Notes under the pieces: generated by a model | The model's input: the letters and a program-made list of their open reading frames with translations, nothing else | Told to the model about the DNA's origin: nothing | Databases searched by the model: none | From: Candidatus Poribacteria bacterium | GTDB taxonomy: Bacteria; Poribacteria; WGA-4E; WGA-3G | Assembly (NCBI GenBank): GCA_022821965.1 | Contig: JAJECN010000040.1 | Span: 186,001 to 250,000, forward strand | Direction: 5' to 3' | DNA: 64,000 bases | Program-made: the position numbers and the translations under genes | Shown: one piece after another, positions 1-64,000 of the stretch | Numbering within the stretch: the stretch's first letter is position 1 | Layout of the letters: each line of letters begins with the position of its first letter

Positions 1-983
1 AGATCCATGTACTCCAAGGCGTGCTCAGTGGCAGTCTTCTCGTCCGCCGTCGCCATATCCACCGGATCTGGGACGCGCCCTGTGACATCGGTTACCATGC
101 CGGGGTTTGTCCCCCATGTCACCTGCGGTGCGATGTCCACTGCATTGAGTTGCAGCGTTCGGTCGTAAGTTGCACCTTTGTCAGTCGGAAGCTGCTTCCA
201 ACGTTCAACCGCTGCATCAAATTCTTCGCCTTTCGGTGCGAAACGTTTGCCAGCAATATATTCATAGGTGGTGTCGTCAGGGGCAATCATACCGGCGCGC
301 GCGCCTGCCTCAATGGACATATTGCAGACGGTCATCCGCTCCTCAATGCTGAGGGCGCGGATAGCAGAGCCTGTGTACTCGACCACAGCACCGTTGCCGC
401 CGTCGATACCGATATGTCCGATAATAGAGAGGATGATGTCTTTCGCTGTCACGCCGTAGGGGAGGGTGCCATCAATCCGAATCTCAAAGGTTTCCGATTT
501 CTGTTGCAAGAGACATTGCGTCGCGAGGACGTGTTCAATCTCACTTGTGCCGATACCGAATGCAAGGGCACCGAGGGCACCGTGCGTTGAGGTATGGCTA
601 TCGCCGCACACAATGGTTTTGCCGGGCAACGTGATGCCGAGTTCGGGTCCGATGACGTGGACGATGCCTTGTTCAGGGCTGTCGATGTCGTACAGCGGGA
701 CATCAAACTCAGTGCAGTTTTGCGCGAGCGTTTCCATCTGCTTTGCCGCAATCAGGTCGGTAACAGGCAGCGACCTATCCGTTGTTGGTACGTTGTGATC
801 CATCGTCGCGAACGTCAGATCGGGACGGCGGACCTTTCGGTTGTTGAGCCTCAACCCTTCAAATGCTTGTGGGGATGTGACTTCGTGGACGAGGTGCGTG
901 TCGATATAGAGGATCGGCACCTCGTCTGCGGAAGCGCGTACGAGATGCGCCTCCCATATTTTTTCGTACATCGTTTTTTTCAT
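1..983 (-). CDS. leuC: 3-isopropylmalate dehydratase large subunit, C-terminus beyond window
   Basis: Reading the minus strand from the ATG at 983 gives an uninterrupted frame to the window edge, about 327 of the usual ~465 residues. The start region ([29 protein letters not shown]) and the core motifs [29 protein letters not shown] and [15 protein letters not shown] are those of aconitase-superfamily LeuC. It isomerises 2- to 3-isopropylmalate in leucine synthesis, in the cytoplasm, with LeuD and a [4Fe-4S] cluster. The cluster cysteines lie in the missing C-terminal part. An alternative start is the second Met four codons in, which is where many LeuC proteins begin. No frameshift is seen. 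Confidence 0.95.
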
Positions 984-1044
984 AGTTTTCTTTTACCTAT
1001 TAATTATAATTCAATTCAATTTGAGAATTCAGATAACCATTAAA

Positions 1045-1956
1045 TTAGAAGTAGCCTCTCCTAATTACATCATTCTCAGGGCTCTCGTCAACAACCTTAC
1101 GGACATGATCTAAAAATCTGAGGAATACCTCCGCCGAAAAAGGGTTGTGTTCTAAATATTGAGCAAATTTCCTTCTATTTTCTTTTCTCCCTTCAACACT
1201 ACTGAACGCACGACGAACCTCAGAAGAAAGCCTCTTTGCTTTACGTAATATAAGAATTTCGTCAATAGCTGTAGTGTTAGCACTTATAGGGAACATATCA
1301 AGCCATTCACACAATAAATAATATTTCGCTCCCGGAACAGCAAGTTTAACATCTAAAGCGGTCGCGGCCGCTTCTTGAAACATTGTTTTATCAAGGTTTG
1401 TTTTGCACTCCGCCGCAACATAAGCGATATTAGTTTCTTCCGTCACATTGTTATGAAAATCCTCATAGTGCGATGAGCGAACAAATAATCTTCTACTTAT
1501 GGCAAAATCATGATCTTTATTTCTGAATCGCATACCCCCACCTACTCTATCTTCCCTAATACCTGACTCAAATCTAATTCCCGAAAAACAAGTCATTGGC
1601 CCAAAATCTAAATCATAGGTTTGAAATAAATCAGAAAGTGTTGATGTTAATAATATGGGAAGGAATTCTTCAATAATGGTATTATCAAGCTTAAGCTGAC
1701 CTTTCTGCCGATAAAGGAAATTGTTGTCGCTATCAAATATTACATTTAACTCAATATATTGTTTGTATTCATTGAGTATGTCAACCATATCAACGACAAT
1801 GTTTCGATGTTCACCCGAAACTAACTTTAGGTGCTCTAACCATTTTTTATATAGTGTCACTGCTTCCAAGATACGGGAGCGGTCAGTTTCAGGAAGTTTT
1901 TCATTTTCAAGCAATGCGTTTAACTTATCACCATGAGGTGTTGGTAGAACATACAC
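1045..1956 (-). CDS. Type II restriction endonuclease, Bpu10I-like (tentative)
   Basis: 303 residues, GTG start (plus-strand CAC at 1954-1956) only 2 bases after the stop of the methyltransferase, so the two are translationally linked. A PD-(D/E)XK nuclease core is suggested by D148/D150 (KDHDFAI) followed by E183-C184-K185 in the segment AAECKTNLDKTMFQEA. The EXK-plus-DKTM layout recalls the Bpu10I-like endonuclease family from memory. Recognition sequence cannot be read from the sequence. Expected role: cleavage of unmodified foreign DNA. The REase following its MTase in one operon, with a weak start codon, fits the need for protection before cleavage. No disruption is visible. Confidence 0.65.
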   Translation of the reverse strand: MYVLPTPHGDKLNALLENEKLPETDRSRILEAVTLYKKWLEHLKLVSGEHRNIVVDMVDILNEYKQYIELNVIFDSDNNFLYRQKGQLKLDNTIIEEFLPILLTSTLSDLFQTYDLDFGPMTCFSGIRFESGIREDRVGGGMRFRNKDHDFAISRRLFVRSSHYEDFHNNVTEETNIAYVAAECKTNLDKTMFQEAAATALDVKLAVPGAKYYLLCEWLDMFPISANTTAIDEILILRKAKRLSSEVRRAFSSVEGRKENRRKFAQYLEHNPFSAEVFLRFLDHVRKVVDESPENDVIRRGYF

Positions 1957-1958
1957 AC

Positions 1959-3206
1959 TTAAACCCCTTTCGTACGCTTAGCATTGAACAAAGGTGATGG
2001 ATGAACGTCGTAAATATTCTTTATAGCTAATTTTATGTCTTTTTTCGACTTTTCGGGGACTGTTGAATATGAAGCTTCCAATGTTTCTTGAGCCACCTTC
2101 CGGGCTTTCTCTAAATATACTTCAGGTAATAGATGTTCAAAAGGCGGGGAAAAGTGGAGAATATCTTCAAAAATACTTTGCCCAAAACTATTACGAAATA
2201 CCCTTTGTTGCTTGAGAATTAAGTTAAATCCCAAAGATCTATGACAAACTTCGGCTACAATCTCACCGTTAAAGAACCGTGTTCCTTTTACCTTCGATTC
2301 TCTACCTACCACAAAAATTAATCTTGCTCCGGAACAACATACTCTCGCTAACTCACTGAGTGTTTGAGCCATGTCAAGACAAAACTGTACAACCGTCAGA
2401 AATCTATTGGCTCTATGTTTTCTATTAGCACCGAACTCTGATTTTGAGACCCTTAACAAATTCCAGTTCAAGGCTTCCATTGATGCCCGATATTGCTGGT
2501 GGTAATTAAAAACGTTAATATATGGCGGTGAGGTGATCACAAGATCGACCGATTTATCGCATAAGGAGACTTCACGGGCATCTGAAAGAAAAACCTCAAT
2601 AGATTGATGTGAAAACGGTAGTTTAATCACAAGTTGCCTGAGATTTCCCCAAACTTTAAAAATTTTCTGCGCTGATATATCGGTTTGATAAAAATCTAAT
2701 AGGGTAATCAAAGTTTCCAACAATCCGCTCTGAAAACGGTCATTCACCTTTGACAGCAATCCAACAAGCTTAAGTTTAACCGTCTCAAAGTTTGTGTTAC
2801 TATGAACTTGTTCAATATTCTGAAAAAGTGGTAATCCGGGCAAAAATTCATCATGAAGAAGATTTGACACTGCCTGTAAATGTGAACGGCGTAAATCAAT
2901 AGGAATGTTTATAAAACGGTAAGTCTGCGCTAGCATGACAGCAGCAGGGTTAATTTCGGTGCCGCTAGCTTTCAGTCCGGCCATTCCCGACTCCAAAAGA
3001 ACAGTTCCACTCCCAAGAAACGGGTCAAATACAGTGACATCGCTATCAGAATAATTATCCAAGAATACCTGAACCAATTGAGGTGAAAATTGCCCTTTCC
3101 AACGTAAAGGATTACTCCGATGCTTATTCGTAATATTGAGATCCGCCTGAAGTATTTCCTCTGTATCAAAGGGGGTATCTGCATAAATTCCATTCAAAAT
3201 TGGCAT
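1959..3206 (-). CDS. DNA methyltransferase of the adjacent type II R-M system
   Basis: 415 residues, ATG start. The SAM-binding motif I is DPFLGSGT at 61-68, preceded by a motif-X-like segment (RWKGQFSPQLV, ~35-45). The catalytic motif IV is TSPPY at 225-229. A (T/S)PPY tetrad is typical of amino-methyltransferases, m4C or m6A; which base cannot be decided. The order X-I-(spacer)-IV with ~160 residues between I and IV puts the target-recognition part either between them or in the C-terminal half. It directly precedes the endonuclease gene (2-bp gap) and should protect the host genome against it. Confidence 0.8.
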   Translation of the reverse strand: MPILNGIYADTPFDTEEILQADLNITNKHRSNPLRWKGQFSPQLVQVFLDNYSDSDVTVFDPFLGSGTVLLESGMAGLKASGTEINPAAVMLAQTYRFINIPIDLRRSHLQAVSNLLHDEFLPGLPLFQNIEQVHSNTNFETVKLKLVGLLSKVNDRFQSGLLETLITLLDFYQTDISAQKIFKVWGNLRQLVIKLPFSHQSIEVFLSDAREVSLCDKSVDLVITSPPYINVFNYHQQYRASMEALNWNLLRVSKSEFGANRKHRANRFLTVVQFCLDMAQTLSELARVCCSGARLIFVVGRESKVKGTRFFNGEIVAEVCHRSLGFNLILKQQRVFRNSFGQSIFEDILHFSPPFEHLLPEVYLEKARKVAQETLEASYSTVPEKSKKDIKLAIKNIYDVHPSPLFNAKRTKGV

Positions 3207-3411
3207 TATAATACCTACAAAATTCGCTTGTTCTCTGCTGTCCAGTTAATGGATTGTCAAATTACAAGCAGATGAGTTAATAGTAGAATTATTCATCACC
3301 TGTCGCAATGTGAAATAAATCGCACGACTCCAAGTCTCCCTTAATTTTAGATTCGAGGATAATCCAGTAGATTTCCAGAAATTAACGCCAAGACTATCCG
3401 CAAGTTATCCT

Positions 3412-4587
3412 TTATTCAAACGGTTGCAATATGCCATCTTGGACTATCATTATTTTGGGTTCATAGACAGCATCTCCGTCGGCATTAAAGGAGAATTTGC
3501 CCAAAACTGTGTCAAGATCTCTGATGTTCGCCAAGGCATCGCGAATCGCAGTTGCATCGGTTGATGCTGCGTTCTTGATTGCTTCCACTAAAATGTAGAC
3601 GGAGGCATATGAGGATACAGCAAAAATGTTTGGCTCCATGCCGAAAGTCTCGCTGTAATTCTGAACGAAGGCTTGATTTTTAGATGTATTATCTGTGCTG
3701 AGCCATCCTATAAAGGTTATCGCGCCTTCGGCGGCAGCACCCGCGGCTTGGACTTCAACATCGGTGAGTGAACTCACAATAAAGGGAACAGATATGCCAA
3801 GTTGGTCCGCTTGCGTTAATATGCCCGGTTTTTCAGGTGGCAACGCCGAGACAAAGATGGCATCGGGCTCCAACGCCTTTATTCGAGTTAATTGCGCGGA
3901 GAAGTCGGTATCGCCACTGCGGAAGGATTCTGTAGCGAGTACTTCAATGCCCCTCGCAGTAAATGCTTCTTGCAATGCAGCGTCTCGATCTGTAGAAAAG
4001 CCATCAATTTCATCATACATCGTAGCCACCCGTTGATAGCCGAGTTTCGCGTACGTTACCTCTATACCTTTAGGAACCACAACGTCTGTCGTGAGCGGGA
4101 TCCGAAAGACGAAATCACCGATTGCACTAAGACCACGTTCCCCCGATGTAGGGCTAATCGCTACAACCCGGTTTTCTTGTGCGACTGGAAAAGCCACTTT
4201 GGTTGCACTTGAAGAGGCGGGGCCGAGAATAACGGACACGCCATCCGTATGAATCAGTTTGTTGAAAGCATCAACTGCTCCCTCTGGCGTACTGGTGTCG
4301 TCTTCAATAATAAACTTGAATTGGGTATTGCTGGGTCGCGATTCGGGGATCGCTCCTACAAGTTGTGGGTTATTAATTTCACTGAGAGCGAGGTCGAAGC
4401 CTTGTTTCATGAGTTCGCCTGCGGAAGCCAAGTGCCCTGTCAAAGGTAAAACGACTCCGATAGAAATTTCGTCGCTTTTATCTTCTACCTGGGGTGTGGT
4501 AGGATGGACAATTTGGGATACCCGCTCACAGGCGGAAAAACCTATTATCAAGATGGCAATTGCCACAATCAACATAAATGATTTCAT
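3412..4587 (-). CDS. Branched-chain amino-acid-type ABC transporter substrate-binding lipoprotein
   Basis: 391 residues. N-terminal hydrophobic signal with lipobox FSAC, lipidated Cys at 20. The mature part is a periplasmic-binding protein of the Leu/Ile/Val (Peripla_BP_6, LivJ-like) type: IGVVLPLTGHLASAGELMKQG near the start, ILGPASSSATKVAFPVAQE, and DTDFSAQLTRIKALEPDAIF in the middle. It would capture amino acids or a related small ligand at the outer face of the inner membrane. No permease or ATPase genes are adjacent, so its transporter must be elsewhere, or the protein is an orphan sensor-type binder. It lies downstream of RNase J, separated by a hairpin repeat. Confidence 0.85.
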   Translation of the reverse strand: MKSFMLIVAIAILIIGFSACERVSQIVHPTTPQVEDKSDEISIGVVLPLTGHLASAGELMKQGFDLALSEINNPQLVGAIPESRPSNTQFKFIIEDDTSTPEGAVDAFNKLIHTDGVSVILGPASSSATKVAFPVAQENRVVAISPTSGERGLSAIGDFVFRIPLTTDVVVPKGIEVTYAKLGYQRVATMYDEIDGFSTDRDAALQEAFTARGIEVLATESFRSGDTDFSAQLTRIKALEPDAIFVSALPPEKPGILTQADQLGISVPFIVSSLTDVEVQAAGAAAEGAITFIGWLSTDNTSKNQAFVQNYSETFGMEPNIFAVSSYASVYILVEAIKNAASTDATAIRDALANIRDLDTVLGKFSFNADGDAVYEPKIMIVQDGILQPFE

Positions 4588-4610
4588 TCGATATGTTCCT
4601 TTCTTTTATT

Positions 4611-4700
4611 AGTTGTCAGTCATCAGTTACCAGTTGTCAGTTAAGAGGTGGGTTTGTTAAATTAGAGTCCTCTTTAACCGAGGACCGACAACTAACAACC
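4611..4700. repeat. Family A hairpin repeat, copy 1
   Basis: The left arm is a run of near-repeats of AGTTGTCAGT / CAGTTACCAGTTGTCAGTTA ending in AAGAGG. The right arm is the complement, CCTCTTTAACC followed by GACAACTAACAACC. The two arms would fold into one long imperfect hairpin with a loop of about 20 bases. Same family as at 28062, 33268, 48856, 57601, 58369 and 62581. Confidence 0.75.
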
Positions 4701-4708
4701 GGGACCCA

Positions 4709-6526
4709 TTAAACCCGCATAACGACGGGGAAGATGAGTGGACTCCGTTGCATCTGTTTTGAGAAAAACCGGCGGAGCGCGCCTCGGATTTCGTCTTGGA
4801 CGGTCTCCGTTTCGTGCTTCTGTTCATCGCTCAGATTTTCAATGACGCGTAGGGTGATTTCTTTTGCTTCTTTTATCAGTTCTTCTGATTCGTCCATGTA
4901 GACAAACCCACGCGAAATAATTTCTATTTGTCCAGCGTTTAGCCCCGTTTTGGAGTGGCTATGGGTTTCCGTCGGCTGTTGGAAATCTTCAGGCAAGAGG
5001 TTTTTTGCTGAAGTTACACCCTCCTGCTGATCGCTGACGGAAACTGATGGTTGATTGCCATCACCTATGTCGCTGTGTAGCACGACAATAGGGACAACGA
5101 TGCCGTCTTCGGCGAGTTGGATACGGTCGCGTAGGACGATATCCTCAAGTCCAATTTCCGGCTTGCCGTCAACGAGGACGCGTCCGGAGCGTCCCTCACG
5201 TCCAAAAACCTCGCACGTCTCAGGTGTAAGATGAATGAGTTCGCCGTCTTCAGCGACTTTAATGTTGTCGCTGGGGATGCCGACAGACTCAGCGAGTTCA
5301 GCGTGTCGTACAAGGTTCTGGTATTCGCCGTGCATCGGGATAAAAAACTTGGGCTGTAAGAGATTGAGCATCAATTTTAGGTCTTCGGTTGATCCGTGGC
5401 CCGAGACATGAACGTTGGCGTTACGCTCATGGTATATCTTCGCGCCGCGTCTGATCAGATGGTTCACTACATTCCCGATGGCCTTTTCGTTGCCGGGTAT
5501 GATTCGGGCGGAGATGACGACCGTATCCCCCTGTTCCACCTTTAAAAATGGGTGATTGTCGAGTGCCATCAATGACATGGCAGATCGAGGTTCACCTTGG
5601 CTGCCGGTACTCAAAATCATAACTTCGTGCGGTTTGAACATAGACGCGTCGCGAGCGTCAATGAGATAGTCCGGGTTCAGGTTAAGATAACCGAGTTCGG
5701 AAGCGGTACGCACGTTATTGAGCAGGGAACGTCCACTGATAGCAATAAGCCGTCGATGTATGTTTGCCAAATCGATGAATTGCTGGATTCGGTGTAGACT
5801 TGAAGAAAAGGTACAAAGGAAAAGTTTCTGCTCCGTTTTCTGGAAAATATTGTCTATGGTATCATAGATGCTCCGCTCAGAAGGGGTTTGCCCGGGTCGT
5901 TCTACATTTGTGCTGTCGGAGATGAGCAGAAGCACGCCTTCTGACCCCAAGCGAGCGAGCGTTTGGATGTCACTCAATTTTCCATCGACAGGAGTCATGT
6001 CAAACTTGAAATCGCCGGTATGGACGATAACACCGACCGGTGTGCGGAGCGCGATCGCGACACTATCTGGAATGCTGTGTGTGACATGGATGAATTCAGC
6101 GGAAAAATCGCCTAATTCGACGGTGTCGCCGGGGGCAATGATATTGAGTTGTGCCTTGCCGAGTACGTGGTATTCACGTAATCTCCCACTTGCAATCGCG
6201 AGCGTGAGTTGCGTGCCGTAGACCGGTACATCTAACTGGCGCAAAACGTAGAATAAGGCACCAATATGATCCTCATGTCCATGGGTTAGAAGGAGGCCGC
6301 GAATCTTCTCTTTCCGTTCAACGAGATAGTGGATGTCTGGCAATATTAGATCAACACCGGGCATGTCTGCATTCGGTAGCATGAAACCGGTATCAATGAC
6401 GACAATGTCGTCCTCGGTCTCATACACCATCATGTTGAGCCCAAATTCGCCTAAGCCTCCTAACGGAATGATCGAAACGTTTTTCTCAGCTATCTGTTCA
6501 CTATTAACTGGTGTGGAATTTGTCAT
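4709..6526 (-). CDS. rnj: Ribonuclease J
   Basis: 605 residues. Metallo-beta-lactamase/beta-CASP nuclease with the zinc motif HGHEDH (H82, H84, D86, H87), HTGDFKFD further on, and the beta-CASP segments (STNVERPG, STGSQGEP, HVSGHGSTEDLKLML, PMHGEY). The C-terminal RNase J domain follows (SRGFVYMDES... VMRV). It acts as an endo- and 5'-3' exoribonuclease in mRNA decay and rRNA processing. There is an unusually long insert at ~500-535 (GDGNQPSVSVSDQQEG...) between the beta-CASP part and the C-terminal domain, low in conserved residues. ATG at 6526; no strong Shine-Dalgarno precedes it. 50 bp downstream of the TolB-like gene. Confidence 0.95.
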   Translation of the reverse strand: MTNSTPVNSEQIAEKNVSIIPLGGLGEFGLNMMVYETEDDIVVIDTGFMLPNADMPGVDLILPDIHYLVERKEKIRGLLLTHGHEDHIGALFYVLRQLDVPVYGTQLTLAIASGRLREYHVLGKAQLNIIAPGDTVELGDFSAEFIHVTHSIPDSVAIALRTPVGVIVHTGDFKFDMTPVDGKLSDIQTLARLGSEGVLLLISDSTNVERPGQTPSERSIYDTIDNIFQKTEQKLFLCTFSSSLHRIQQFIDLANIHRRLIAISGRSLLNNVRTASELGYLNLNPDYLIDARDASMFKPHEVMILSTGSQGEPRSAMSLMALDNHPFLKVEQGDTVVISARIIPGNEKAIGNVVNHLIRRGAKIYHERNANVHVSGHGSTEDLKLMLNLLQPKFFIPMHGEYQNLVRHAELAESVGIPSDNIKVAEDGELIHLTPETCEVFGREGRSGRVLVDGKPEIGLEDIVLRDRIQLAEDGIVVPIVVLHSDIGDGNQPSVSVSDQQEGVTSAKNLLPEDFQQPTETHSHSKTGLNAGQIEIISRGFVYMDESEELIKEAKEITLRVIENLSDEQKHETETVQDEIRGALRRFFSKQMQRSPLIFPVVMRV

Positions 6527-6576
6527 AAAAAGTTATTCAGCCGACTACTGACTGTCGTTTAAGTTTAATAATTGCT

Positions 6577-7602
6577 TTATCGCCAATGGAGATCAAAATA
6601 ATCGTAAGCAGTTGAGGTCATCTGCTGCATTCTGCCGGTTTCAACATCTAAGGTGAAAATTTCACTGGTGCGTCGTCCATCCGAACTTTTACCGATAAAT
6701 GCGACCCGGCTTCCGTCCGGATTCCATGTTGCGTCACGTCCATTGTACAAGCTCAGATTCAGATAGTCCTTAAATCGCCCGTTTTCTACAGTGGCAACGC
6801 ATATCTCGCCTGATGTATAAAACAGAAGTTGTTTACCGTCTGGTGACCACTCTTCAATCGCTTGACACGGTGGCTCGTCACGTTGTAGAAACCATTTCCT
6901 ATTTATACTGACGACCTCCGGTTCTGCAAGCGCGAGGAGACCATCGGTGTTAAACGCGATCCATTTACGGTCTGGCGACCACTCGGGCCAGCTTGTTTCC
7001 TTTGGCAACACTTCAAGCAATCTTCTTTTCGGTTCTTTAATCTTTTCGCCTTTCGCATCCCAATGTAGCCACCCCTCTGCCCACTGCTGGGTCCGCCACC
7101 GCTTTATTTTTCCATCAACCGTTACCATCCAATTTTCCAGACGATCTTTCGGACGGTCAATCTCAACGACAACCAGAAGGGCATGACTTAACGGGGACCA
7201 CCAGAAATCGTGAATATTGTACTCTCTTTTGATGAGTCGTTTGTTCTCGGTCCCATCCGCCCACATCACATATAGCGATTTCGCGCCATCTACACCGGAG
7301 ATGTAAGCGATACGCTCGGCATCCGGTGACCATCGCGGGTTGCGCGAAAGTCCATCATCGGTGAGTCGGCGGAAATCGGTGCCGTCTGGATTCATCGTGC
7401 AGATGTTATACTGATAGAACTCCCACCAATTAGATGTATCTCGGACTCTCTCCAGTGTTCGTGTTGTCGCACGGAAACCGTCCTCATTCAGAAACGGCTC
7501 ACGGATGGCAAAGACCAATTTGCCCGGACTCCCCTCTGCAAACACGCCTCCACCTGCCGTGACAACTAATATGAGTACGCCAATCAGAGATTTGATAAGC
7601 AT
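6577..7602 (-). CDS. Secreted TolB-like WD40/PD40 beta-propeller protein
   Basis: 341 residues with an N-terminal signal peptide (MLIKSLIGVLILVVTAGGGVFA). Several PD40/TolB-type blades are visible, each with an R-x-S-P-D or similar turn: NPRWSPDAERIAYISG, WPEWSPDRKWIAFNTD, IEEWSPDGKQLLFYTS, DATWNPDGSRVAFIG. Such propellers serve as periplasmic protein-protein scaffolds; the specific partner is unknown. Its neighbours are RNase J downstream and, across a miniature inverted-repeat element, leuS upstream. Neither neighbour suggests a function. Confidence 0.75.
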   Translation of the reverse strand: MLIKSLIGVLILVVTAGGGVFAEGSPGKLVFAIREPFLNEDGFRATTRTLERVRDTSNWWEFYQYNICTMNPDGTDFRRLTDDGLSRNPRWSPDAERIAYISGVDGAKSLYVMWADGTENKRLIKREYNIHDFWWSPLSHALLVVVEIDRPKDRLENWMVTVDGKIKRWRTQQWAEGWLHWDAKGEKIKEPKRRLLEVLPKETSWPEWSPDRKWIAFNTDGLLALAEPEVVSINRKWFLQRDEPPCQAIEEWSPDGKQLLFYTSGEICVATVENGRFKDYLNLSLYNGRDATWNPDGSRVAFIGKSSDGRRTSEIFTLDVETGRMQQMTSTAYDYFDLHWR

Positions 7603-7642
7603 AAGTCTATCTTCTTTGGATGACTGATTACTGATAACTATT

Positions 7643-7724
7643 TAGGACTTACGCAATTTTCCCGTGTGATGTGCCGCAGGCGAGGTTTAAAACCTCGCCT
7701 GCAGGGGGTTTGCGTAAGTCCTCC
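7643..7724. mobile_element. Family B MITE-like element, copy 1 (82 bp)
   Basis: Bounded by inverted ends GGACTTACGCA (7645-7655) and TGCGTAAGTCC (7711-7721), with a possible 4-bp target duplication TATT at 7639-7642 and 7725-7728. The interior holds a perfect 13-bp-arm palindrome at 7676-7702 (GCAGGCGAGGTTT and its complement). It encodes nothing. It sits immediately behind the leuS stop codon, so the strong internal hairpin may serve as transcription stop or mRNA 3' end. A second copy with the same ends lies at 33336-33456. Confidence 0.7.
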
Positions 7725-7726
7725 TA

Positions 7727-10282
7727 TTAAACAACAATGTTGATGAGGTTACGCTTCGGCACAACGATAACCTTCCGAACCGGTTTCCCTTCAATAAATC
7801 GCTGGACCCGTTCATCTGCGAGTGCGGCTTCTTCAATTTCCTTATCAGTTGCATCGGCAGGAAGTTCAAGACGACTCCGCAGCTTCCCGTTAACCTGTGC
7901 AATGATGGTTACAGTGGCACTCGTCAGGACGGATTCGTCGTGTGTGGGCCACTGCTCGTGCGCGATGAATCCTGTTTCACCGAGACGATGCCACAATTCT
8001 TGAGCAATGTGGGGTGCGTAAGGTGAAAGCAGATGCAGGAAAACCTTCAAAGTCTCTTTCGGCAGCGACTTCACTTGTGTGGCGGTGTTAACGAAGATCA
8101 TCATCTGACTAATCGCTGTATTCATCTTATCAATCGACTCCGTATCCTCTGTTACCTGCTTGATAGTTTTGTGGAGTTCGCGCCAGAGTTCAGATTCCGT
8201 TGTACCAGCAGCGTCCGTCAATTTCTCGTTGAGTTCACCGGTCTCTTCATCAATAACAAGCCGCCAGACGCGCTGAAGGAATCGGTAGACCCCTTCTACC
8301 CCCGCATCCTGCCACGGCGTACTGGCTGTGACTGGACCGATAAACAGCAAATAGAGACGGAGTGCGTCCGCACCGTAATTGTCAATAACGTCATTCGGAT
8401 TGATGACGTTAAAGCGCGATTTCGACATCTTTTCTATTTGCACATTGAGGGATACGCCGGAAGTTTTAACAACCGATTTTCCATTGTTCTGTTCAACTTC
8501 GTGTGGATAGTAATATTTACCAGCATCGTCTTGATACGATTCAGCGAGGATTGTGCCTTGGTTCACCAAACCTTGGAATGGCTCTTTGGTGGAAACGAGT
8601 CCACTATCGTAGAGCACTTTGTGCCAGAAACGTGCATAGAGCAGGTGCAAAACAGCGTGCTCGGCACCTCCCATGTAGAGGTCTACCGGCATCCAGTAGC
8701 GTTCGAGTTCAGTAGCAAAGGGTGCTTCAATATTCTGGGCATCGAGGAAGCGGAGATAATACCAACAAGAACCTGCCCATTGCGGCATAATGTTCGTCTC
8801 TCGTGTAGCGATGGTACCATCAGGTAGCGTTACCTTCAGCCATTCCTTATCGGCACGGGCAAGCGGCGGTTTGCCGTCTTCCGTCGGTTTATAGGCATCA
8901 ATCGACGGCAATTCAACAGGCAATGCTTCGTCTGGCAGTTGAACAATCGTTCCATCGTCGAGATGTGCCAATGGGAAAGGTTCACCCCAATACCTTTGCC
9001 GTGAGAAAAGCCAGTCCCGTAAGCGGTACTGAACTTGACGCATGCCCGTTCCTCCGCTTTCGAGCCATGCGATCATCTTTTCTTTCGCTTCAGCAACTTG
9101 CAAGCCGTTGAGGAAATCTGAATTGACGCAGATCCCGTCTCCTTCAAAAGCCTCCTCTTCAATAGGTTTTTCACCGCCGCTAATGACCTCAACGATAGGA
9201 ATGTCAAAAGTCGTAGCGAATTCGTGGTCGCGTTCATCGTGTCCCGGCACTGCCATAATAGCACCCGTACCGTAAGTCATCAGGACATAATCAGCGACCC
9301 AAATCGGGATAGGTTGGTCGTTGCAAGGATTAATGGCATACGCCCCCGTGAAAACGCCTGTTTTCTCTGTTGCGAGATCCGTGCGTTGGAGATCGGATTT
9401 GTTGACGGCTTCCTTGACATACGTTTCAACAGCAGATGCAGCATCGGGGTGCATTATCTCGGAGACGAGCGGATGTTCTGGTGCAAGCACGCAATAGGTT
9501 GCCCCAAAGAGCGTATCTGGACGCGTTGTGAAAACGGTGAACATCTTATCGCTGTCTTTGATATTGAAGGTGATATCTGCACCTTCCGACTTGCCGATCC
9601 AGTGCCGTTGCATCTCTTTGAGCCCCTCGGGCCAATCCAATAGATCAAGGTCTTCCAACAACCGTTCAGCATAAGCGGTAATTTTGAGCATCCATTGGTG
9701 CATGAGGCGGCGTTCAACGGGGTCTTCGGTTTCGACGTATTTTCCATCTTTTACTTCTTCGTTTGAGAGGACGGTGCCTAACGCTGGGCACCAGTTGACC
9801 GGCACATCGGCAAGGTATGCTAAACCCTTTTCATAGAGACGGAGAAAGATCCATTGTGTCCATTTGTAGTATTCAGGCAGGGATGTGTCAATTTTGCGAG
9901 ACCAGTCGTAAGAGAGACCGATGCGTTGGATCTGCTGCTGAAAAGTTTCCGTGTTCCGTTTTGTAACGTCCGCTGGATGTTCATTTTCGCGTACTGCGTA
10001 CCGCTCTGTGGGAAGTCCGAAGGCATCCCATCCCATCGGGTGCATCACATGATAGCCCTGCATTCGCCGAAAATTGGCGAGTACATCAGTCGGCACGTAG
10101 TTCTTGGCGTGTCCCATGTGAAGTCCGGCACCTGAGGTATATGGAAACATTCCAAGCACATAAAATTTCGGCTTCGCCTTTAGTATCTCGATGTCGTTTG
10201 GAACTTTAAATGCTTCTTTTTTTTGCCACTCGGCTTGCCAATAGGGTTCTATTCTCGCCGGGGCATAAGGATGATTCTCCAT
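7727..10282 (-). CDS. leuS: Leucyl-tRNA synthetase
   Basis: 851 residues, normal for bacterial LeuRS. Class I signatures are HMGH at 55-58 ([12 protein letters not shown]) and KMSKS at ~617-621 ([13 protein letters not shown]). The CP1 editing domain contains [12 protein letters not shown] and the hydrolytic-site region [21 protein letters not shown]. The C-terminal anticodon-binding domain ends with [15 protein letters not shown] and the family's closing [17 protein letters not shown]. It charges tRNA-Leu in the cytoplasm and edits mischarged products. A good promoter (10334-10362) precedes it. The last codons abut the family B element, which leaves the reading frame intact. Confidence 0.98.
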
Positions 10283-10333
10283 TTCGCGTTCGTCTCCTTT
10301 TTTATCTTATACATATTAGTTTTACAAGAATGA

Positions 10334-10362
10334 ATTTTAACACAACTCTGCGCTATTGTCAA
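10334..10362 (-). promoter_or_regulatory. Sigma70-type promoter for leuS
   Basis: Read on the minus strand: -35 TTGACA (10357-10362), 17-base spacer, -10 TAAAAT (10334-10339). It lies about 50 bp before the leuS start codon. Confidence 0.65.
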
Positions 10363-10395
10363 GAAGGCTTTTTTCAGTGAGGTTGCCATAAACTT

Positions 10396-10424
10396 TTGAA
10401 AAAAAATCAAAAGTATTGTAAAAT
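10396..10424 (+). promoter_or_regulatory. Sigma70-type promoter for the PhoX-like gene
   Basis: -35 TTGAAA (10396-10401), 17-base spacer, -10 TAAAAT (10419-10424). It lies about 90 bp before the start of the gene at 10517, divergent from the leuS promoter. Confidence 0.5.
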
Positions 10425-10516
10425 ATTAAAGTTATACTTTATACGTAAAGAAAGCATTCCGTCTACAATACAAAGATTTGATGACCTCTTTAACGTTCGT
10501 TTGATGAGGGAAATTT

Positions 10517-12028
10517 ATGAAAAATAAGCTATCTCGACGGCAATTTCTACGTTCCAGTACGTTCGCCACGGCATCCGCAGCAGTCAGTCTCGGATTTTTA
10601 GGGTGTAGCAATGCGCTAATTCAAAAGGTGCCAGGCTTTAGACCTCCCCCGCCCTTCCAGTTTGTGCCGAGTGCGAACCGACTTCTCGACCTCCCGGAAG
10701 GGTTTACCGCTCACGCTTTTTCAAGAACGGGTGAGCAGATGGACGATGGGCTTTGGGTGCCGGGCGGACACGATGGCATGGCAGCTTTCCCAGGTCCCAA
10801 CGGTAAGACTCTCCTCGTCCGAAATCACGAATTGCAAGCGACTGCCAAACCTGTGGGACCCTTTGGATGGAATAACGAAAAGATTGAGCGTGCTGCTATC
10901 GACAAATTCTATGACGCTGGATCCGGCGAATTACCCTGCCTCGGCGGGACGACGACGCTCGTCTATGATACGCGGACAAAAACGCTGGAAAAACACTTCT
11001 TAAGTCTGATAGGGACGATCCGGAATTGTGCTGGTGGGTTGACCCCTTGGAATACGTGGCTTACCTGTGAAGAGACGATGCAAAAAGCAGACCCAGAAAC
11101 GACTTATGAAGCGGACCACGGGTATAATTTTGAGGTGCCTGCATCTACTGACATAGGATTAGCCGATCCGATTCCGTTGATAGCGATGGGGCGTTTCAAC
11201 CACGAGGCTGTCGCTGTTGATCCCAAAACCGGAATTGTCTATCAAACCGAAGACAGGGGTGATAGTTTAATCTATCGATTTATCCCTGACAAACAGGGTG
11301 AACTCGCTGCGGGTGGTAAGCTTCAGGCGTTGAAAATCCGGGACCTCAAGAGTGCAGATACCCGTAACTGGCGAAATCGGAATCAAAAGATCTTTTGGTG
11401 GACGTATAATCCGGTTCCTGTGGGAGAAACACTGGCAGTCGAATGGGTGGATATTGAAAATGTAGAATCGCCAAACGATGACCTCCGTATACAAGGGGCT
11501 GATAGTAAAGATGCAGCCAAATTTGCACGCGGCGAAGGGATATGGTATGGCGACAATCAAGGGAAGGGAGAGTTCTATATTGCCTGTACGAATGGCGGTA
11601 TTGAATACAAAGGACAAATCTGGAGATATATACCGAGTCCTTACGAGGGCACGAGTCGAGAAGATCAAGAACCGGGAACTCTCCAGCTCTTCATCGAGCC
11701 AAACGATGTCAATCTTATGGAGAATGCGGATAACTTGACAGTTACACCTTGGGGGGATTTAATCATCTGTGAAGACGGTCCCAACGAGGAGTTTCTCATC
11801 GGCGTAACACCTGAGGGAAACATCTACCGGTTCGCTCGAAACGCTGGTAATCTGTCTGAACTCGCGGGTGCGACGTTCTCACCGGATGGCACAACGCTCT
11901 TTGTGAATATTCAGAGTCCTGGGATTACGTTGGCGATTACGGGTCCTTGGCATGAAATTCGGAAACGTTCTGATATACTCTGGAATGAATCTCAGAAGAC
12001 AGCAACGAGCGCGTCTCCTATCGGCTAA
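10517..12028 (+). CDS. PhoX-like (DUF839) exported protein, putative alkaline phosphatase
   Basis: 503 residues. The N-terminus has a twin-arginine signal (SRRQFLRS, R7-R8) followed by a lipobox-like LGFLGC with Cys at 30, so Tat export and lipid anchoring are likely. The body matches the DUF839/PhoX propeller: GHDGMAAFPGPNGKTLLVRNHE, GGTTTLVYDTRTK, GLTPWNTWLTCEET, NHEAVAVDPKTGIVYQTEDRGDS, and DNLTVTPWGDLIICEDG near the end. PhoX enzymes are Ca/Fe-dependent phosphomonoesterases of the cell envelope. Acidic and Cys metal-site residues (CEE, TEDR, CED) appear kept. Good Shine-Dalgarno (GAGGGAAATTT before ATG). Confidence 0.85.
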   Translation: MKNKLSRRQFLRSSTFATASAAVSLGFLGCSNALIQKVPGFRPPPPFQFVPSANRLLDLPEGFTAHAFSRTGEQMDDGLWVPGGHDGMAAFPGPNGKTLLVRNHELQATAKPVGPFGWNNEKIERAAIDKFYDAGSGELPCLGGTTTLVYDTRTKTLEKHFLSLIGTIRNCAGGLTPWNTWLTCEETMQKADPETTYEADHGYNFEVPASTDIGLADPIPLIAMGRFNHEAVAVDPKTGIVYQTEDRGDSLIYRFIPDKQGELAAGGKLQALKIRDLKSADTRNWRNRNQKIFWWTYNPVPVGETLAVEWVDIENVESPNDDLRIQGADSKDAAKFARGEGIWYGDNQGKGEFYIACTNGGIEYKGQIWRYIPSPYEGTSREDQEPGTLQLFIEPNDVNLMENADNLTVTPWGDLIICEDGPNEEFLIGVTPEGNIYRFARNAGNLSELAGATFSPDGTTLFVNIQSPGITLAITGPWHEIRKRSDILWNESQKTATSASPIG

Positions 12029-12395
12029 GAATCAAGTTTCTGCTGTTTGAAACCTGCCAAATACATACGAAACCCAACACACTCTCACACCGACAACGTT
12101 TGAGGTGTTGGGTTTCGCTATATCTATCTTATACAGATAATTTCATCTAATTTCATCGAAAATCAGGTTCTCCATATAAATTAGAGGTTCCCTGTTTTCC
12201 CGGCTCTACCGAACCTACGTGCTTTTGACAAAATATTGACACGCCCTGCTTGATTTCCTTTGGCAAGCATGGTATTATATGAATAGTTACTTGCAGTGGT
12301 AGACTGTTACAAAGTTTTCCGATTGCCACGATAGCATTTTTTGAACAAAGCCTTCACGTTTATATTATGAAGTGCAATTAAAGGTAGTGCTTTAG
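12029..12395. other. Non-coding gap with a family C inverted repeat and a promoter
   Basis: No open frame of note. It contains a perfect 13-bp inverted repeat, CGAAACCCAACAC at 12068-12080 and its complement at 12105-12117, separated by 24 bases. A related pair occurs at 53457-53503. There is no T-run, so it is not a classical terminator, though it could stall polymerase after the PhoX-like gene. A promoter for the methyltransferase is at 12250-12278. Confidence 0.6.
12250..12278 (+). promoter_or_regulatory. Sigma70-type promoter for the orphan methyltransferase
   Basis: -35 TTGATT (12250-12255), 17-base spacer, -10 TATTAT (12273-12278), about 118 bp before the start codon at 12396. Confidence 0.45.
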
Positions 12396-13259
12396 ATGAC
12401 AGAGATAAAAACAGACCTTTACCTTGGGGATTGCTTAGAGGTACTTTCCGATTTTAACGCAGATTCATTTGACCTGATTGTAACCTCTCCTCCGTATGCG
12501 GACCGGCGTTCTAAAACATACGGCGGAATCAGACCCGATGAATATGTCAATTGGTTTCTACCGCGTGCTGAAGAATTTTTGAGGGTCCTCAAGCCATCTG
12601 GCACATTCATTCTAAATATCAAAGAGCAGGCTGTTGACGGAGAACGACATACTTACGTTATAGAGTTGATATTGGAGATGAAAAAGCAGGGGTGGTTGTG
12701 GACAGAAGAATTTGTTTGGCACAAGAAAAACTGTTATCCGGGCAAGTGGCCCAACCGATTTAGAGATGCTTGGGAAAGATGTTTGCAATTTAATAAAACT
12801 AAGAAGTTTAATATGTATCAAGAGGCAGTTATGGTGCCGATGGGAGATTGGGCGAAAAAAAGGTTGAAAAAACTCAGCGAAACGGATCAAAACCGAGATA
12901 CATCAAAAGTAGGAAGTGGGTTTGGTAAGAACGTCTCAAATTGGGTAGACCGGAAAATGGCGTATCCGACGAATGTTTTGCACTTAGCGACGGAAACTGG
13001 AAATCGGAAACACAGTGCCGTTTTTCCTAAGGCGTTGCCCGAATGGTTTATCAAACTGTTTACGAAAGAAAATGATTGGGTGCTCGATCCGTTTGCAGGT
13101 GCTGGTACGACGTGTCAGGTTGCGCAAGCGTTGTTGAGAAATTCCGCTGGCATTGAGATTTTGCCTGAGTATTATCAATTAGCACAGAAGAATATAAAGC
13201 AAGGACCACATCTTGAAAACCGGTTTTGGGCTCAATCCAGTTCACTCCCATCTGTATAA
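12396..13259 (+). CDS. Orphan site-specific DNA methyltransferase (N6_N4_Mtase family)
   Basis: 287 residues. The catalytic TSPPY is near the N-terminus (30-34) and the SAM-binding DPFAGAGT near the C-terminus (231-238). This is the permuted beta-type order of m4C/m6A amino-methyltransferases (PF01555). The middle region (WHKKNCYPGKWPNRFRDAWE, MAYPTNVLHLATE) would hold the target recognition part. No endonuclease gene is adjacent: upstream is non-coding and downstream is the convergent VWA gene. It is therefore solitary and could act in regulation, or against a restriction system elsewhere. It differs in architecture from the methyltransferase at 1959. Confidence 0.85.
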   Translation: MTEIKTDLYLGDCLEVLSDFNADSFDLIVTSPPYADRRSKTYGGIRPDEYVNWFLPRAEEFLRVLKPSGTFILNIKEQAVDGERHTYVIELILEMKKQGWLWTEEFVWHKKNCYPGKWPNRFRDAWERCLQFNKTKKFNMYQEAVMVPMGDWAKKRLKKLSETDQNRDTSKVGSGFGKNVSNWVDRKMAYPTNVLHLATETGNRKHSAVFPKALPEWFIKLFTKENDWVLDPFAGAGTTCQVAQALLRNSAGIEILPEYYQLAQKNIKQGPHLENRFWAQSSSLPSV

Positions 13260-13288
13260 CCAAAACAACACATACCGACTTTTCAACG

Positions 13289-16018
13289 TTAGCGCGCCCG
13301 CCTCTTGGCAGCTAACAATCGAGACATCGAAGCCTCTGTTGGCTGTGGGAGTCCCGCGTCTTCTGGAATGCGTTCGTCCAAAGGTCCAGTACCCGTTGGT
13401 GTTTGTATAACTTGGCTAACCTCGGATTCGCCACGGAATCGAGCGAGAAACTCAGCAATACGCCTGTTTGCTATGCTGAAACGGCGGAGGATCATCTCCA
13501 ACACAAACAGAATAGCGGCAATAACTAATAGAACTCGGGCAAGTGAGACCTGCCTTTCGATTGGCGTTCCAGCAGGTGTTGCTATCTGCGTAGGTGTAGG
13601 TTCGTGGATACCGGTAGTACCCGCTGCAAGCGTTTTCAGCAAGGCGGTATCAGTTCCAAATTCCGCGTATTCCGCTGGATAAGGGAGCGACAAGGCTTCG
13701 ACACGTGTATGCCCATCGTCTTCGCGCCGAGCGGTGACCATATAGGACCCGCTATCCTGCATCTGAAATGTGCCGTTGTAGCGCGTCGGTGTCAATTGTT
13801 GGACTTCAACGATTTCGTTTGCGCCGTCCGGGCTAACAACGTGAACCGTATAAGATGCTTCTGATGGTGTCCGTGTGTCAATATTAACCTCCCCTACGCC
13901 GTGGTTTGTGGACAACACGAGATCGAAGTCGGCCCCTGTGTCGGTCGCTGGTACCGTCCAATTGATAACTTGTCCCCAAAATTTCCCAAAATTACCCCAC
14001 GGGATCCATTCTTTCGACCATGCAGGTTTGATATCCGATGTCCACGCGATTGCTTTCCCCAACCCAAAATTCCAAGCTGCAAGGATTGGTTCGTCTTTAT
14101 GCGAATGGATGAGTACTTGCGCAGTCTCCTTCTCTGTCGTCGCGATATAGCCGTAGAGAAGCGGTGGCGTTCCGATGCCTGCTACAATCGGTTCATCTGG
14201 CGAAACAATGACAGGTTGGAAGGGTTCTTGAAGAGTGTAGCGCTGTGTTTCTCGAACGGCTTCCGTCAAAACCGCTGGCAATTGCTGGACATTTTCCACG
14301 AAGACGGCACTTCCACCGCCGATCTCTGCGAACTGTGATAAGAGTTCCTTGTTCGCATCGCCTATAGCGATTGTCGTCGTGCTGATGCGCGCCTCAGCAA
14401 TTCGTTCTGCCAATTCCAGAAAACCGGACGTTGTACCACGGGATTTACCGTCCGACAAAAGAACAATATACTTCTGTTTCGCATCGTTTGCTTCGAGCAT
14501 CTCGGACGCTTGTTCAATAGCCTCCTTCATCTTCGTGGTGCCGCCCGTCGGTTTAAGCCGCCCCACAACTTGACGGAGCATACTGTGTTCGGATGTAAGA
14601 TTGGAGATGGTATGAACGTCCGTGTTGAAGCCGAGGATTCCCGCGACATCCTCCTCATCAAGACTACGGATACCGGTGCGAACGCCTTCAATGGCGAGTC
14701 CAATTTTCTGCCGCGCTTCAACGTAGTTCGCCATACTGCCCGATGTATCAAGCACGAAAACGATGGCAACAGCATCCTTTCGCTCACGCGGTGTCATTTC
14801 CACCGGGAGTACACGTTCCAACACCGTGTCGGTATAGCCTCCGGGTCCATAAGCACGTTCACCACCGATGACAACTAATCCGTGCCCAAGATTACCGACG
14901 TAATTTTCGATGCTCTGCAACTGTTCTGTTGAGAGTGCCTCTGCGGCAACATTGCTCAGAATTAGGACATCGCTGCGTTGGAGTTCCACGAGTTCTGTTG
15001 GCATTTCTGAAGGAGACATAACCTCGACCTCGAAGCCGTTTTCTTCAAGGACAGTTTCTAAATATGTGGCATGCGATAGATTGCTCTCTAAGTATAGGAC
15101 GTGTGGTTTTTCAGCAAGTTTTACAACGCCGTATCCCTGATTGTTTTCGGGGATTTCGTCGGTTACGTTCAGCTGTAAGGTGTATTTATGGTTTCCTTCC
15201 GTTGAAATCGGTGGCACCGGAAAAGAAAAGGAATATGTACCGCTCGATAGGGTCCATTCAAGCGTATTGATCGGCATACCTTGGTGATAGAGCGTCGCAG
15301 TTAGTGTCGGAATACTCCCATCAGTTTCGATCACTGCGCCAATCTCAAAATTTTGTTCTTTGCGAACCTGCGTAGGTACTTGCAAATGCACAATCCGAAC
15401 GGCATCCTTAACGGCATCAAGGGGGAGAGTCAATATTTCTACGTTGCTTGCTGTGAGCAAAGGTAAATAGTCTTTGAGAGGCGTGCCACCAGCGTTATGC
15501 ATTCCGTCGCTAAATAGCACTATGCGCCGATGGTGATTGTCTGGTAACAGGGCAATTGCGCGCTTGAGTGCGGTGAGTATATCGGTGCCATCTCGTCGAT
15601 CAGTCTGTTCTGCAAGCGTTTCCAGCGACACAGTAGACGCACTGTCTAATAGATGATCTTGTTTCTGGCGGATTTCCAATAGAATTGAGGTTTTCTTCGC
15701 AAAACCGATGATGCCGAACTGGTCGGTGGGTTTCAACTTCGCGACGGCAGCACCTATCTGTTTGCGTGCTTCTTCGTGTTGTGAACGCGGAATGCTTTCG
15801 GAGGTGTCAAGCAAAAAAGCAACGGCAAGGCGTTGCTCCTTGTGTGTTCGGTGCAGATTGGCTAAGGCGAGGATTGCACAAAAGAGTGCAGCACCTCTGA
15901 GGATGAAGGTCGCCTTTTTTCGCCACTTCACCGTGCTGAGGCGTGCCCTTCGCTGCACAAGGATTAGCAGAGGAATTACAGCGAGTAGAATCAAGAAGAG
16001 CGGCGCTCGGAAATCCAT
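13289..16018 (-). CDS. Membrane protein with two VWA domains (BatA/glutamine-amidotransferase-like)
   Basis: 909 residues. The N-terminus has two membrane segments (~6-22 and ~37-55). A first VWA domain follows with MIDAS DTSES (71-75), then a stalk of Ig-like type, then a second VWA domain with DTSGS at ~424-428. Between them lies a GATase1-like segment (VLYLESNLSHATYLETVLEE, GLVVIGGERAYGPGGY), as in the putative glutamine amidotransferase family PF07090. A C-terminal membrane helix sits at ~845-862. It is probably a periplasm-facing metal-dependent adhesion or scaffold protein. No MoxR ATPase gene is nearby. The start codon directly follows one copy of a 45-bp direct repeat. Confidence 0.8.
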   Translation of the reverse strand: MDFRAPLFLILLAVIPLLILVQRRARLSTVKWRKKATFILRGAALFCAILALANLHRTHKEQRLAVAFLLDTSESIPRSQHEEARKQIGAAVAKLKPTDQFGIIGFAKKTSILLEIRQKQDHLLDSASTVSLETLAEQTDRRDGTDILTALKRAIALLPDNHHRRIVLFSDGMHNAGGTPLKDYLPLLTASNVEILTLPLDAVKDAVRIVHLQVPTQVRKEQNFEIGAVIETDGSIPTLTATLYHQGMPINTLEWTLSSGTYSFSFPVPPISTEGNHKYTLQLNVTDEIPENNQGYGVVKLAEKPHVLYLESNLSHATYLETVLEENGFEVEVMSPSEMPTELVELQRSDVLILSNVAAEALSTEQLQSIENYVGNLGHGLVVIGGERAYGPGGYTDTVLERVLPVEMTPRERKDAVAIVFVLDTSGSMANYVEARQKIGLAIEGVRTGIRSLDEEDVAGILGFNTDVHTISNLTSEHSMLRQVVGRLKPTGGTTKMKEAIEQASEMLEANDAKQKYIVLLSDGKSRGTTSGFLELAERIAEARISTTTIAIGDANKELLSQFAEIGGGSAVFVENVQQLPAVLTEAVRETQRYTLQEPFQPVIVSPDEPIVAGIGTPPLLYGYIATTEKETAQVLIHSHKDEPILAAWNFGLGKAIAWTSDIKPAWSKEWIPWGNFGKFWGQVINWTVPATDTGADFDLVLSTNHGVGEVNIDTRTPSEASYTVHVVSPDGANEIVEVQQLTPTRYNGTFQMQDSGSYMVTARREDDGHTRVEALSLPYPAEYAEFGTDTALLKTLAAGTTGIHEPTPTQIATPAGTPIERQVSLARVLLVIAAILFVLEMILRRFSIANRRIAEFLARFRGESEVSQVIQTPTGTGPLDERIPEDAGLPQPTEASMSRLLAAKRRAR

Positions 16019-16183
16019 TTTTTAACTTACTTTGCAGTTCGGTAAGATGAGTTTGAAGTTTCAAGTGCCCATTCCGTATATCCGCATGCGCCGTTGTTGC
16101 ATGCTGCGTTTTCGCGGCTAATTTTAACACAAAACAACTTTTTAACTTACTTTGCAGTTCGGTAAGGTAAGTTTGAAGTTTTA
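16019..16183. repeat. Pair of ~45-bp direct repeats filling the gap between two genes
   Basis: The sequence starting TTTAACTTACTTTGCAGTTC at 16021 recurs at 16141, exactly 120 bp apart, with about four mismatches over ~43 bases. One copy touches the start codon of the VWA gene and the other touches the stop codon of the DUF4838 gene. This suggests tandem duplication of the leader. Confidence 0.8.
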
Positions 16184-17866
16184 ACTGCGGAGTTCTTCAA
16201 AATACATTTCTGCTGCTTGCGTTTCTGCGGCGTGCGACATATTGTAGCGTTCGCACAACGTAATATATTCGTCAATCAGTGTTTGCCGTTTTTGGGATGG
16301 CATTTCACCACCAGCAACGATCATCGCTTTGTAGGCAGGGATAGAGGCTTTTTCGACACGCTCCCGAATTTCTGGTTTTTCAGCGAGTGTCAACGCTTGC
16401 TGGAAATAGTCAAAAATAGTCTGCGTGCTCTCCGCATCCAACCCTACATCTTCTGGTGTTGGGAAACACCGTGGATGGAGACCTCTCGCCTCAACGTTGT
16501 TATGAAGGAAGTTGATATATTCCAAAATCGGTGGTGCCGCGGCTTCGTAGTGGAGGTTCACAAATTCGTTTAAGTGGGCATCGGCATCGAGGTGTGGATT
16601 CCAAATGAGTTGTGAGATTAGGTAATTCCGTAGATCAGAAAATTCGCCTGTTAACCCGTTACCGTTCGCCTGCATGAAGACCCCTTTGGCGTTGTTGCGT
16701 AAGAAATAACGGACATTCGGAGCAATACTTCGGAGATTCGGGAAGGGTAAATCGTAGGCACGGAAATTGGTGTTGTAATTCCAAATCCAGATATCGTCAC
16801 AGATTTTCGCCCATTCGTTGGTGTCTTGGCAAAAGGCTTGATTTTGCTCGCAATCCGGATTGTCAATGGCGTGTAGAGTGCAGCATTCAATACTACAGAG
16901 TTGGATCTGTACATTGTGGCGCGGTTTCACGGTCTTCGGGGGTTTGCGGGTATACCAGTACGCCAAAGTCCCGACTTTGACATCAGAGTATTCTTTTTCG
17001 ATGCGTTCTGCGACGGCATTGACAAACGTCAACTGTGAACCCATCGGTGTCTCTTCTGCTTCGTTGAGTCCCTCACATGTTTCGCACCGGCAGTATGCCG
17101 CTGTGTCCGCTTGGCTCACACTGATATTCGCGGCTCCGGGACGTTCCGAAAGTTGTCGAATTGCGGATGCCGCTGCAACTTCAATGACTTCGGGGTTCGT
17201 CACGCAGAGCTGCGGTCCTCCGCCGTGGGTATTCGTATCCCTTTCTCCATCTACGAGTGCATAGTACTCTGGATGGCTCTCACCGTAAGTTCCATAAGGC
17301 ACGAGTGCATGGAACGAGTGATTGATAAGTTGCTGTTGGGTTTTCCCACCAAGGTTTTCCGCATCGGTGACAGTATTGACTTTTCGTTTCGCCGCGAATT
17401 CCGGTGCATCTGAGTTCTCCCGATAATAACTCCAACGGAATGAAAAGGGTGGGGAGTAGGTATAACTTCCGCATGGTATTTGCGGGGCGGATGCATCGGG
17501 GATATAGGTATGGTCAGCCGTTAGGAATCGGAGACCGAGCAATTCTTCAAGAAACTGGTATACAGCGTAAAGAATGCCGCGCGGCATACCACCGCTAATC
17601 TGAATTTGGCTACTATCAACAGTGATTTCGATGTCTTCGTCGCCCAGCGTAGAGGATGCCCCGATTATAACCTGTTCATCGTTGCGCGCGGTATCCAGCG
17701 GTAACGTCAATCGAGTTGCTTGGTTGAACCATTTTTGGAATTCCTCAGCGGCGTATTGTTCAGAAGCAGTAGCGTCATCGGAGACAGTAATGTGCCAATT
17801 CTGCATTGCTGAAATCGTTAAATTCCCACCAGTAGGGTGAAACACGAGTGTTTTATGAGTTGACAT
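16181..17866 (-). CDS. DUF4838 protein, alpha-glucuronidase/hexosaminidase-like fold
   Basis: 561 residues from the ATG at 17866, which has a good Shine-Dalgarno (GGGAG 8 bases before). The open frame runs 48 codons further upstream, but only through the end of the MFS gene. The N-terminal ~110 residues look like the non-catalytic alpha/beta domain of family 20/67 glycosidases (ATASEQYAAEEFQKWFNQAT, GGMPRGILYAVYQFLEELLG). A TIM-barrel-like DUF4838 follows (HPEYYALVDGERD, QLCVTNPEV, SVSQADTAAYCRCETCEGLN, GTLAYWYTRKPPK). The catalytic residue cannot be named. No signal peptide is seen, so it is cytoplasmic. Its place in an operon with a nucleoside/sugar-type carrier suggests processing of an imported glycoside. 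Confidence 0.8.
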   Translation of the reverse strand: MSTHKTLVFHPTGGNLTISAMQNWHITVSDDATASEQYAAEEFQKWFNQATRLTLPLDTARNDEQVIIGASSTLGDEDIEITVDSSQIQISGGMPRGILYAVYQFLEELLGLRFLTADHTYIPDASAPQIPCGSYTYSPPFSFRWSYYRENSDAPEFAAKRKVNTVTDAENLGGKTQQQLINHSFHALVPYGTYGESHPEYYALVDGERDTNTHGGGPQLCVTNPEVIEVAAASAIRQLSERPGAANISVSQADTAAYCRCETCEGLNEAEETPMGSQLTFVNAVAERIEKEYSDVKVGTLAYWYTRKPPKTVKPRHNVQIQLCSIECCTLHAIDNPDCEQNQAFCQDTNEWAKICDDIWIWNYNTNFRAYDLPFPNLRSIAPNVRYFLRNNAKGVFMQANGNGLTGEFSDLRNYLISQLIWNPHLDADAHLNEFVNLHYEAAAPPILEYINFLHNNVEARGLHPRCFPTPEDVGLDAESTQTIFDYFQQALTLAEKPEIRERVEKASIPAYKAMIVAGGEMPSQKRQTLIDEYITLCERYNMSHAAETQAAEMYFEELRS

Positions 17867-17880
17867 AATTTCTCCCTCAA

Positions 17881-19143
17881 CTATGCGTTCACAGTGTTTT
17901 GTTCGATAGCGTCCGCATCCGCCTGATATTTCTGTTCGTTGAACAACGCGATAAAGGCAATTGCAGCGAGAACTGTTACAACAATCGGCACCATAAAGAT
18001 TTTTGCCCATGCGTGTCCACCTTCTGCATAAGCGAAGTAATCATGCACACGACCGCTGACAATATGTCCTACCAACATTCCGAATCCGTTCGTTACGAAG
18101 AGAAGCAATGCTTGAGAACTCGCACGAATATCCTTTGAACTGAGTCGCTCCACGGCAATCATTCCACCGACGAAAAAGAATGAATAACAGATGCCGTGCA
18201 ACGTTTGTGCACTGATAACTAACCACACGGGTTGCCCGATGGCGAAAATAGCATAGCGGACGGGCCACGCAAGGATACCCAAGAAGATAGTAAATCGCAT
18301 GCCGAACTTGCGCAGACACGGGAATAGCAAGAGCATCAACAAAACCTCAGCCACTTGTCCGAGACTCATTGCCCAATTTGCGCTGCTTCCTGCTAACCCA
18401 ACGCCGTGTTCTGCCTCGGTCAGGAACAGGTAGGTCAGGTTGTAATAGAACGGAAGTTCAATCGCAACGACAAAAGAGATAATCAGGAGCACCGCGAAGT
18501 TCCGATTTGAAATGAGGGAGAACGCTTCAAGAAAAGCGTAAGGATTCTTCGCCTCTTTGCTGGGAGGTGTATTGGGCAGTGTCAGACAGTACGCCCCCAT
18601 AATGAATGAAAGGATGGCTCCAAAGAGAAGGCAGTCCCCGACGCGTGGAAGCGTTGCTTCTTGTTTTTCCCAAAACCAGAGATATCCGCTCAGTATCCAA
18701 CTAATAGCGATCCAACCGAGTGTTCCAAAGACTCGAATATTTCCGAATTTATCTGACTGACCCATGTGGTGGAAGGCAATCGCGTTGGTCAGTGCGATGG
18801 TCGGCATATAGAGAACGGCGTGCAGGAAAATCGCGCCCCACATCATCGGAAAGGTCGTCTGCTTCCATGCAAAAAGGAGGCACACTCCGCCGAGCAGGTG
18901 CGAGATCGCTGCAAAGACTTGCGCTGGCATGAGTCGGTCTGCAACCCATCCCGCAATAATCGGAGAGATTATCGAACCAATAGCCGTCGTGCCGAAGACG
19001 TAGCTAATCTGTTTGCCGGTGAACCCGAGGTTCTGCATGTGTCCAGCGATAAGCACTGCCCATGCCCCCCAGATCGCAAATTGTAGAAACATCATCCCAG
19101 ATAGCCGTACATAAGCACCCAATTCTGTCCGTTGATTTTCCAT
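17881..19143 (-). CDS. MFS transporter, nucleoside:H+ symporter (NupG/XapB) type
   Basis: 420 residues from the ATG at 19143, preceded by GGGAGGAG at proper spacing. A start eight codons upstream would lack a ribosome site and overlap the previous gene. About twelve membrane helices are visible. The family signature at the N-terminus, LSGMMFLQFAIWGAWAVLIA, and GTTAIGSIISPIIAGWVADR match the Nuc_H_symport family (PF03825). It should carry a nucleoside, sugar or related solute inward with protons across the inner membrane. It lies 14 bp from both its upstream and downstream operon neighbours. Confidence 0.85.
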   Translation of the reverse strand: MENQRTELGAYVRLSGMMFLQFAIWGAWAVLIAGHMQNLGFTGKQISYVFGTTAIGSIISPIIAGWVADRLMPAQVFAAISHLLGGVCLLFAWKQTTFPMMWGAIFLHAVLYMPTIALTNAIAFHHMGQSDKFGNIRVFGTLGWIAISWILSGYLWFWEKQEATLPRVGDCLLFGAILSFIMGAYCLTLPNTPPSKEAKNPYAFLEAFSLISNRNFAVLLIISFVVAIELPFYYNLTYLFLTEAEHGVGLAGSSANWAMSLGQVAEVLLMLLLFPCLRKFGMRFTIFLGILAWPVRYAIFAIGQPVWLVISAQTLHGICYSFFFVGGMIAVERLSSKDIRASSQALLLFVTNGFGMLVGHIVSGRVHDYFAYAEGGHAWAKIFMVPIVVTVLAAIAFIALFNEQKYQADADAIEQNTVNA

Positions 19144-19157
19144 AAAGGGTCTCCTCC

Positions 19158-20192
19158 CTAAGCCCAATGCTCAATCGGTTCCGTTGACTGAACGATGTGC
19201 ATTCCTGCTTCCGAAAACTCGGTAAAAGCAGCGTCTGCTGGCTCTGTATAGTCCACGACTCCCGGCACAACAACGGGTGAAGTTAAGTCCTCCACCAGAT
19301 AGATTTTTTTCGCTAACGCAATATCGGTTTGCTGGATTTCTGTGAGGAGATCACTGATCGTCCACGTAACACAGTGACTCTTTGCTTGTCCTGCGATAAT
19401 CACCCGGTCATATTCGAGAAGCATTTGGAGAAAGACGGTGTTTTTTTCTGCGATCGGTTTCCCGTCCGCGTCTTTGAGAACTTCCGGACGCAGGACTGAA
19501 TAGTTTTCGGTTAGCGGATTCTGTCCTTTCGTTTCGTAATGTACCTGACTCTTGCGGGTGATTGTATGGAAAAAGCAGGCTTCATCAACGGCGGAAACGA
19601 CGGCATGTCCGATCCCACCGAGCATCGCATGGTAGGGCCATATTGTGAGCGGATATTTCCCATCCGCAGTGAGCGTTTCGACGTAGTGTTGTCCATAAGC
19701 CTCGAGCCATGCATATTGATCTGATTTTCCCGTTACGCTTTCGGAAATAGCAGGATTGACGTGCCATCTACCTGCTTCAATGTCCGCTTTTGTAATCAGT
19801 GTCTGTAAGGGAGCGGGATGTTCCCCAGCATCGTCAATCCAGAAAATTTCGTGAAATATCTGCATTGCCGTGTGTGTGTCAAGCGTGCAAGCGATTTTGC
19901 TGATGTGTGGTAGGTTACGATAGATAAACTGACACAAGCGGATGTTATCTTCTACTGCACCATTACCAGATCTACCGCCGACGAAAAGTTCATAGTCGGG
20001 GATACAGAATGTGTTTTGGACATCGACAAGCAACAGACATGTCCGAAAATCATCCTCAAATGCTGGTCGGATGCGGTGCTCCTTCGCCCAAACCTGTGCT
20101 TCGTGTTGACGTTCTTGATAGGGAATCCGCCAGACTTGGTCTACCTGATCAGCATCAAAATGCAGTGGGAGTGGAAACCGTGGTACAGCCAT
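19158..20192 (-). CDS. Isochorismatase-family cysteine hydrolase (nicotinamidase-like)
   Basis: 344 residues, longer than the usual 180-230. The core is recognisable: LLLVDVQNTFC with catalytic Asp57, CTLDTH as in nicotinamidases, and IIAGQAKSHCV with nucleophile Cys274. The extra length comes from an N-terminal segment and a mid-domain insert (EAGRWHVNPAISESV...). It would hydrolyse an amide or ester in the cytoplasm; the substrate is not predictable. It is first gene of a run with the MFS, DUF4838 and VWA genes. Its own promoter is at 20289-20317. Confidence 0.85.
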   Translation of the reverse strand: MAVPRFPLPLHFDADQVDQVWRIPYQERQHEAQVWAKEHRIRPAFEDDFRTCLLLVDVQNTFCIPDYELFVGGRSGNGAVEDNIRLCQFIYRNLPHISKIACTLDTHTAMQIFHEIFWIDDAGEHPAPLQTLITKADIEAGRWHVNPAISESVTGKSDQYAWLEAYGQHYVETLTADGKYPLTIWPYHAMLGGIGHAVVSAVDEACFFHTITRKSQVHYETKGQNPLTENYSVLRPEVLKDADGKPIAEKNTVFLQMLLEYDRVIIAGQAKSHCVTWTISDLLTEIQQTDIALAKKIYLVEDLTSPVVVPGVVDYTEPADAAFTEFSEAGMHIVQSTEPIEHWA

Positions 20193-20288
20193 TTTTTTCC
20201 TCTATTGTGCAGATATTTCTGCCCATCTATGTCTTGTTGTCTATATGTTTGAGTCATAGGGTGTTGCTTGCGGACTTTCTATACTGAG

Positions 20289-20317
20289 ATTTTATAGGAT
20301 TTCGCTGTTTTTATCAA
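20289..20317 (-). promoter_or_regulatory. Promoter for the cysteine-hydrolase operon
   Basis: Read on the minus strand: -35 TTGATA (20312-20317), 17-base spacer, -10 TAAAAT (20289-20294). It is back-to-back with the plus-strand promoter at 20328. Confidence 0.55.
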
Positions 20318-20327
20318 CAAAAATCGC

Positions 20328-20356
20328 TTGATAAATATCATAAGATATGATAGAAT
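20328..20356 (+). promoter_or_regulatory. Promoter for the 20.4-22.0 kb plus-strand genes
   Basis: -35 TTGATA (20328-20333), 17-base spacer, -10 TAGAAT (20351-20356). Only 10 bases separate it from the divergent promoter, so the two may be co-regulated. Confidence 0.5.
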
Positions 20357-20429
20357 AAATAAGAAAGACTCCCCAGTTGGACCTCTTAAACCTTATTTTT
20401 CGGGCATCCCGTAAAAAAGGAGAATACCA

Positions 20430-20495
20430 ATGCAAACCTATCCAAAGGGGATCCAAATCCCTGAACAACTTGCACGCTCGCAAGCACGCCACTAA
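20430..20495 (+). CDS. Possible 21-residue small protein or leader peptide
   Basis: ATG at 20430 follows AAAAAAGGAGAATACCA, a strong ribosome site, and lies ~74 bp after a good -10 box. The product would be 21 residues, beginning MQTYPKGIQIPEQ and ending ARH. No family recognised. It could be a leader for the receiver-like gene 111 bp downstream, a true small protein, or the decayed start of a longer gene. Evidence is only the initiation signals. Confidence 0.35.
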   Translation: MQTYPKGIQIPEQLARSQARH

Positions 20496-20511
20496 TCCTT
20501 AATTGACTTCA

Positions 20512-20566
20512 TCGGCTGAATCCAGATTTATGGGAATCGTAGGATTAGGCGGATTAGGATATTTTA
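20512..20566. repeat. Family F GGATT-rich periodic repeat
   Basis: Contains GGCTGAATCCAGATTTATGG and GGATTAGGCGGATTAGG with a roughly 10-base beat. Related to the repeats at 35786 and 38871, which begin GTCTGAATCGCGGATT. Confidence 0.5.
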
Positions 20567-20606
20567 ATAGAACAGACGTAAAATCTCTTTTGGCTGGAGC
20601 AATAAG

Positions 20607-21206
20607 ATGAGAAAATTTTTTAAGCCACTCCCAGATTTAGATGAAAGGCTTGATCGCGTCAACGAGCAGATGCGGCAGGCGCGCAGACGCTTAGATTGGC
20701 AAACTCGTGAGGCACGTATTCCGCTTGATATTCAAGAGGACTTCGGCATTTCTGAGCTGCAAGGCGATGTGATGCTCGTTTCACGTGATGATGACTTACA
20801 TGACAAAGTGAGGAATCTCATCCGATCCGAGGGCTACGGATGTGATTTTCCAGAGCGATCCTCGGAAGCCATCGGTTTGTTGAAGATGCGCAAATATCAG
20901 ATGGTAATTGCTGACTACACCCGCCGCCAGCGAGGAAGGCTCTTTGAATATATCAAGAGGTATCAGCCGCATGTCAAAGTTGTTGCGATTGTCCGTAATG
21001 ACAACGAAGGACGACAGGTCATGAGAGCCGGGGGCTACAGCTACCTGTTAGGACGTGGTTTTGATCCTGAGCAGTTGCGTACCTGTCTGATAAGTTCTCT
21101 TAAATTAAAGCATCACACCTGTTGGTTATTGGCACACGGCGAACGTTGTAACCGCTCGTGTGTTGACAGCTTCCAATCCGATGAGGATTTTGGGGAAATT
21201 GAGTAA
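20607..21206 (+). CDS. Receiver-domain-like protein with Cys-rich tail
   Basis: 199 residues. An Arg/Glu-rich N-terminal helix (~10-40) precedes a response-regulator-like fold at ~50-165. VMLVSRDDDLHDKVRNLIRSEG resembles beta1-alpha1 with its acidic pair. MVIADYTRR places an Asp where the phosphoacceptor sits. VKVVAIVRND and AGGYSYLLGRGFDPEQL match the beta4 to beta5 region, but the conserved Lys of beta5 is not obvious (YSYLLGRG). The C-terminal tail carries three Cys (HTCWLLAHGERCNRSC), unlike standard receivers. No output domain is present. It is followed 12 bp later by the CYTH gene, probably in one transcript. Confidence 0.55.
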   Translation: MRKFFKPLPDLDERLDRVNEQMRQARRRLDWQTREARIPLDIQEDFGISELQGDVMLVSRDDDLHDKVRNLIRSEGYGCDFPERSSEAIGLLKMRKYQMVIADYTRRQRGRLFEYIKRYQPHVKVVAIVRNDNEGRQVMRAGGYSYLLGRGFDPEQLRTCLISSLKLKHHTCWLLAHGERCNRSCVDSFQSDEDFGEIE

Positions 21207-21218
21207 GTCCCAATTCGC

Positions 21219-21770
21219 ATGGCAACAAATTTAGAATTTAAAGCGCAGTGTCAATCGCTTGAGAGTCTCTATCCGAGGCTTGATGACTTAAACGCGACAC
21301 ATCGTGAAACCGTACACCAAGTTGATACGTATTTTCATGTAACAACAAAGGGAAAAGATTTTTCAATATCAGAGGCATGTGAGCCGCGACTCAAATTGCG
21401 CGAGATTGATGAGACGGCTGAGGCTTGGCTCATCTATTATGAGCGCCCGAATCATGAAGCGTCGCGTTACAGTCAGTATCAACTCTGTGAAATTACGGAT
21501 CCGAGGTCCCTCAAAAGGCTACTAACTGCCGCATTGGGGGTCAAGGCAATTGTCAAGAAACAGCGCGAACTCTGGATGTTCAATAACACTCGTATCCACC
21601 TTGATACGGTTGCGGATTTAGGTCAATTTGTGGAATTAGAAACGGTGTTTCAGGGACAAACAGAAGTCGAAGCTGTAAATGAACATCACCACGTTAAAGC
21701 CATACTTCATTTAGATACGACCGATCCGGTTGCTGTCTCCTACAGCGACCTCATCATACAAAGATCATAA
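21219..21770 (+). CDS. CYTH-domain protein (class IV adenylate cyclase / triphosphatase-like)
   Basis: 183 residues, the size of CyaB-type CYTH proteins. The tunnel-fold strands are visible: NLEFKA at the start (the ExExK region, here reduced to EFK), RLKLREID, AWLIYYERPN, VKKQRELWMF, RIHLDTVADLGQFVELE. These acidic/basic strands bind triphosphate substrates with metal. It could be a class IV adenylate cyclase or an inorganic or thiamine triphosphatase; sequence alone does not decide. It sits right after the receiver-like protein. Confidence 0.8.
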   Translation: MATNLEFKAQCQSLESLYPRLDDLNATHRETVHQVDTYFHVTTKGKDFSISEACEPRLKLREIDETAEAWLIYYERPNHEASRYSQYQLCEITDPRSLKRLLTAALGVKAIVKKQRELWMFNNTRIHLDTVADLGQFVELETVFQGQTEVEAVNEHHHVKAILHLDTTDPVAVSYSDLIIQRS

Positions 21771-21814
21771 CTGATTTCGGTGGAACTTGTCAGCGATTGG
21801 AGAGATTTATAAAG

Positions 21815-22012
21815 ATGGATAGTTCAGTATATCGGAAAATTTTAGAAGGTTACGCGAACGTAGACAGTGCTAAACGAGGTAAACTCTTAAGAATCTATCT
21901 ACACATCCCGTCATTGCCGAAATTACGGGCTGTCCGCGCGTTACTGATGGAACTAAAAACAGGAACAGGACGTGGAAAGGGTTCGTTAATGCGTTTCTCG
22001 AACCGAAAATAG
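21815..22012 (+). CDS. Small basic protein of unknown function
   Basis: 65 residues from the ATG at 21815, preceded by GGAGAG at about 10 bases; an upstream TTG in the same frame lacks such a site. Lys/Arg-rich (SAKRGKLLRIYLHIP, GTGRGKGSLMRFSNRK) with no recognised domain. The basic composition suggests nucleic-acid or ribosome contact. It follows the CYTH gene by 44 bp and ends just before a terminator. Confidence 0.5.
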   Translation: MDSSVYRKILEGYANVDSAKRGKLLRIYLHIPSLPKLRAVRALLMELKTGTGRGKGSLMRFSNRK

Positions 22013-22072
22013 CGTAACATACCATTGATCGTATAATGCTGAGTTCAATAATAATCCAATCGTGTACTTTGC

Positions 22073-22105
22073 AAGGCGCGCGTTGACAGCGCGCCTTTTC
22101 TTTTT
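22073..22105 (+). terminator. Rho-independent terminator
   Basis: Stem AAGGCGCGC / GCGCGCCTT with a 7-base loop (22082-22088), followed by TTTTCTTTTT. It closes the 20.4-22.0 kb transcript. Confidence 0.85.
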
Positions 22106-22242
22106 ACAATTATATGAAAATTTTTACTTGAATTTTGAAGTCGGTGGGGGTAAACTTAATACGTTGAATGATTTATTTAGGTATGTGAATTTTAGGTATA
22201 TGAATCGGTCACTTGAATTTTTTCCAGAGGAGGAATTGTGGG

Positions 22243-22500
22243 ATGAACGCCACTATTAAGTTAACAACCGAACAAGTTATAGATTTTATCCATCAGATGC
22301 CCCCGAAGGAAAAACGGGCAGTCCTGATTGCGCTTGCAGAAAAAGCCAGTATGGGTGAAGAAGAACGAATGAAATATGCCGAGTCCCAAGTCCGACAACT
22401 CTGTGCATCCCGAGGTCTGAATTGGCAGACTATGACGGAAGAGGAGCGAGAAGACTTCATTGACGACCTTGTTCATGAGGACAGGGAATGCAACCAATAG
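22243..22500 (+). CDS. Putative antitoxin of a PIN toxin pair
   Basis: 85 residues from the ATG at 22243, with AGAGGAGG nine bases upstream; an in-frame TTG earlier is not needed. The segment IKLTTEQVIDFIHQMPPKEKRAVLIALAEK is a short helix-rich N-terminus, and LNWQTMTEEEREDFIDDLVHED is a typical acidic C-terminal tail. Its end overlaps the PIN gene by 13 bases, the usual layout of an antitoxin-toxin operon. Family assignment by name is not possible; the role comes from context. Confidence 0.65.
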   Translation: MNATIKLTTEQVIDFIHQMPPKEKRAVLIALAEKASMGEEERMKYAESQVRQLCASRGLNWQTMTEEEREDFIDDLVHEDRECNQ

Positions 22501-22895
22501 TGGTTTATGATACAAATGTTTTGATATCAGGTATGGTTTGGGGTGGTGTCCCCTATGACAGCATTGATCTTGCAAAGAGAGATAGAGTTGTAGGAATAAC
22601 TTGTGCTGAAATAATTGATGAGTTTGAAGAAAAACTAACGACTAAACTGAATATCCCGCCATCGCAGACCTCAGAAATAGTAACGAATCTCCTCGGTTTT
22701 CTCCGGACAGTTAAAATTACCAACCAACTCAAAGGTATCACTACTGACCCTGATGACAACAAGATAATAGAGTGTGCTGTTGTTGGCGGTGCCACTCACA
22801 TCGTCACTGGCGATCGAAAACATTTGCTACCCCTTCAGAGTTATCAAGGTATTCTTATTGTCAGATCCAGAGATCTTCTTACGCAGTTCCAATGA
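22488..22895 (+). CDS. PIN-domain toxin (COG1569-type)
   Basis: 135 residues. PIN fold with the first catalytic Asp in VVYDTNVLISG (D8), the central acidic position in ITCAEIIDEFEE, TTDPDDNKIIECAV, and the closing HIVTGDRKHLL. All four acidic positions expected for the Mg-dependent ribonuclease site appear present, so it looks active. It overlaps its putative antitoxin gene by 13 bp, indicating translational coupling. Expected to cleave RNA when released from the antitoxin. Confidence 0.85.
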   Translation: MQPIVVYDTNVLISGMVWGGVPYDSIDLAKRDRVVGITCAEIIDEFEEKLTTKLNIPPSQTSEIVTNLLGFLRTVKITNQLKGITTDPDDNKIIECAVVGGATHIVTGDRKHLLPLQSYQGILIVRSRDLLTQFQ

Positions 22896-22902
22896 AAATT
22901 TT

Positions 22903-23850
22903 TCATAAGCGGGATCTGATTGCCTGTACCAGAAGTGGGATCATCAGTTCGTGATGTCCTGTAAATGTATATCCTTTTCCACCCATCTCTGTTGGGCGTT
23001 TGACGACATTTTCTACGGGGCGATATTGTTGGTTCATGTCAAAATTGGCAGTCGTGAAGTGGGATACCGTATGCCCCAGATTCCGAGCGATCGTCAACGC
23101 CTTCAAGAAAACCTCCGGTAGAATCACAGCCGAACCTAAATTCAGGACAACGCCCCCGTCTTCCAAATCTGTTACTAACGTTGTCAATAATCGGAAATCG
23201 GTGAAACTCGCAGCGCCGATAGTTGCACCCTTCGCGCTCGGATGCTGATGGATAATATCCGTGCCAATGGCGACATGCACTGTGATTGGCACATCGTATT
23301 GGATACCGGCGGCAAGAAGACTATATGGATTGTAGGGCGCGTCCATTTCTACAAGTTGTCTGCCCAATGCTTCACCCATCCCGATATTTGTATCTGCGGC
23401 GTGCTGAATTGCCGCGTTCATCAGTTGTCCTGTTTCCTCCCACATCCCGAACTGTCCGGTCTGAATGTAGGCAGAGACATCTTCAGAGGTCTCACCGATG
23501 AGGGCTATTTCAAAGTCGTGGATACTGCTTGCGCCGTTGAAAGCAAATCCGGTAATCACTCCGCGTTTTGTCAAGTCTATTAAGAGTGGACTTAACCCAC
23601 ACTTGATGACATGTCCGCCCATCATCACGATGACCGGCTTCTCATTCTCGGATGCCGTAACGATGTCATCAACGAGTGCCAAAAAATCCTGTCCTTTAAG
23701 GATGTTCGGAAGACTCGCCAAAAACGGAGCCAAGTCTGTTTCTGATTCTGGGAGCGTCGCGAAGTCCTGAACGGAGACTTTGTTGATACGATTCTGAAGT
23801 GGATAGGTCTTCACGGAAGCCATGTCAATTGGTTTCAAGGATTTCTTCAT
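22903..23850 (-). CDS. Conserved protein, possibly deoxyhypusine-synthase-like fold
   Basis: 315 residues. ATG at 23850 preceded by AAGGACA; the 5' end overlaps the preceding O-antigen-ligase gene by 26 bp, so the two are co-translated. Strongly patterned motifs: VIVMMGGHVIKCGLSPLL, GFAFNGASSIHDFEIALIGE, VPITVHVAIGTDIIHQHPSA, VVLNLGSAVILPEVFLKA and a His-rich end GHTVSHFTTANFDM ... TFTGHHELMIPLL. These suggest an enzyme with a nucleotide-binding Rossmann-type core. Resemblance to deoxyhypusine-synthase-like proteins is from memory and weak. Function unknown. Confidence 0.55.
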   Translation of the reverse strand: MKKSLKPIDMASVKTYPLQNRINKVSVQDFATLPESETDLAPFLASLPNILKGQDFLALVDDIVTASENEKPVIVMMGGHVIKCGLSPLLIDLTKRGVITGFAFNGASSIHDFEIALIGETSEDVSAYIQTGQFGMWEETGQLMNAAIQHAADTNIGMGEALGRQLVEMDAPYNPYSLLAAGIQYDVPITVHVAIGTDIIHQHPSAKGATIGAASFTDFRLLTTLVTDLEDGGVVLNLGSAVILPEVFLKALTIARNLGHTVSHFTTANFDMNQQYRPVENVVKRPTEMGGKGYTFTGHHELMIPLLVQAIRSRL

Positions 23851-25387
23851 GTTTTTTGTCCTTAGGCAATTGTATATAAAAGATTATTCCAATAATAAAC
23901 CAAAAAAGCAATACTGTGCGTTGGTGTAGAATGTTGTCTGCGAGTCCATAAACGAGTGCAGAAATGAGAAATCCGCTTGCCCCAATAAATGTTCCTGTGC
24001 CCCAAAATCCGCTTGCCTGCCGCATAGCAAAAACCTGTTGACAGATAATTACTACCATCCACAAAAACAGCAAGAGCGAAGGAATCCCATGCTCAACGGC
24101 GATGTGCAAATAGATATTATGCGCGTGGTAAGGGATGTTATATTGCTCAGGCGGTCCATTGCGTTGATATTCATAGCGAAATCTCCCCAATCCAATGCCG
24201 GTGAGTGGATACTTCCGAATAAGTTCAAGCGAGGTTTGCCACCACTGCGGACGTTCTCCCATGAATCCCACTGGATGTTCAATCATCGTTTGGAAACGCG
24301 CCTTAATATGCTGCGGCATGACGAATAACGAGGCACTGAGAAGCAGGGCAATTATAGTAAACCCTAACAGTATACGCTTCCACAGGCTATCTACCGGTCC
24401 AAATTTCCGTAGTCTCCTCATAACGAGGTAAACACCGAGGCAAACTGTGGCGATGGTAACGCTCACCCAAACGGCACGTGTAAGGGTCAACACGAGATTC
24501 GCACTCATCATAATTACAACGACACCAAGTACTAAGGTTCCCCATATTGGAATTTTCTGTTCTGGATATTTCCGCCAACTTGCTATAAAGTAGCCTATCA
24601 CAAATGGGAGACTGAGGGCAAGGTATGCGCCTAAGTCATTTGGCATCTTGAAGGTTCCAGTGAGCCGTTGTTCAATCATGTACACCATGAGATGTGTCTC
24701 ATCTTTACGAATCGCATAGCGTCTTTGGCGCGCCGGATCATCAATCCGCCATTCGTTTGATTGTTTTGAGGGCACGAACAGTGCGGTTTGGGAGAGCGGC
24801 ACGTTGCATTCTCGCAATTCGGTGCGTAAGTCATCAGATATTTGTAAATTTGGGGCTTCGCCAGCCTCAAGCTCCTCCTGAAATTGTAACCCAATCCGTC
24901 CCATAAAATCAATCGCTAAGCGATTGTCGTTTGCGTAATACCAGAGTCCGAGCACTGAGGATATACCTGCCGCGGCAATAAAGACAATAACAACATGCCG
25001 CCACCGGGTGCCCAAGGGGCTGTGAATAACGGCATAAAAGAGTAGAACCGCCCGGAGATGTTTCCAAAAATAACCAAGGCTACTGGTGGCAGGATGTGGT
25101 GCGAGGAGCGAGGCTATCAGTGCCAATCCCAGAAACAACGCAATTGGGATATCAAGTGGTGTGCGCTGCCAACTTAGTTTCCGCTCTGAAACGATTCGTC
25201 CTACCCATCCCAATAGCACAAATGAAAGCCCGATGTTGAGGAATGCTGTCGAGTAACCGAACGGCAAGGCAAGCACAAAAATCAGGAATCCAAGGTAAAG
25301 GGCAGCGTTAAAGATTTCTACCGATGTCCACCGTAAATCTTTTAGGTGTGTAATCTGTGCCAAAAGGGGAAGTTTCAATCCTGACAT
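23825..25387 (-). CDS. O-antigen ligase/polymerase (Wzy_C) family membrane protein
   Basis: 520 residues from the ATG at 25387; a TTG 12 codons earlier is possible but lies close to a -10-like TATTAT. Ten or more membrane helices. The Wzy_C signature loop is TSLELIRKYPLTGIGLGRFRYEY followed by HNIYLHIAVEHGIPSLLLFL. The large extracytoplasmic insert at ~170-230 (LQFQEELEAGEAPNLQISD...) is distinctive. Such proteins join or polymerise glycan chains at the outer face of the inner membrane. No glycosyltransferase genes are adjacent. Co-translated with the downstream gene at 22903. Confidence 0.85.
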   Translation of the reverse strand: MSGLKLPLLAQITHLKDLRWTSVEIFNAALYLGFLIFVLALPFGYSTAFLNIGLSFVLLGWVGRIVSERKLSWQRTPLDIPIALFLGLALIASLLAPHPATSSLGYFWKHLRAVLLFYAVIHSPLGTRWRHVVIVFIAAAGISSVLGLWYYANDNRLAIDFMGRIGLQFQEELEAGEAPNLQISDDLRTELRECNVPLSQTALFVPSKQSNEWRIDDPARQRRYAIRKDETHLMVYMIEQRLTGTFKMPNDLGAYLALSLPFVIGYFIASWRKYPEQKIPIWGTLVLGVVVIMMSANLVLTLTRAVWVSVTIATVCLGVYLVMRRLRKFGPVDSLWKRILLGFTIIALLLSASLFVMPQHIKARFQTMIEHPVGFMGERPQWWQTSLELIRKYPLTGIGLGRFRYEYQRNGPPEQYNIPYHAHNIYLHIAVEHGIPSLLLFLWMVVIICQQVFAMRQASGFWGTGTFIGASGFLISALVYGLADNILHQRTVLLFWFIIGIIFYIQLPKDKKHEEILETN

Positions 25388-25592
25388 AACATAGAACGAT
25401 ACAAAAAATGCTTGAAAATTCAACGGAGATATAATACAATACCTTTTAAGAAATCCAGTGTCCGTATAGAAGTTAGGGCATTGCGTTTACCGGCTGAGGT
25501 TCTCTAATTCAGAACGTTGAATTTGTAGAATTGGTTAAGGGTTGATTAATTTTCATCTGACCGTATCTACGATCTTTAAAGGGGATTCCACC

Positions 25593-26789
25593 ATGCGCTT
25601 TACATACAACCTCATTGCTTTATTATTAGGGTTTTGTCTTATCGGATTGCTTTTCACGCCAACTACGCCGGCGTTTATTGAGCGCGAATATACGATCCGT
25701 GAAGTCCTTGATGCTTGTACGAACATCGTTTTTGGTGAAGTAAAGAGCGTTGACAAGGGGCGTTTGCGGGGCGTTGTTACCGTCGAAAAAGATGTCAAAG
25801 GGAAAAGCGAACTCAAGGAAATCAAGATGAACTTCGCTACCGGACATTACAAACGGGGTACCTCCCCAGAAAAGATGGTCCGACTCCTCAAACCTGGGAT
25901 GCCTATCATCGTTTTCTATCGTGAGCATTACGGTATAGATAGCATGTGTTTTATTGATAACACATGGTTTCAAATGCGGGCGTATCGCGGTGGATATAGT
26001 GGCTCTTGGTGGACCTTCACGCATATTGATCCGATGATGTCTCGGACCTTTGATGGCAAAACGAAGGCGTTCCAAAAGATAGTTCTTGACATGTTAGCCG
26101 GTAAAATGTGGGTTGCCGCGCCAAAAGATGCCATAAAAGTTCTCGTCCTGACGGGGAACAGCACACATCCGACATGGAGTCAAACGCCTGTTTATACCAA
26201 TACTGCGACGTATGAATATCAAGCAGTCCGTTCGGTAAAGGAGGTTGGCAAACGCTCTGTTGCCCACGAACCTACCAAAGAACATAAGTTGCCGCAACTG
26301 GAGAACGCGGATATTTTGTGGATCGGATACGAAGAAATCTCCAGTTATGGTCACTATCTCCTTTCTGGTGAAGTAGAAAAAAAGATTAAAAACTTTGTGA
26401 AAAAGGGTGGCATTGTTGTCGTTACGGGACAGGACAGTAGTGCCGAAAAGCCTTGCGGTGTCGGGTGGTTGCAAGGCAAGTTGAAGGGTGTTGAAAGTCC
26501 GCCAACCCAACATTTCGCCGTTACTGAAAAGGGCAAGTCTCTCTTCTCTATCCCGAACGTGATTACGTCTGGCAAAATCTTTATTGATGACGCGTGGGTG
26601 GACTGGGACCGGAAAGATGAAATTTTTGCAACGACCCAGGACAACAAGGAACTCGTTGTTGGCGTGAGACGGTATGGCAAGGGATTATACATCATTACCA
26701 GCCTTCGCAACGATAGCCAATATACAACTTCGATGAACAAAGCACTCATGGAAAATATCATGCATTATGCTGTCAACCAACTCAAGTAG
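25593..26789 (+). CDS. Secreted protein with C-terminal glutamine-amidotransferase-like domain, function unknown
   Basis: 398 residues from the ATG at 25593, preceded by AAAGGGGATT; an upstream in-frame ATG lacks a site. Signal peptide MRFTYNLIALLLGFCLIGLLF ending near TPA. The N-terminal ~150 residues are a beta-rich module seen as CTNIVFGEVKSVDKGRLRG ... VVTVEKDVKG. The C-terminal half (~190-398) looks like a flavodoxin/GATase1 type fold: AIKVLVLTGNST, ENADILWIGYEEIS, FVKKGGIVVVTGQDS, YGKGLYIITSLR. This recalls ThuA-like domains, but no catalytic residues can be assigned. Convergent with the phosphatase gene. Confidence 0.5.
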   Translation: MRFTYNLIALLLGFCLIGLLFTPTTPAFIEREYTIREVLDACTNIVFGEVKSVDKGRLRGVVTVEKDVKGKSELKEIKMNFATGHYKRGTSPEKMVRLLKPGMPIIVFYREHYGIDSMCFIDNTWFQMRAYRGGYSGSWWTFTHIDPMMSRTFDGKTKAFQKIVLDMLAGKMWVAAPKDAIKVLVLTGNSTHPTWSQTPVYTNTATYEYQAVRSVKEVGKRSVAHEPTKEHKLPQLENADILWIGYEEISSYGHYLLSGEVEKKIKNFVKKGGIVVVTGQDSSAEKPCGVGWLQGKLKGVESPPTQHFAVTEKGKSLFSIPNVITSGKIFIDDAWVDWDRKDEIFATTQDNKELVVGVRRYGKGLYIITSLRNDSQYTTSMNKALMENIMHYAVNQLK

Positions 26790-26814
26790 GAGATTTTTAA
26801 CGGACAATTCGTAT

Positions 26815-28020
26815 CTATAGGAATTTCGCCACAACCAGCGTAATGTCATCATTGGCACTTTCGTCTTGTTGGTGTGCCTGAAGATCAGACAGAATCTCCA
26901 TCTTTATCTCTTCGGGGGACAAATGGCGTTTTTGTGAGATGAGTGCTTTGAAACGTTCAAATCCGTACATTTCGGCGTTAGGATTGAACGCTTCGGTGAT
27001 GCCGTCTGAATAAAGCACTAATAAATCTCCGGGATACCACTCAATCTCAGTGCTGTAATATTGCGTCGGTGTCTCGGACATTGAGATACCGACGGGTAGA
27101 AACGAAGATTCTAACTCAAGTAGGTTGCCATTTTCATCGTTAGTGCTGTTCTGCTCCGCGCGATAGAGAAGCATCTGTGGGTGACCAGCATTGGCGAATT
27201 CCAACCGATTGTCTGGGTGAATGATCAGATAACAACAGGTCATGTAGATAAATGCTTGCGCGTCCTCTTCTGTGACTCGGGTAATGGCTTTCATGACTTC
27301 TGATACAGAAGCGTCAAAGCGGATCTGCGTTTGCAAACAACTTTTGGTCATCGCTGCGACCATTGCTGAATGATAACCGTGCCCCATGACATCACCGAGG
27401 AAAATCGCAACACTGTTGTCGGAGAGTTCGAGATAGTCGTAATAATCGCCTCCCACGGTGTTCGCTGGTCGGCAATATCCGGCGGAATGCACACACGGGT
27501 GCGCAATTTCTTTGTCTGGTAGGAGAGACTTTTGGACTTCAGCGGCAAGCCGCATTGATTCTTCCTGTGCGATCTCTTTGCGGATGGCGCTCATCTGAAT
27601 TTCAAGGTCGCGTCGGATTTTATCGTTCAAAACCCGAAACATCCCACTGCCAATCCTCGGTTCTCGCGCCATAGCGTTGTAGAAATCGTGTCTGGTGATT
27701 CTCAGGAATTGCGTAGGTTTCACCGTTTTTACTGTGGCACTTCGCGGTTTGTTGTCAATCAAGGCGATTTCCCCGAGGCAGTACCCTTTCTCATCGAAGA
27801 ACAACACCTCTGTCCCAGCCTTGATAATGCTGACTTCACCATCCACCAACAGATAGAGAGAATCGCCTTCGTCCCCCTCCTCAAATAGTGTTGAATCAGC
27901 GGGATAAGCAACTTCGCTCGTAATGTGACAGATCGCTTTTAATTCGGCTTGTGGGAGTTCTGCAAAGAGTTCCGTCTTTTTTAAAAATTGTAACTTATCT
28001 TCTTCTGCTAACATTGTCAA
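26815..28020 (-). CDS. Cyclic-nucleotide-binding SpoIIE/PP2C-type serine phosphatase
   Basis: 401 residues, two domains. N-terminal cNMP-binding domain at ~10-130: LFEEGDEGDSLYLLVDGEVSI, LGEIALIDNKPRSATV (phosphate-binding cassette GEIA...RSATV, close to the cAMP type). C-terminal SpoIIE/RsbU phosphatase at ~165-400: VGGDYYDYLEL, IFLGDVMGHGYHSAMVAAM, FANAGHPQMLLYR, LLVLYSDGITEAFN, DDITLVVAKF, with metal-binding Asp in GGDYYD, GDVMGH, SDG and DD. It should dephosphorylate a Ser-phosphorylated partner-switching protein in response to a cyclic nucleotide. The CYTH protein at 21219 is a possible source of cAMP. Confidence 0.9.
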   Translation of the reverse strand: MTMLAEEDKLQFLKKTELFAELPQAELKAICHITSEVAYPADSTLFEEGDEGDSLYLLVDGEVSIIKAGTEVLFFDEKGYCLGEIALIDNKPRSATVKTVKPTQFLRITRHDFYNAMAREPRIGSGMFRVLNDKIRRDLEIQMSAIRKEIAQEESMRLAAEVQKSLLPDKEIAHPCVHSAGYCRPANTVGGDYYDYLELSDNSVAIFLGDVMGHGYHSAMVAAMTKSCLQTQIRFDASVSEVMKAITRVTEEDAQAFIYMTCCYLIIHPDNRLEFANAGHPQMLLYRAEQNSTNDENGNLLELESSFLPVGISMSETPTQYYSTEIEWYPGDLLVLYSDGITEAFNPNAEMYGFERFKALISQKRHLSPEEIKMEILSDLQAHQQDESANDDITLVVAKFL

Positions 28021-28061
28021 TTCAGCCTTTGACTTTTTGTAGGAAATGTGTTATTTTTAAT

Positions 28062-28193
28062 AATTGTCAGTTCGGTTTTTCTGCGAAAAACCTTTCGGTC
28101 GTCAGTGAAAGAGGGTTGTTGTGGAAAAGACAGTTCGCTGGACTGCCACAAGAGGTCTCTTAACTGAAAGAAAACTGATAACTGACGACTCTT
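28062..28193. repeat. Family A hairpin repeat, copy 2
   Basis: Left part has ATTGTCAGTTCGG followed by a nested hairpin GGTTTTTC/GAAAAACC, then GTCGTCAGTGAAAGAGG. The right part is GGTCTCTTAACTGAAAG ... CTGATAACTGACGACT. The nested hairpin module also occurs in the copy at 48856. It fills the gap between two divergent genes. Confidence 0.7.
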
Positions 28194-28229
28194 AAAACTG
28201 CAAACTATTTTGCCACAGAAAAGGGAATT

Positions 28230-31200
28230 ATGTCAATAACTGATTTTTTTCGGGGGAAAGTTTTGTTCGTTACCGGTGGCACCGCATTTTTGGGGCAACC
28301 GATGGTGGCGAAAATTTTGACCACACTTCCCGATGTTGAAAAAATTTATCTGCTCATCCGAAGCCGGACGGATACCGCTGGGAAACACATTTCTGCTCAG
28401 GAACGCTTAGAAAACGAACTTCTCACCTCGGACGTTTTTGCCTCCCTTCGGCACTTGCATGGTGCAAATTTTGATGCATGGGCGAAGCAGAAACTGACTG
28501 CTGTCGAGGGTGAACTTACCCATGAGCACCTTGGATTCAACGATCTTGAGTATCAACAACTTCAGGACGAAGTCGAGGTCTGTATTAACATCGCTGGTCT
28601 TGTGCAATTCGATCCACCTTTTGATGATTCTCTCTGGGGGAATGCGCTCGCTGCCAGACACGTTGTCAACTTCGCAAAGGGCTGTCGGGATGCTGTGTTT
28701 CTCCATGTTTCAACAGCGTACGTGTGTGGCGACAATCCGGGGCGAGTTCTCGAAGAACTGCCGCTGCCATACCTACAGTACGCGGCACAACATCGAGAAA
28801 AGACCGGAATGGCTATTCCAGAGACGCTCTCCGAGGAAATCGAAGGGCTGCTTTCTTTGAGTGCTGCGATCCGTGCTGAAGCCGATTCACCCGAAAATCT
28901 GGCGCGCTTTCAGCAGGAAGCGGAACAGGAAAGAAAAGGAGCGGGATCGCGTAAAGGGCTTGAGGCGCACGTTGAAGAATTGAAGGCAGAATGGCTTGAG
29001 AATCGTTTGGTCGAAGAGGGGTTGAGGCATGCCCGTTCACGCGGGTGGAACGATACCTATACCTACATGAAATTCCTTGCCGAACAAGTGGTTATGGAAT
29101 TGCGGGGTGAGCTACCAACGGCTATTGTACGCCCCTCAATTATCGAAAGCAGCTTCGATGAACCTGAACCCGGTTGGCTCGGTGGATTTCGGATGTCTGA
29201 GCCTCTGATTGTCGGTTTTGGCAAAGGACGACTGCCCGATTTTCCTGCTGATCCAGACATAATTCTCGATATTGTCCCCGTCGATTTTGTTGTGAACGCT
29301 ATGCTGGCAGCTGCCGAAGCAACAGCACGACGCGGTGGTGTTGAGGTATATCACGTTGCGACGGGAACACAGAATCCTCTCTATTTCCGGGATATTTTTG
29401 AGGCGACTTACGAGTATTTCACTGAATACCCGATGTTGGAAGATGGGAAGCCGATCCCTGTACCGATCTGGAAATATCCGAGTTTAGAGGAGTTTCAACG
29501 CAAATTAGATAGCCGGATGCGTTTGGCGGATCTCGCCATTTGGACGCTTGGTAAACTCCCAATACGCGCTGCGAAGCGGAAGCGCCGTCAGCTTGCCCTT
29601 AAACAGAGCGGTATCAAGACACTCCTGCATTACATCAGAATCTATGCCCCTTACACGCGGACGAACTTTGAATTTGAAACGGAAAAGACGCGCGGGCTTT
29701 ACGATGCACTTTCACCGACAGAACAGCAGCGTTTTAACTTCGATGTCTCGCGGATCCACTGGAAGCGATATTTTCAAGAGATTCACATTCCCGGTATCAA
29801 ACGGCATGTGTTGAAAATTGAGGATGGCGCGGCGGACGATGTGGAGGCACCTTCCTCTACAAAACAGGGAAAGACGAGTTCACAAGATGAATCGGAGGAG
29901 TCTGCTGCGTCCCCTGAATGGATCGACCCGAAAACAATCGTAGATCTGATTAAGATACAAGCATCTCGCATTCCAGATAGAATTGCCCTGCAGATGGCAA
30001 ACGAGGACGGGTGGGAAGAGTACACTTATGCGGAGACCTATACGTTGTCGCGTCAAGTCGCTTGGCAGCTATGGAAGAGCGGTTTGCGCAAGGATGACCG
30101 GGTGGTCCTTGTCTCTGAAAATCAGCCTGAATGGTGTATTGTCTACCTCGCCGCTGTCCAGATTGGTGCTGCTGTCGTGCCTCTTGACGCGCAAACACCC
30201 ACCCACGAAATTTTAGCCATCACTGCGTTTACGGCTGCGAAATCAATTTTGGCATCTGAAAGCGTATTGGAAAAATTAGGTGTGGTGTTATCAACGTCGG
30301 AAGTGCTTTTACAGAACATCAATAAGAACTGCGAGATTGTGGGTGCCGACCGCTCAGAAGACCAAACCTCAACCCCTGATATTCCAGCCGATTTCCCGAA
30401 TGTAGAGGTTTCTCCGGACACCGTTGCATCAATTATCTTCACCATGGGTACGACTGTGGAGGCAAAAGGTGCAATGCTCACGCACGGTGGTTTTATTTCC
30501 AACGTGCAAGCGGTGGCAAAAGCACTCCCACCAACAGATACAGAGCGAATTCTGTCAGCACTCCCGTTGTATCACGCCTTGAGTTTCTCATGCAGTCTGT
30601 TGATGGCACTTTACAGTGGTACAACGGCAATCTATGTCAATGCGCTCCGCCCTACAACGCTTTTAAAGACAATGCGTGAGGCGAAGACGACAGCCTTTAT
30701 CGGTGTCCCGCGTCTTTTTCAGATGCTCCAAGGCACGATTGAGCGGCAAGCGACGAGAGAAGACACACCGGGTGAGACATTGGCGGAAAAAGCACAGGCT
30801 GTTATGGGTGGACAGATTCGAGTTCTTGTGAGCGGTGGTGCCTCGCTCTCCGATGCGATTTACGATGGATTTCAAAAGTTCGGAATGGTGCTTTACCAAG
30901 GCTATGGGATGACGGAAACGGCACCTGTATTGAGTGTCAATCCGTATCTAAAAAGCAAACGCGGCTCGGTGGGACCAGCAGTGGAGGGTGTGGAACTTCA
31001 GATTGAAAATCCGGACAGTGAAGGCATCGGAGAAATCATCGCTAAGGGACCGAGTACGATGAAGGGCTACTATCGGAACCCTGATGCCACAGAGAAGGCT
31101 ATCCGCGATGGATGGCTCTATACAGGCGATTTGGGGTATATGGACGCAGATGGTTATCTCTATCTCACCGGACATTGCAAGGACATTATTGTTCCTGCCT

Positions 31201-32537
31201 CTGGGAAAAATATCTATCCTGTCGAACTGGAAGCACTCTATCGGGATAACCCGGCTATCTCCGAAATATGTGTTATTGGCATTCCATATCAAGATGGATC
31301 GGATACGGCTGTCCACGCGGTGATTGTGCCAGCAACATCCGACGAAGCAACAAAGACAGAGATTCACAACCACCTCCAAGCGCGGGCGAAGCAGCTGCCG
31401 AGTTATCAGCAATTTCATAAATCTCATTTATGGGACAATCCGCTACTAAAGGGTGTGGATGGCACGATAGATCGCCAAAGTCTAAGATGCAGCTTGGAGG
31501 CGCATCTTAAAAATATGGAAGACCTTCAGGAGGCTTCAGAAACGGATGTAGAAGGTGCAGCACCAAGAGAAGACATACCGGAAGAGATCCTCTCTACCCT
31601 CGCACGGTTAGCGCGCATGCCAGCACACCAGATTCAGCCGGAAAGTCGTTTGGATACCGATCTGGGGCTTGACTCACTTACACGACTTGACCTGTTGTTA
31701 GTGCTTGAATCCAGACTCGGTGGAACAATTCCAGACGCGCTTCTTGCCAATTTGGAGTCCGTTGGCGATGTCGTTAAGTTAATTGAGACCTTTCCCACAA
31801 GGGCTGCGGCGGAAACAGATGGCTTTCATGAAGACAAGAAACCGGAACTTAGACAGGTGCCGCGGTGGTATGCTCGCGCCTTCCGCTCTGTGATTACCGG
31901 CATCTATAGACGTTATTTTTCGTTGAAGTGTTATGGGCTTGAACATATCCCGCAAGGTAAACCTTATATTATTATGCCGAATCACACAAGTCATCTTGAT
32001 ACACTGACAGTGATTTCTGCCCTCGGAACGAAGGCGTATCAACTTTGGACGCTCGCCGCGCGGGATTATTGGTTTGCTACCCGTCTCCAAGGCTGGTTTG
32101 CTCAAACGTGCCTCAACGCACTTCCGATAGAGCGGGAAGGCAATTTCACCGAATTCCTACAAGACCTCCGGGCAGCGAATGAAGTGATGGTGCAAAATAA
32201 CGGCTTGCTGATCTTTCCTGAGGGGACACGCTCGCTTAATGGTGAACTTCAGCCTTTCAAGCCCGGGGTGCTCAGCTTGCTCATCTACGGGCCCGATGTT
32301 CCGGTTATACCGACTTACATTGATGGGACGTATCACGCATTACCGAAGGGGCGTAACTTGCCCAAGAAATACCCTGTTCGTATCGTTTTTGGGGAGCCGC
32401 TTACTTTTCCGCGTAAGCACTGCGAAAGCGAAGCTGAAACATCAATTGACCCCGACAAATACCAAGAATTTTTGGAATTGGCACAAAACCGCGTCGCAGA
32501 ACTTGGGGAAACACTGAGGGGACAGGAAGACGCTTAG
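28230..32537 (+). CDS. Four-domain fusion: acyl reductase, AMP-ligase, ACP, acyltransferase
   Basis: 1435 residues. (1) Residues ~1-500, NAD(P)-dependent fatty-acyl reductase of Male_sterility/NAD_binding_4 type: LFVTGGTAFLGQPMV (GxxxxxG), HVSTAYVCG, and YTYMK as the YxxxK active site. (2) ~560-1090, AMP-binding ligase: FTMGTTVEAKGAMLTH, YQGYGMTETAPVL, YTGDLGYMDADGY. (3) ~1110-1180, acyl carrier protein with the phosphopantetheine serine in DLGLDSLTRLDL. (4) ~1200-1430, PlsC acyltransferase with NHTSHLD and FPEGTRS. It probably activates a fatty acid, loads the ACP, and reduces and transfers acyl or alkyl groups. Ether lipid or wax-like lipid synthesis is the natural reading. Myxobacterial ElbD is a comparable multidomain enzyme as I recall it. 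Confidence 0.85.
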   Translation: MSITDFFRGKVLFVTGGTAFLGQPMVAKILTTLPDVEKIYLLIRSRTDTAGKHISAQERLENELLTSDVFASLRHLHGANFDAWAKQKLTAVEGELTHEHLGFNDLEYQQLQDEVEVCINIAGLVQFDPPFDDSLWGNALAARHVVNFAKGCRDAVFLHVSTAYVCGDNPGRVLEELPLPYLQYAAQHREKTGMAIPETLSEEIEGLLSLSAAIRAEADSPENLARFQQEAEQERKGAGSRKGLEAHVEELKAEWLENRLVEEGLRHARSRGWNDTYTYMKFLAEQVVMELRGELPTAIVRPSIIESSFDEPEPGWLGGFRMSEPLIVGFGKGRLPDFPADPDIILDIVPVDFVVNAMLAAAEATARRGGVEVYHVATGTQNPLYFRDIFEATYEYFTEYPMLEDGKPIPVPIWKYPSLEEFQRKLDSRMRLADLAIWTLGKLPIRAAKRKRRQLALKQSGIKTLLHYIRIYAPYTRTNFEFETEKTRGLYDALSPTEQQRFNFDVSRIHWKRYFQEIHIPGIKRHVLKIEDGAADDVEAPSSTKQGKTSSQDESEESAASPEWIDPKTIVDLIKIQASRIPDRIALQMANEDGWEEYTYAETYTLSRQVAWQLWKSGLRKDDRVVLVSENQPEWCIVYLAAVQIGAAVVPLDAQTPTHEILAITAFTAAKSILASESVLEKLGVVLSTSEVLLQNINKNCEIVGADRSEDQTSTPDIPADFPNVEVSPDTVASIIFTMGTTVEAKGAMLTHGGFISNVQAVAKALPPTDTERILSALPLYHALSFSCSLLMALYSGTTAIYVNALRPTTLLKTMREAKTTAFIGVPRLFQMLQGTIERQATREDTPGETLAEKAQAVMGGQIRVLVSGGASLSDAIYDGFQKFGMVLYQGYGMTETAPVLSVNPYLKSKRGSVGPAVEGVELQIENPDSEGIGEIIAKGPSTMKGYYRNPDATEKAIRDGWLYTGDLGYMDADGYLYLTGHCKDIIVPASGKNIYPVELEALYRDNPAISEICVIGIPYQDGSDTAVHAVIVPATSDEATKTEIHNHLQARAKQLPSYQQFHKSHLWDNPLLKGVDGTIDRQSLRCSLEAHLKNMEDLQEASETDVEGAAPREDIPEEILSTLARLARMPAHQIQPESRLDTDLGLDSLTRLDLLLVLESRLGGTIPDALLANLESVGDVVKLIETFPTRAAAETDGFHEDKKPELRQVPRWYARAFRSVITGIYRRYFSLKCYGLEHIPQGKPYIIMPNHTSHLDTLTVISALGTKAYQLWTLAARDYWFATRLQGWFAQTCLNALPIEREGNFTEFLQDLRAANEVMVQNNGLLIFPEGTRSLNGELQPFKPGVLSLLIYGPDVPVIPTYIDGTYHALPKGRNLPKKYPVRIVFGEPLTFPRKHCESEAETSIDPDKYQEFLELAQNRVAELGETLRGQEDA

Positions 32538-32548
32538 GAAGTCTTATT

Positions 32549-33265
32549 ATGTCGGATCCGAACTCGAAACTTTTAAAAGCAAGTTTTGGCTTGCAAGCTA
32601 CGCCAAAAACAACCGCATTCTTTGATGTAGATGGCACCCTGTTGAAGTCCACGATTGTGCATTACTACATCTGGATGCGCACTGCAGAGATGCCATTCCT
32701 GCTTAAACAGTTGTGGCTCATCGGTTTTCTCCCGAAAATTGTTTATTACCTGATTTTGGATAGGGTGAGTCGCCCGCGTTTCAATCAGGTGTTTTATCGG
32801 AACTATCGTGGGATGAATGTTGAACGGATTAAAGGATTGTCTGCCGAAATGTTTGAGGCTTACCTTCGCCCGAAAATCTTTTCCGAGGCGGTATCCCAAA
32901 TTCAGGAACACAAGGAGCAAGGGACAGCCGTGGCTCTCGTAACGGGATCGCTTGATTTTATTGTCCAACCGATTGCGGACTATCTCACGATTGATTTCGT
33001 ACTGGCACCGCAACTTCGTGAAGAGGACGGACGGTTTACCGGTGAGCTGACGACCGATCCGCTCATCGGAGAGGAGAAGGCAAAAGCGATCCGAACTTAT
33101 GCTGAGCAACATGAAATTTCGCTGGAGGAGAGTTATGCGTACGGCGATAGCCAATCCGATCTACCTATGTTGGAATGCGTCGGAAATCCTGTCGTTGTGA
33201 ATCCAGGGAAAGCACTCCGCGAGAAAGCACTCGCTTCTGGTTGGGAGATGCACGAGTGGCTATAG
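32549..33265 (+). CDS. HAD-IB family phosphatase (SerB-like)
   Basis: 238 residues, 11 bp behind the megasynthase and surely co-transcribed. HAD motifs: FFDVDGTLL (nucleophile DxDGT), VTGSLDFIVQPIA (motif II), a Lys in GEEKAKAI (motif III) and YGDSQSDLPML (motif IV). The hydrophobic cap (EMPFLLKQLWLIGFLPKIVYYLIL) suggests membrane association. This HAD-IB group often accompanies PlsC acyltransferases; it may dephosphorylate a lysophosphatidate-like intermediate. Substrate is inferred from context only. Confidence 0.85.
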   Translation: MSDPNSKLLKASFGLQATPKTTAFFDVDGTLLKSTIVHYYIWMRTAEMPFLLKQLWLIGFLPKIVYYLILDRVSRPRFNQVFYRNYRGMNVERIKGLSAEMFEAYLRPKIFSEAVSQIQEHKEQGTAVALVTGSLDFIVQPIADYLTIDFVLAPQLREEDGRFTGELTTDPLIGEEKAKAIRTYAEQHEISLEESYAYGDSQSDLPMLECVGNPVVVNPGKALREKALASGWEMHEWL

Positions 33266-33267
33266 AA

Positions 33268-33491
33268 TGGTCATCGGTTATCGGTTGTCGGTTGTCAGTT
33301 AAAGAGCAGATTGATTTGATAAAAAACTTCTTTAATAGAACTTACGCAAATTGACCAGAGAAAAGGTATATTTTGCTGAAAAGTTGTTATTTCATTGTAT
33401 TTAACCCCCTAAAGCCCCCTTATCAGAGGACTTTAAGAGAAAATGCGTAAGTCCCATTTAACTGATAACCGACAACTGAAAACTGACAACT
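33268..33491. repeat. Family A hairpin repeat, copy 3, split by a family B element
   Basis: Left arm at 33268-33303 (GGTTATCGGTTGTCGGTTGT, CAGTTAAAGAG). Right arm at 33457-33491 (TTTAACTGATAACC ... ACTGAAAACTGACAAC). The two arms are separated by the 121-bp family B insertion at 33336-33456. Confidence 0.75.
33336..33456. mobile_element. Family B MITE-like element, copy 2 (121 bp)
   Basis: Inverted ends GAACTTACGCA (33338-33348) and TGCGTAAGTCC (33444-33454), the same ends as the copy at 7643 with one mismatch. A direct TTTAA flanks it on both sides (33331-33335 and 33457-33461), consistent with a 5-bp target duplication. The interior differs from the first copy and codes for nothing. Confidence 0.7.
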
Positions 33492-33510
33492 ATAAAAAAG
33501 GAGAATGATT

Positions 33511-33726
33511 ATGAATGTTAGACGTTATTTAGAATCCATGTCCGAACCGAACGATACGATGTTTGTTGAAATTGAAGATAGGCACCGGTTTACCCGCCGC
33601 GGTGACGACTGGCTTAAATTCCGTGAAGATCTGATTGAACTCTTGGAACAGACGATTTCTGAGGATTTATCGAAGGAATTCGCGGAAGCGACAGAGGATT
33701 GGGTTTCGGATGGAAACAATACTTAA
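33511..33726 (+). CDS. Small acidic protein upstream of a HigA-like antitoxin remnant
   Basis: 71 residues. The ATG at 33511 is seven bases after GGAG; another ATG two codons before would be too close to that site. Acidic (FREDLIELLEQTISEDLSKE, EATEDWVSDGNN) with one basic stretch (DRHRFTRRGDDWLKF). No family recognised. It overlaps the next gene by 17 bp in another frame, the arrangement of a toxin-antitoxin pair. It does not look like the RelE-type toxin that normally accompanies HI1420-like antitoxins. Confidence 0.5.
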   Translation: MNVRRYLESMSEPNDTMFVEIEDRHRFTRRGDDWLKFREDLIELLEQTISEDLSKEFAEATEDWVSDGNNT

Positions 33727-33922
33727 GCAGACTACGAGTTTCAGGGATGACCTTCTGAAAGACCTCAAAGATACCGAGTTTGCAATGTATTATTTGGAAG
33801 CAGCCCTGGCAGACTATACGGAAGATGGCGACACCGAAGCATTTTGGACAGCACTACGGGATGTCGCAGAGGCACAAGGTGGCATTGGAAAACTCACCGA
33901 GCGGACAAAGATTAATCCGTAA
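33710..33922 (+). pseudogene. Truncated HI1420/HigA-like antitoxin
   Basis: 70 residues from the ATG at 33710. TSFRDDLLKDLKDTEFAMYYLEAAL and the following DTEAFWTALRDVAEAQGGIG match the N-terminal half of the addiction-module antidote family (HI1420 type). The frame stops at INP, exactly where the DNA-recognition helix (usually NREsLYkxLS) should begin. Downstream DNA still shows fragments resembling the missing part in shifted or stop-interrupted frames (SIRGEAIILW; GRGDNF). I read this as a gene broken by mutation in its helix-turn-helix half. A short form that works without DNA binding cannot be excluded. Confidence 0.6.
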
Positions 33923-34002
33923 GAAATCCATCAGGGGAGAGGCGATAATTTTGTGGATTAGTTTCAACCTCATAATGTGAGTGTGCTTTGTAAACCCAAC
34001 CG

Positions 34003-34494
34003 CTAATCGGTCTCACCTGCGTCTTGTAGTGCGTTATTGATGAGCGACTCGCTCAGGTGTATTCCATTAGCCTGCAACCGAATTAAAAGCGGCTTGATGA
34101 CATCAATCAAGCCTTTTTTCTTTGCCTCAAGCAAAACGCCTACTATGCCTTTAGTCATTAATCCGATTTTTTTCGCCTTCTGTCTTCCCCTCTTTTCATC
34201 AAGAAGAACGAGACGTGCGTCATGTTCATTAGCAAGAGCCAATGCCTCGGCTTCGCCATCATCAAGTTCCGTATGAACCGCAGCGGTTCGCGGATCCGTT
34301 AAATCAACAGTCTTAATCCAGGGGGCATTTTCGAGTGCCTCCCGGCGGACTATCGGATCCTTTTTGAGAAACTCCTTTTCAACTTTTCTTGGAATTCACA
34401 CCTCTGTATAAAGATCTCGCAACAGAAAAAGTAGGTCGAGTCCTAAGAGTCCAACAAGCGGACTGTTATTGCTAATAACTATCTGTGTTGGCAT
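34003..34494 (-). pseudogene. DUF3368 PIN-like toxin with an in-frame TGA
   Basis: The whole family length can be read on the minus strand from ATG at 34494: MPTQIVISNNSPLVGLLGLD, then RDLYTEV, a TGA codon (plus-strand TCA, 34396-34398), then IPRKVEKEFLKKDP, WIKTVDLTD, LDDGEAEALALANEHDARLV, LLDEKRGRQKAKKIGL, VGVLLEAKKKGLI. These are the DUF3368 motifs: SN(T)SPL, DxGEAEA and LLDExxGR. Frame is kept on both sides of the TGA, so one substitution explains it. TGA ends other genes here (e.g. at 23825), so recoding is unlikely. The start codon lies 2 bp after the stop of the TPR-UPF0175 gene. An internal start at 34242 would give only the C-terminal 79 residues. Confidence 0.75.
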
Positions 34495-34496
34495 TC

Positions 34497-35738
34497 TTAA
34501 GGTCCGCTATTGACAAGCTCTTCTTCATCAAGAGTAAGGAGAGAGAGTCCGTAATCTCCCATCAGATACCAGAATTCTTCGCGTGGTACACCTGCCAGAC
34601 GTGCTGCCAGGCCGCTGCTGAGTTCGTCGTTTCCATAATACTTCATTCCCAAAGCGATTCGCGCATCTTTATCAATTTCAAACGGTTCGCTCCGCGGTGT
34701 CAACAACGTTACAATCTCTTTCGGCAAACGACTCCCGATCTTCTCCTCAAAGGCCGCAATGCTCCCGTGGGTATTGTGAAACGCAGCGGCGACATCCACT
34801 TCTTGTAGGAGCGCAGCTGTCAAGTCGGTCTTCGCTTCTTCCCAACCTTTCGTCAGCAACCATGCCTCACCCCTTGTGTAATAAGATTCGGGGACCTTTG
34901 GTCTGAGTTTTAGTGCCTCGGTATAATCCGCAATTGCGCTGTCTAACTCGGCTTTGGCGCGATACGCGTTGCCCCGATGCGTGTACGCCTCCACAAGTTC
35001 TGAATTGATCTCTATGGCTTTGTCATAATCTGCTATCGCCTTGTCCAATTCGTTTTTGTCGTAGTAAGCCTGCCCCCGATTGAGGTATGCTTCGGCAAAT
35101 TCTGGGTTGCAGGCGATTGCCTTACTATGATCTTCAATCGCCTTGTCTATGTCGCCCTGTTCGTTATAGATGAGTCCGCGGTAGGTATAGGGCTCAGCGA
35201 ATTCTGGGTTGAGTTCTATGGCTTTGTTATAATCTTCAACCGCCTTGTCAACCTCGCCTTTATCACGGTAAGCTTGACCGCGCCCCGTCCAAGCCTGTGC
35301 AAACTCTGGATCCAGTGCTATCGCCTTGTTATAGTCTTCAATCGCCTGGGCTACGTCCCCTTTGTTGTGGTAGGTTATACCGCGTTCTTTATATCTATCG
35401 GCAGCCTCTTCGGGTTTGAGATGTATCGCCGTGCTAAAGTCCTGGATGGATTTCTCAAAAACCAGCAGATTGCGGTAAGCCATCCCGCGTCCATAGTAGG
35501 CAAATGCATCGTCAGGCGTGAGACTTATGACTTTGCTAAAGTCATCGACTGCGCGGTAAAACTTGCCTTTATAGTAGTAAGCTACGCCGCGATTCGTATA
35601 GGCAAAGACATCCTCTGGATTGTGTTCTATTACTTTCGTAAAGTCCACAATGGAACGCTCATAATCTGCTTTTTTGCTTTGAGTGAACCGGTGCTTGTAA
35701 TACGCCTCGGCACGTTTTTGATTGTATTCTTTTGTCAT
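34497..35738 (-). CDS. TPR protein fused to a C-terminal UPF0175 antitoxin domain
   Basis: 413 residues. Nine tetratricopeptide repeats at 1-315, each near the consensus (e.g. FAEPYTYRGLIYNEQGDIDKA). A linker, FHNTHGSIAAFEEKIG, leads into LPKEIVTLL, then ARIALGMKYYGNDELSSGLA and ARLAGVPREEFWYLM and GDYGLSLLTLDEEEL. That last part (~338-410) follows the UPF0175 pattern: LPeEia.LL, AlelYregkiSlgkAA, elaGlsreeFlelL, G..ipl.yd.eel. UPF0175 proteins are antitoxins of DUF3368 PIN toxins, and the next gene is a DUF3368 protein. The TPR array is not usual for that family. ATG at 35738 with a modest GAGAAG site. Confidence 0.8.
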   Translation of the reverse strand: MTKEYNQKRAEAYYKHRFTQSKKADYERSIVDFTKVIEHNPEDVFAYTNRGVAYYYKGKFYRAVDDFSKVISLTPDDAFAYYGRGMAYRNLLVFEKSIQDFSTAIHLKPEEAADRYKERGITYHNKGDVAQAIEDYNKAIALDPEFAQAWTGRGQAYRDKGEVDKAVEDYNKAIELNPEFAEPYTYRGLIYNEQGDIDKAIEDHSKAIACNPEFAEAYLNRGQAYYDKNELDKAIADYDKAIEINSELVEAYTHRGNAYRAKAELDSAIADYTEALKLRPKVPESYYTRGEAWLLTKGWEEAKTDLTAALLQEVDVAAAFHNTHGSIAAFEEKIGSRLPKEIVTLLTPRSEPFEIDKDARIALGMKYYGNDELSSGLAARLAGVPREEFWYLMGDYGLSLLTLDEEELVNSGP

Positions 35739-35785
35739 GTTTTCTTCTCTACGATGCGGATGACTTGAGGAATCTGACTCTCTGC

Positions 35786-35833
35786 TTGTCTGAATCGCGG
35801 ATTTTCGCGGATTTCACGGATGACGCGGATTTA
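35786..35833. repeat. Family F repeat, left flank of the TIR-TPR gene
   Basis: TTGTCTGAATCGCGGATT at 35786-35803 is followed by more CGCGGATT/ACGGAT units with a ~10-base beat. Its 18-base end is a perfect inverted copy of 38902-38919 on the far side of the TIR-TPR gene. Confidence 0.75.
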
Positions 35834-35889
35834 CTCCTGTCTACGGAACCCGAGATTTGAATTACACAAATTCAAAATTGGGCTTTGTT

Positions 35890-38745
35890 CTATTGCGGTG
35901 TTAGCAGTTCAGCGATGTCCTCCGGCAACTGAATACCGGTTTTCTGCTCAAAGTCTGCAATGCTTGCGTAGTCGTTATGGAATAACGCGATGATATCCGC
36001 GCCTATATCTTTCGCAGTGGTAAGGTCTGATTTGGCTTTCTCCCATTCCTGCAGATGTAACCATGCCTCACTGCGATTGCAATAGGCTACACCATCTTCT
36101 GGGTCCAGTTCTATTGCCCTTGTATAGTCTTCAATAGCGCGATTGGTCTCACCCTTTTCATAGTAAGCTACACCACGATTGTTGTAGACACTGGCATCTT
36201 TTAAATTCATTGCTATTGCTTTGTTATAGTTTTCGATAGCGTTGTCATACTCACGTTTTGTTCCAAAAGCAAAGCCGCGATTGTAGTATACCTCGGCAAA
36301 ATCTGGTTTAAGTTCTATCGCTTTGTTATAGTCCTTAATAGCCTTATCAACCTCGCCTTTTTTGCCATAGACGTTACCACGATTATGATAGAACACGCTA
36401 TCCTTTGGATTCAGTTCTATCGCTTTACTAAGGTCTTGAAGAGTAAGATCGAGATATCCTTTTTTGTAGTAAACCGCGCTGCGATTGTTATAGGTGTTAG
36501 CATCTTTTGAATTCAGTTGTATTGCCATGTCGAAGTCTTTGATAGCGTTATCAAGTTCCCCTTTTTTGTCGTAGGCAATACCTCGACTCTGATAGGCTTC
36601 AGCATAGTCACGTTTAAATTCTATTGCTGCGCTAAAGTCTTTGATGGCATGGTCAATTTCATCCTTTTTATCGTAAGCATTACCGCGGTTACGGTAGGCT
36701 TCAGCATAATCAGGTTTCAGTTCTATGGCTTTTGTATAGTCTTTGATAGCTATATCAAATTCACCTTTTCCTCCATGAGCACTGCCCCGATTGTGATAGG
36801 AGAAAGCGTTACCAGGTTTAAGTTTCATTGCCGTATCAAAGTCCTTGATGGCTTTATCAAGTTCACCTTTTTCTCCGTAAAAAATGCCACGAGTAATATA
36901 CGCTGCGTCATAATCAGGTTTCAGTTCTATTGTTTTAGTATGGTCTTTAATAGCTTTGTCAACATCGCCTTTTTTGCCGTGAAGATTGCCACGACTGTAA
37001 TAGGCTTCAGCATAATTAGGATTGAGTTCAGTTGCTGTGGTATAATCCTTAATCGCGCGGTCAGCCTTGTCTATGTCATTATAAGCGTTACCACGAATGT
37101 AGTGGATTTCAGCATCATTTGGATTTAGTTTTATTGCCGTGGTAAAGTCATTGATTCCTCGGTCAAAATCTCCTTTTCTGCAGTACGCCATGCCACGGCC
37201 CCTGTAGACTTTGGCATCATTTAGATTCAATTGTATCGCAGCAGTAAAATCAGCAATCGCTTGGTCAGTGTTTTCTTTCGTCAGATAAGCACCACCACGG
37301 TTGTAATGAGCACCTGCATGATTAGGTTCAAGTTCTATTGCTTTATCGCAGTCTTTAATAACAAGATCAACCTCGCCTTTGTTACCATAGGCAGCTCCGC
37401 GATTATAGTATATCTCAGGAAAACATAGCTCTCGTTTTATTACCTCATTATAGTTATCAATTGCTCGATCGGGTTCACCGTTTAGGTTGTAAGCCAACCC
37501 ACGATTGTTGTAGCCTAAGGCATCATCTGGATTCAGTGCTATTGCTTTGTTATAGTTTTTAATTGCTCGCTCATATTGACCTTTGTGATGGTAAGCCACC
37601 CCGCGATTGATATAGGCATTGGCAAAATCTGGATTCAGTGCTATTGCTTTGTTATAATCCTTGATTGCCCGATCAAAATCAAGTTTGTTCGCATAAACAA
37701 GTCCGCGATTGTTGTAGGTACCAGGATCGCGTGGACTTAATTCAATTGATGTTGTGAAATCTTTGATAGCTTTCGTATGTTTACCGGTACTGCCGTAGGT
37801 AGCACCACGATTGTTATATATGCCAGCATGGTGTGGATTCAGAACAGATGCTTTATTATAATTTTCTATAGCTATTTCAAACTCATTTTGGAGATAGTAT
37901 GCAGTACCACGGTTGCAATAGGCTTCAACATAAACTGGATGCAATTCTATCGCTTTGTTAAAATCTGCGATGGCAAGATCGTATGCTCTCTTTTTAGCAT
38001 GAATGATTCCACGGTTATTGTAAGCGGCAGATGATTTAGGGACAAGGGTTATCACATTGTCATAGTCTTCAATTGCCTTCTCATAATTTTCTGTTCTCTC
38101 ATAAGCAATCCCACGATTATTATAGGCATCAGTGTAGCACGAGTTCAGTTCAATAGCACGCGAGTACGCCACAATAGCTTGGTCTATTTGCCTTAGTGTT
38201 AGCAAGAAATTGCCCTGTTTGAACGCGAGTTCCGCCATGGTTTGCAACTGTATTTTGTGGACAACTTCTCGGATGCCTTCCACTACACTTTGCCAACCTT
38301 TACTTCTGGGGTTCCATTCGTTAAGAGGTCTCCCTTCGGCAGGTAAAGCTTGAAAGTCGCTAAGTTTTTGAGATTCCCATTCACTAAGGAATGAGTTTTC
38401 AGCAGACAAAGCTTGGACATTGCTCAATTTATAATTTTTCCAATCGCAATCTTCAAGAATAATCAAGATAGGGGTTATGTTTTTTTCTAAGACTAATGCC
38501 AATTCTTCATTACAAGTTTTAGAAGCCAGGCTCTCAGAGGAAACGAGATAAAGCCATATATCTGAATCGGGTAGGTTAGTAGAAAAAATTTCTTCACGCC
38601 ATTTGTCACCTGGAATGATTTCATTGTCGTGCCAGGGGTCGATTAAACCCTCGCGCTTCATTGGTTCAAGGCATGTGAGCAGTTTATTCTTTGCTTTCTT
38701 ATTTTTATGTGAATATGTAATGAATCCTTTTAGAGGCTTGCTCAC
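35890..38745 (-). CDS. TIR-domain protein with about 21 TPRs
   Basis: 951 residues from the GTG at 38745, which has GGAGGAGAG upstream; a TTG six codons before would overlap that site. TIR domain at ~1-155: GFITYSHKNK (strand A), IDPWHDNEIIPGDKW (BB-loop region), IWLYLVSSESLAS, then CNEELALVLEK carrying the Glu where bacterial TIR NADases have their catalytic residue. Roughly 21 TPRs follow to ~905. The tail IIALFHNDYASIADFEQKTG, IQLPEDIAELLTPQ mirrors the linker of the TPR-UPF0175 protein. TIR proteins with repeat arrays act as NAD-depleting defence effectors or signalling scaffolds. Own promoter at 38784. Confidence 0.85.
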   Translation of the reverse strand: MSKPLKGFITYSHKNKKAKNKLLTCLEPMKREGLIDPWHDNEIIPGDKWREEIFSTNLPDSDIWLYLVSSESLASKTCNEELALVLEKNITPILIILEDCDWKNYKLSNVQALSAENSFLSEWESQKLSDFQALPAEGRPLNEWNPRSKGWQSVVEGIREVVHKIQLQTMAELAFKQGNFLLTLRQIDQAIVAYSRAIELNSCYTDAYNNRGIAYERTENYEKAIEDYDNVITLVPKSSAAYNNRGIIHAKKRAYDLAIADFNKAIELHPVYVEAYCNRGTAYYLQNEFEIAIENYNKASVLNPHHAGIYNNRGATYGSTGKHTKAIKDFTTSIELSPRDPGTYNNRGLVYANKLDFDRAIKDYNKAIALNPDFANAYINRGVAYHHKGQYERAIKNYNKAIALNPDDALGYNNRGLAYNLNGEPDRAIDNYNEVIKRELCFPEIYYNRGAAYGNKGEVDLVIKDCDKAIELEPNHAGAHYNRGGAYLTKENTDQAIADFTAAIQLNLNDAKVYRGRGMAYCRKGDFDRGINDFTTAIKLNPNDAEIHYIRGNAYNDIDKADRAIKDYTTATELNPNYAEAYYSRGNLHGKKGDVDKAIKDHTKTIELKPDYDAAYITRGIFYGEKGELDKAIKDFDTAMKLKPGNAFSYHNRGSAHGGKGEFDIAIKDYTKAIELKPDYAEAYRNRGNAYDKKDEIDHAIKDFSAAIEFKRDYAEAYQSRGIAYDKKGELDNAIKDFDMAIQLNSKDANTYNNRSAVYYKKGYLDLTLQDLSKAIELNPKDSVFYHNRGNVYGKKGEVDKAIKDYNKAIELKPDFAEVYYNRGFAFGTKREYDNAIENYNKAIAMNLKDASVYNNRGVAYYEKGETNRAIEDYTRAIELDPEDGVAYCNRSEAWLHLQEWEKAKSDLTTAKDIGADIIALFHNDYASIADFEQKTGIQLPEDIAELLTPQ

Positions 38746-38783
38746 GACTTCTCTCCTCCGCAATGCGATTTACTTGACGGTAA

Positions 38784-38812
38784 TGATAACATACAAAATG
38801 GACAGATGTCAA
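38784..38812 (-). promoter_or_regulatory. Promoter for the TIR-TPR gene
   Basis: Read on the minus strand: -35 TTGACA (38807-38812), 17-base spacer, -10 TTATCA (38784-38789), about 40 bp before the GTG start. Confidence 0.45.
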
Positions 38813-38870
38813 CTGAATTTGGAGGTTTGAGACCCAATTAATTTCAAGCGTTACATACCGCTCCGCTGGA

Positions 38871-38919
38871 TCGTAATCCGCGAAATCTGTGTAATCCGTC
38901 TAATCCGCGATTCAGACAA
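38871..38919. repeat. Family F repeat, right flank of the TIR-TPR gene
   Basis: Ends in AATCCGCGATTCAGACAA (38902-38919), the perfect inverse of 35786-35803. Preceded by AATCCG/AATCTG units with the same ~10-base beat. It directly abuts the stop codon of the type IIG gene. Confidence 0.75.
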
Positions 38920-38920
38920 T

Positions 38921-41900
38921 TTACTGCGCCGCTTCCTCTACAATAGCAATTTCTTCTGCTGTTAAATTATACAAGGCATACACGCGTTCATCAATCTCTT
39001 GCTCCAAATCAGCAGTATTTGCATCCGAATCCGCAGATTTCACCTCAAGGATCTGGTTGACAATCTTAATGATTCCAGTCTGTTGCTCATAAGCAACTAC
39101 CGGTATAGGAAATTCTTTCACGTAATTGTTAATCCAACGACTTGTCCCCATGCCGCTTGTCTCTGCAACAAGGCTCAGATAAAAACGAATTGTACTTGAA
39201 TTTAAGATGCCGAGAAGAAATTTTGCGTCTATATCTGAAGGCGGTAATAAGAAATATGCAGAATTTAGGAGATAGATTTCATCGTTACAGAGCGAAAATC
39301 GCCCTGAATCTGATAATTCAATCCATACAATTTTTTCTTTTTTGAAGTCATCATAGAAGGAGCAAGCTCTTAGATTGGTCCAGTGTTGCCCTTGTGCACC
39401 ACGATTTTTGAACTTATCCCCAAATGAATCCAAATATTCATATATATCAGGATAATCTTTTCCTACATTAACTCCGTTTTTAGTCAATAAAACGTACTGT
39501 TTCGGTAAAGTGTAACTGTAGCGAGAAATATCTCTGCCTCTCAAAATGGGTTTTATGATTTCGGTATTGATAGGATTTTTCTCACAAAACTCTCGTTTTT
39601 GATCCTCGTCTATAAGAAACGCTTCATTGCTGCCAGTTGCAATACCAAGTCTTATTTTAGTGTTCAACTCTTCAAGGGTTTTTCCTGATGACTCCAATTT
39701 CTTTTGAAGTTCAACAAGTTTTGGTTCTGCAAGATTCCACGACTTTGAATCAAAGTACACTTGAGGATAACTAAAGCCGTTGGCTCTTACAAAGTCCTCA
39801 AAACTATTACCTGAAAAAGGGGAATTAACAACAATACAAAAATCATCAGAGGAATTTGTCGGTTTACGAGACACAATTATCGAAACGTTAACAATAGCAC
39901 TCTCGAAAACCTGTGAGTCCTCAATATTTAACATTCTGATCAGAATGTTTTTACTTTGAAGCAGATTTCGGATTGGTGCTCCATATTCCGCTCTCAAGTA
40001 TGAATTCGAGGTAATGAAACTGAGGATGCCGCCTTCATTTTGTAGTCCTATTGCTTTCTCAATGAAATAGCAATAGATATCCGCAAAGGGTTGGTAAGAC
40101 TGATAATCATTCTTAATTTTCGCTCTAAATTGCTTTGGAATCTTATCATGGCTAATGTACGGTGGGTTGCCGATTACCACATCGAACCCGTCTGTGATAC
40201 CGAACATCCATTCTGGGTCAAAGAAATCCGCTGCAGCGTTTTGGTCGTAAGGATCCCATCCCGCGATCTTCTCAGTCGTCTCACTCGGAAATCCGTCCTG
40301 TTGCAGCAACGCGCTGATCTCGGCGCGCAGGTCTGCATCCTGTTTTCGGTAGCGTTCCTTGGTGCGCGGGGTGCGTGCAGTGAAATGTCGGCGGCGCACC
40401 TCTTCCAATGCCTTCTCTTTGCTGTCTATCTCTGGGTTGCGAAAGGTCATCTGTGCCGGTTTCTCCACACCGAGGAGCGTATTGGCAGCGACGAACTTCG
40501 TCTCTAAATTTGGCAACGGACGCACGCCTCTATTTTCACGCGTATCGTCGATTTTCTGCTCCACAATCAGCGAGATAAAGAAGCGGAGTTTGGCGATCTG
40601 TGTGGCGATGGGTTGGATGTCCACACCGTAGATGCAGTTCTCTATAAGATAGAGTTTTCTGCCGTAGTCGAGTTCGTTGCGTTCAAACGCCTCATTGATG
40701 TTTTCAATTTCGCCTTCTAATTCGTCAATGGTGCTTTCTCGGATAACGCTGTCGTCAATTTTCTCTGCCTCTGTGATGGTGTTTTGAACCCTGTCGATTT
40801 GCCGTTGTCGCCACTGTGCGTTGCGAGGGTCGAGTTTGCTGAGCAGAAAGACGAGTTTGTGGAGGACACCCATCGGGAAGGCACCGGAACCGCACGCTGG
40901 GTCGAGGATCTTGAGGGTGTCAATGGCAGTGATGAGATGTTCCACTTCGGCATCGGTGAAGTGGTGGGGTTCGTCGTTATAGGTGAGGAGATGGCGGAGT
41001 TTGGTTTCTATGTTACGGCACAACGGAGTGTGCCTACTACTTTTTTTGAGGTAGGCGATGAGGGATTCGTCTACCATGTAGTTGACGACCTCGCGCGGGG
41101 TATAGAAAGAGCCGGTCTGTTTACGCGCAGTCGTGCCGGTTTCGGGATTGTAGGCAGCGAGCAGATTTTCAAATACCTGTCCGAGCAACTCGGGATCCAA
41201 TGCGACTTCTTGTTCTATCGGCGTGTTCTCAGCAATCGTGAACTTGTAGCGGTTGAGAATGTGGATTAAGCCGCGTACAGTATATCGGCTGTTCTTGGTG
41301 TCATAGACGGCATTGAGATTTACCGCTTGGGGTTCGGAGAAGAAGAGTTCATTTGGGACAGAAAGCGGGTTATCCGATCTGTCGGAGAAGCCGTCTACAC
41401 GCAGAATTGTTTTTGCGTCGTCTGGATCGGGTTTGTCTAAACATTCAAACAAACCGCCATTGAGGAACGGGATTGACGCAAATAGACGCAATGCCACGTC
41501 TGGATCCTTGAAATACCGTTTGTAGCGATACAGCGATGTGATGTTATAGTGCTGCCGTCCCTCACCTCGGAACTTGCGATTGTTCGGTTTTTCTGGTGTG
41601 TTCATCTCCTGGTTCAGCGTTGCGAAAAACAGGTTTTGGAGGATTGCCTTGTAGTAGGTGCTTTCTTGGGCATCGAAACTCGTCAGGAGTTCAGAGATGT
41701 CCTCTTCGGCAAAAAGCACGTTCGGCACGAGGTCTTTCTCCTTGAGAAACCAGACGAAGATGAGCCGCGTAATCAGGCGGATGACACATGTGGCATTGCG
41801 GACAGATGCATCGTCCCCGGCATCGGTTGAACCCCGCTGTCCCCCCTTATCAAGACGGAATGTCACCTGCTCGACCGCCCAGAAATACCAATCGGCGATC

Positions 41901-42595
41901 TCTTTGAAGAAACGTCTGTTGAGTTCAGAGGTGTCCAACGTCTGCTGCCACGCCTGATGGAGTTCAAGGAAGTTCGTGAATTCGTGCTGCTGATAGAGGG
42001 CATCAAGCGACAACTCCGCTAAGATGTCAAGGTGGGCGCGGTGCGGATTCACAACGTCAATGTCCTTGATGAGTGTCACTTTTTCAAGCACATCAAGGTC
42101 AGCGTCGCGCTGACTTGGTCTGCGGTTAATAATGGAAAAGGTCAACGCGTTCCCGTGTTGAAAAATCAGCAATGCTGGTATAACGTAGAGCTTGTTGATT
42201 TCACGCGTAATATTGGCGAGTGCGGTGCGGGAATAGGTATCCCCTTTAAGTTTGATCGCGAGAAACAGATAGGATTGATAAATACTTTCGTCAACGCCTG
42301 GATCCTCATTGAAGGTGAGCGTCTCTTGCGTGTGTTGTCTGATTTCGTCAGCGGTGAGTTGGAAGAGGAAATCAACGGTTTGCCATTCGTGGAGGGACGC
42401 TTTCTGTGGGTTTATGAGGTTGTCAGGGTCAAAGTCTTCGCGAAATGCTTCGGTTGTGTTGGTATCGCGGTTGAGTGTGCGTTGGCTTTGGTAGCCTAAC
42501 ACCTTGAGGAGGTGGGTTGCGTTTTCATGGAGTTCGCCGTCCGTGAAGTTGTTAAGCGCGCGTTGGATGTCGGTTCCGATATGTGTTTGAGGCAT
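38921..42595 (-). CDS. Type IIG restriction-modification enzyme (Eco57I-like methylase)
   Basis: 1224 residues. A long N-terminal region (1-480), possibly nuclease and helical parts, precedes the methyltransferase: TGSFYTPREVVNYMVDESL (~510), ILDPACGSGAFPMGVLHKL (motif I at ~564), LIENCIYGVDIQPIATQIAK (~645) and FDVVIGNPPYISHDKI (motif IV NPPY at ~808). The C-terminal ~350 residues look like a target recognition domain with specificity-subunit character (IKPILRGRDISRYSY, WIELSDSGRFSLCNDE, FLLGILNSSTIRFYL). NPPY indicates N6-adenine methylation. Such single-chain enzymes restrict and modify; a canonical PD-(D/E)XK site is not clear to me. No frameshift is seen. It could also be a PglX-like protein, but other BREX genes are absent. 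Confidence 0.85.
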   Translation of the reverse strand: MPQTHIGTDIQRALNNFTDGELHENATHLLKVLGYQSQRTLNRDTNTTEAFREDFDPDNLINPQKASLHEWQTVDFLFQLTADEIRQHTQETLTFNEDPGVDESIYQSYLFLAIKLKGDTYSRTALANITREINKLYVIPALLIFQHGNALTFSIINRRPSQRDADLDVLEKVTLIKDIDVVNPHRAHLDILAELSLDALYQQHEFTNFLELHQAWQQTLDTSELNRRFFKEIADWYFWAVEQVTFRLDKGGQRGSTDAGDDASVRNATCVIRLITRLIFVWFLKEKDLVPNVLFAEEDISELLTSFDAQESTYYKAILQNLFFATLNQEMNTPEKPNNRKFRGEGRQHYNITSLYRYKRYFKDPDVALRLFASIPFLNGGLFECLDKPDPDDAKTILRVDGFSDRSDNPLSVPNELFFSEPQAVNLNAVYDTKNSRYTVRGLIHILNRYKFTIAENTPIEQEVALDPELLGQVFENLLAAYNPETGTTARKQTGSFYTPREVVNYMVDESLIAYLKKSSRHTPLCRNIETKLRHLLTYNDEPHHFTDAEVEHLITAIDTLKILDPACGSGAFPMGVLHKLVFLLSKLDPRNAQWRQRQIDRVQNTITEAEKIDDSVIRESTIDELEGEIENINEAFERNELDYGRKLYLIENCIYGVDIQPIATQIAKLRFFISLIVEQKIDDTRENRGVRPLPNLETKFVAANTLLGVEKPAQMTFRNPEIDSKEKALEEVRRRHFTARTPRTKERYRKQDADLRAEISALLQQDGFPSETTEKIAGWDPYDQNAAADFFDPEWMFGITDGFDVVIGNPPYISHDKIPKQFRAKIKNDYQSYQPFADIYCYFIEKAIGLQNEGGILSFITSNSYLRAEYGAPIRNLLQSKNILIRMLNIEDSQVFESAIVNVSIIVSRKPTNSSDDFCIVVNSPFSGNSFEDFVRANGFSYPQVYFDSKSWNLAEPKLVELQKKLESSGKTLEELNTKIRLGIATGSNEAFLIDEDQKREFCEKNPINTEIIKPILRGRDISRYSYTLPKQYVLLTKNGVNVGKDYPDIYEYLDSFGDKFKNRGAQGQHWTNLRACSFYDDFKKEKIVWIELSDSGRFSLCNDEIYLLNSAYFLLPPSDIDAKFLLGILNSSTIRFYLSLVAETSGMGTSRWINNYVKEFPIPVVAYEQQTGIIKIVNQILEVKSADSDANTADLEQEIDERVYALYNLTAEEIAIVEEAAQ

Positions 42596-42679
42596 CGTTG
42601 TTTTCCTTGAGGGTTATATCTGTTTAGTTTACCCGATTTTTTAGAGAGGTGCAAGTTAATTGTCTGAACCGGAATTCGT

Positions 42680-42708
42680 TTGACAAACAAGCCTTGTTCG
42701 CGTAAAAT
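42680..42708 (+). promoter_or_regulatory. Strong promoter for the TPR gene at 42744
   Basis: -35 TTGACA (42680-42685), 17-base spacer, -10 TAAAAT (42703-42708), 36 bp before the start codon. Just upstream, 42660-42677 is a decayed family F copy (TTGTCTGAACCGGAATT). Confidence 0.65.
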
Positions 42709-42743
42709 GAAACACAATATCTTGTTAAGGAACGATATGCACC

Positions 42744-43691
42744 ATGTCAAATCCAATTGCTGATGCGCAAGCCTTAGAAACCGAGGGTAAACTCGCTGAA
42801 GCCATCCAAGCCTACGATGGTATCCTCGGCACCACGGATGATACAACCATCCTCGCGCTCACTAATTTCCGGTTGGGGACAATCTATCGGACGTGGCGAG
42901 AACTTTTCACGGCGCAACGGTTTCTGGCGAAAGCACATCAACTCGTGCCAAGCGATATCGACATCCGAGATGCAATTGAGGAACTCAATCAGCATTTTTC
43001 GGAAAATCGGGAGGCGATTGCCGAGGAGATGTCCCGCAAAAATAGCGACCAGATTGTGTCTCTGTTTCGCATTGCTACGGGGATTAAGCTCATCACAATG
43101 GATAAGGCGGTTCAAGCGTATCCGTTGCTGAAAAGCCGTACTAAGATTTTTCCGAACGCTGCGGTTGCCAAGCATCTTCTCACCGATATCCAGATCACGG
43201 AAGAAGAACGAAATTCAGCGATCAATTTCCTGTTGGAGCGGGATTGGCTCGTCAACACGAGTGCATTGCTCTACACAATAGCCGAGAGCGGGTTGTTCGC
43301 TTTTTATACGGAACTTGCGCAGTTGCACGCCATCAATGCGGATTACTCGGAGGCGGTGACGTGTTATGAACAGGCGTATTGGTTGGACCCGTCACAGCAT
43401 CATCTGCGCTATCAGCAAGTTATCTGTCACGCCGAAGCGGAGGCGTGGGATACAGCAGTTGAAGTGCTTGAGGGACTTTCGGCTGAGATTCCAGAGGACG
43501 TAGACCTCGTGGCATATCATACGGCTGTTGCGCAGAGTTATCATCATGTCTATCAAACCAGCCAAGACGAGGATGTCAAACAGAAGGTCGTGGCGGCGTG
43601 TGAGGCGGTGTTGCGTCTGGACCAGAAGGCGAAAGAGATTTCAAAACTCCTTTCGTCGTATCAGGGGAAAAAGAGTTGGTGGCGTAGGTAG
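42744..43691 (+). CDS. TPR-type helical repeat protein, unknown function
   Basis: 315 residues. TPR-like helix pairs at both ends: EGKLAEAIQAYDGILGTTDD and ALTNFRLGTIYRTW near the N-terminus, and ADYSEAVTCYEQAYWLDPSQ, AWDTAVEVLEGLSAEIPED near the C-terminus. The middle (~85-180) is less regular. No signal peptide, so cytoplasmic. It ends in a basic KKSWWRR. It stands alone, with its own promoter, and is not a relative of the TIR-TPR tail family. Partner unknown. Confidence 0.65.
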   Translation: MSNPIADAQALETEGKLAEAIQAYDGILGTTDDTTILALTNFRLGTIYRTWRELFTAQRFLAKAHQLVPSDIDIRDAIEELNQHFSENREAIAEEMSRKNSDQIVSLFRIATGIKLITMDKAVQAYPLLKSRTKIFPNAAVAKHLLTDIQITEEERNSAINFLLERDWLVNTSALLYTIAESGLFAFYTELAQLHAINADYSEAVTCYEQAYWLDPSQHHLRYQQVICHAEAEAWDTAVEVLEGLSAEIPEDVDLVAYHTAVAQSYHHVYQTSQDEDVKQKVVAACEAVLRLDQKAKEISKLLSSYQGKKSWWRR

Positions 43692-43778
43692 ATAGTCGTC
43701 TCTACGGGGTTCGGGTGCGGTTAGAAATCACACCATAGGTGTCAATTTAGTCTTTTAACAGCGTTCCATAACAGATAT

Positions 43779-43851
43779 TATAAACATGCCGCCCTTACAG
43801 GGCTTGGTTTTTTGGCCGCATGCTGCTATAAACATGCCATCCCTACGGGAT
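43779..43851. repeat. Family D: two direct copies of a 25-bp hairpin unit
   Basis: TATAAACATGCCGCCCTTAC-AGGGC at 43779-43803 and TATAAACATGCCATCCCTAC-GGGAT at 43827-43851, 48 bp apart. Each ends in a small hairpin (GCCC..GGGC; ATCCC..GGGAT) whose arms differ in a compensating way, so pairing is kept. Confidence 0.7.
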
Positions 43852-43873
43852 TCAAGAGGTTTTTTGTAAAATA

Positions 43874-43902
43874 TTGACAAAAAGGGATGCGTCTGGTAAA
43901 GT
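43874..43902 (+). promoter_or_regulatory. Promoter for the DegT aminotransferase gene
   Basis: -35 TTGACA (43874-43879), 17-base spacer, -10 TAAAGT (43897-43902), 68 bp before the start codon. Confidence 0.55.
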
Positions 43903-43969
43903 ATCACTATATTTAAGGTTTTTCTAAGCGGATTTGTAAACGACGCGCTAAGATTTGTGGAGGGAAAAG

Positions 43970-45229
43970 ATGCCAGCACGTTTAGCAATAGATGGCGGAA
44001 CCCCCGTTATCGCAGAATCGATACCCGGTGGAATGCATGGACCCAGTGTGATAGATGAGCGTGAGATCAATGCTGTGACCGAGGTCTTGCGCAGCGGGAA
44101 GCTTTTTCGGTTCGTTGAGGATTCAAATGTCGCCAGTTTTGAGAAGGAGGCAGCCGCACACCTCGGTGCAAAACACGCTTTGATGGTGAACTCAGGCACC
44201 TCAGCGATCATCTGCGCGTTGACTGGAGTCGGTATCGGACCGGGAGATGAGGTGATTGTCCCGGGCTATACCTTTATTGCAACCGCTGCCGCGATTGTCG
44301 GTGTCGGTGCGATTCCGGTGATAGCGGAAATCGACGATTCACTCGGTTTAGACGTTGCCGATGTAGAACGAAAAATTACGCCGCATACGAAAGCCATCTT
44401 ACCGGTACACATGCAAGGCGTGCCGTGCCGACTTGAAGCGATCGTTGAACTCGCGCAGAAGCACAATCTCTTAGTTGTTGAGGATTGCTGTCAGTGTGTC
44501 GGTGGACAGTATAAGGGCAAATATGCGGGAACATGGGGAGATGCGGGGGCGTGGAGTCTTAACTACTACAAGATCATCTCTTGTGGAGAAGGTGGACTCG
44601 TCTTTAGTGATGACTACGATGTCTATGAACGTGCAGCGTTCGCAGCAGAACCCGGTTTGCCGATGTGGATGAGCGATTCTGAATGGCAGAACAAACCCTT
44701 CTCGCGGCAGTGTTACCGGACAAGTGAAATTTTAGGGGCAATTGCGCGCGTGCAACTCTCAAAATTAGAGGACATCTTGGGACATACACGCCGACTTAAG
44801 AAGGCGTTCACGGCAGAACTTGCTGAGAATCCGAAAGGTTATATTCGACAACACGTCGATGATCCGACTGGTGAGTGTGGTATTAGTGCTGCGATTATTG
44901 TACGCGACGTGGAACTCGCCAAGAAATATGCCGAAGCACTCAAGGCAGAGGGACTCAACGCAGGTACTGCCTATAACGAGGGATTCCCGGATCGGCATAT
45001 CTATACTTATTGGGATTCCATCCTGTTCAAACATTCGCCGGACGCGTCCGGGTATCCGTGGAAGGATCCGCGCTACAAAGGAGATGTTGAATACTCACGA
45101 GATATGTGTCCGCAAACGTTGTCTATCCTTGGTCGTGCACTCCGGTTTGGGTTTAACGTGAATATGCAGGAGGAGCATGCGCGATTGATAGCGGCTGCTA
45201 TTAACAAAGTGGACGATGCCCTTGGGTAA
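43970..45229 (+). CDS. DegT/DnrJ/EryC1/StrS-family PLP aminotransferase
   Basis: 419 residues from ATG at 43970, with GGAGG six bases upstream; an in-frame TTG five codons earlier is not needed. Family features: ALMVNSGTSAIICALTGVGI (PLP phosphate loop), GDEVIVPGYTFIATAAAI, AILPVHMQGVPCRLEAI, LLVVEDCCQCVGGQYKGK (Asp of the pyridine-nitrogen contact in VVEDC) and WSLNYYKIISCGEGGLV with the Schiff-base Lys. Members transaminate keto-sugars or cyclitols for surface glycans or antibiotics. No sugar-nucleotide genes are adjacent, so the substrate remains open. Confidence 0.9.
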   Translation: MPARLAIDGGTPVIAESIPGGMHGPSVIDEREINAVTEVLRSGKLFRFVEDSNVASFEKEAAAHLGAKHALMVNSGTSAIICALTGVGIGPGDEVIVPGYTFIATAAAIVGVGAIPVIAEIDDSLGLDVADVERKITPHTKAILPVHMQGVPCRLEAIVELAQKHNLLVVEDCCQCVGGQYKGKYAGTWGDAGAWSLNYYKIISCGEGGLVFSDDYDVYERAAFAAEPGLPMWMSDSEWQNKPFSRQCYRTSEILGAIARVQLSKLEDILGHTRRLKKAFTAELAENPKGYIRQHVDDPTGECGISAAIIVRDVELAKKYAEALKAEGLNAGTAYNEGFPDRHIYTYWDSILFKHSPDASGYPWKDPRYKGDVEYSRDMCPQTLSILGRALRFGFNVNMQEEHARLIAAAINKVDDALG

Positions 45230-45237
45230 TCAAAGCA

Positions 45238-45999
45238 CTATTCTGGTGAGACGGGAATGACGTAGGTGCGCCGACCGACTTCGGTGAAGCCCAATTTTTG
45301 TGCCACCCGAAGCGAGGCGATATTGTCTTCGCCGCAACTCCAGGCAGGGACTTTACCTTTCGCCTGAATTTCTTGGGCGACGAGGGATGCAGCAGCGGTG
45401 GCGAATCCTTTTCCACGCCACGCCTCCAGTGTAGAGACTCCGATGTCGGCATGTAGTTTCGTTTCAGCGTAAGTGTGCGCAATAGCGACTATGTTACCCC
45501 CCACAACGGCTCCAGCAGCGATCCCTTCTGTCAGCATTGCGTCGTGTGTTTTGTAACCGTTTCCTTGGACTTCGGTGGGGGCTTCCGTTAGGCGGTTCAC
45601 ATCTTCTAATGTCAACAGACGAACGACCTCATTCGGGTAGCTGTGGACAGGCTCTAAGAGGGCGTGACAGACATCACCGTAATAACGGATAGATGTACCC
45701 GTGTCCGCTTCAATAAGTGCGCCGAGAGCTTCAGCACAGGAATTGTCAACGTTGATACAACCCCATCCGTCGGTTGCTTTCAAGAGTTGCCACAGTGCCT
45801 CAGCATCAGTGCCGAAGCCGGCAGGTTCGTCAGGGCAGTAAGCATCGAAGACCACTGCAGCAGCAACACCCGGCAGCGTGCCGACGACATAAGCCGAGCA
45901 CGCTCCCTGTTTTAAACGGGACGCAGAGATAACCGTCGTCGGTGTGTCCCCGATGACATCAGCCAGAACAAGAGATTCTTGAGACGTAAGTTTAGTCAT
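45238..45999 (-). CDS. GNAT-family N-acetyltransferase
   Basis: 253 residues. The C-terminal ~110 residues form a GNAT fold: GGNIVAIAHTYAETKLHADI, GVSTLEAWRGKGFATAAASL (acetyl-CoA loop, R/Q-x-x-G-x-G/A type RGKGFA), WSCGEDNIASLRVAQKLGF. The N-terminal ~130 residues (GVAAAVVFDAYCPDEPAGFG, WGCINVDNSCAEALGALIEA) resemble the extra domain of the two-part GNAT_acetyltran family. The acceptor substrate is unknown. Convergent with the aminotransferase gene, only 8 bp apart. Confidence 0.8.
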   Translation of the reverse strand: MTKLTSQESLVLADVIGDTPTTVISASRLKQGACSAYVVGTLPGVAAAVVFDAYCPDEPAGFGTDAEALWQLLKATDGWGCINVDNSCAEALGALIEADTGTSIRYYGDVCHALLEPVHSYPNEVVRLLTLEDVNRLTEAPTEVQGNGYKTHDAMLTEGIAAGAVVGGNIVAIAHTYAETKLHADIGVSTLEAWRGKGFATAAASLVAQEIQAKGKVPAWSCGEDNIASLRVAQKLGFTEVGRRTYVIPVSPE

Positions 46000-46003
46000 T
46001 TAA

Positions 46004-46034
46004 TAGTTGTCAGTTATCAGTTATTGGTTGTCAG
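46004..46034. repeat. Family A half-copy (single arm)
   Basis: AGTTGTCAGTTATCAGTTAT then TGGTTGTCAG: one arm only, with no matching right arm before the next gene. It lies between the divergent GNAT and metallo-hydrolase genes. Confidence 0.6.
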
Positions 46035-46114
46035 CGCGGATTGGAAGCATAGAAGAATGGAACGTGCTGCTTAACCTAAACGCACCTAACCGAACCGCAA
46101 AGAAAATTAAAAAT

Positions 46115-46915
46115 ATGAAGATTACGATTTTGGGTTCAGGCACTTCAACAGGCGTTCCTGAGTATAAATGCGACTGCGAAACCTGCCAAGACGCGCGGGA
46201 TGTTAGTTCAAAAAACTATCGAACCCGTTCATCTGCCCATATTGAAAAAGATGGGAAAAACCTCCAATTCGACCTCGGTCCTAATTTCATGGATCAGATC
46301 GTCCGGAATCGGATTGAACGGATAGATGCTGTTATTTTCACACACCCTCACGCCGATCATGTTAGCGGAACCAACGATATCGTGATGCCGTGCCGAAAAC
46401 AGCAGATGGATATGCCGATTTACGGTCCTGAACAGACGATTGGCATCTTGCAACGAAACTTCGATTATATGTTCACAAAGGAGACGTTCCAAGGTGGAGG
46501 GGTCGGTCATCTACTACCGAATGTCGTTGAGAAAGATAAAAGATTTTCGTTGCTGGGTTTTGACATTACACCGATTCCGGTTGAACACGGAAACGTTGAC
46601 ACTTACGGCTATCGGATTGACAATTTCGGGTACCTACCGGATGTGAAACGACTTCCGAAAGCGTCGCAAGATTTATTGAACGGGATTGAGGTGTTGGTTA
46701 TTGATGCGCTGAGTTTTAATCCAAGACACCCAACGCATCTTTCGGTTGGTGAAGCGTTAGAAATTAGCGATGCGCTGAAACCGAGAGAAACCTATTTTAC
46801 ACATATTATGCACCGGTTAGATCATCGATATTTCCCGGAGCAGTGTAAAGAAGTGGATATTGAACTGCCGGATAACGCCTATCTCGCTTACGATACGCAG
46901 GTAATTGAACTGTAG
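46115..46915 (+). CDS. Metallo-beta-lactamase-fold hydrolase, PhnP-like
   Basis: 266 residues from the ATG at 46115, where the fold begins (KITILGSGTSTGVPEYKCDC); the frame is open earlier without conserved sequence. Cysteines in CDCETCQDA fit the extra zinc site of PhnP-type phosphodiesterases. The metal motif is FTHPHADHVSGTND (HxHxDH). Later ligands appear in PVEHGNVDTYGYRI, VLVIDAL, LSVGEALEI and FTHIMHRLDH. It probably hydrolyses a cyclic phosphodiester such as phosphoribosyl 1,2-cyclic phosphate. No phosphonate genes are nearby, so the physiological substrate is unsure. Confidence 0.85.
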   Translation: MKITILGSGTSTGVPEYKCDCETCQDARDVSSKNYRTRSSAHIEKDGKNLQFDLGPNFMDQIVRNRIERIDAVIFTHPHADHVSGTNDIVMPCRKQQMDMPIYGPEQTIGILQRNFDYMFTKETFQGGGVGHLLPNVVEKDKRFSLLGFDITPIPVEHGNVDTYGYRIDNFGYLPDVKRLPKASQDLLNGIEVLVIDALSFNPRHPTHLSVGEALEISDALKPRETYFTHIMHRLDHRYFPEQCKEVDIELPDNAYLAYDTQVIEL

Positions 46916-46957
46916 TATATGCCTCGGTCCGAAAACCGAGGCAACAAATAGACTCCG

Positions 46958-48838
46958 TTACCGTCCCCATCCACCTTGCTGTGGTTTTCGCTGCTGCAGA
47001 ACAACGCGATCGCCTGCCTTGAGTCCACTTTTGACAATCACTTGTGTTTCGTTCTGCATGCCGACTTCAATCCCCGTACGTGTGCCTTTACCACCATCAT
47101 CTAACATGACAGATTTGCCTTTCGACATTGTGATGGTAGCACGGACACCGTCTGCTTTCTTTTTCCCTTTTACGAGAAGGGACAACGTTGTTGGCCCGGG
47201 ACGGATACCGCGCTGTGAACCGTCAAGGCTGATAGTGACATCATTGGCACCAACGTTTGACACAGTCCCTCTGAAGATTTTCTCGCTGATCGTCTGAATC
47301 TCAATCGGTTGCTTTACCTTGTAGGGTTTGGTATCATCAACTTGTGCGGTAACGGTTGCCGAAGCCTCATTTATAAGCGCATCGATCGGTAGCAGCAAGA
47401 CATCCTTCTCCTCGTAGGTAATGATGTCAACATCTGTACTCATGCCGGGACGAAGTTCCTCTGGGGACCCACTAACTTCTATCATCACTTCAAATGAGAT
47501 GATGTTATTCTGTTCCTGCCCACTCGGTGAAATCTCATAGACTTTGCCATCATACTTTTTTGTTTGGTAAGCGTCCACCTTGATTTCTGCGCGCTGATTG
47601 AGGCGGAGGCGTTCCATATCGACTTCATTGATGAAGGTTTTGACGACCATTTTGGAGGGATCAACGATCGTCATAATGGGCGGGCTTTGCGAGAATGCGG
47701 AGCGTCCAGAGGTCACAATTTCACCCACTTCTAACTCAAGGAGTGTAACGATTCCTGCCATCGGTGCCTTGATTACGGTCCAATCAAGCCGCTCTGTCTG
47801 GTTTTTTAACGTACTCTGCCGTCGGAGTCGGTTCGCTTTCGCACTGACTTCGGATTGTTTCGTCAACAATTTCTCGTTGTCGAAAGTCTCTATCAGTTCC
47901 TGATACCGAGTTGTGGAATTCTCAACACGGAGCTTCGCTTCCTCCTCTGCTTTCTGCCGCATGTTTTTGAGGTGCTCAAGGTTCTTTTGCTCGGTTGCCA
48001 ATGTTGTCTCACGTGAATTAATGGCAGAGTCACGTATTTCTACTGTTTTCTCCTGTGAAGTAATCGATTCTTTCTGTGAGTCCACCCGCGTACTGGCATT
48101 TTCATGTTGGACTTCCGCATTGGCGTGCTGCGCTTGCGCGTCTTCCAATGCCTTTTTGGAAATCAGTTTCTTGTCATAGAGCTCCGTATTCCGCTTGAGT
48201 TCTGATTTCGCGTTATCCAAGGAAACCTTTGCGGATCTGAGCGATGCTTCATTTTCGGATAGCGTAATTCTTGCCTGGGCAAGGGCGATCTCGGCTTGAG
48301 CCAGGGCAATTCTATCCTGTTCAAGGGAGTTCTTAGTTGTCTGAATATTTGTTTCCGCTTGACTGACTTGCGTTATGGTTGAGGCTTTGGTGGTCTCAAA
48401 ATTTGCCTCAGCGATTTTCAAATCTGCGTTAGCCTGTGTGAGTTGGCTGTCAAGTCGCTCATCTTTAAGTTTAATATTGAGTTGTGCTTGCGTGACTTGT
48501 GCTTCAGCAGCTGCGACATCGGCTTCTGCCTGTTTCTTCTCTTCTTCATAGAGTTCCGGGTCGAGTTCGAGCAGCACCTGGTCCTTTTCAACAGGATCGC
48601 CGTTTTTAACATAGAGGTTAATAATTTCACCCTCCACGTTGGACTTTATCTCTACGTCAATGAGAGGTTCCAGGTTACCGGTCGCGCTGATGCGCGTTTG
48701 GAAATCGCCGCGTTCAACAACCTCAATTTTCTGGTCTAATGCTGGATCTTGACCGTTTCCCCCACGACCAAGGACCACCCAACCGATTGCAACGACGAGT
48801 ACCAAAACAACGGCGGCAGCAATAATTACTTTCTTCAA
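46958..48838 (-). CDS. HlyD/MacA-type periplasmic adaptor with long coiled coil
   Basis: 626 residues, longer than MacA (~370). Membrane anchor at ~4-25 (IIAAAVVLVLVVAIGWVVLG), then the first half of a lipoyl-like hairpin (GNLEPLIDVEIKSNVEGEII, NLYVKNGDPVEKDQVLLELD). A very long coiled coil follows at ~90-330 (many Glu/Ala/Gln heptads). The second lipoyl half is WTVIKAPMAGIVTLLELEVG, then beta-barrel and membrane-proximal domains. It ends with a Gly/Gln-rich tail (QQRKPQQGGWGR). It links an inner-membrane MacB-type complex to an outer-membrane channel, for export of a peptide, lipid or drug. Upstream of the four permeases in transcript order it is the last gene. Confidence 0.9.
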   Translation of the reverse strand: MKKVIIAAAVVLVLVVAIGWVVLGRGGNGQDPALDQKIEVVERGDFQTRISATGNLEPLIDVEIKSNVEGEIINLYVKNGDPVEKDQVLLELDPELYEEEKKQAEADVAAAEAQVTQAQLNIKLKDERLDSQLTQANADLKIAEANFETTKASTITQVSQAETNIQTTKNSLEQDRIALAQAEIALAQARITLSENEASLRSAKVSLDNAKSELKRNTELYDKKLISKKALEDAQAQHANAEVQHENASTRVDSQKESITSQEKTVEIRDSAINSRETTLATEQKNLEHLKNMRQKAEEEAKLRVENSTTRYQELIETFDNEKLLTKQSEVSAKANRLRRQSTLKNQTERLDWTVIKAPMAGIVTLLELEVGEIVTSGRSAFSQSPPIMTIVDPSKMVVKTFINEVDMERLRLNQRAEIKVDAYQTKKYDGKVYEISPSGQEQNNIISFEVMIEVSGSPEELRPGMSTDVDIITYEEKDVLLLPIDALINEASATVTAQVDDTKPYKVKQPIEIQTISEKIFRGTVSNVGANDVTISLDGSQRGIRPGPTTLSLLVKGKKKADGVRATITMSKGKSVMLDDGGKGTRTGIEVGMQNETQVIVKSGLKAGDRVVLQQRKPQQGGWGR

Positions 48839-48855
48839 GGGTAATTCCTCCTATA

Positions 48856-48990
48856 GTAGTTGTCGGTTGTCGGTGCGGTTTTTCTACGAAAAACCTTTCG
48901 GCTGTCGGTTAAGAGAGTATCCTTTAGCAACACCCTCTTGTAACCGATAACTGATAGCCGAAAGCAGACGAAGTCTGCGAACCGAGAACC
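48856..48990. repeat. Family A hairpin repeat, copy with nested hairpin
   Basis: AGTTGTCGGTTGTCGGTG, then the module CGGTTTTTCTACGAAAAACC shared with 28062, then CTGTCGGTTAAGAGAG. The right arm is CCCTCTTGTAACCGATAACT followed by a second small hairpin GCAGACGAAGTCTGC. It lies between the adaptor and first permease genes. Confidence 0.7.
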
Positions 48991-49004
48991 ATTCCTCAAA
49001 TAGA

Positions 49005-50321
49005 CTAATCGGTTCGGAGTGCTTCAACGGGTGTGAGTTTCGCTGCCTTATTGGCAGGATAAAGCCCGAAGAAAACACCGATAGCTACAGAGACGAGTAA
49101 GGCAATAACCATTGTTCCGAATGAAATCACTGAGGGCCAGTTGCTTCCTTCCCAGACAAACTTGGAAATGAGAGCGGCTGTTCCTTGCCCCATGAAGACA
49201 CCGGCAATTGCGCCGACAATTCCGCCGGAGAGCGTCAGCACGGCTGCTTCAACCAGAAACTGTGCTAAAATGTCATTGCGGGTTGCACCGAGTGCTTTGC
49301 GCAGTCCGATTTCCTTTGTCCGGTCAGTTACGGAGACGAGCATGATATTCATCACACCGATACCAGCCACCATGAGTGCGATACCGGCGATACCGCCCAT
49401 CAGTGCCTTCATTACTAAACCGACCTTATTGGCGGTTGCCAATTCCTCTGTAGCTGTCCAATAGTTATATTCTTCTCCAGTGTTGTTGTGTTGTCTTCCC
49501 AAGATTTGTTTAGCATCGGCTATAGCGAGCGGAATCGTATCTATGTCAACGGCTTCTACGCGAATGCGTTCAACATCATCACGACCTTTAAAACGTTGTT
49601 GTAGCGTTGTTATCGGGATAATGAACCGGTCATCCCAGCCGGAAGTGTCCATTGCATCGCCCTTTTCTTCCATAACACCAATGACTTTTAGACGAACTTC
49701 ATAAAGCCCGCTTCTTCCGCGCCAGTAAGAAGGGCGCGATGCTTTAATCTCTTTTCCGACGGGGTCTTCGTCGAGGAAAATCTCTTCCTTGATTTTGGAA
49801 CCGATAACAGCGACGCTACTTGCATCTTCCACCTCTTCTACTGAGAAAAACCTGCCGCTCGACGGATACCAGTTATGCGATCGATCGTACCCAGCCGTTG
49901 AAGCAACGATGCGTGAGTCCTTAGTCCTACCTTTGTAACTCACGTTCCAGCCGGGCATATCATCTTCAGCAACGACATTGACGATCCCTCTGGCTCTCTC
50001 AAGAATCGCAAATGCATCTTCAGTTTCCAAGTCCTCAGCGCGGTTTCTTCTCCATCGGCTTTTTCCACGTACAACAGATCCAGCAGCACTGCTCAAGGTT
50101 CCCGACTGTTTGTCCCAATCGTCCTTGTAGATTTCGATCATTTTCGTGCCGCCTGTTCGCTCAATTTCGCGCAGAACCATGGCACTCGACCCGTCTCCAA
50201 CAGACACCATGCTAACAACGGAACCTACGCCAACGATAATTCCTAAAATCGTCAGTGCCGATCGAAGCGGATTCCGTCGTAAGTTCGAGATGCCGAGTAT
50301 AATACACTCCATCAAATTCAT
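49005..50321 (-). CDS. MacB-type FtsX permease 1 (divergent member)
   Basis: 438 residues. N-terminal membrane helix with the MacB signature (NLRRNPLRSALTILGIIVGV), a large periplasmic domain (~45-290, MacB_PCD), then three helices in the FtsX region (GIAGIALMVAGIGVMNIMLV, KEIGLRKALGATRNDILAQF, and the closing VGVFFGLYPANKAAKLTPVE). It is a half-transporter subunit with no ATPase domain, unlike E. coli MacB. It couples ATP hydrolysis in the cytoplasm to periplasmic conformational change. It differs more from the other three copies than they do from each other. Confidence 0.9.
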   Translation of the reverse strand: MNLMECIILGISNLRRNPLRSALTILGIIVGVGSVVSMVSVGDGSSAMVLREIERTGGTKMIEIYKDDWDKQSGTLSSAAGSVVRGKSRWRRNRAEDLETEDAFAILERARGIVNVVAEDDMPGWNVSYKGRTKDSRIVASTAGYDRSHNWYPSSGRFFSVEEVEDASSVAVIGSKIKEEIFLDEDPVGKEIKASRPSYWRGRSGLYEVRLKVIGVMEEKGDAMDTSGWDDRFIIPITTLQQRFKGRDDVERIRVEAVDIDTIPLAIADAKQILGRQHNNTGEEYNYWTATEELATANKVGLVMKALMGGIAGIALMVAGIGVMNIMLVSVTDRTKEIGLRKALGATRNDILAQFLVEAAVLTLSGGIVGAIAGVFMGQGTAALISKFVWEGSNWPSVISFGTMVIALLVSVAIGVFFGLYPANKAAKLTPVEALRTD

Positions 50322-50333
50322 ACAAGTTCCCTC

Positions 50334-51638
50334 CTAATCAGTCCTAAGTGCCTCAATCGGTGAGAGCGAGGAGGCTTTTATCGCTGGATACAGTCCAAAA
50401 GAGATACCGATTATCGCTGAAAATGAGACTGAGATCAATATCCATTCTGTGGAGATAACCGAGGGCCATTCGGGAACAATTTTGACGATGTTGACAGCGA
50501 GCAGTGCCATCCCTTCGCCAGCGAACATACCCAATAAAACCCCCAGCACACCGCCTACACTACACATTGCAATCGCTTCCATTAGAAACTGTACCATGAT
50601 GTCCAAACGTTTCGCACCAATGGCTTTTCGTAAACCGATCTCACGGGTTCGTTCGGTGACAGCAACGAGCATCATGTTCATAATCCCAATGCCACCGACA
50701 AGCAGCGAAAATCCGGCGATACTCCCTAATGCGATTTTTATGACTTTACTGATTTTATCTAACTGTGCCATGCCTTCCCGCATATCCCAGATAGAGAAGA
50801 AATCGTCTTGACCGTTATGCATCTTTCGAAGGACGGTTTTCACCTCTTCAATCGCTTGTGGGACCTCTTCAACGGTTTTCGCATGGACTGAGAGCATCAC
50901 AATTCTATCGTTCCCGGTAAAACGTTCTTGTGTTGTGGTGATCGGGATGAACATCATGTCATCAAGATTCCATCCGAACCGTAGGCTGCGTCCTCTGGTT
51001 TCCATTGTACCGACAACAGTAAAACGTTCGGTTATCCGGTTTTGTTCTTTCCTTCCATACCGATCTTCACGCCCCCCGGGCCCTTTGCCAATTTTAATTT
51101 CTTTTCCTAAAGGGGACTGATTTCCGAAGAGGGCGGCAGTCACCTCAGAGCCAAGCACACAAACCTTGGCTTCATTGTCAATATCTTCGTCTGTAATAAA
51201 GCGACCCTGCTGAATGTCCCAGTCCATTGCTTCTGAAAACGATGCGTTTACGCCGTTATACCCTGTCCGGTGTTCTGCGCCACCGGCGGCTTGGACAAGC
51301 ACACCTCGCCACTCCGGGATCCGCGGTACGACTAACTTTACAGATGGACACTCTGCTTCAATTGCCAATACATCGTCATATTCAAAGTATTCATTACTAC
51401 GATTCGGTACCCATCGCCTGCCGATTCGTTTATGACTGCTTCGGTACATCGTAAATTGGTTTACACCGCCGAGTTTTTGTGCGTCTTGCAAGACAATCGT
51501 CTTTGCACCATCGCCGATGGCTATCATTGCAAGTACCGAGGCAACACCGATAATAATGCCCAGCATCGTCAGCAAGGAGCGCAATTTATTGCTACGAATT
51601 GCGGAAATTCCAACGGATATCCCCTCAATTATGCGCAT
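50334..51638 (-). CDS. MacB-type FtsX permease 2
   Basis: 434 residues. Same plan: helix 1 with SAIRSNKLRSLLTMLGIIIG, periplasmic domain beginning KTIVLQDAQKLGGVNQFTMY, then the FtsX helices (AGFSLLVGGIGIMNMMLVAV, REIGLRKAIGAKRLDIMVQF). Shares long identical stretches with the permeases at 51919 and 53728. It differs from them mainly in the periplasmic part (e.g. KGPGGREDRYGRKEQNR). Separated from permease 1 by only 12 bp, so one transcript. Confidence 0.9.
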   Translation of the reverse strand: MRIIEGISVGISAIRSNKLRSLLTMLGIIIGVASVLAMIAIGDGAKTIVLQDAQKLGGVNQFTMYRSSHKRIGRRWVPNRSNEYFEYDDVLAIEAECPSVKLVVPRIPEWRGVLVQAAGGAEHRTGYNGVNASFSEAMDWDIQQGRFITDEDIDNEAKVCVLGSEVTAALFGNQSPLGKEIKIGKGPGGREDRYGRKEQNRITERFTVVGTMETRGRSLRFGWNLDDMMFIPITTTQERFTGNDRIVMLSVHAKTVEEVPQAIEEVKTVLRKMHNGQDDFFSIWDMREGMAQLDKISKVIKIALGSIAGFSLLVGGIGIMNMMLVAVTERTREIGLRKAIGAKRLDIMVQFLMEAIAMCSVGGVLGVLLGMFAGEGMALLAVNIVKIVPEWPSVISTEWILISVSFSAIIGISFGLYPAIKASSLSPIEALRTD

Positions 51639-51918
51639 TCTATGCCTCCAAAATTAAATATATTTCTATACTTATTGGTTAGACAAAAAAGGGCTAAATA
51701 AAGTTCGATTTTTTTTCGTAGCGATTTTTTATTTTCTCTATAGGAACGATTTCCGAATCGCGGTGCTTATGGCATTTGTAGGGTTAACTATTTTATTAGA
51801 CGCAATTGCGTGAAATAGGTTTATCGTGAATTTTGATCTGAAAAATGGAGATTGTGAAGTTTAATAGTGCGCAGCGTTCTTGAAAAGCATTTCCCATATT
51901 GGCTGGATAACCGATTTT
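51639..51918. other. Gap between permease genes, no gene seen
   Basis: 280 AT-rich bases, with a poly-T stretch near 51709 and a 12-bp perfect palindrome ACGCAATTGCGT at 51800-51811. I see no open frame, hairpin terminator or clear promoter. Confidence 0.5.
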
Positions 51919-53220
51919 TTAGTCTTTACGGAGTGCTTCAATTGGTGAGAGCGATGATGCTTTTATCGCTGGATACAGCCCGAACGAAATACCAATCGCA
52001 GCAGAAAATGAGACCGAAATTACGACCCACTGCATGGAAACAACGGCGGGCCATTCGGGGACAATTTTAGCGATTTTGACGGCGAGTAGTGCCATTCCCT
52101 CACCGGCGAAGATACCTAACGCAACACCAATCGCACCGCCTACAGCACACATTACAACCGCCTCTATTAGAAATTGAATTAAGATATCCAGAGGTTTAGC
52201 ACCAAGTGCCTTTCGGAGTCCGATTTCCCGGGTGCGCTCCGTAACGGCAACTAACATCATATTCATAATGCCGATGCCTCCGACAAGCAGTGAAAACCCA
52301 GCGATACTCCCTAAGGCGATTTTAATCATCTTACTGATTTTCTCTAACTGTGCCATGCCTGCCCGCATCTCAAAGATTCTGATAAAATCGTCTTGGTTTT
52401 TATGTCGTTTTCTGATGACGGCTTTTACCTCTTCAATCGCCTTCGGAACGTCTGCGATGGTATGGGCATAGATCACGATATCCTGAATCCGGTCGTTGCC
52501 AGTGAATCGTTCTTGTGTCGTGGATATTGGCATAAAGACAAGGTTATCGAAACTCCAACCGAACCGTAGGCTTCTACCTCTGGGCATGAGTGTACCAACG
52601 ACGGTAAAGCGTTCCGTGGATCGCTTGCCCTCTTTCCGCCCCCATCGGTCGTAATGGCCCTGTCCCTTTGCGATTTTAATTTCTTGCCCTAAAGGCGATT
52701 TGGCACCGAATAGAGCGATGGCGACCTCATCGCCAAGGACACAGACTTTTGTTGCGTTTTCAACGTCTTCGTCCGTAATAAAACGTCCCTCTTTGATATC
52801 CCAATCCATTGCGGTTTTATAACTGGCATCTACACCATTGTAACCTGCTCGGGTTTCAGCACCGCCTTCGGCTTGAATTAATACGCCTCTCCAATCCGGG
52901 ATTCTCGGTGTAACTGCGCTTACGGATGGACATTCTGCCTCGATAGCCAATACATCTCCGTATTCCATGTATTCGTTGCTGCGGATGCGGATCCATCTGT
53001 TATTCTCGCGCTTATACCATGTGCGGTACATCGTAAACTGATTCGCGCCGCCGAGTTTTTGTGCATCTTGCATCACAATTTCCTTCGCGCCATCCCCGAT
53101 GGCTATCATCGCCAACACGGCTGCGACACCGATGATGATTCCGAGCATCGTCAGCAAAGAGCGCATTTTGTTTGAACGGATCGCGGAAATTCCAACCGAT
53201 ACTCCCTCAACTATGTGCAT
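51919..53220 (-). CDS. MacB-type FtsX permease 3
   Basis: 433 residues, ATG with AAGGAG four bases upstream. Nearly parallel to permeases 2 and 4: SAIRSNKMRSLLTMLGIIIG, AKEIVMQDAQKLGGANQFTM, YNGVDASYKTAMDWDIKEGR, LVGGIGIMNMMLVAVTERTR, REIGLRKALGAKPLDILIQF. Closest to permease 4 (both have the periplasmic RSNEYMEYGDV/RSNEYMEYEDV and RKRHKNQDDF/RKRHRNQDDF segments). No ATPase domain. It is a tandem duplicate; divergence lies mostly in the periplasmic ligand-facing domain. Confidence 0.9.
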   Translation of the reverse strand: MHIVEGVSVGISAIRSNKMRSLLTMLGIIIGVAAVLAMIAIGDGAKEIVMQDAQKLGGANQFTMYRTWYKRENNRWIRIRSNEYMEYGDVLAIEAECPSVSAVTPRIPDWRGVLIQAEGGAETRAGYNGVDASYKTAMDWDIKEGRFITDEDVENATKVCVLGDEVAIALFGAKSPLGQEIKIAKGQGHYDRWGRKEGKRSTERFTVVGTLMPRGRSLRFGWSFDNLVFMPISTTQERFTGNDRIQDIVIYAHTIADVPKAIEEVKAVIRKRHKNQDDFIRIFEMRAGMAQLEKISKMIKIALGSIAGFSLLVGGIGIMNMMLVAVTERTREIGLRKALGAKPLDILIQFLIEAVVMCAVGGAIGVALGIFAGEGMALLAVKIAKIVPEWPAVVSMQWVVISVSFSAAIGISFGLYPAIKASSLSPIEALRKD

Positions 53221-53727
53221 TTTTCTCCTTAGTCTTTTTGCTATGGTTGCTTTACCTAATTTTGATTACTGCTATTATTTGACGTTGTGAGGAGCAATAA
53301 GTTTATTAATATGAGTTCGATAATAAAAATATGGATGTGCCCGTAGGTGTTTTTGCTGGGGTGTTTCCCACAGGTTGAGCGGTAAAAGACCAAAAAACCT
53401 CCGGTTTATACGAAAAATGTCGATTTTCAATGGATTATGCGTGTAGATAGAGATAACGAAACCCAACACCTTAAACTATCGACGTGAAAATATGTTGGGT
53501 TTCACTCGTATTTTGGTAATGTCAGGTTTCTCGGTGAGTTTGAAGATTATCTTGTCTATGCGGTTTTCAGTAGGATTCCGTTCAACCCAACCTACGAATT
53601 TATGTCAAACTCACGTTTATTATGTGTTAGTCGTGGACTTTGGGATTAGGGAATGGAGACTAATGAAAAAAGGCGCGCTTGGGAAGCGCGCCTGCAAGAA
53701 TAGATGATAGGCGGAGGGTCAGTTTTT
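53221..53727. other. 507-bp gap with family C repeat and terminator
   Basis: Non-coding. Holds the inverted pair CGAAACCCAACA (53457-53468) / TGTTGGGTTTC (53493-53503), related to that at 12068, followed by a further AACCCAACCTACGAA near 53584 and the minus-strand terminator at 53665-53693. No protein-coding remnant of another permease recognised. Confidence 0.55.
53665..53693 (-). terminator. Rho-independent terminator behind permease 4
   Basis: On the minus strand: stem AGGCGCGCTT / AAGCGCGCCT with loop CCC, followed by six T (plus-strand A-run at 53665-53670). About 35 bp after the stop of permease 4. This places permease 4 in a transcript separate from the others. Confidence 0.8.
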
Positions 53728-55029
53728 TCAATCTTTGCGTAGTGCTTCAACGGGTTGGAGGGTGGAGGCTTTTATTGCCGGATACATACCAAAGGCGATA
53801 CCGATCGCCGCTGAGAATGAAACCGAAATCATAATCCACTGCATAGAGATAACGGAGGGCCATTCGGGAACGATTTTAGCGATTTTGACGGCGAGCATCG
53901 CCATACCTTCTCCAGCGAAGATACCTAACCCGATGCCGATTGCTCCCCCTACACCACACATTATGACAGCTTCCATGAGAAATTGGGCAAGGATATCTAA
54001 AGATTTAGCACCGAGTGCCTTCCGAAGTCCAATCTCTCGGGTTCGCTCCGTAACAGCGACTAACATCATATTCATGATACCAATGCCACCAACGAGAAGT
54101 GAGAAGCCAGCGATACTACCCAAGGCGATTTTAATCATCTTGCTGATTTTCTCTAACTGTGCCATGCCTGAACGCATCGCCCGAATTCTAATGAAATCAT
54201 CTTGGTTTCTATGTCGTTTTCTGATGACGGTTTTCACCTCTTCGATCGCTTTCGGAACAGCGTCAACATTATTAGCAAAAACCATAATACTCCCCAGCTC
54301 ATCGTCACCTGTAAAACGCTCTTGCACAGTTGACACAGGGATAAAAGCAAGGTTATCGTAACTCCATCCGAACTGGAGACTTGTGCCCCTCGGCATCAGC
54401 GTGCCAACAACCGTGAGACGCTCGGTGGACCGCCTTCTCGTTCTTCGTCCCCATTGATCGCGGTAGCTAACCCTTTTGACAATTTTGATCTCTTGTCCTA
54501 TCGGGGATTCACTACCGAACAGCTCGGTCGCGAGTTCATCCCCCAAGACACAGATTCGTGCAGCGTTTTCAACATCTCCATCTGTGATGAAGCGTCCCTC
54601 TTGAACATCCCAATCCATTGCGGTTGTATAACTGGCATCTACACCGTTGTAGCCAGCACGGGTTTCACTGCCATCCGGGGATTGCATCAAAACGCCTCTC
54701 CAATCCGCAATTCGAGGCGTGACTGTACTCACAGATGGACATTCTGCCTCGATAGCCCGTACATCTTCGTATTCCATGTATTCGTTGCTACGGATGCGAA
54801 CCCATCTGTTGTTTTCTCGTTTGTATGATGTCTGGTAAAGTGTGATTCGGGTTGCGCCGCCCATTTTCTGTGCATCTTGTATCACAATTTCTTTGGCACC
54901 ATCACCGATCGCAATCATCGCCAGAACAGATGCGATACCGATGATAATACCAAGCATTGTTAGTAAAGAGCGCATCTTATTTGCGCGAATCGCGGAGATT
55001 CCAATAGATAGCCCTTCAATTAAACGCAT
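53728..55029 (-). CDS. MacB-type FtsX permease 4
   Basis: 433 residues from the ATG at 55029, which has AGGAGG four bases upstream; the frame is open 12 codons further but those are not conserved. Same plan as permeases 2 and 3: SAIRANKMRSLLTMLGIIIG, YNGVDASYTTAMDWDVQEGR, GIGIMNMMLVAVTERTREIG, IGIAFGMYPAIKASTLQPVE. No ATPase domain. A terminator follows its stop codon, so it forms its own unit although the gene is a duplicate of its neighbours. Confidence 0.9.
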   Translation of the reverse strand: MRLIEGLSIGISAIRANKMRSLLTMLGIIIGIASVLAMIAIGDGAKEIVIQDAQKMGGATRITLYQTSYKRENNRWVRIRSNEYMEYEDVRAIEAECPSVSTVTPRIADWRGVLMQSPDGSETRAGYNGVDASYTTAMDWDVQEGRFITDGDVENAARICVLGDELATELFGSESPIGQEIKIVKRVSYRDQWGRRTRRRSTERLTVVGTLMPRGTSLQFGWSYDNLAFIPVSTVQERFTGDDELGSIMVFANNVDAVPKAIEEVKTVIRKRHRNQDDFIRIRAMRSGMAQLEKISKMIKIALGSIAGFSLLVGGIGIMNMMLVAVTERTREIGLRKALGAKSLDILAQFLMEAVIMCGVGGAIGIGLGIFAGEGMAMLAVKIAKIVPEWPSVISMQWIMISVSFSAAIGIAFGMYPAIKASTLQPVEALRKD

Positions 55030-55065
55030 GTTTCCTCCTGAACTTTTTTGTCTGTTTGTTGTCAT

Positions 55066-55276
55066 ATAAAGTGTTTATTCCGATTGTTTGACATAATTAT
55101 CGTAAATTGGTTTATACAAGTTTCAAAATTCAGAATTCTAAACACTCATTTCAAGCGATATGGTGACCCAGTTTGCTTTGGAAAATCGCGCTAATTTTGT
55201 ATTGAAATAGGTATAAATCTCCGCTGCTTATCGCAACGCGCGATGTCTAAATACAGACAAGAATTTTTACATTTAA
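55066..55276. other. Gap between permease 4 and the tRNA cluster, no gene seen
   Basis: AT-rich sequence without an open frame, repeat or clear promoter for permease 4. The tRNA promoter begins at 55278. Confidence 0.5.
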
Positions 55277-55277
55277 T

Positions 55278-55306
55278 TTGACAAACGCGAAAAGATGGTG
55301 TATAAT
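55278..55306 (+). promoter_or_regulatory. Consensus sigma70 promoter of the tRNA cluster
   Basis: -35 TTGACA (55278-55283), 17-base spacer, -10 TATAAT (55301-55306): both boxes perfect. 115 bp before the first tRNA, which leaves a long 5' leader to be processed. Confidence 0.8.
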
Positions 55307-55420
55307 TTAAACAATTCTAACGGCAAATATAGGGGCAATTGGCAAGTGTACATCAGACTTGTAGATGCAGTTGTTAAGTGCTCATCTGTCGTTGGTAGGT
55401 CTGAAATATTAGAAGCATTT

Positions 55421-55496
<76 letters not shown>

Positions 55497-55529
55497 TCAG
55501 AACGAAAACGAACAAAATTTTTAACACGA

Positions 55530-55603
<74 letters not shown>

Positions 55604-55636
55604 CTTTTCAGACCGCTCAATGAAGAATCGAAATGT

Positions 55637-55709
55637 GGTGGATGTAGCTCAGGGGTAGAGCACTTGACTGTGGATCAAGTGGGCGTGGGTTCAAATCCCA
55701 TCATCCACC
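55637..55709 (+). tRNA. tRNA-His (GTG)
   Basis: Acceptor GTGGATG pairs with CATCCAC, plus the His-specific extra G at -1 (55637) facing C73. Anticodon loop CTGTGGA gives GTG. T-loop TTCAAAT. Confidence 0.95.
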
Positions 55710-55716
55710 TTCATAA

Positions 55717-55790
55717 GCGTCCGTAGTTCAATTGGATAGAGCAATAGTCTTCGGAACTATAAGTTGGGGGTTCGAGTCCCTCCGGACGCG
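55717..55790 (+). tRNA. tRNA-Arg (TCG)
   Basis: Acceptor GCGTCCG pairs with CGGACGC, discriminator G. Anticodon loop CTTCGGA gives TCG, reading CGN codons without needing inosine. Only 7 bases after tRNA-His. A T-run follows at 55795-55800. Confidence 0.9.
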
Positions 55791-55813
55791 GATCTTTTTT
55801 AGATAGATGCTGG

Positions 55814-55832
55814 GTGCGCTTTGAGAGCGCAC
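55814..55832. other. Small hairpin between tRNA-Arg(TCG) and tRNA-Lys
   Basis: GTGCGCT / AGCGCAC with a 5-base loop. No T-run follows, so a processing structure is likelier than a terminator. Confidence 0.45.
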
Positions 55833-55896
55833 TTAACAATTAGCGAGTGGGTACTTACATAAATCGCGTCTACGATAATAGCGGAAATTGGCAGGC

Positions 55897-55969
55897 GCGC
55901 CGTTAGCTCAATTGGCAGAGCATCTGACTCTTAATCAGGCGGTTGAAGGTTCGATTCCTTCACGGCGCA
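55897..55969 (+). tRNA. tRNA-Lys (CTT)
   Basis: Acceptor GCGCCGT pairs with ACGGCGC, discriminator A. Anticodon loop CTCTTAA gives CTT. T-loop TTCGATT. No encoded CCA. Confidence 0.95.
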
Positions 55970-55993
55970 TCTTTCGTGTCACAGAGCAAATTC

Positions 55994-56079
55994 GGGCGGG
56001 TGCTGGAATTTGGTAGACAGGATAGACTTAGGATCTATTGGGGTTACGCCTCGTGAGGGTTCAAGTCCCTCCTCGCCCA
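55994..56079 (+). tRNA. tRNA-Leu (TAG)
   Basis: 86 bases with a long variable arm (TGGGGTTACGCCTCGTG region), as expected for Leu. Acceptor GGGCGGG pairs with CTCGCCC (one G-T), discriminator A. Anticodon loop CTTAGGA gives TAG. Confidence 0.93.
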
Positions 56080-56292
56080 TCGTCGTATTTGAGGGTGGCG
56101 GGTTTTTGCCAAATTGGGGGCAGGATTGGGCAGTTCCAATAACATAAGAATCTGGTACATCCCTTATGCTCAAGTTTCCTTAGAATTTCTAAAGTGCTTT
56201 ACTTTAGCGTTCTGGAAGAACGGCGGATATAAAGTTAATTCTAATTTTGAAAGTATTCGGGCTTTGAATGCTTAGCGTGAGGACAAAAAAAC

Positions 56293-57597
56293 TTGAAAGT
56301 TCAAATTGAGAGGTTAGACACCACGCGAGTCCGTCTGGACATAGAGGTTCCTGTTGAAGACGTTAATGCAGCATTAGAAGAAACTTATGAATCGTTGCGT
56401 ACCCAAGTCTCCATCCCCGGTTTTCGGAAGGGGCGCGTTCCTATAACGATTCTTAAATCGAGATTCCCTGAGTATGTCAGTAGCGAAGCTATCCGATATC
56501 TCGTTATTCCTGCTTACGAAGACGCAATCTATACCGAAAACTTAAACCCACTGGCACAACCTATTTTCACACCGTCGCTCGACGAATTGCAAGTCAAGGA
56601 AAACGAACCTCTCGCATTCTCAGCCACCGTAGACATTCGCCCCAATATCAACCTCCCGGGTTACGAAGAACTTGAGACCGATAAAAATCCTGTTGATGTG
56701 CCGCGTGAAGATGTTGATGTCTATATTACACAATTGCAGGCACAATCTGCGACTTATGAACCCCTTGAGGTTGAACGTTCGGTCCAGGAAAAAGACTGCG
56801 TACGTGTAGACTGGGACTGCTTACTTGATGGTGAGCGAATTGATAACGAGTCGCAACAAGATGTTGATGTAGAACTCGGCGTTGGCACTTTACACGCAGA
56901 GCTTGAACGGGCATTGCTTGGCATGCAAATTGGGGAGACAAAAACTGTAGATATTGAATTTCCTCAAGAACACAGTGTTAAAGAGTTCGCTGGTAAGTCT
57001 GCTGAATATAAAATAACACTGCACGCTATCACGGAAAAGCATCTTCCTCCCTTGGATGACGAGTTTGCGAAGGACCTCGGTTACGAAAACTATTCTCAAC
57101 TTTATGGAATAATATGGAACAATCTCGTTGAAGAGGCGACAAGTATACACGTTGATAAACAGAAGGCAGAGTTGTTGGATCAACTCATTGAAAAAACCGA
57201 GATTGAGATTCCAGACCCCTTAGTTGATCAATATGTTCAGCAGACGCTTCAAAACGTGAAACAGCAACTCGCGAACGAGCGTAGAAGCCCTGAAGAAGCT
57301 GGAATTGACATGGATACGCTACCGGATGATTTACGTCGGGATGTCATTCAACAAACAAAACAGTCATGGATTTTCGAGATAATTGCCGAACGGGAAGGAA
57401 TTTCCGTGTCCGACGATGAATTGGAATATGAAATTCGACGTGCTGCCGAACAACAGAACCGCGACGCTCAAAAATATGCTACCCTGCTGAAATCAAGCAA
57501 CCGATTGGAGGATTTCCGCGGGCGGCTACAACACGAAAAAATTTATCAGTTCCTGATTCACCGATCATCTGCTAAACAGTCACTCATAATTGCCTGA
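56293..57597 (+). CDS. tig: Trigger factor
   Basis: 434 residues, TTG start preceded by GAGGACAAAAAAAC. N-terminal ribosome-binding domain with the signature IPGFRKGRVPITILKSRFP. The PPIase-like middle domain follows (EKDCVRVDWDCLLDGERID, KTVDIEFPQ, EFAGKSAEYKITLHAI), then the helical C-terminal chaperone arms (EIPDPLVDQYVQQTL ... DELEYEIRRAAEQQ). It binds nascent chains at the ribosome exit. First gene of tig-clpP-clpX-lon, the standard protein-quality-control order. The use of TTG is unusual for such a highly made protein. Confidence 0.97.
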   Translation: MKVQIERLDTTRVRLDIEVPVEDVNAALEETYESLRTQVSIPGFRKGRVPITILKSRFPEYVSSEAIRYLVIPAYEDAIYTENLNPLAQPIFTPSLDELQVKENEPLAFSATVDIRPNINLPGYEELETDKNPVDVPREDVDVYITQLQAQSATYEPLEVERSVQEKDCVRVDWDCLLDGERIDNESQQDVDVELGVGTLHAELERALLGMQIGETKTVDIEFPQEHSVKEFAGKSAEYKITLHAITEKHLPPLDDEFAKDLGYENYSQLYGIIWNNLVEEATSIHVDKQKAELLDQLIEKTEIEIPDPLVDQYVQQTLQNVKQQLANERRSPEEAGIDMDTLPDDLRRDVIQQTKQSWIFEIIAEREGISVSDDELEYEIRRAAEQQNRDAQKYATLLKSSNRLEDFRGRLQHEKIYQFLIHRSSAKQSLIIA

Positions 57598-57600
57598 CAA

Positions 57601-57756
57601 TAGTTGCCAGTTATCAGTTATCAGTTATCAGTTTTGGAGTTCTGATCTGCTTACATTTTCTTCTCATGCGAAAGCCCCATTGGAGTCGCAGATTAAAAAA
57701 GGTAGCAGTTGAATCACTAAAGTAACTGAAAACCGACAACCGATAACTGAAAACTA
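57601..57756. repeat. Family A hairpin repeat between tig and clpP
   Basis: Left arm AGTTGCCAGTTATCAGTTAT (57602 on). Right arm AAGTAACTGAAAACCGACAA and CCGATAACTGAAAACTAC. The longer loop includes its own pairing GCGAAAG..GTCGCAG-like segment. The right arm stops ten bases before the clpP ATG, leaving no Shine-Dalgarno sequence. Confidence 0.7.
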
Positions 57757-57765
57757 CTAAAAAAT

Positions 57766-58368
57766 ATGAATCTTGTACCTATCGTCGTTGAACAAACCAG
57801 CCGGGGCGAACGGTCGTATGATATTTATTCTCGCCTGCTGGAAGATAGAATTATTATGATCGGCACGCCGATTGATGATGATATTATTGCAAACATCGTA
57901 ACAGCACAGATGCTTTTTCTTGAGGGTAAGGACCCTGATGCAGATATTGTGCTCTATATTAACACACCCGGCGGTTCGGTTTCCGCAGGTTTGGCGATTT
58001 ACGATACGATGCAGTATATCAAGGCAGATGTACAGACATGGTGTTTGGGTAGAGCGTATAGTATGGGAGCTATCTTGCTCGCTGCGGGGGCACCCGGCAA
58101 ACGCTACGCGTTACCGCATGCTAAAGCACTGATTCACCAGCCGATGGCAAGTGGTATCGGTGGGCAAGCCTCCGATATTAGCATTCATGCTCAAGAAATT
58201 TTACTGGAACGCGATCGGCTTTATGCTATTTTAGCCGAGCATACCAGCCAAGATGTCGAAAAGATCGCTACCGATGCCGACCGCGATTTTTACATGACTG
58301 CCGAGCAGGCACTTGAATACGGTCTCGTTGATCACGTTGTCTCGCAACGTGCCACAGAGAGGCAATAG
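57766..58368 (+). CDS. clpP: ATP-dependent Clp protease proteolytic subunit
   Basis: 200 residues. Catalytic triad by position: Ser99 ([14 protein letters not shown]), His124 (ALIHQPM), Asp174 ([18 protein letters not shown]). N-terminus [20 protein letters not shown] and [19 protein letters not shown] are canonical. It forms the 14-mer proteolytic chamber fed by ClpX. One unusual detail is AYSMG in place of the common AASMG before the nucleophile. No ribosome site is seen before the ATG; the preceding family A hairpin arm occupies that place. Confidence 0.97.
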
Positions 58369-58471
58369 CCATCAGCAGTTAGCAAAGAAAAGAGGCTTTA
58401 CTAAACGATAATCTCTTAACTGACGACTGAAAGATTTTTTGAAAAAAATCGCCCTGACGGCTGATAGCCAC
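58369..58471. repeat. Family A hairpin repeat between clpP and clpX
   Basis: Degenerate copy: CCATCAGCAGTTAGC and AAAGAGGCTTTACT, then ATCTCTTAACTGACGACTGA, and a nested hairpin GATTTTTTGAAAAAAATC with GACGGCTGATAGCC closing it. A usable Shine-Dalgarno (AAGGAAA) lies between it and clpX. Confidence 0.6.
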
Positions 58472-58488
58472 TAAAAAAGGAAATCTCA

Positions 58489-60027
58489 ATGTCACAATCC
58501 GCCCATCGTGAAGTGTCTTGTTCTTTTTGTCTCCAGGACAGTACACAGATCCGTCTACGACTCCTCCAAGGTAGAGAAGCAAATATTTGTGTTGAATGTA
58601 TTGTTCGCCTATCAGCATCCACGGTGGATAATGCTTCATGTGCTTTTTGTAGGCGCGATAATACGCAAGTAGAACGACTCTTTAGTGGACTTGAGGCGAA
58701 TATCTGCGAAAAATGTCTTTCCGAGTGTATTGATGTTTGTAATGACGTTCTCGCTCGCAGACCGGATGGTAGTATTGATTTTGCTATGGAGGACTTTAAA
58801 AGCGGAGAGACACGCGAACAGCAGGAATCTGGTGGTTCTCAAGGACAACCTCCACAAACACGCGGAGGCGGTACCCGTGCGCAAACGGAAACTGACACTG
58901 CAGGCACGGCACGCTCGCAAACAAAAAATGAACAAAGTCCGCTTGGAGAACCCCCCTCACCGAAAGAAATTAAAGCGAAACTTGATGAATATGTAATAGG
59001 TCAGGAAGATGCTAAAAAGACATTAGCTGTTGCGGTTTACACACACTACAAGCGATTACACCACAGCAGCAATACAACCAATGATGTTGAATTAGACAAG
59101 AGCAATATTTTACTTATCGGTCCAACGGGCACCGGGAAAACGCTCCTTGCCCAAACCCTTGCGAAAGTTTTGGATGTGCCATTCGCTATCACCGATGCAA
59201 CAACGCTGACTGAAGCTGGGTACGTCGGTGAAGATGTCGAAAATATCATCTTGAAACTCGTCCAAGCTGCAGATGGTGATGTTGCGCGTGCTGAAACAGG
59301 TATCATTTATATTGATGAGATTGATAAGATTACGCGAAAATCCGAAAATCCGTCAATTACGCGTGATGTCTCCGGTGAAGGCGTTCAGCAAGCACTGCTT
59401 AAGATTCTTGAAGGCACAACCGCGAATGTCCCACCACGCGGTGGCAGAAAGCATCCACACCAAGAGATGATTGAGGTTAATACCAAGCGGGTATTATTCA
59501 TCTGTGGCGGGACCTTTATCGGGTTAGAAAATCTGATTAAGGATAGGCTCGGCAAGCAAAGTATTGGCTTCGGTTCGCCTATCCAACCCAAGAGCGAGAC
59601 AAAGATTCATGAAATCTTTGCTCAGGCAACGCCGAAAGATCTCACAAAATACGGTTTTATACCGGAGTTAATTGGACGACTGCCAGTTGTCACAACACTT
59701 CACGAATTGGATGCTGAGGCACTCGTTCGGATCCTCACTGAACCTAAGAACGCTCTGGTGAAACAATATCAGCATCTTTTGGCTTATGAAGGTGTGCAAT
59801 TCCACACAACTGATGAAGCATTAACCGCTATCGCTGATGAGGTGATTGAACGCGAAACTGGGGCGCGCGGGTTAAGGGCGGTTTTTGAAAAGATTATGCT
59901 CGAGACGCTCTATCGCCTCCCTTCGCTTAATGATGTTGAAGCGTGCTATGTTACTGAAGATTCCGTGCGTAAGAGTGAGCCACCGCAACTGACTTATAGA
60001 AAATCCGAAGCACTTAAAACTGCATAA
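58489..60027 (+). CDS. clpX: ClpX unfoldase with two N-terminal zinc-binding domains
   Basis: 512 residues, ~90 longer than usual. Two C4 zinc modules in tandem: Cys11/14/34/37 and Cys51/54/73/76, whereas ClpX normally has one. A linker rich in Gly/Gln/Thr (~110-160) follows. The AAA+ core has Walker [13 protein letters not shown], the GYVGEDVEN pore-region motif, Walker [27 protein letters not shown] and the sensor-2 region [14 protein letters not shown]. It unfolds substrates for ClpP. Good Shine-Dalgarno. The second zinc module resembles the usual ClpX domain most closely ([13 protein letters not shown]). Confidence 0.96.
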
Positions 60028-60057
60028 CAGTTATCGGTTATCAGTTTTCGGTTAAGA
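60028..60057. repeat. Family A half-copy between clpX and lon
   Basis: AGTTATCGGTTATCAGTTTT and CGGTTAAGAC: one arm only, starting at the clpX stop codon. Confidence 0.6.
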
Positions 60058-60128
60058 CTTGTAGCGGTTGCGTGTTGCGTAAATTTCACAAATCGCTCTT
60101 TTATTGACAACCATAAAGGATAAGAAGT

Positions 60129-62576
60129 ATGAATCCGACAGCAACACAAGAATACGAAACGATAAGTTTGCCGGTTATTGATTTGCCCCCGGATTTCGAT
60201 AGGTATTCTCCTTTTCCGAGGACGAGATCTCTTTTAATTGTCGCCCGTAGAACAGGAGTCCAGGCAACGCATGCTGCGCTTCGCTCAAACAAGCGGATAC
60301 TCCTCCTCCACCAAAAAATGGCGTTGGAAGAAGGGGCGGAAGCAACCCCGGAACACCTCCGCGCCATTGGTTCCGTCGCAAATATCATTGAATCTTATGA
60401 GCCCGGTGATGGCACAATCCGTATCGCCATCGCTGCAGAACATCGTGCGATTGTTCTTCGCTATATAAAGACGGATGATTTTTTGAAAGCAGACGTGCAA
60501 GTCGCTTATGAGGAGATAGGTTTAGCGAGTGCAGCCGAGTCTCTGATGAAAGATACGAGGAAACTTTTCAATGACTACGCGAAAACACGGCAGAAGGAGC
60601 AAACGCAAAGCTCACAACCCCATGTTTTAACATTGGAAGAGGTGAAACGTGCTATTAAGGAGCAAGAAGAACCTGGACATCTCGCGGATACTATCGCCGG
60701 GTTTCTGAACCTCACAGCATCGGAACGCCAAGCCGCCATTGAAGAGCTTAACCCGATTAAACGGTTGCAACTCGTCATTCAGTTTCTGAGCGAGGCATTG
60801 GAACGCAATGAACTCCGCGATGATATTCACAATCAGGTCCGCGAATCTGTTCAGAAGACACATCGCGAATTCTACCTTCAGGAACAGATGAAGGTTATCC
60901 AGAAAGAACTTGGTAGAGATGATATTGCCGAGGTCGATGAACTCCGAGAACAGGTGAAAAATGCCGGAATGTCCGAGGAAGCCGAGGAAAAGGCACTTAA
61001 GGAACTTGACCGACTCGCACAGATACCCCCGCAGTCCGCTGAGTCCGGTGTTATCCGCACCTATGTGGATTGGATACTCGCGCTGCCGTGGAAAGAGAGC
61101 ACCGAACATCAACTCCAACTTCCCGAAGCCCAACGCATACTTGACGAAGACCACTACGGATTAGAGAAACCGAAAGAAAACGTGTTGGAATACCTCGCTG
61201 TTCTACAACTTGTCAAACACCTCAAGGGACCTATTATCTGCCTCGTTGGTCCTCCAGGGGTTGGAAAAACCTCGCTCGGTAAATCGGTTGCCCGTGCGAC
61301 AGGTAGAGAGTTCGTCAGAATGTCACTCGGTGGTGTTCGAGATGAAGCAGAAATCCGAGGACACAGGCGTACCTATATTGGGGCAATCCCTGGACGTATC
61401 ATTCAGGGACTTCGCGATGTGAAGTCGAAAAATCCACTGTTCCTGCTTGATGAGATTGATAAACTCAGTTCAGATTTCCGAGGTGATCCGGCATCTGCAC
61501 TCCTTGAGGTACTGGATCCGGAGCAGAACTCCACTTTCCGCGACCATTACATGGATATCGCATTTGACCTTTCCGATGTTATGTTTATAACAACCGCCAA
61601 CACCCGTGTCACTATTCCGCCTGCGCTTCAGGACCGGATGGAAATTATTGAATTGCCGGGTTATACCGATTTTGAGAAGCATAACATCGCTACGTTTACA
61701 CCGAATGGACTCATCCCGAAGCAACTTGAACGCCACGGGCTTTCAGGCGATAATATCACCTTCACAGATGAAGCCCTCTTTGAAATGATCCATAAGTACA
61801 CACGTGAGGCGGGTGTGCGAAACCTTGAACGTACAATCACGACCGTCTTGCGAAAGGTTGCCAGAGAAATCGTTACTGAAGAGACACCAGATCTCAATAT
61901 TGAAGTAACACCGGAGAATTTGAGTGATTATCTCGGACCCGCTAAGTGGACACGCACCAAAGCTGAAGAACGCGATGAAGTCGGCGTTGCCACAGGTATG
62001 GTGTGGACCCAAATCGGCGGCGATATTGTCGCTGTTGAAGCGACGACGATGCAAGGAGAGGGTAAACTCAACATGACAGGACAACTTCAGGAAGTGATGC
62101 GTGAGTCTGTCCAAACCGCAGTTGCTTATATCCGCTCCCGCGCGGAATCCTTCGGGTTATCTGACAATCGGTTCGACCAACAGGATATCCATATCCATAT
62201 TCCGGAGGGTGCTGTGCCGAAAGATGGTCCTTCTGCGGGGATCACTGTCGCAACGGCGATCCTTTCTGCGCTAACTGGGAAGTCGGTCCGTAAAGATGTT
62301 GCTATGACGGGAGAGATTACACTCCGCGGTAGAGTGCTACCGATCGGTGGTTTGAAGGAGAAAGCACTTGCTGCCTATCGCAACGGCATCTTCGACATTA
62401 TTATCCCCGAGGACAATGAAAAAGATGAGGCTGACATACCGACGGAGATTCGGGACGCTATACGTTTCCACAAAGTCAACGATATGACACAAGTGCTGGA
62501 ACAGGCATTGACGGATCCCATCGTGGAAGCCGAAGCTCCAGTAGAAGTACCGGTCGTCACCCAGCCACCAGTGTAA
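60129..62576 (+). CDS. lon: ATP-dependent protease Lon
   Basis: 815 residues, typical. N-terminal LON domain (LPVIDLPPDFDRYSPFPRTR), coiled middle (FYLQEQMKVIQKELGRDD), AAA+ with Walker A GPPGVGKTSLGKS and Walker B NPLFLLDEIDKL, then the S16 protease with GPSAGIT carrying the catalytic Ser and GEITLRGRVLPIGGLKEKAL with the Lys. It degrades misfolded and regulatory proteins, including many antitoxins, which is relevant given the toxin-antitoxin genes in this window. Shine-Dalgarno AAGGATAAG. A proline/valine-rich tail (APVEVPVVTQPPV) ends it. Confidence 0.97.
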   Translation: MNPTATQEYETISLPVIDLPPDFDRYSPFPRTRSLLIVARRTGVQATHAALRSNKRILLLHQKMALEEGAEATPEHLRAIGSVANIIESYEPGDGTIRIAIAAEHRAIVLRYIKTDDFLKADVQVAYEEIGLASAAESLMKDTRKLFNDYAKTRQKEQTQSSQPHVLTLEEVKRAIKEQEEPGHLADTIAGFLNLTASERQAAIEELNPIKRLQLVIQFLSEALERNELRDDIHNQVRESVQKTHREFYLQEQMKVIQKELGRDDIAEVDELREQVKNAGMSEEAEEKALKELDRLAQIPPQSAESGVIRTYVDWILALPWKESTEHQLQLPEAQRILDEDHYGLEKPKENVLEYLAVLQLVKHLKGPIICLVGPPGVGKTSLGKSVARATGREFVRMSLGGVRDEAEIRGHRRTYIGAIPGRIIQGLRDVKSKNPLFLLDEIDKLSSDFRGDPASALLEVLDPEQNSTFRDHYMDIAFDLSDVMFITTANTRVTIPPALQDRMEIIELPGYTDFEKHNIATFTPNGLIPKQLERHGLSGDNITFTDEALFEMIHKYTREAGVRNLERTITTVLRKVAREIVTEETPDLNIEVTPENLSDYLGPAKWTRTKAEERDEVGVATGMVWTQIGGDIVAVEATTMQGEGKLNMTGQLQEVMRESVQTAVAYIRSRAESFGLSDNRFDQQDIHIHIPEGAVPKDGPSAGITVATAILSALTGKSVRKDVAMTGEITLRGRVLPIGGLKEKALAAYRNGIFDIIIPEDNEKDEADIPTEIRDAIRFHKVNDMTQVLEQALTDPIVEAEAPVEVPVVTQPPV

Positions 62577-62580
62577 CAAA

Positions 62581-62669
62581 TAGTTATCAGTTTTCGGTTC
62601 TCGGTTCTCGGTTAAAGAGTCTCCTGTGGCAGCCACAGAGACCTCTTGTAACTGACCACTGACAACTCT
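62581..62669. repeat. Family A hairpin repeat between lon and the S4 gene
   Basis: Left arm AGTTATCAGTTTTCGGTTCT, CTCGGTTAAAGAG. Right arm CCTCTTGTAACTGACCACTG and ACAACT. Small inner hairpin TGTGGCAGCCACA. Ends eight bases before the ATG at 62677, leaving no ribosome site. Confidence 0.75.
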
Positions 62670-62676
62670 AAAAAAA

Positions 62677-62967
62677 ATGCGGTTAGACAAATTCCTGCAA
62701 GTTAGCCGCCTTGTAAAACGGCGGACAATAGCCAATACTCTCTGTAGTAAAGGTGCGGTCAGTGTCAACGGACACGTTGCGAAAGCGGGAAAGATGCTCG
62801 TTGTTGGAGATGTTATCCGCTTATCGGGACCCGCGCCCTCTGCTGCGGAGGTGCATCCGGCGGATATCGGGGAGGTTTCTGAATCCGAATATGAGATTCT
62901 TGAGCTACCCTCTGGAAACGTCTCGCGTGCCCGTGCCGCAACACTCTATCGTCAATTAAATCCGTAG
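62677..62967 (+). CDS. S4-domain RNA-binding protein, RqcP/HslR-like
   Basis: 96 residues, mostly one S4 domain: MRLDKFLQVSRLVKRRTIAN, SKGAVSVNGHVAKAGKMLVV and GDVIRL. RqcP/YlmH-type small S4 proteins bind the 50S-peptidyl-tRNA complex in ribosome rescue, while HslR binds stalled 50S in heat shock. Its place after tig, clpP, clpX and lon supports a protein-quality-control role. The C-terminus adds ~35 residues (EVSESEYEILELPSGNVSRA). No Shine-Dalgarno visible. Confidence 0.8.
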   Translation: MRLDKFLQVSRLVKRRTIANTLCSKGAVSVNGHVAKAGKMLVVGDVIRLSGPAPSAAEVHPADIGEVSESEYEILELPSGNVSRARAATLYRQLNP

Positions 62968-63116
62968 CCTCTATCTCCTGATTGAACCGCTACACAGATG
63001 CCGCCCCACGAGGCTTTGACCACAGTTCCAAAAACCGAACAACGATAGGTTTGGATTCTCTAAGGGATGTTTCGTTCCAATCTGGATTGATTGACCGCAA
63101 GGTAATGTAAAAAAAA

Positions 63117-64000
63117 ATGATTCGCACAGAGTTCCAGATCCAATCCGAAGCCGTTGCGCACCGAACAAACCTACCGCCCACCGCTAATAAACCAATAATT
63201 GGGATAACGATGGGGGACGCGGCTGGCATCGGTCCCGAAATCATCGTCAAGGCACTGGCGCAGAAAAACGTATATTTGCTGTGTCAACCAATTGTCATCG
63301 GCAGCCCTGCCATTTTTCAGGATGCATGTTCACGCTTCACAACACCCTCCGGTACATCGCAATTAAAACTCAATATCATTGAAACGCCGATACAGGCAAA
63401 GGCAAGACACGGGACAATTGATGTCCTTGATGTATCTTCGCTATCCCCTCAGGATATTTCGGTGGGTACTATAGATGCGCGCGCGGGTGCCGCTGCTGTC
63501 AAAGTGATCGAAACGGGGGTACGTCTGGCGATGGCAGGTGAGATTGACGCGATCACAACTGCCCCAATATGCAAAGCCGCTATACACCGCGCAGGCATAC
63601 CCTATCCGGGACACACAGAAATGCTTGCTGCCTTCACTAACACACCACACGAAGTGATGATGCTCTGCACACCTGAGGCATTGATGTCCCAACAGACTAA
63701 CGATACCAACAACAAGGTTGCTTTTGCTGTCTCTTTCGTAACGAATCATATCGCATTGACTGACGTGCCGAAATACCTTTCCGTCCAAAGAATCGTGGAG
63801 GTTATTCGTGTAACTCAGGAGGTGTTGGTGCGCTGCGGTATCTCCGAACCGCGACTTGTCGTTGCTGGGCTGAACCCACACGCAGGTGAAGAAGGGATGT
63901 TCGGGAAAGAGGAAGAACATTTTATCCGTCCAGCCATTGAACAGGTCCAGGCACACGCGCATCCCGGCACGATAGATGGACCGCTCCCGGCTGACGCACT
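63117..64000 (+). CDS. pdxA: 4-hydroxythreonine-4-phosphate dehydrogenase, C-terminus beyond window
   Basis: Uninterrupted frame from ATG at 63117 to the window edge, about 294 of ~330 residues. PdxA motifs: IGITMGDAAGIGPEIIVKAL, TTAPICKAAIHRAGIPYPGH with TEMLA, FVTNHIALTDV and GLNPHAGEEGMFGKEEE. It oxidises 4-phosphohydroxy-L-threonine with NAD in vitamin B6 synthesis. The N-terminal ~28 residues before PIIGITMGD are longer than usual. The ribosome site is weak (AAGGTAATG), so the true start is uncertain. Confidence 0.92.
   Translation, partial: MIRTEFQIQSEAVAHRTNLPPTANKPIIGITMGDAAGIGPEIIVKALAQKNVYLLCQPIVIGSPAIFQDACSRFTTPSGTSQLKLNIIETPIQAKARHGTIDVLDVSSLSPQDISVGTIDARAGAAAVKVIETGVRLAMAGEIDAITTAPICKAAIHRAGIPYPGHTEMLAAFTNTPHEVMMLCTPEALMSQQTNDTNNKVAFAVSFVTNHIALTDVPKYLSVQRIVEVIRVTQEVLVRCGISEPRLVVAGLNPHAGEEGMFGKEEEHFIRPAIEQVQAHAHPGTIDGPLPADA

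Follow-up and report, generated by a model that had tools for sequence, protein, structure and literature searches.

A HAD phosphatase beside a poribacterial elbD-type megasynthase: a candidate AGPS-independent lipid module

Among the genomes surveyed here that carry an elbD-type megasynthase gene, one HAD phosphatase occurs almost only where AGPS is missing, a distribution that suggests a place for this phosphatase in an alternative ether-type-lipid route. The two genes lie side by side in the window, by which we mean the whole 64,000-nucleotide stretch of Candidatus Poribacteria DNA under analysis. We propose that they form an AGPS-independent ElbB/ElbD-type lipid module whose products are derived from fatty alcohols and are probably alkyl-ether glycerolipids, with the HAD as the module's phosphatase; we regard this reading as evenly poised. 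A wider claim is advanced more tentatively, and on balance we lean somewhat against it: that the ElbB-type HAD and AGPS are alternative partners of ElbD, the HAD being needed where AGPS is absent; that this gives a second, AGPS-independent route to fatty-alcohol-derived (ether) glycerolipids; and that the poribacterial ligase has become independent of the lysine used in adenylation.

The megasynthase gene and its surroundings

The gene pair and its domains are laid out as follows, with the evidence for each feature in brackets.

28230..32537, + strand: elbD-type gene, 1435 aa, FAR - acyl-AMP ligase - ACP - PlsC (ORF, Pfam, collinear homologues)
28269..29303, + strand: NAD_binding_4 reductase, aa 14-358, with the TGGTAFLG nucleotide motif, S161, Y277 and K281 (Pfam, 8.4e-58)
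29616..29816, + strand: FAR_C / Sterile domain, aa 463-529 (Pfam, 1.5e-14; 54.3 bits against a cut-off of 35.4)
29958..31073, + strand: AMP-binding core, aa 577-948, with A3 Lys746, A5 Glu896 and A7 Asp967 (Pfam, 7e-74)
31224..31427, + strand: AMP-binding_C lid, aa 999-1066 (Pfam, 4.9e-05; marginal, 24.6 bits against a cut-off of 24.5)
31464..31466, + strand: Thr1079 codon at A10, in GTIDR where ligases have GKxxR with the adenylation lysine (alignment)
31584..31784, + strand: PP-binding acyl/peptidyl carrier, aa 1119-1185, with Ser1149 in LGLDSL (Pfam, 3e-09)
31923..32321, + strand: PlsC-type Acyltransferase, aa 1232-1364, with NHTSHLD and FPEGTRS motifs (Pfam, 5.6e-22)
32549..33265, + strand: HAD-IB phosphatase gene, 238 aa, with DVDGT, TGS, K177 and GDSQSD motifs (Pfam, TIGR01490, motifs)

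Every domain of the 1435-residue protein scored above its curated Pfam cut-off. The original prediction of a single chain in the order R-A-ACP-PlsC, with a HAD gene 11 bp later, agrees with the open reading frames and the Pfam matches, save that it omitted the FAR_C domain. This domain points to a reductase of the alcohol-forming kind, and the FAR region as a whole matches the fatty acyl-CoA reductase 7eoz (phmmer, 4e-84). Catalytic positions were counted in an alignment of 81 ElbD copies, 62 of them poribacterial, and each of the 70 rows that span S161, Y277 and K281 keeps all three. Because the FAR and FAR_C domains occur together and these three residues stand in every covering copy, a fatty alcohol is a well-supported candidate intermediate of the ElbD-type enzyme. 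Elsewhere in the chain, the carrier serine never varies among the 81 copies, and 79 of them retain the acyltransferase His and Asp. Two Gemmatimonadota-type copies (L130 and L131) have a degenerate acyltransferase NHxxxxD motif, reading SRPGPAA and SGTLDFS.

A search for the four-domain order, as the original prediction had advised, returned collinear homologues in most of the related genomes searched. Since the chain is collinear and conserved in these genomes, and the HAD gene follows on the same strand in most, its architecture is not a chance assembly. Among poribacterial loci with room downstream, nearly all have the HAD after elbD in the same orientation, the exception being the L103/L105/L108 lineage. 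In named records, the close relatives of the chain all come from Candidatus Poribacteria; identity to poribacterial relatives is 65-87% in a nearer group and 43-52% in deeper groups. Distant full-length relatives (33-41%) come from Latescibacterota, Acidobacteriota, Planctomycetota, Verrucomicrobiota, Gemmatimonadota and Armatimonadota. One scan of genome contigs gave no Myxococcota locus among its matches; a search of plasmids for ElbD gave partial matches only, and viral contigs gave one unrelated ligase. In about a dozen poribacterial loci, as assembled, the FAR open reading frame is separate from, and still adjacent to, a ligase-ACP-acyltransferase frame, and we infer from this fission that the FAR works, or can work, as a polypeptide of its own. 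The loci noted as split are L024, L026, L038, L056, L065, L066, L091, L094, L097, L098, L100, L104 and L113.

The neighbors of the elbD-HAD pair are SpoIIE/cNMP, TPR and O-antigen ligase genes. Upstream of elbD (window 22903-28020) lie a Wzy_C O-antigen-ligase gene, a gene for a 415-aa unknown protein and a cNMP-binding/SpoIIE phosphatase gene, a set that is syntenic in L021 and L088. On the minus strand, 34497-35738 encodes a TPR protein with a C-terminal UPF0175 domain, 35890-38763 a 957-aa protein in which about 19 TPR repeats come after a TIR domain, and 38921-42595 a 1224-aa Eco57I/TaqI_C type restriction-modification methylase adjoining the TIR-TPR gene. The TIR-TPR and TPR-UPF0175 genes, in a low-GC stretch, are possibly defensive or regulatory. 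Scans for promoters and terminators gave about what shuffled sequence would be expected to give.

Alternation of HAD and AGPS among elbD genomes

In the deep-branching poribacterium L105, the gene immediately after elbD encodes a 584-aa AGPS (1.7e-147 to a solved AGPS, with the motif SHHHGVGK). This protein was the query in an AGPS survey of 40 genomes of the window's class, and the HAD was surveyed by profile; a nucleotide pattern for the HHHG motif of AGPS, which matched in many genomes and whose match in the window's own genome had no Pfam support, was given up in favor of the protein search. True AGPS was found in 3 of the 40 (G025, G028 and G030), all bearing elbD, and these hold only a distinct, weaker HAD paralogue (about 110-140 bits) that is present in most genomes of the class. 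The ortholog-grade HAD (337-409 bits) is present in 35 of the 38 elbD genomes of the class, all of them without AGPS, and the profile found no HAD in G035 and G039, class genomes without elbD.

A similar alternation is seen in 19 elbD genomes of other phyla: 10 carry the HAD without AGPS, 8 AGPS without the HAD, 1 (G045) carries both and none lacks both. These genomes were picked up through conserved peptides in common with the query, so the sample is not random; outside Poribacteria, the HAD was called by score (mostly 197-273 bits), and a number of the genes lie away from elbD. The total over 57 elbD genomes is 45 with the HAD only, 11 with AGPS only, 1 with both and 0 with neither. The HHHG motif is absent from two of the AGPS calls, one of which was tested and matched Dictyostelium AGPS at 3.8e-148. 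The FAD oxidase of G045 is AGPS-like (3.6e-96), and the HAD-bearing G026, which might be a second exception, encodes a short FAD oxidase that falls between AGPS and lactate dehydrogenase in type. Beyond these counts, the L174, L175 and L176 loci hold a HAD ortholog unlinked to elbD and then, on the same strand, a zinc-type (MDR) alcohol dehydrogenase gene. In the AGPS-bearing poribacteria, elbD is followed at L103:6754-9029 by a formyltransferase-domain gene and then a squalene-hopene-cyclase-like gene (domains checked), and the gene sizes after elbD in L108 match this pair.

How much of this pattern is independent of kinship? On the ElbD tree, the HAD and AGPS states change repeatedly, and it yields six independent pairs that contrast in AGPS. 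The HAD behaves as expected in five of the pairs, one is a tie and none runs the opposite way (sign test, p=0.0625). A Fisher test over 31 rows gives 1.4e-7, a value that ignores kinship. Phylogenetically independent support for the alternation is modest. The alternation recurs in elbD-bearing genomes from several phyla, which suggests that the HAD works together with ElbD, and natural contrast pairs exist within the Planctomycetota (L115/L122 and L123/L128).

The window's genome (5.69 Mb in 62 contigs, 95% complete) has the HAD and lacks AGPS: there was no match to the true AGPS query at 1e-30. Its four FAD-oxidase_C genes were considered as AGPS and rejected, being of D-lactate dehydrogenase or glycolate-oxidase types, with GEHG in three of the four.

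A proposed route and competing explanations

In the route that we posit, acyl chains held on the built-in carrier protein would be reduced by the FAR to a fatty alcohol, possibly by way of an aldehyde, and the PlsC domain would acylate an acceptor of the glycerol-phosphate or DHAP type. In a later step, the HAD would take the phosphate off an intermediate of the ElbD route; the original prediction that it processes the phosphate head is a reasonable one. The end product would most likely be an alkyl-ether glycerolipid, as for Myxococcus xanthus ElbD, a precedent by analogy that favors an ether. Where AGPS is present, it would exchange the acyl for an alkyl chain on the phosphorylated backbone, and the phosphatase would not be needed; in the HAD genomes, either the ether would arise by a different step or the product is of another kind. 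Substrates, the order of steps and ether formation in the ElbD-HAD module are thus all proposed by inference. We know of no HAD chemistry that makes an ether bond, and since AGPS is also absent, the ether-forming step is left without an assigned enzyme.

Other lipid genes of the window's genome bear on this scheme. The only strong FAR domain is ElbD's own. A standalone PlsC adjoins the cytidylate kinase gene, where it presumably serves ordinary phospholipids, and there is one other acyltransferase-domain protein, so that ElbD's acyltransferase is not the genome's sole one. DUF2229 (PF09989), which we take to be the marker of the anaerobic plasmalogen reductase (PlsA/Ger type), had no match in the genome, and its control was positive in 4 genomes. 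The original prediction had named fatty alcohols or ether/plasmalogen-type lipids as products, and it is supported in part: the fatty-alcohol intermediate has held up, an ether is still a proposal and a plasmalogen end product is left unsupported. Searches of the genome for Lipid_desat (a desaturase family) and WS_DGAT (the wax-ester synthase family) came back empty, as did the control for each, so that neither result is proof of absence.

The ether itself might be dispensed with. The FAR would then free a fatty alcohol, and the acyltransferase and HAD would convert (lyso)phosphatidic acid to acylglycerol, with free alcohol, alcohol esters or neutral lipid as the output; we judge this unlikely, and still deserving of weight. 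In plants, GPAT4/6/8 offer an analogy, in that a HAD phosphatase paired with an acyltransferase yields acylglycerols. The absence of AGPS and DUF2229 is in keeping with such an outcome, and the HAD/AGPS alternation would then separate two different products. Moreover, elbD does not guarantee ether lipids, as homologues occur in the cultured genus Pontiella, in which no ether lipids are detectable (PMC11868695). The empty WS_DGAT search counts against alcohol esters, although weakly given its empty control; a further objection is that the M. xanthus enzyme, whose operon also contains a HAD gene, supports AGPS-independent ether lipids (PMC9131029).

A separate issue is how the carrier is loaded. 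In the window's ligase domain, A3, A5 and A7 are kept, the A10 Lys is replaced by Thr, and the A8 Arg is replaced by His, as it is in 50 of the 81 rows. Over the 62 poribacterial rows, the A10 column holds 13 residue types, with Lys in only 3 rows, while neither A5 Glu nor A7 Asp varies across the full 81. Most ElbD copies from Poribacteria, Latescibacterota, Gemmatimonadota and Armatimonadota (L053-L132) have another residue in place of the A10 lysine, and all seven Planctomycetota/Verrucomicrobiota relatives retain it; on the tree, the trait requires four changes. Some copies among L053-L132 have Arg in place of the A3 Lys. Two acyl-AMP ligases of the window's own genome retain the A10 Lys (LKLKR and GKSDK). 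The A10 and A8 lysines stabilize the two half-reactions (PMC11253843), and from the residues present, adenylation in poribacterial ElbD may be impaired or achieved differently. Because the A10 lysine is missing from most poribacterial A domains, loading of the carrier is in question. The ligase domain could be non-adenylating, with the carrier charged in trans or by the fatty acid synthase and the megasynthase reducing or transferring preactivated chains. The freedom of A10 beside invariant A5, A7 and carrier residues, the A8 change and the intact ligases of the same genome all speak for this explanation. We nonetheless consider it doubtful, given that ACS and ACP activity has been demonstrated for M. 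xanthus ElbD, whatever residue that enzyme has at A10 (PMC9131029), and that another lysine could take over. Such a ligase can, in any case, be accommodated within the AGPS-independent ElbB/ElbD-type module.

Could the HAD instead be an ordinary metabolite phosphatase, of the histidinol- or phosphoserine-phosphatase type, that merely shares a transcript with elbD? Relatives of both types belong to the HAD-IB families. The 238-aa protein matches Pfam HAD at 8.3e-38 and HAD-IB TIGR01490 with 151 bits (cut-off, 98.3). Its AlphaFold model (pLDDT 89) has an unassigned Bordetella HAD, 3fvv, as its nearest solved structure and SerB structures after it, and the original description of the enzyme as SerB-like is accurate at the level of the fold. 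A membrane anchor was considered and rejected, as the maximum Kyte-Doolittle average is 1.39 and there is no membrane segment, features that suit a soluble-metabolite role. Set against these points, the protein falls well short of the equivalog cut-offs for histidinol-phosphatase and SerB, and most genomes hold the separate paralogue of about 110-140 bits. Furthermore, the HAD adjoins ElbD in four phyla (Poribacteria, L107 of the Latescibacterota, L111 of the Planctomycetota and L117 of the Verrucomicrobiota), and its presence tracks elbD without AGPS. On this evidence, an ordinary phosphatase is improbable.

Finally, carboxylic acid reductases have the order A-ACP-R, and although the ligase and carrier part of the chain matches one of them (5msc) and AMP-ligase, carrier and reductase chemistry is common to both, the opposite order (that of ElbD being common to its full-length relatives), the FAR_C domain, which 5msc lacks, and the attached acyltransferase with intact motifs, likewise foreign to 5msc, make an enzyme releasing only aldehydes or alcohols very improbable, and on domain order and the acyltransferase we rejected this identity.

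Comparison with known systems

The AGPS-independent ElbB/ElbD-type module has its closest published counterpart in the elbA-E operon of M. xanthus (MIBiG BGC0000871), whose ElbD, given as ABF88003.1 in PMC11868695, is described in a review as FAR1-like, ACS, ACP and AGPAT-like acyltransferase domains (PMC9131029). By this description, its domain order equals that of the window's protein, and the HAD gene elbB belongs to the same operon, as the window's HAD lies beside elbD. The comparison that the original prediction drew with ElbD as a multidomain ether-lipid enzyme proved sound: in elbD mutants, alkyl- and vinyl-ether lipids fall sharply, with most of the ether lipid gone (PMC9131029). In the same account, mutants lacking the AGPS homologue MXAN_1676 are only slightly affected, and the severity of elbD loss relative to this means that an AGPS-independent ElbD route exists in M. 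xanthus. The review also reports that ACS and ACP, and not FAR or acyltransferase, activity was shown in vitro; that the elbB phenotype is attributed to polar effects on elbD; that elbA insertions are without effect; and that ElbD's AGPS-independent ether-lipid formation and the role of ElbB are unresolved (PMC9131029). The two loci differ in that elbA, elbC and elbE have no counterparts beside the window's elbD, which is flanked by SpoIIE-type and TPR genes; a definition by architecture makes no demand for the elbA and elbE SDR genes. AGPS and CarF both occur in M. xanthus, whereas the window's genome is without AGPS.

A second comparison is with the elbD-plus-AGPS genomes, such as L105, whose megasynthases are 43-46% identical to the window's and whose FAR is expected to supply the fatty alcohol. 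These genomes have AGPS, directly after elbD in the case of L105, and lack the HAD ortholog, the opposite of what is seen in the window's genome. A more remote likeness is a FAR-less, ElbD-like ligase-ACP-acyltransferase in Fusobacterium vincentii (NZ_CP084075.1, 1158532-1160595), in which the A, ACP and AT domains match residues 594-1287 of the query at 28% identity and no reductase was matched. No gene is listed under that match, and the 2.1-Mb record, filed among plasmids, is chromosome-like.

The nearest setting is that of sponge symbionts. A sponge metagenome study describes, in the parts consulted, nine cluster families of elbD architecture from Poribacteria and Acidobacteriota, reports flanking hydrolases near elbD homologues and cites an earlier poribacterial homologue (PMC9426513). 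Compared by description, these families share phylum, architecture and sponge setting with the window's gene, and those parts of the study give no account of the HAD/AGPS alternation or the loss of the A10 Lys (PMC9426513). The ElbD-HAD module would be a candidate bacterial source of sponge ether lipids. Taken together, the elbD architecture is already known in kind and in phylum, and the HAD/AGPS alternation and the poribacterial loss of the A10 Lys go beyond the literature consulted for comparison.
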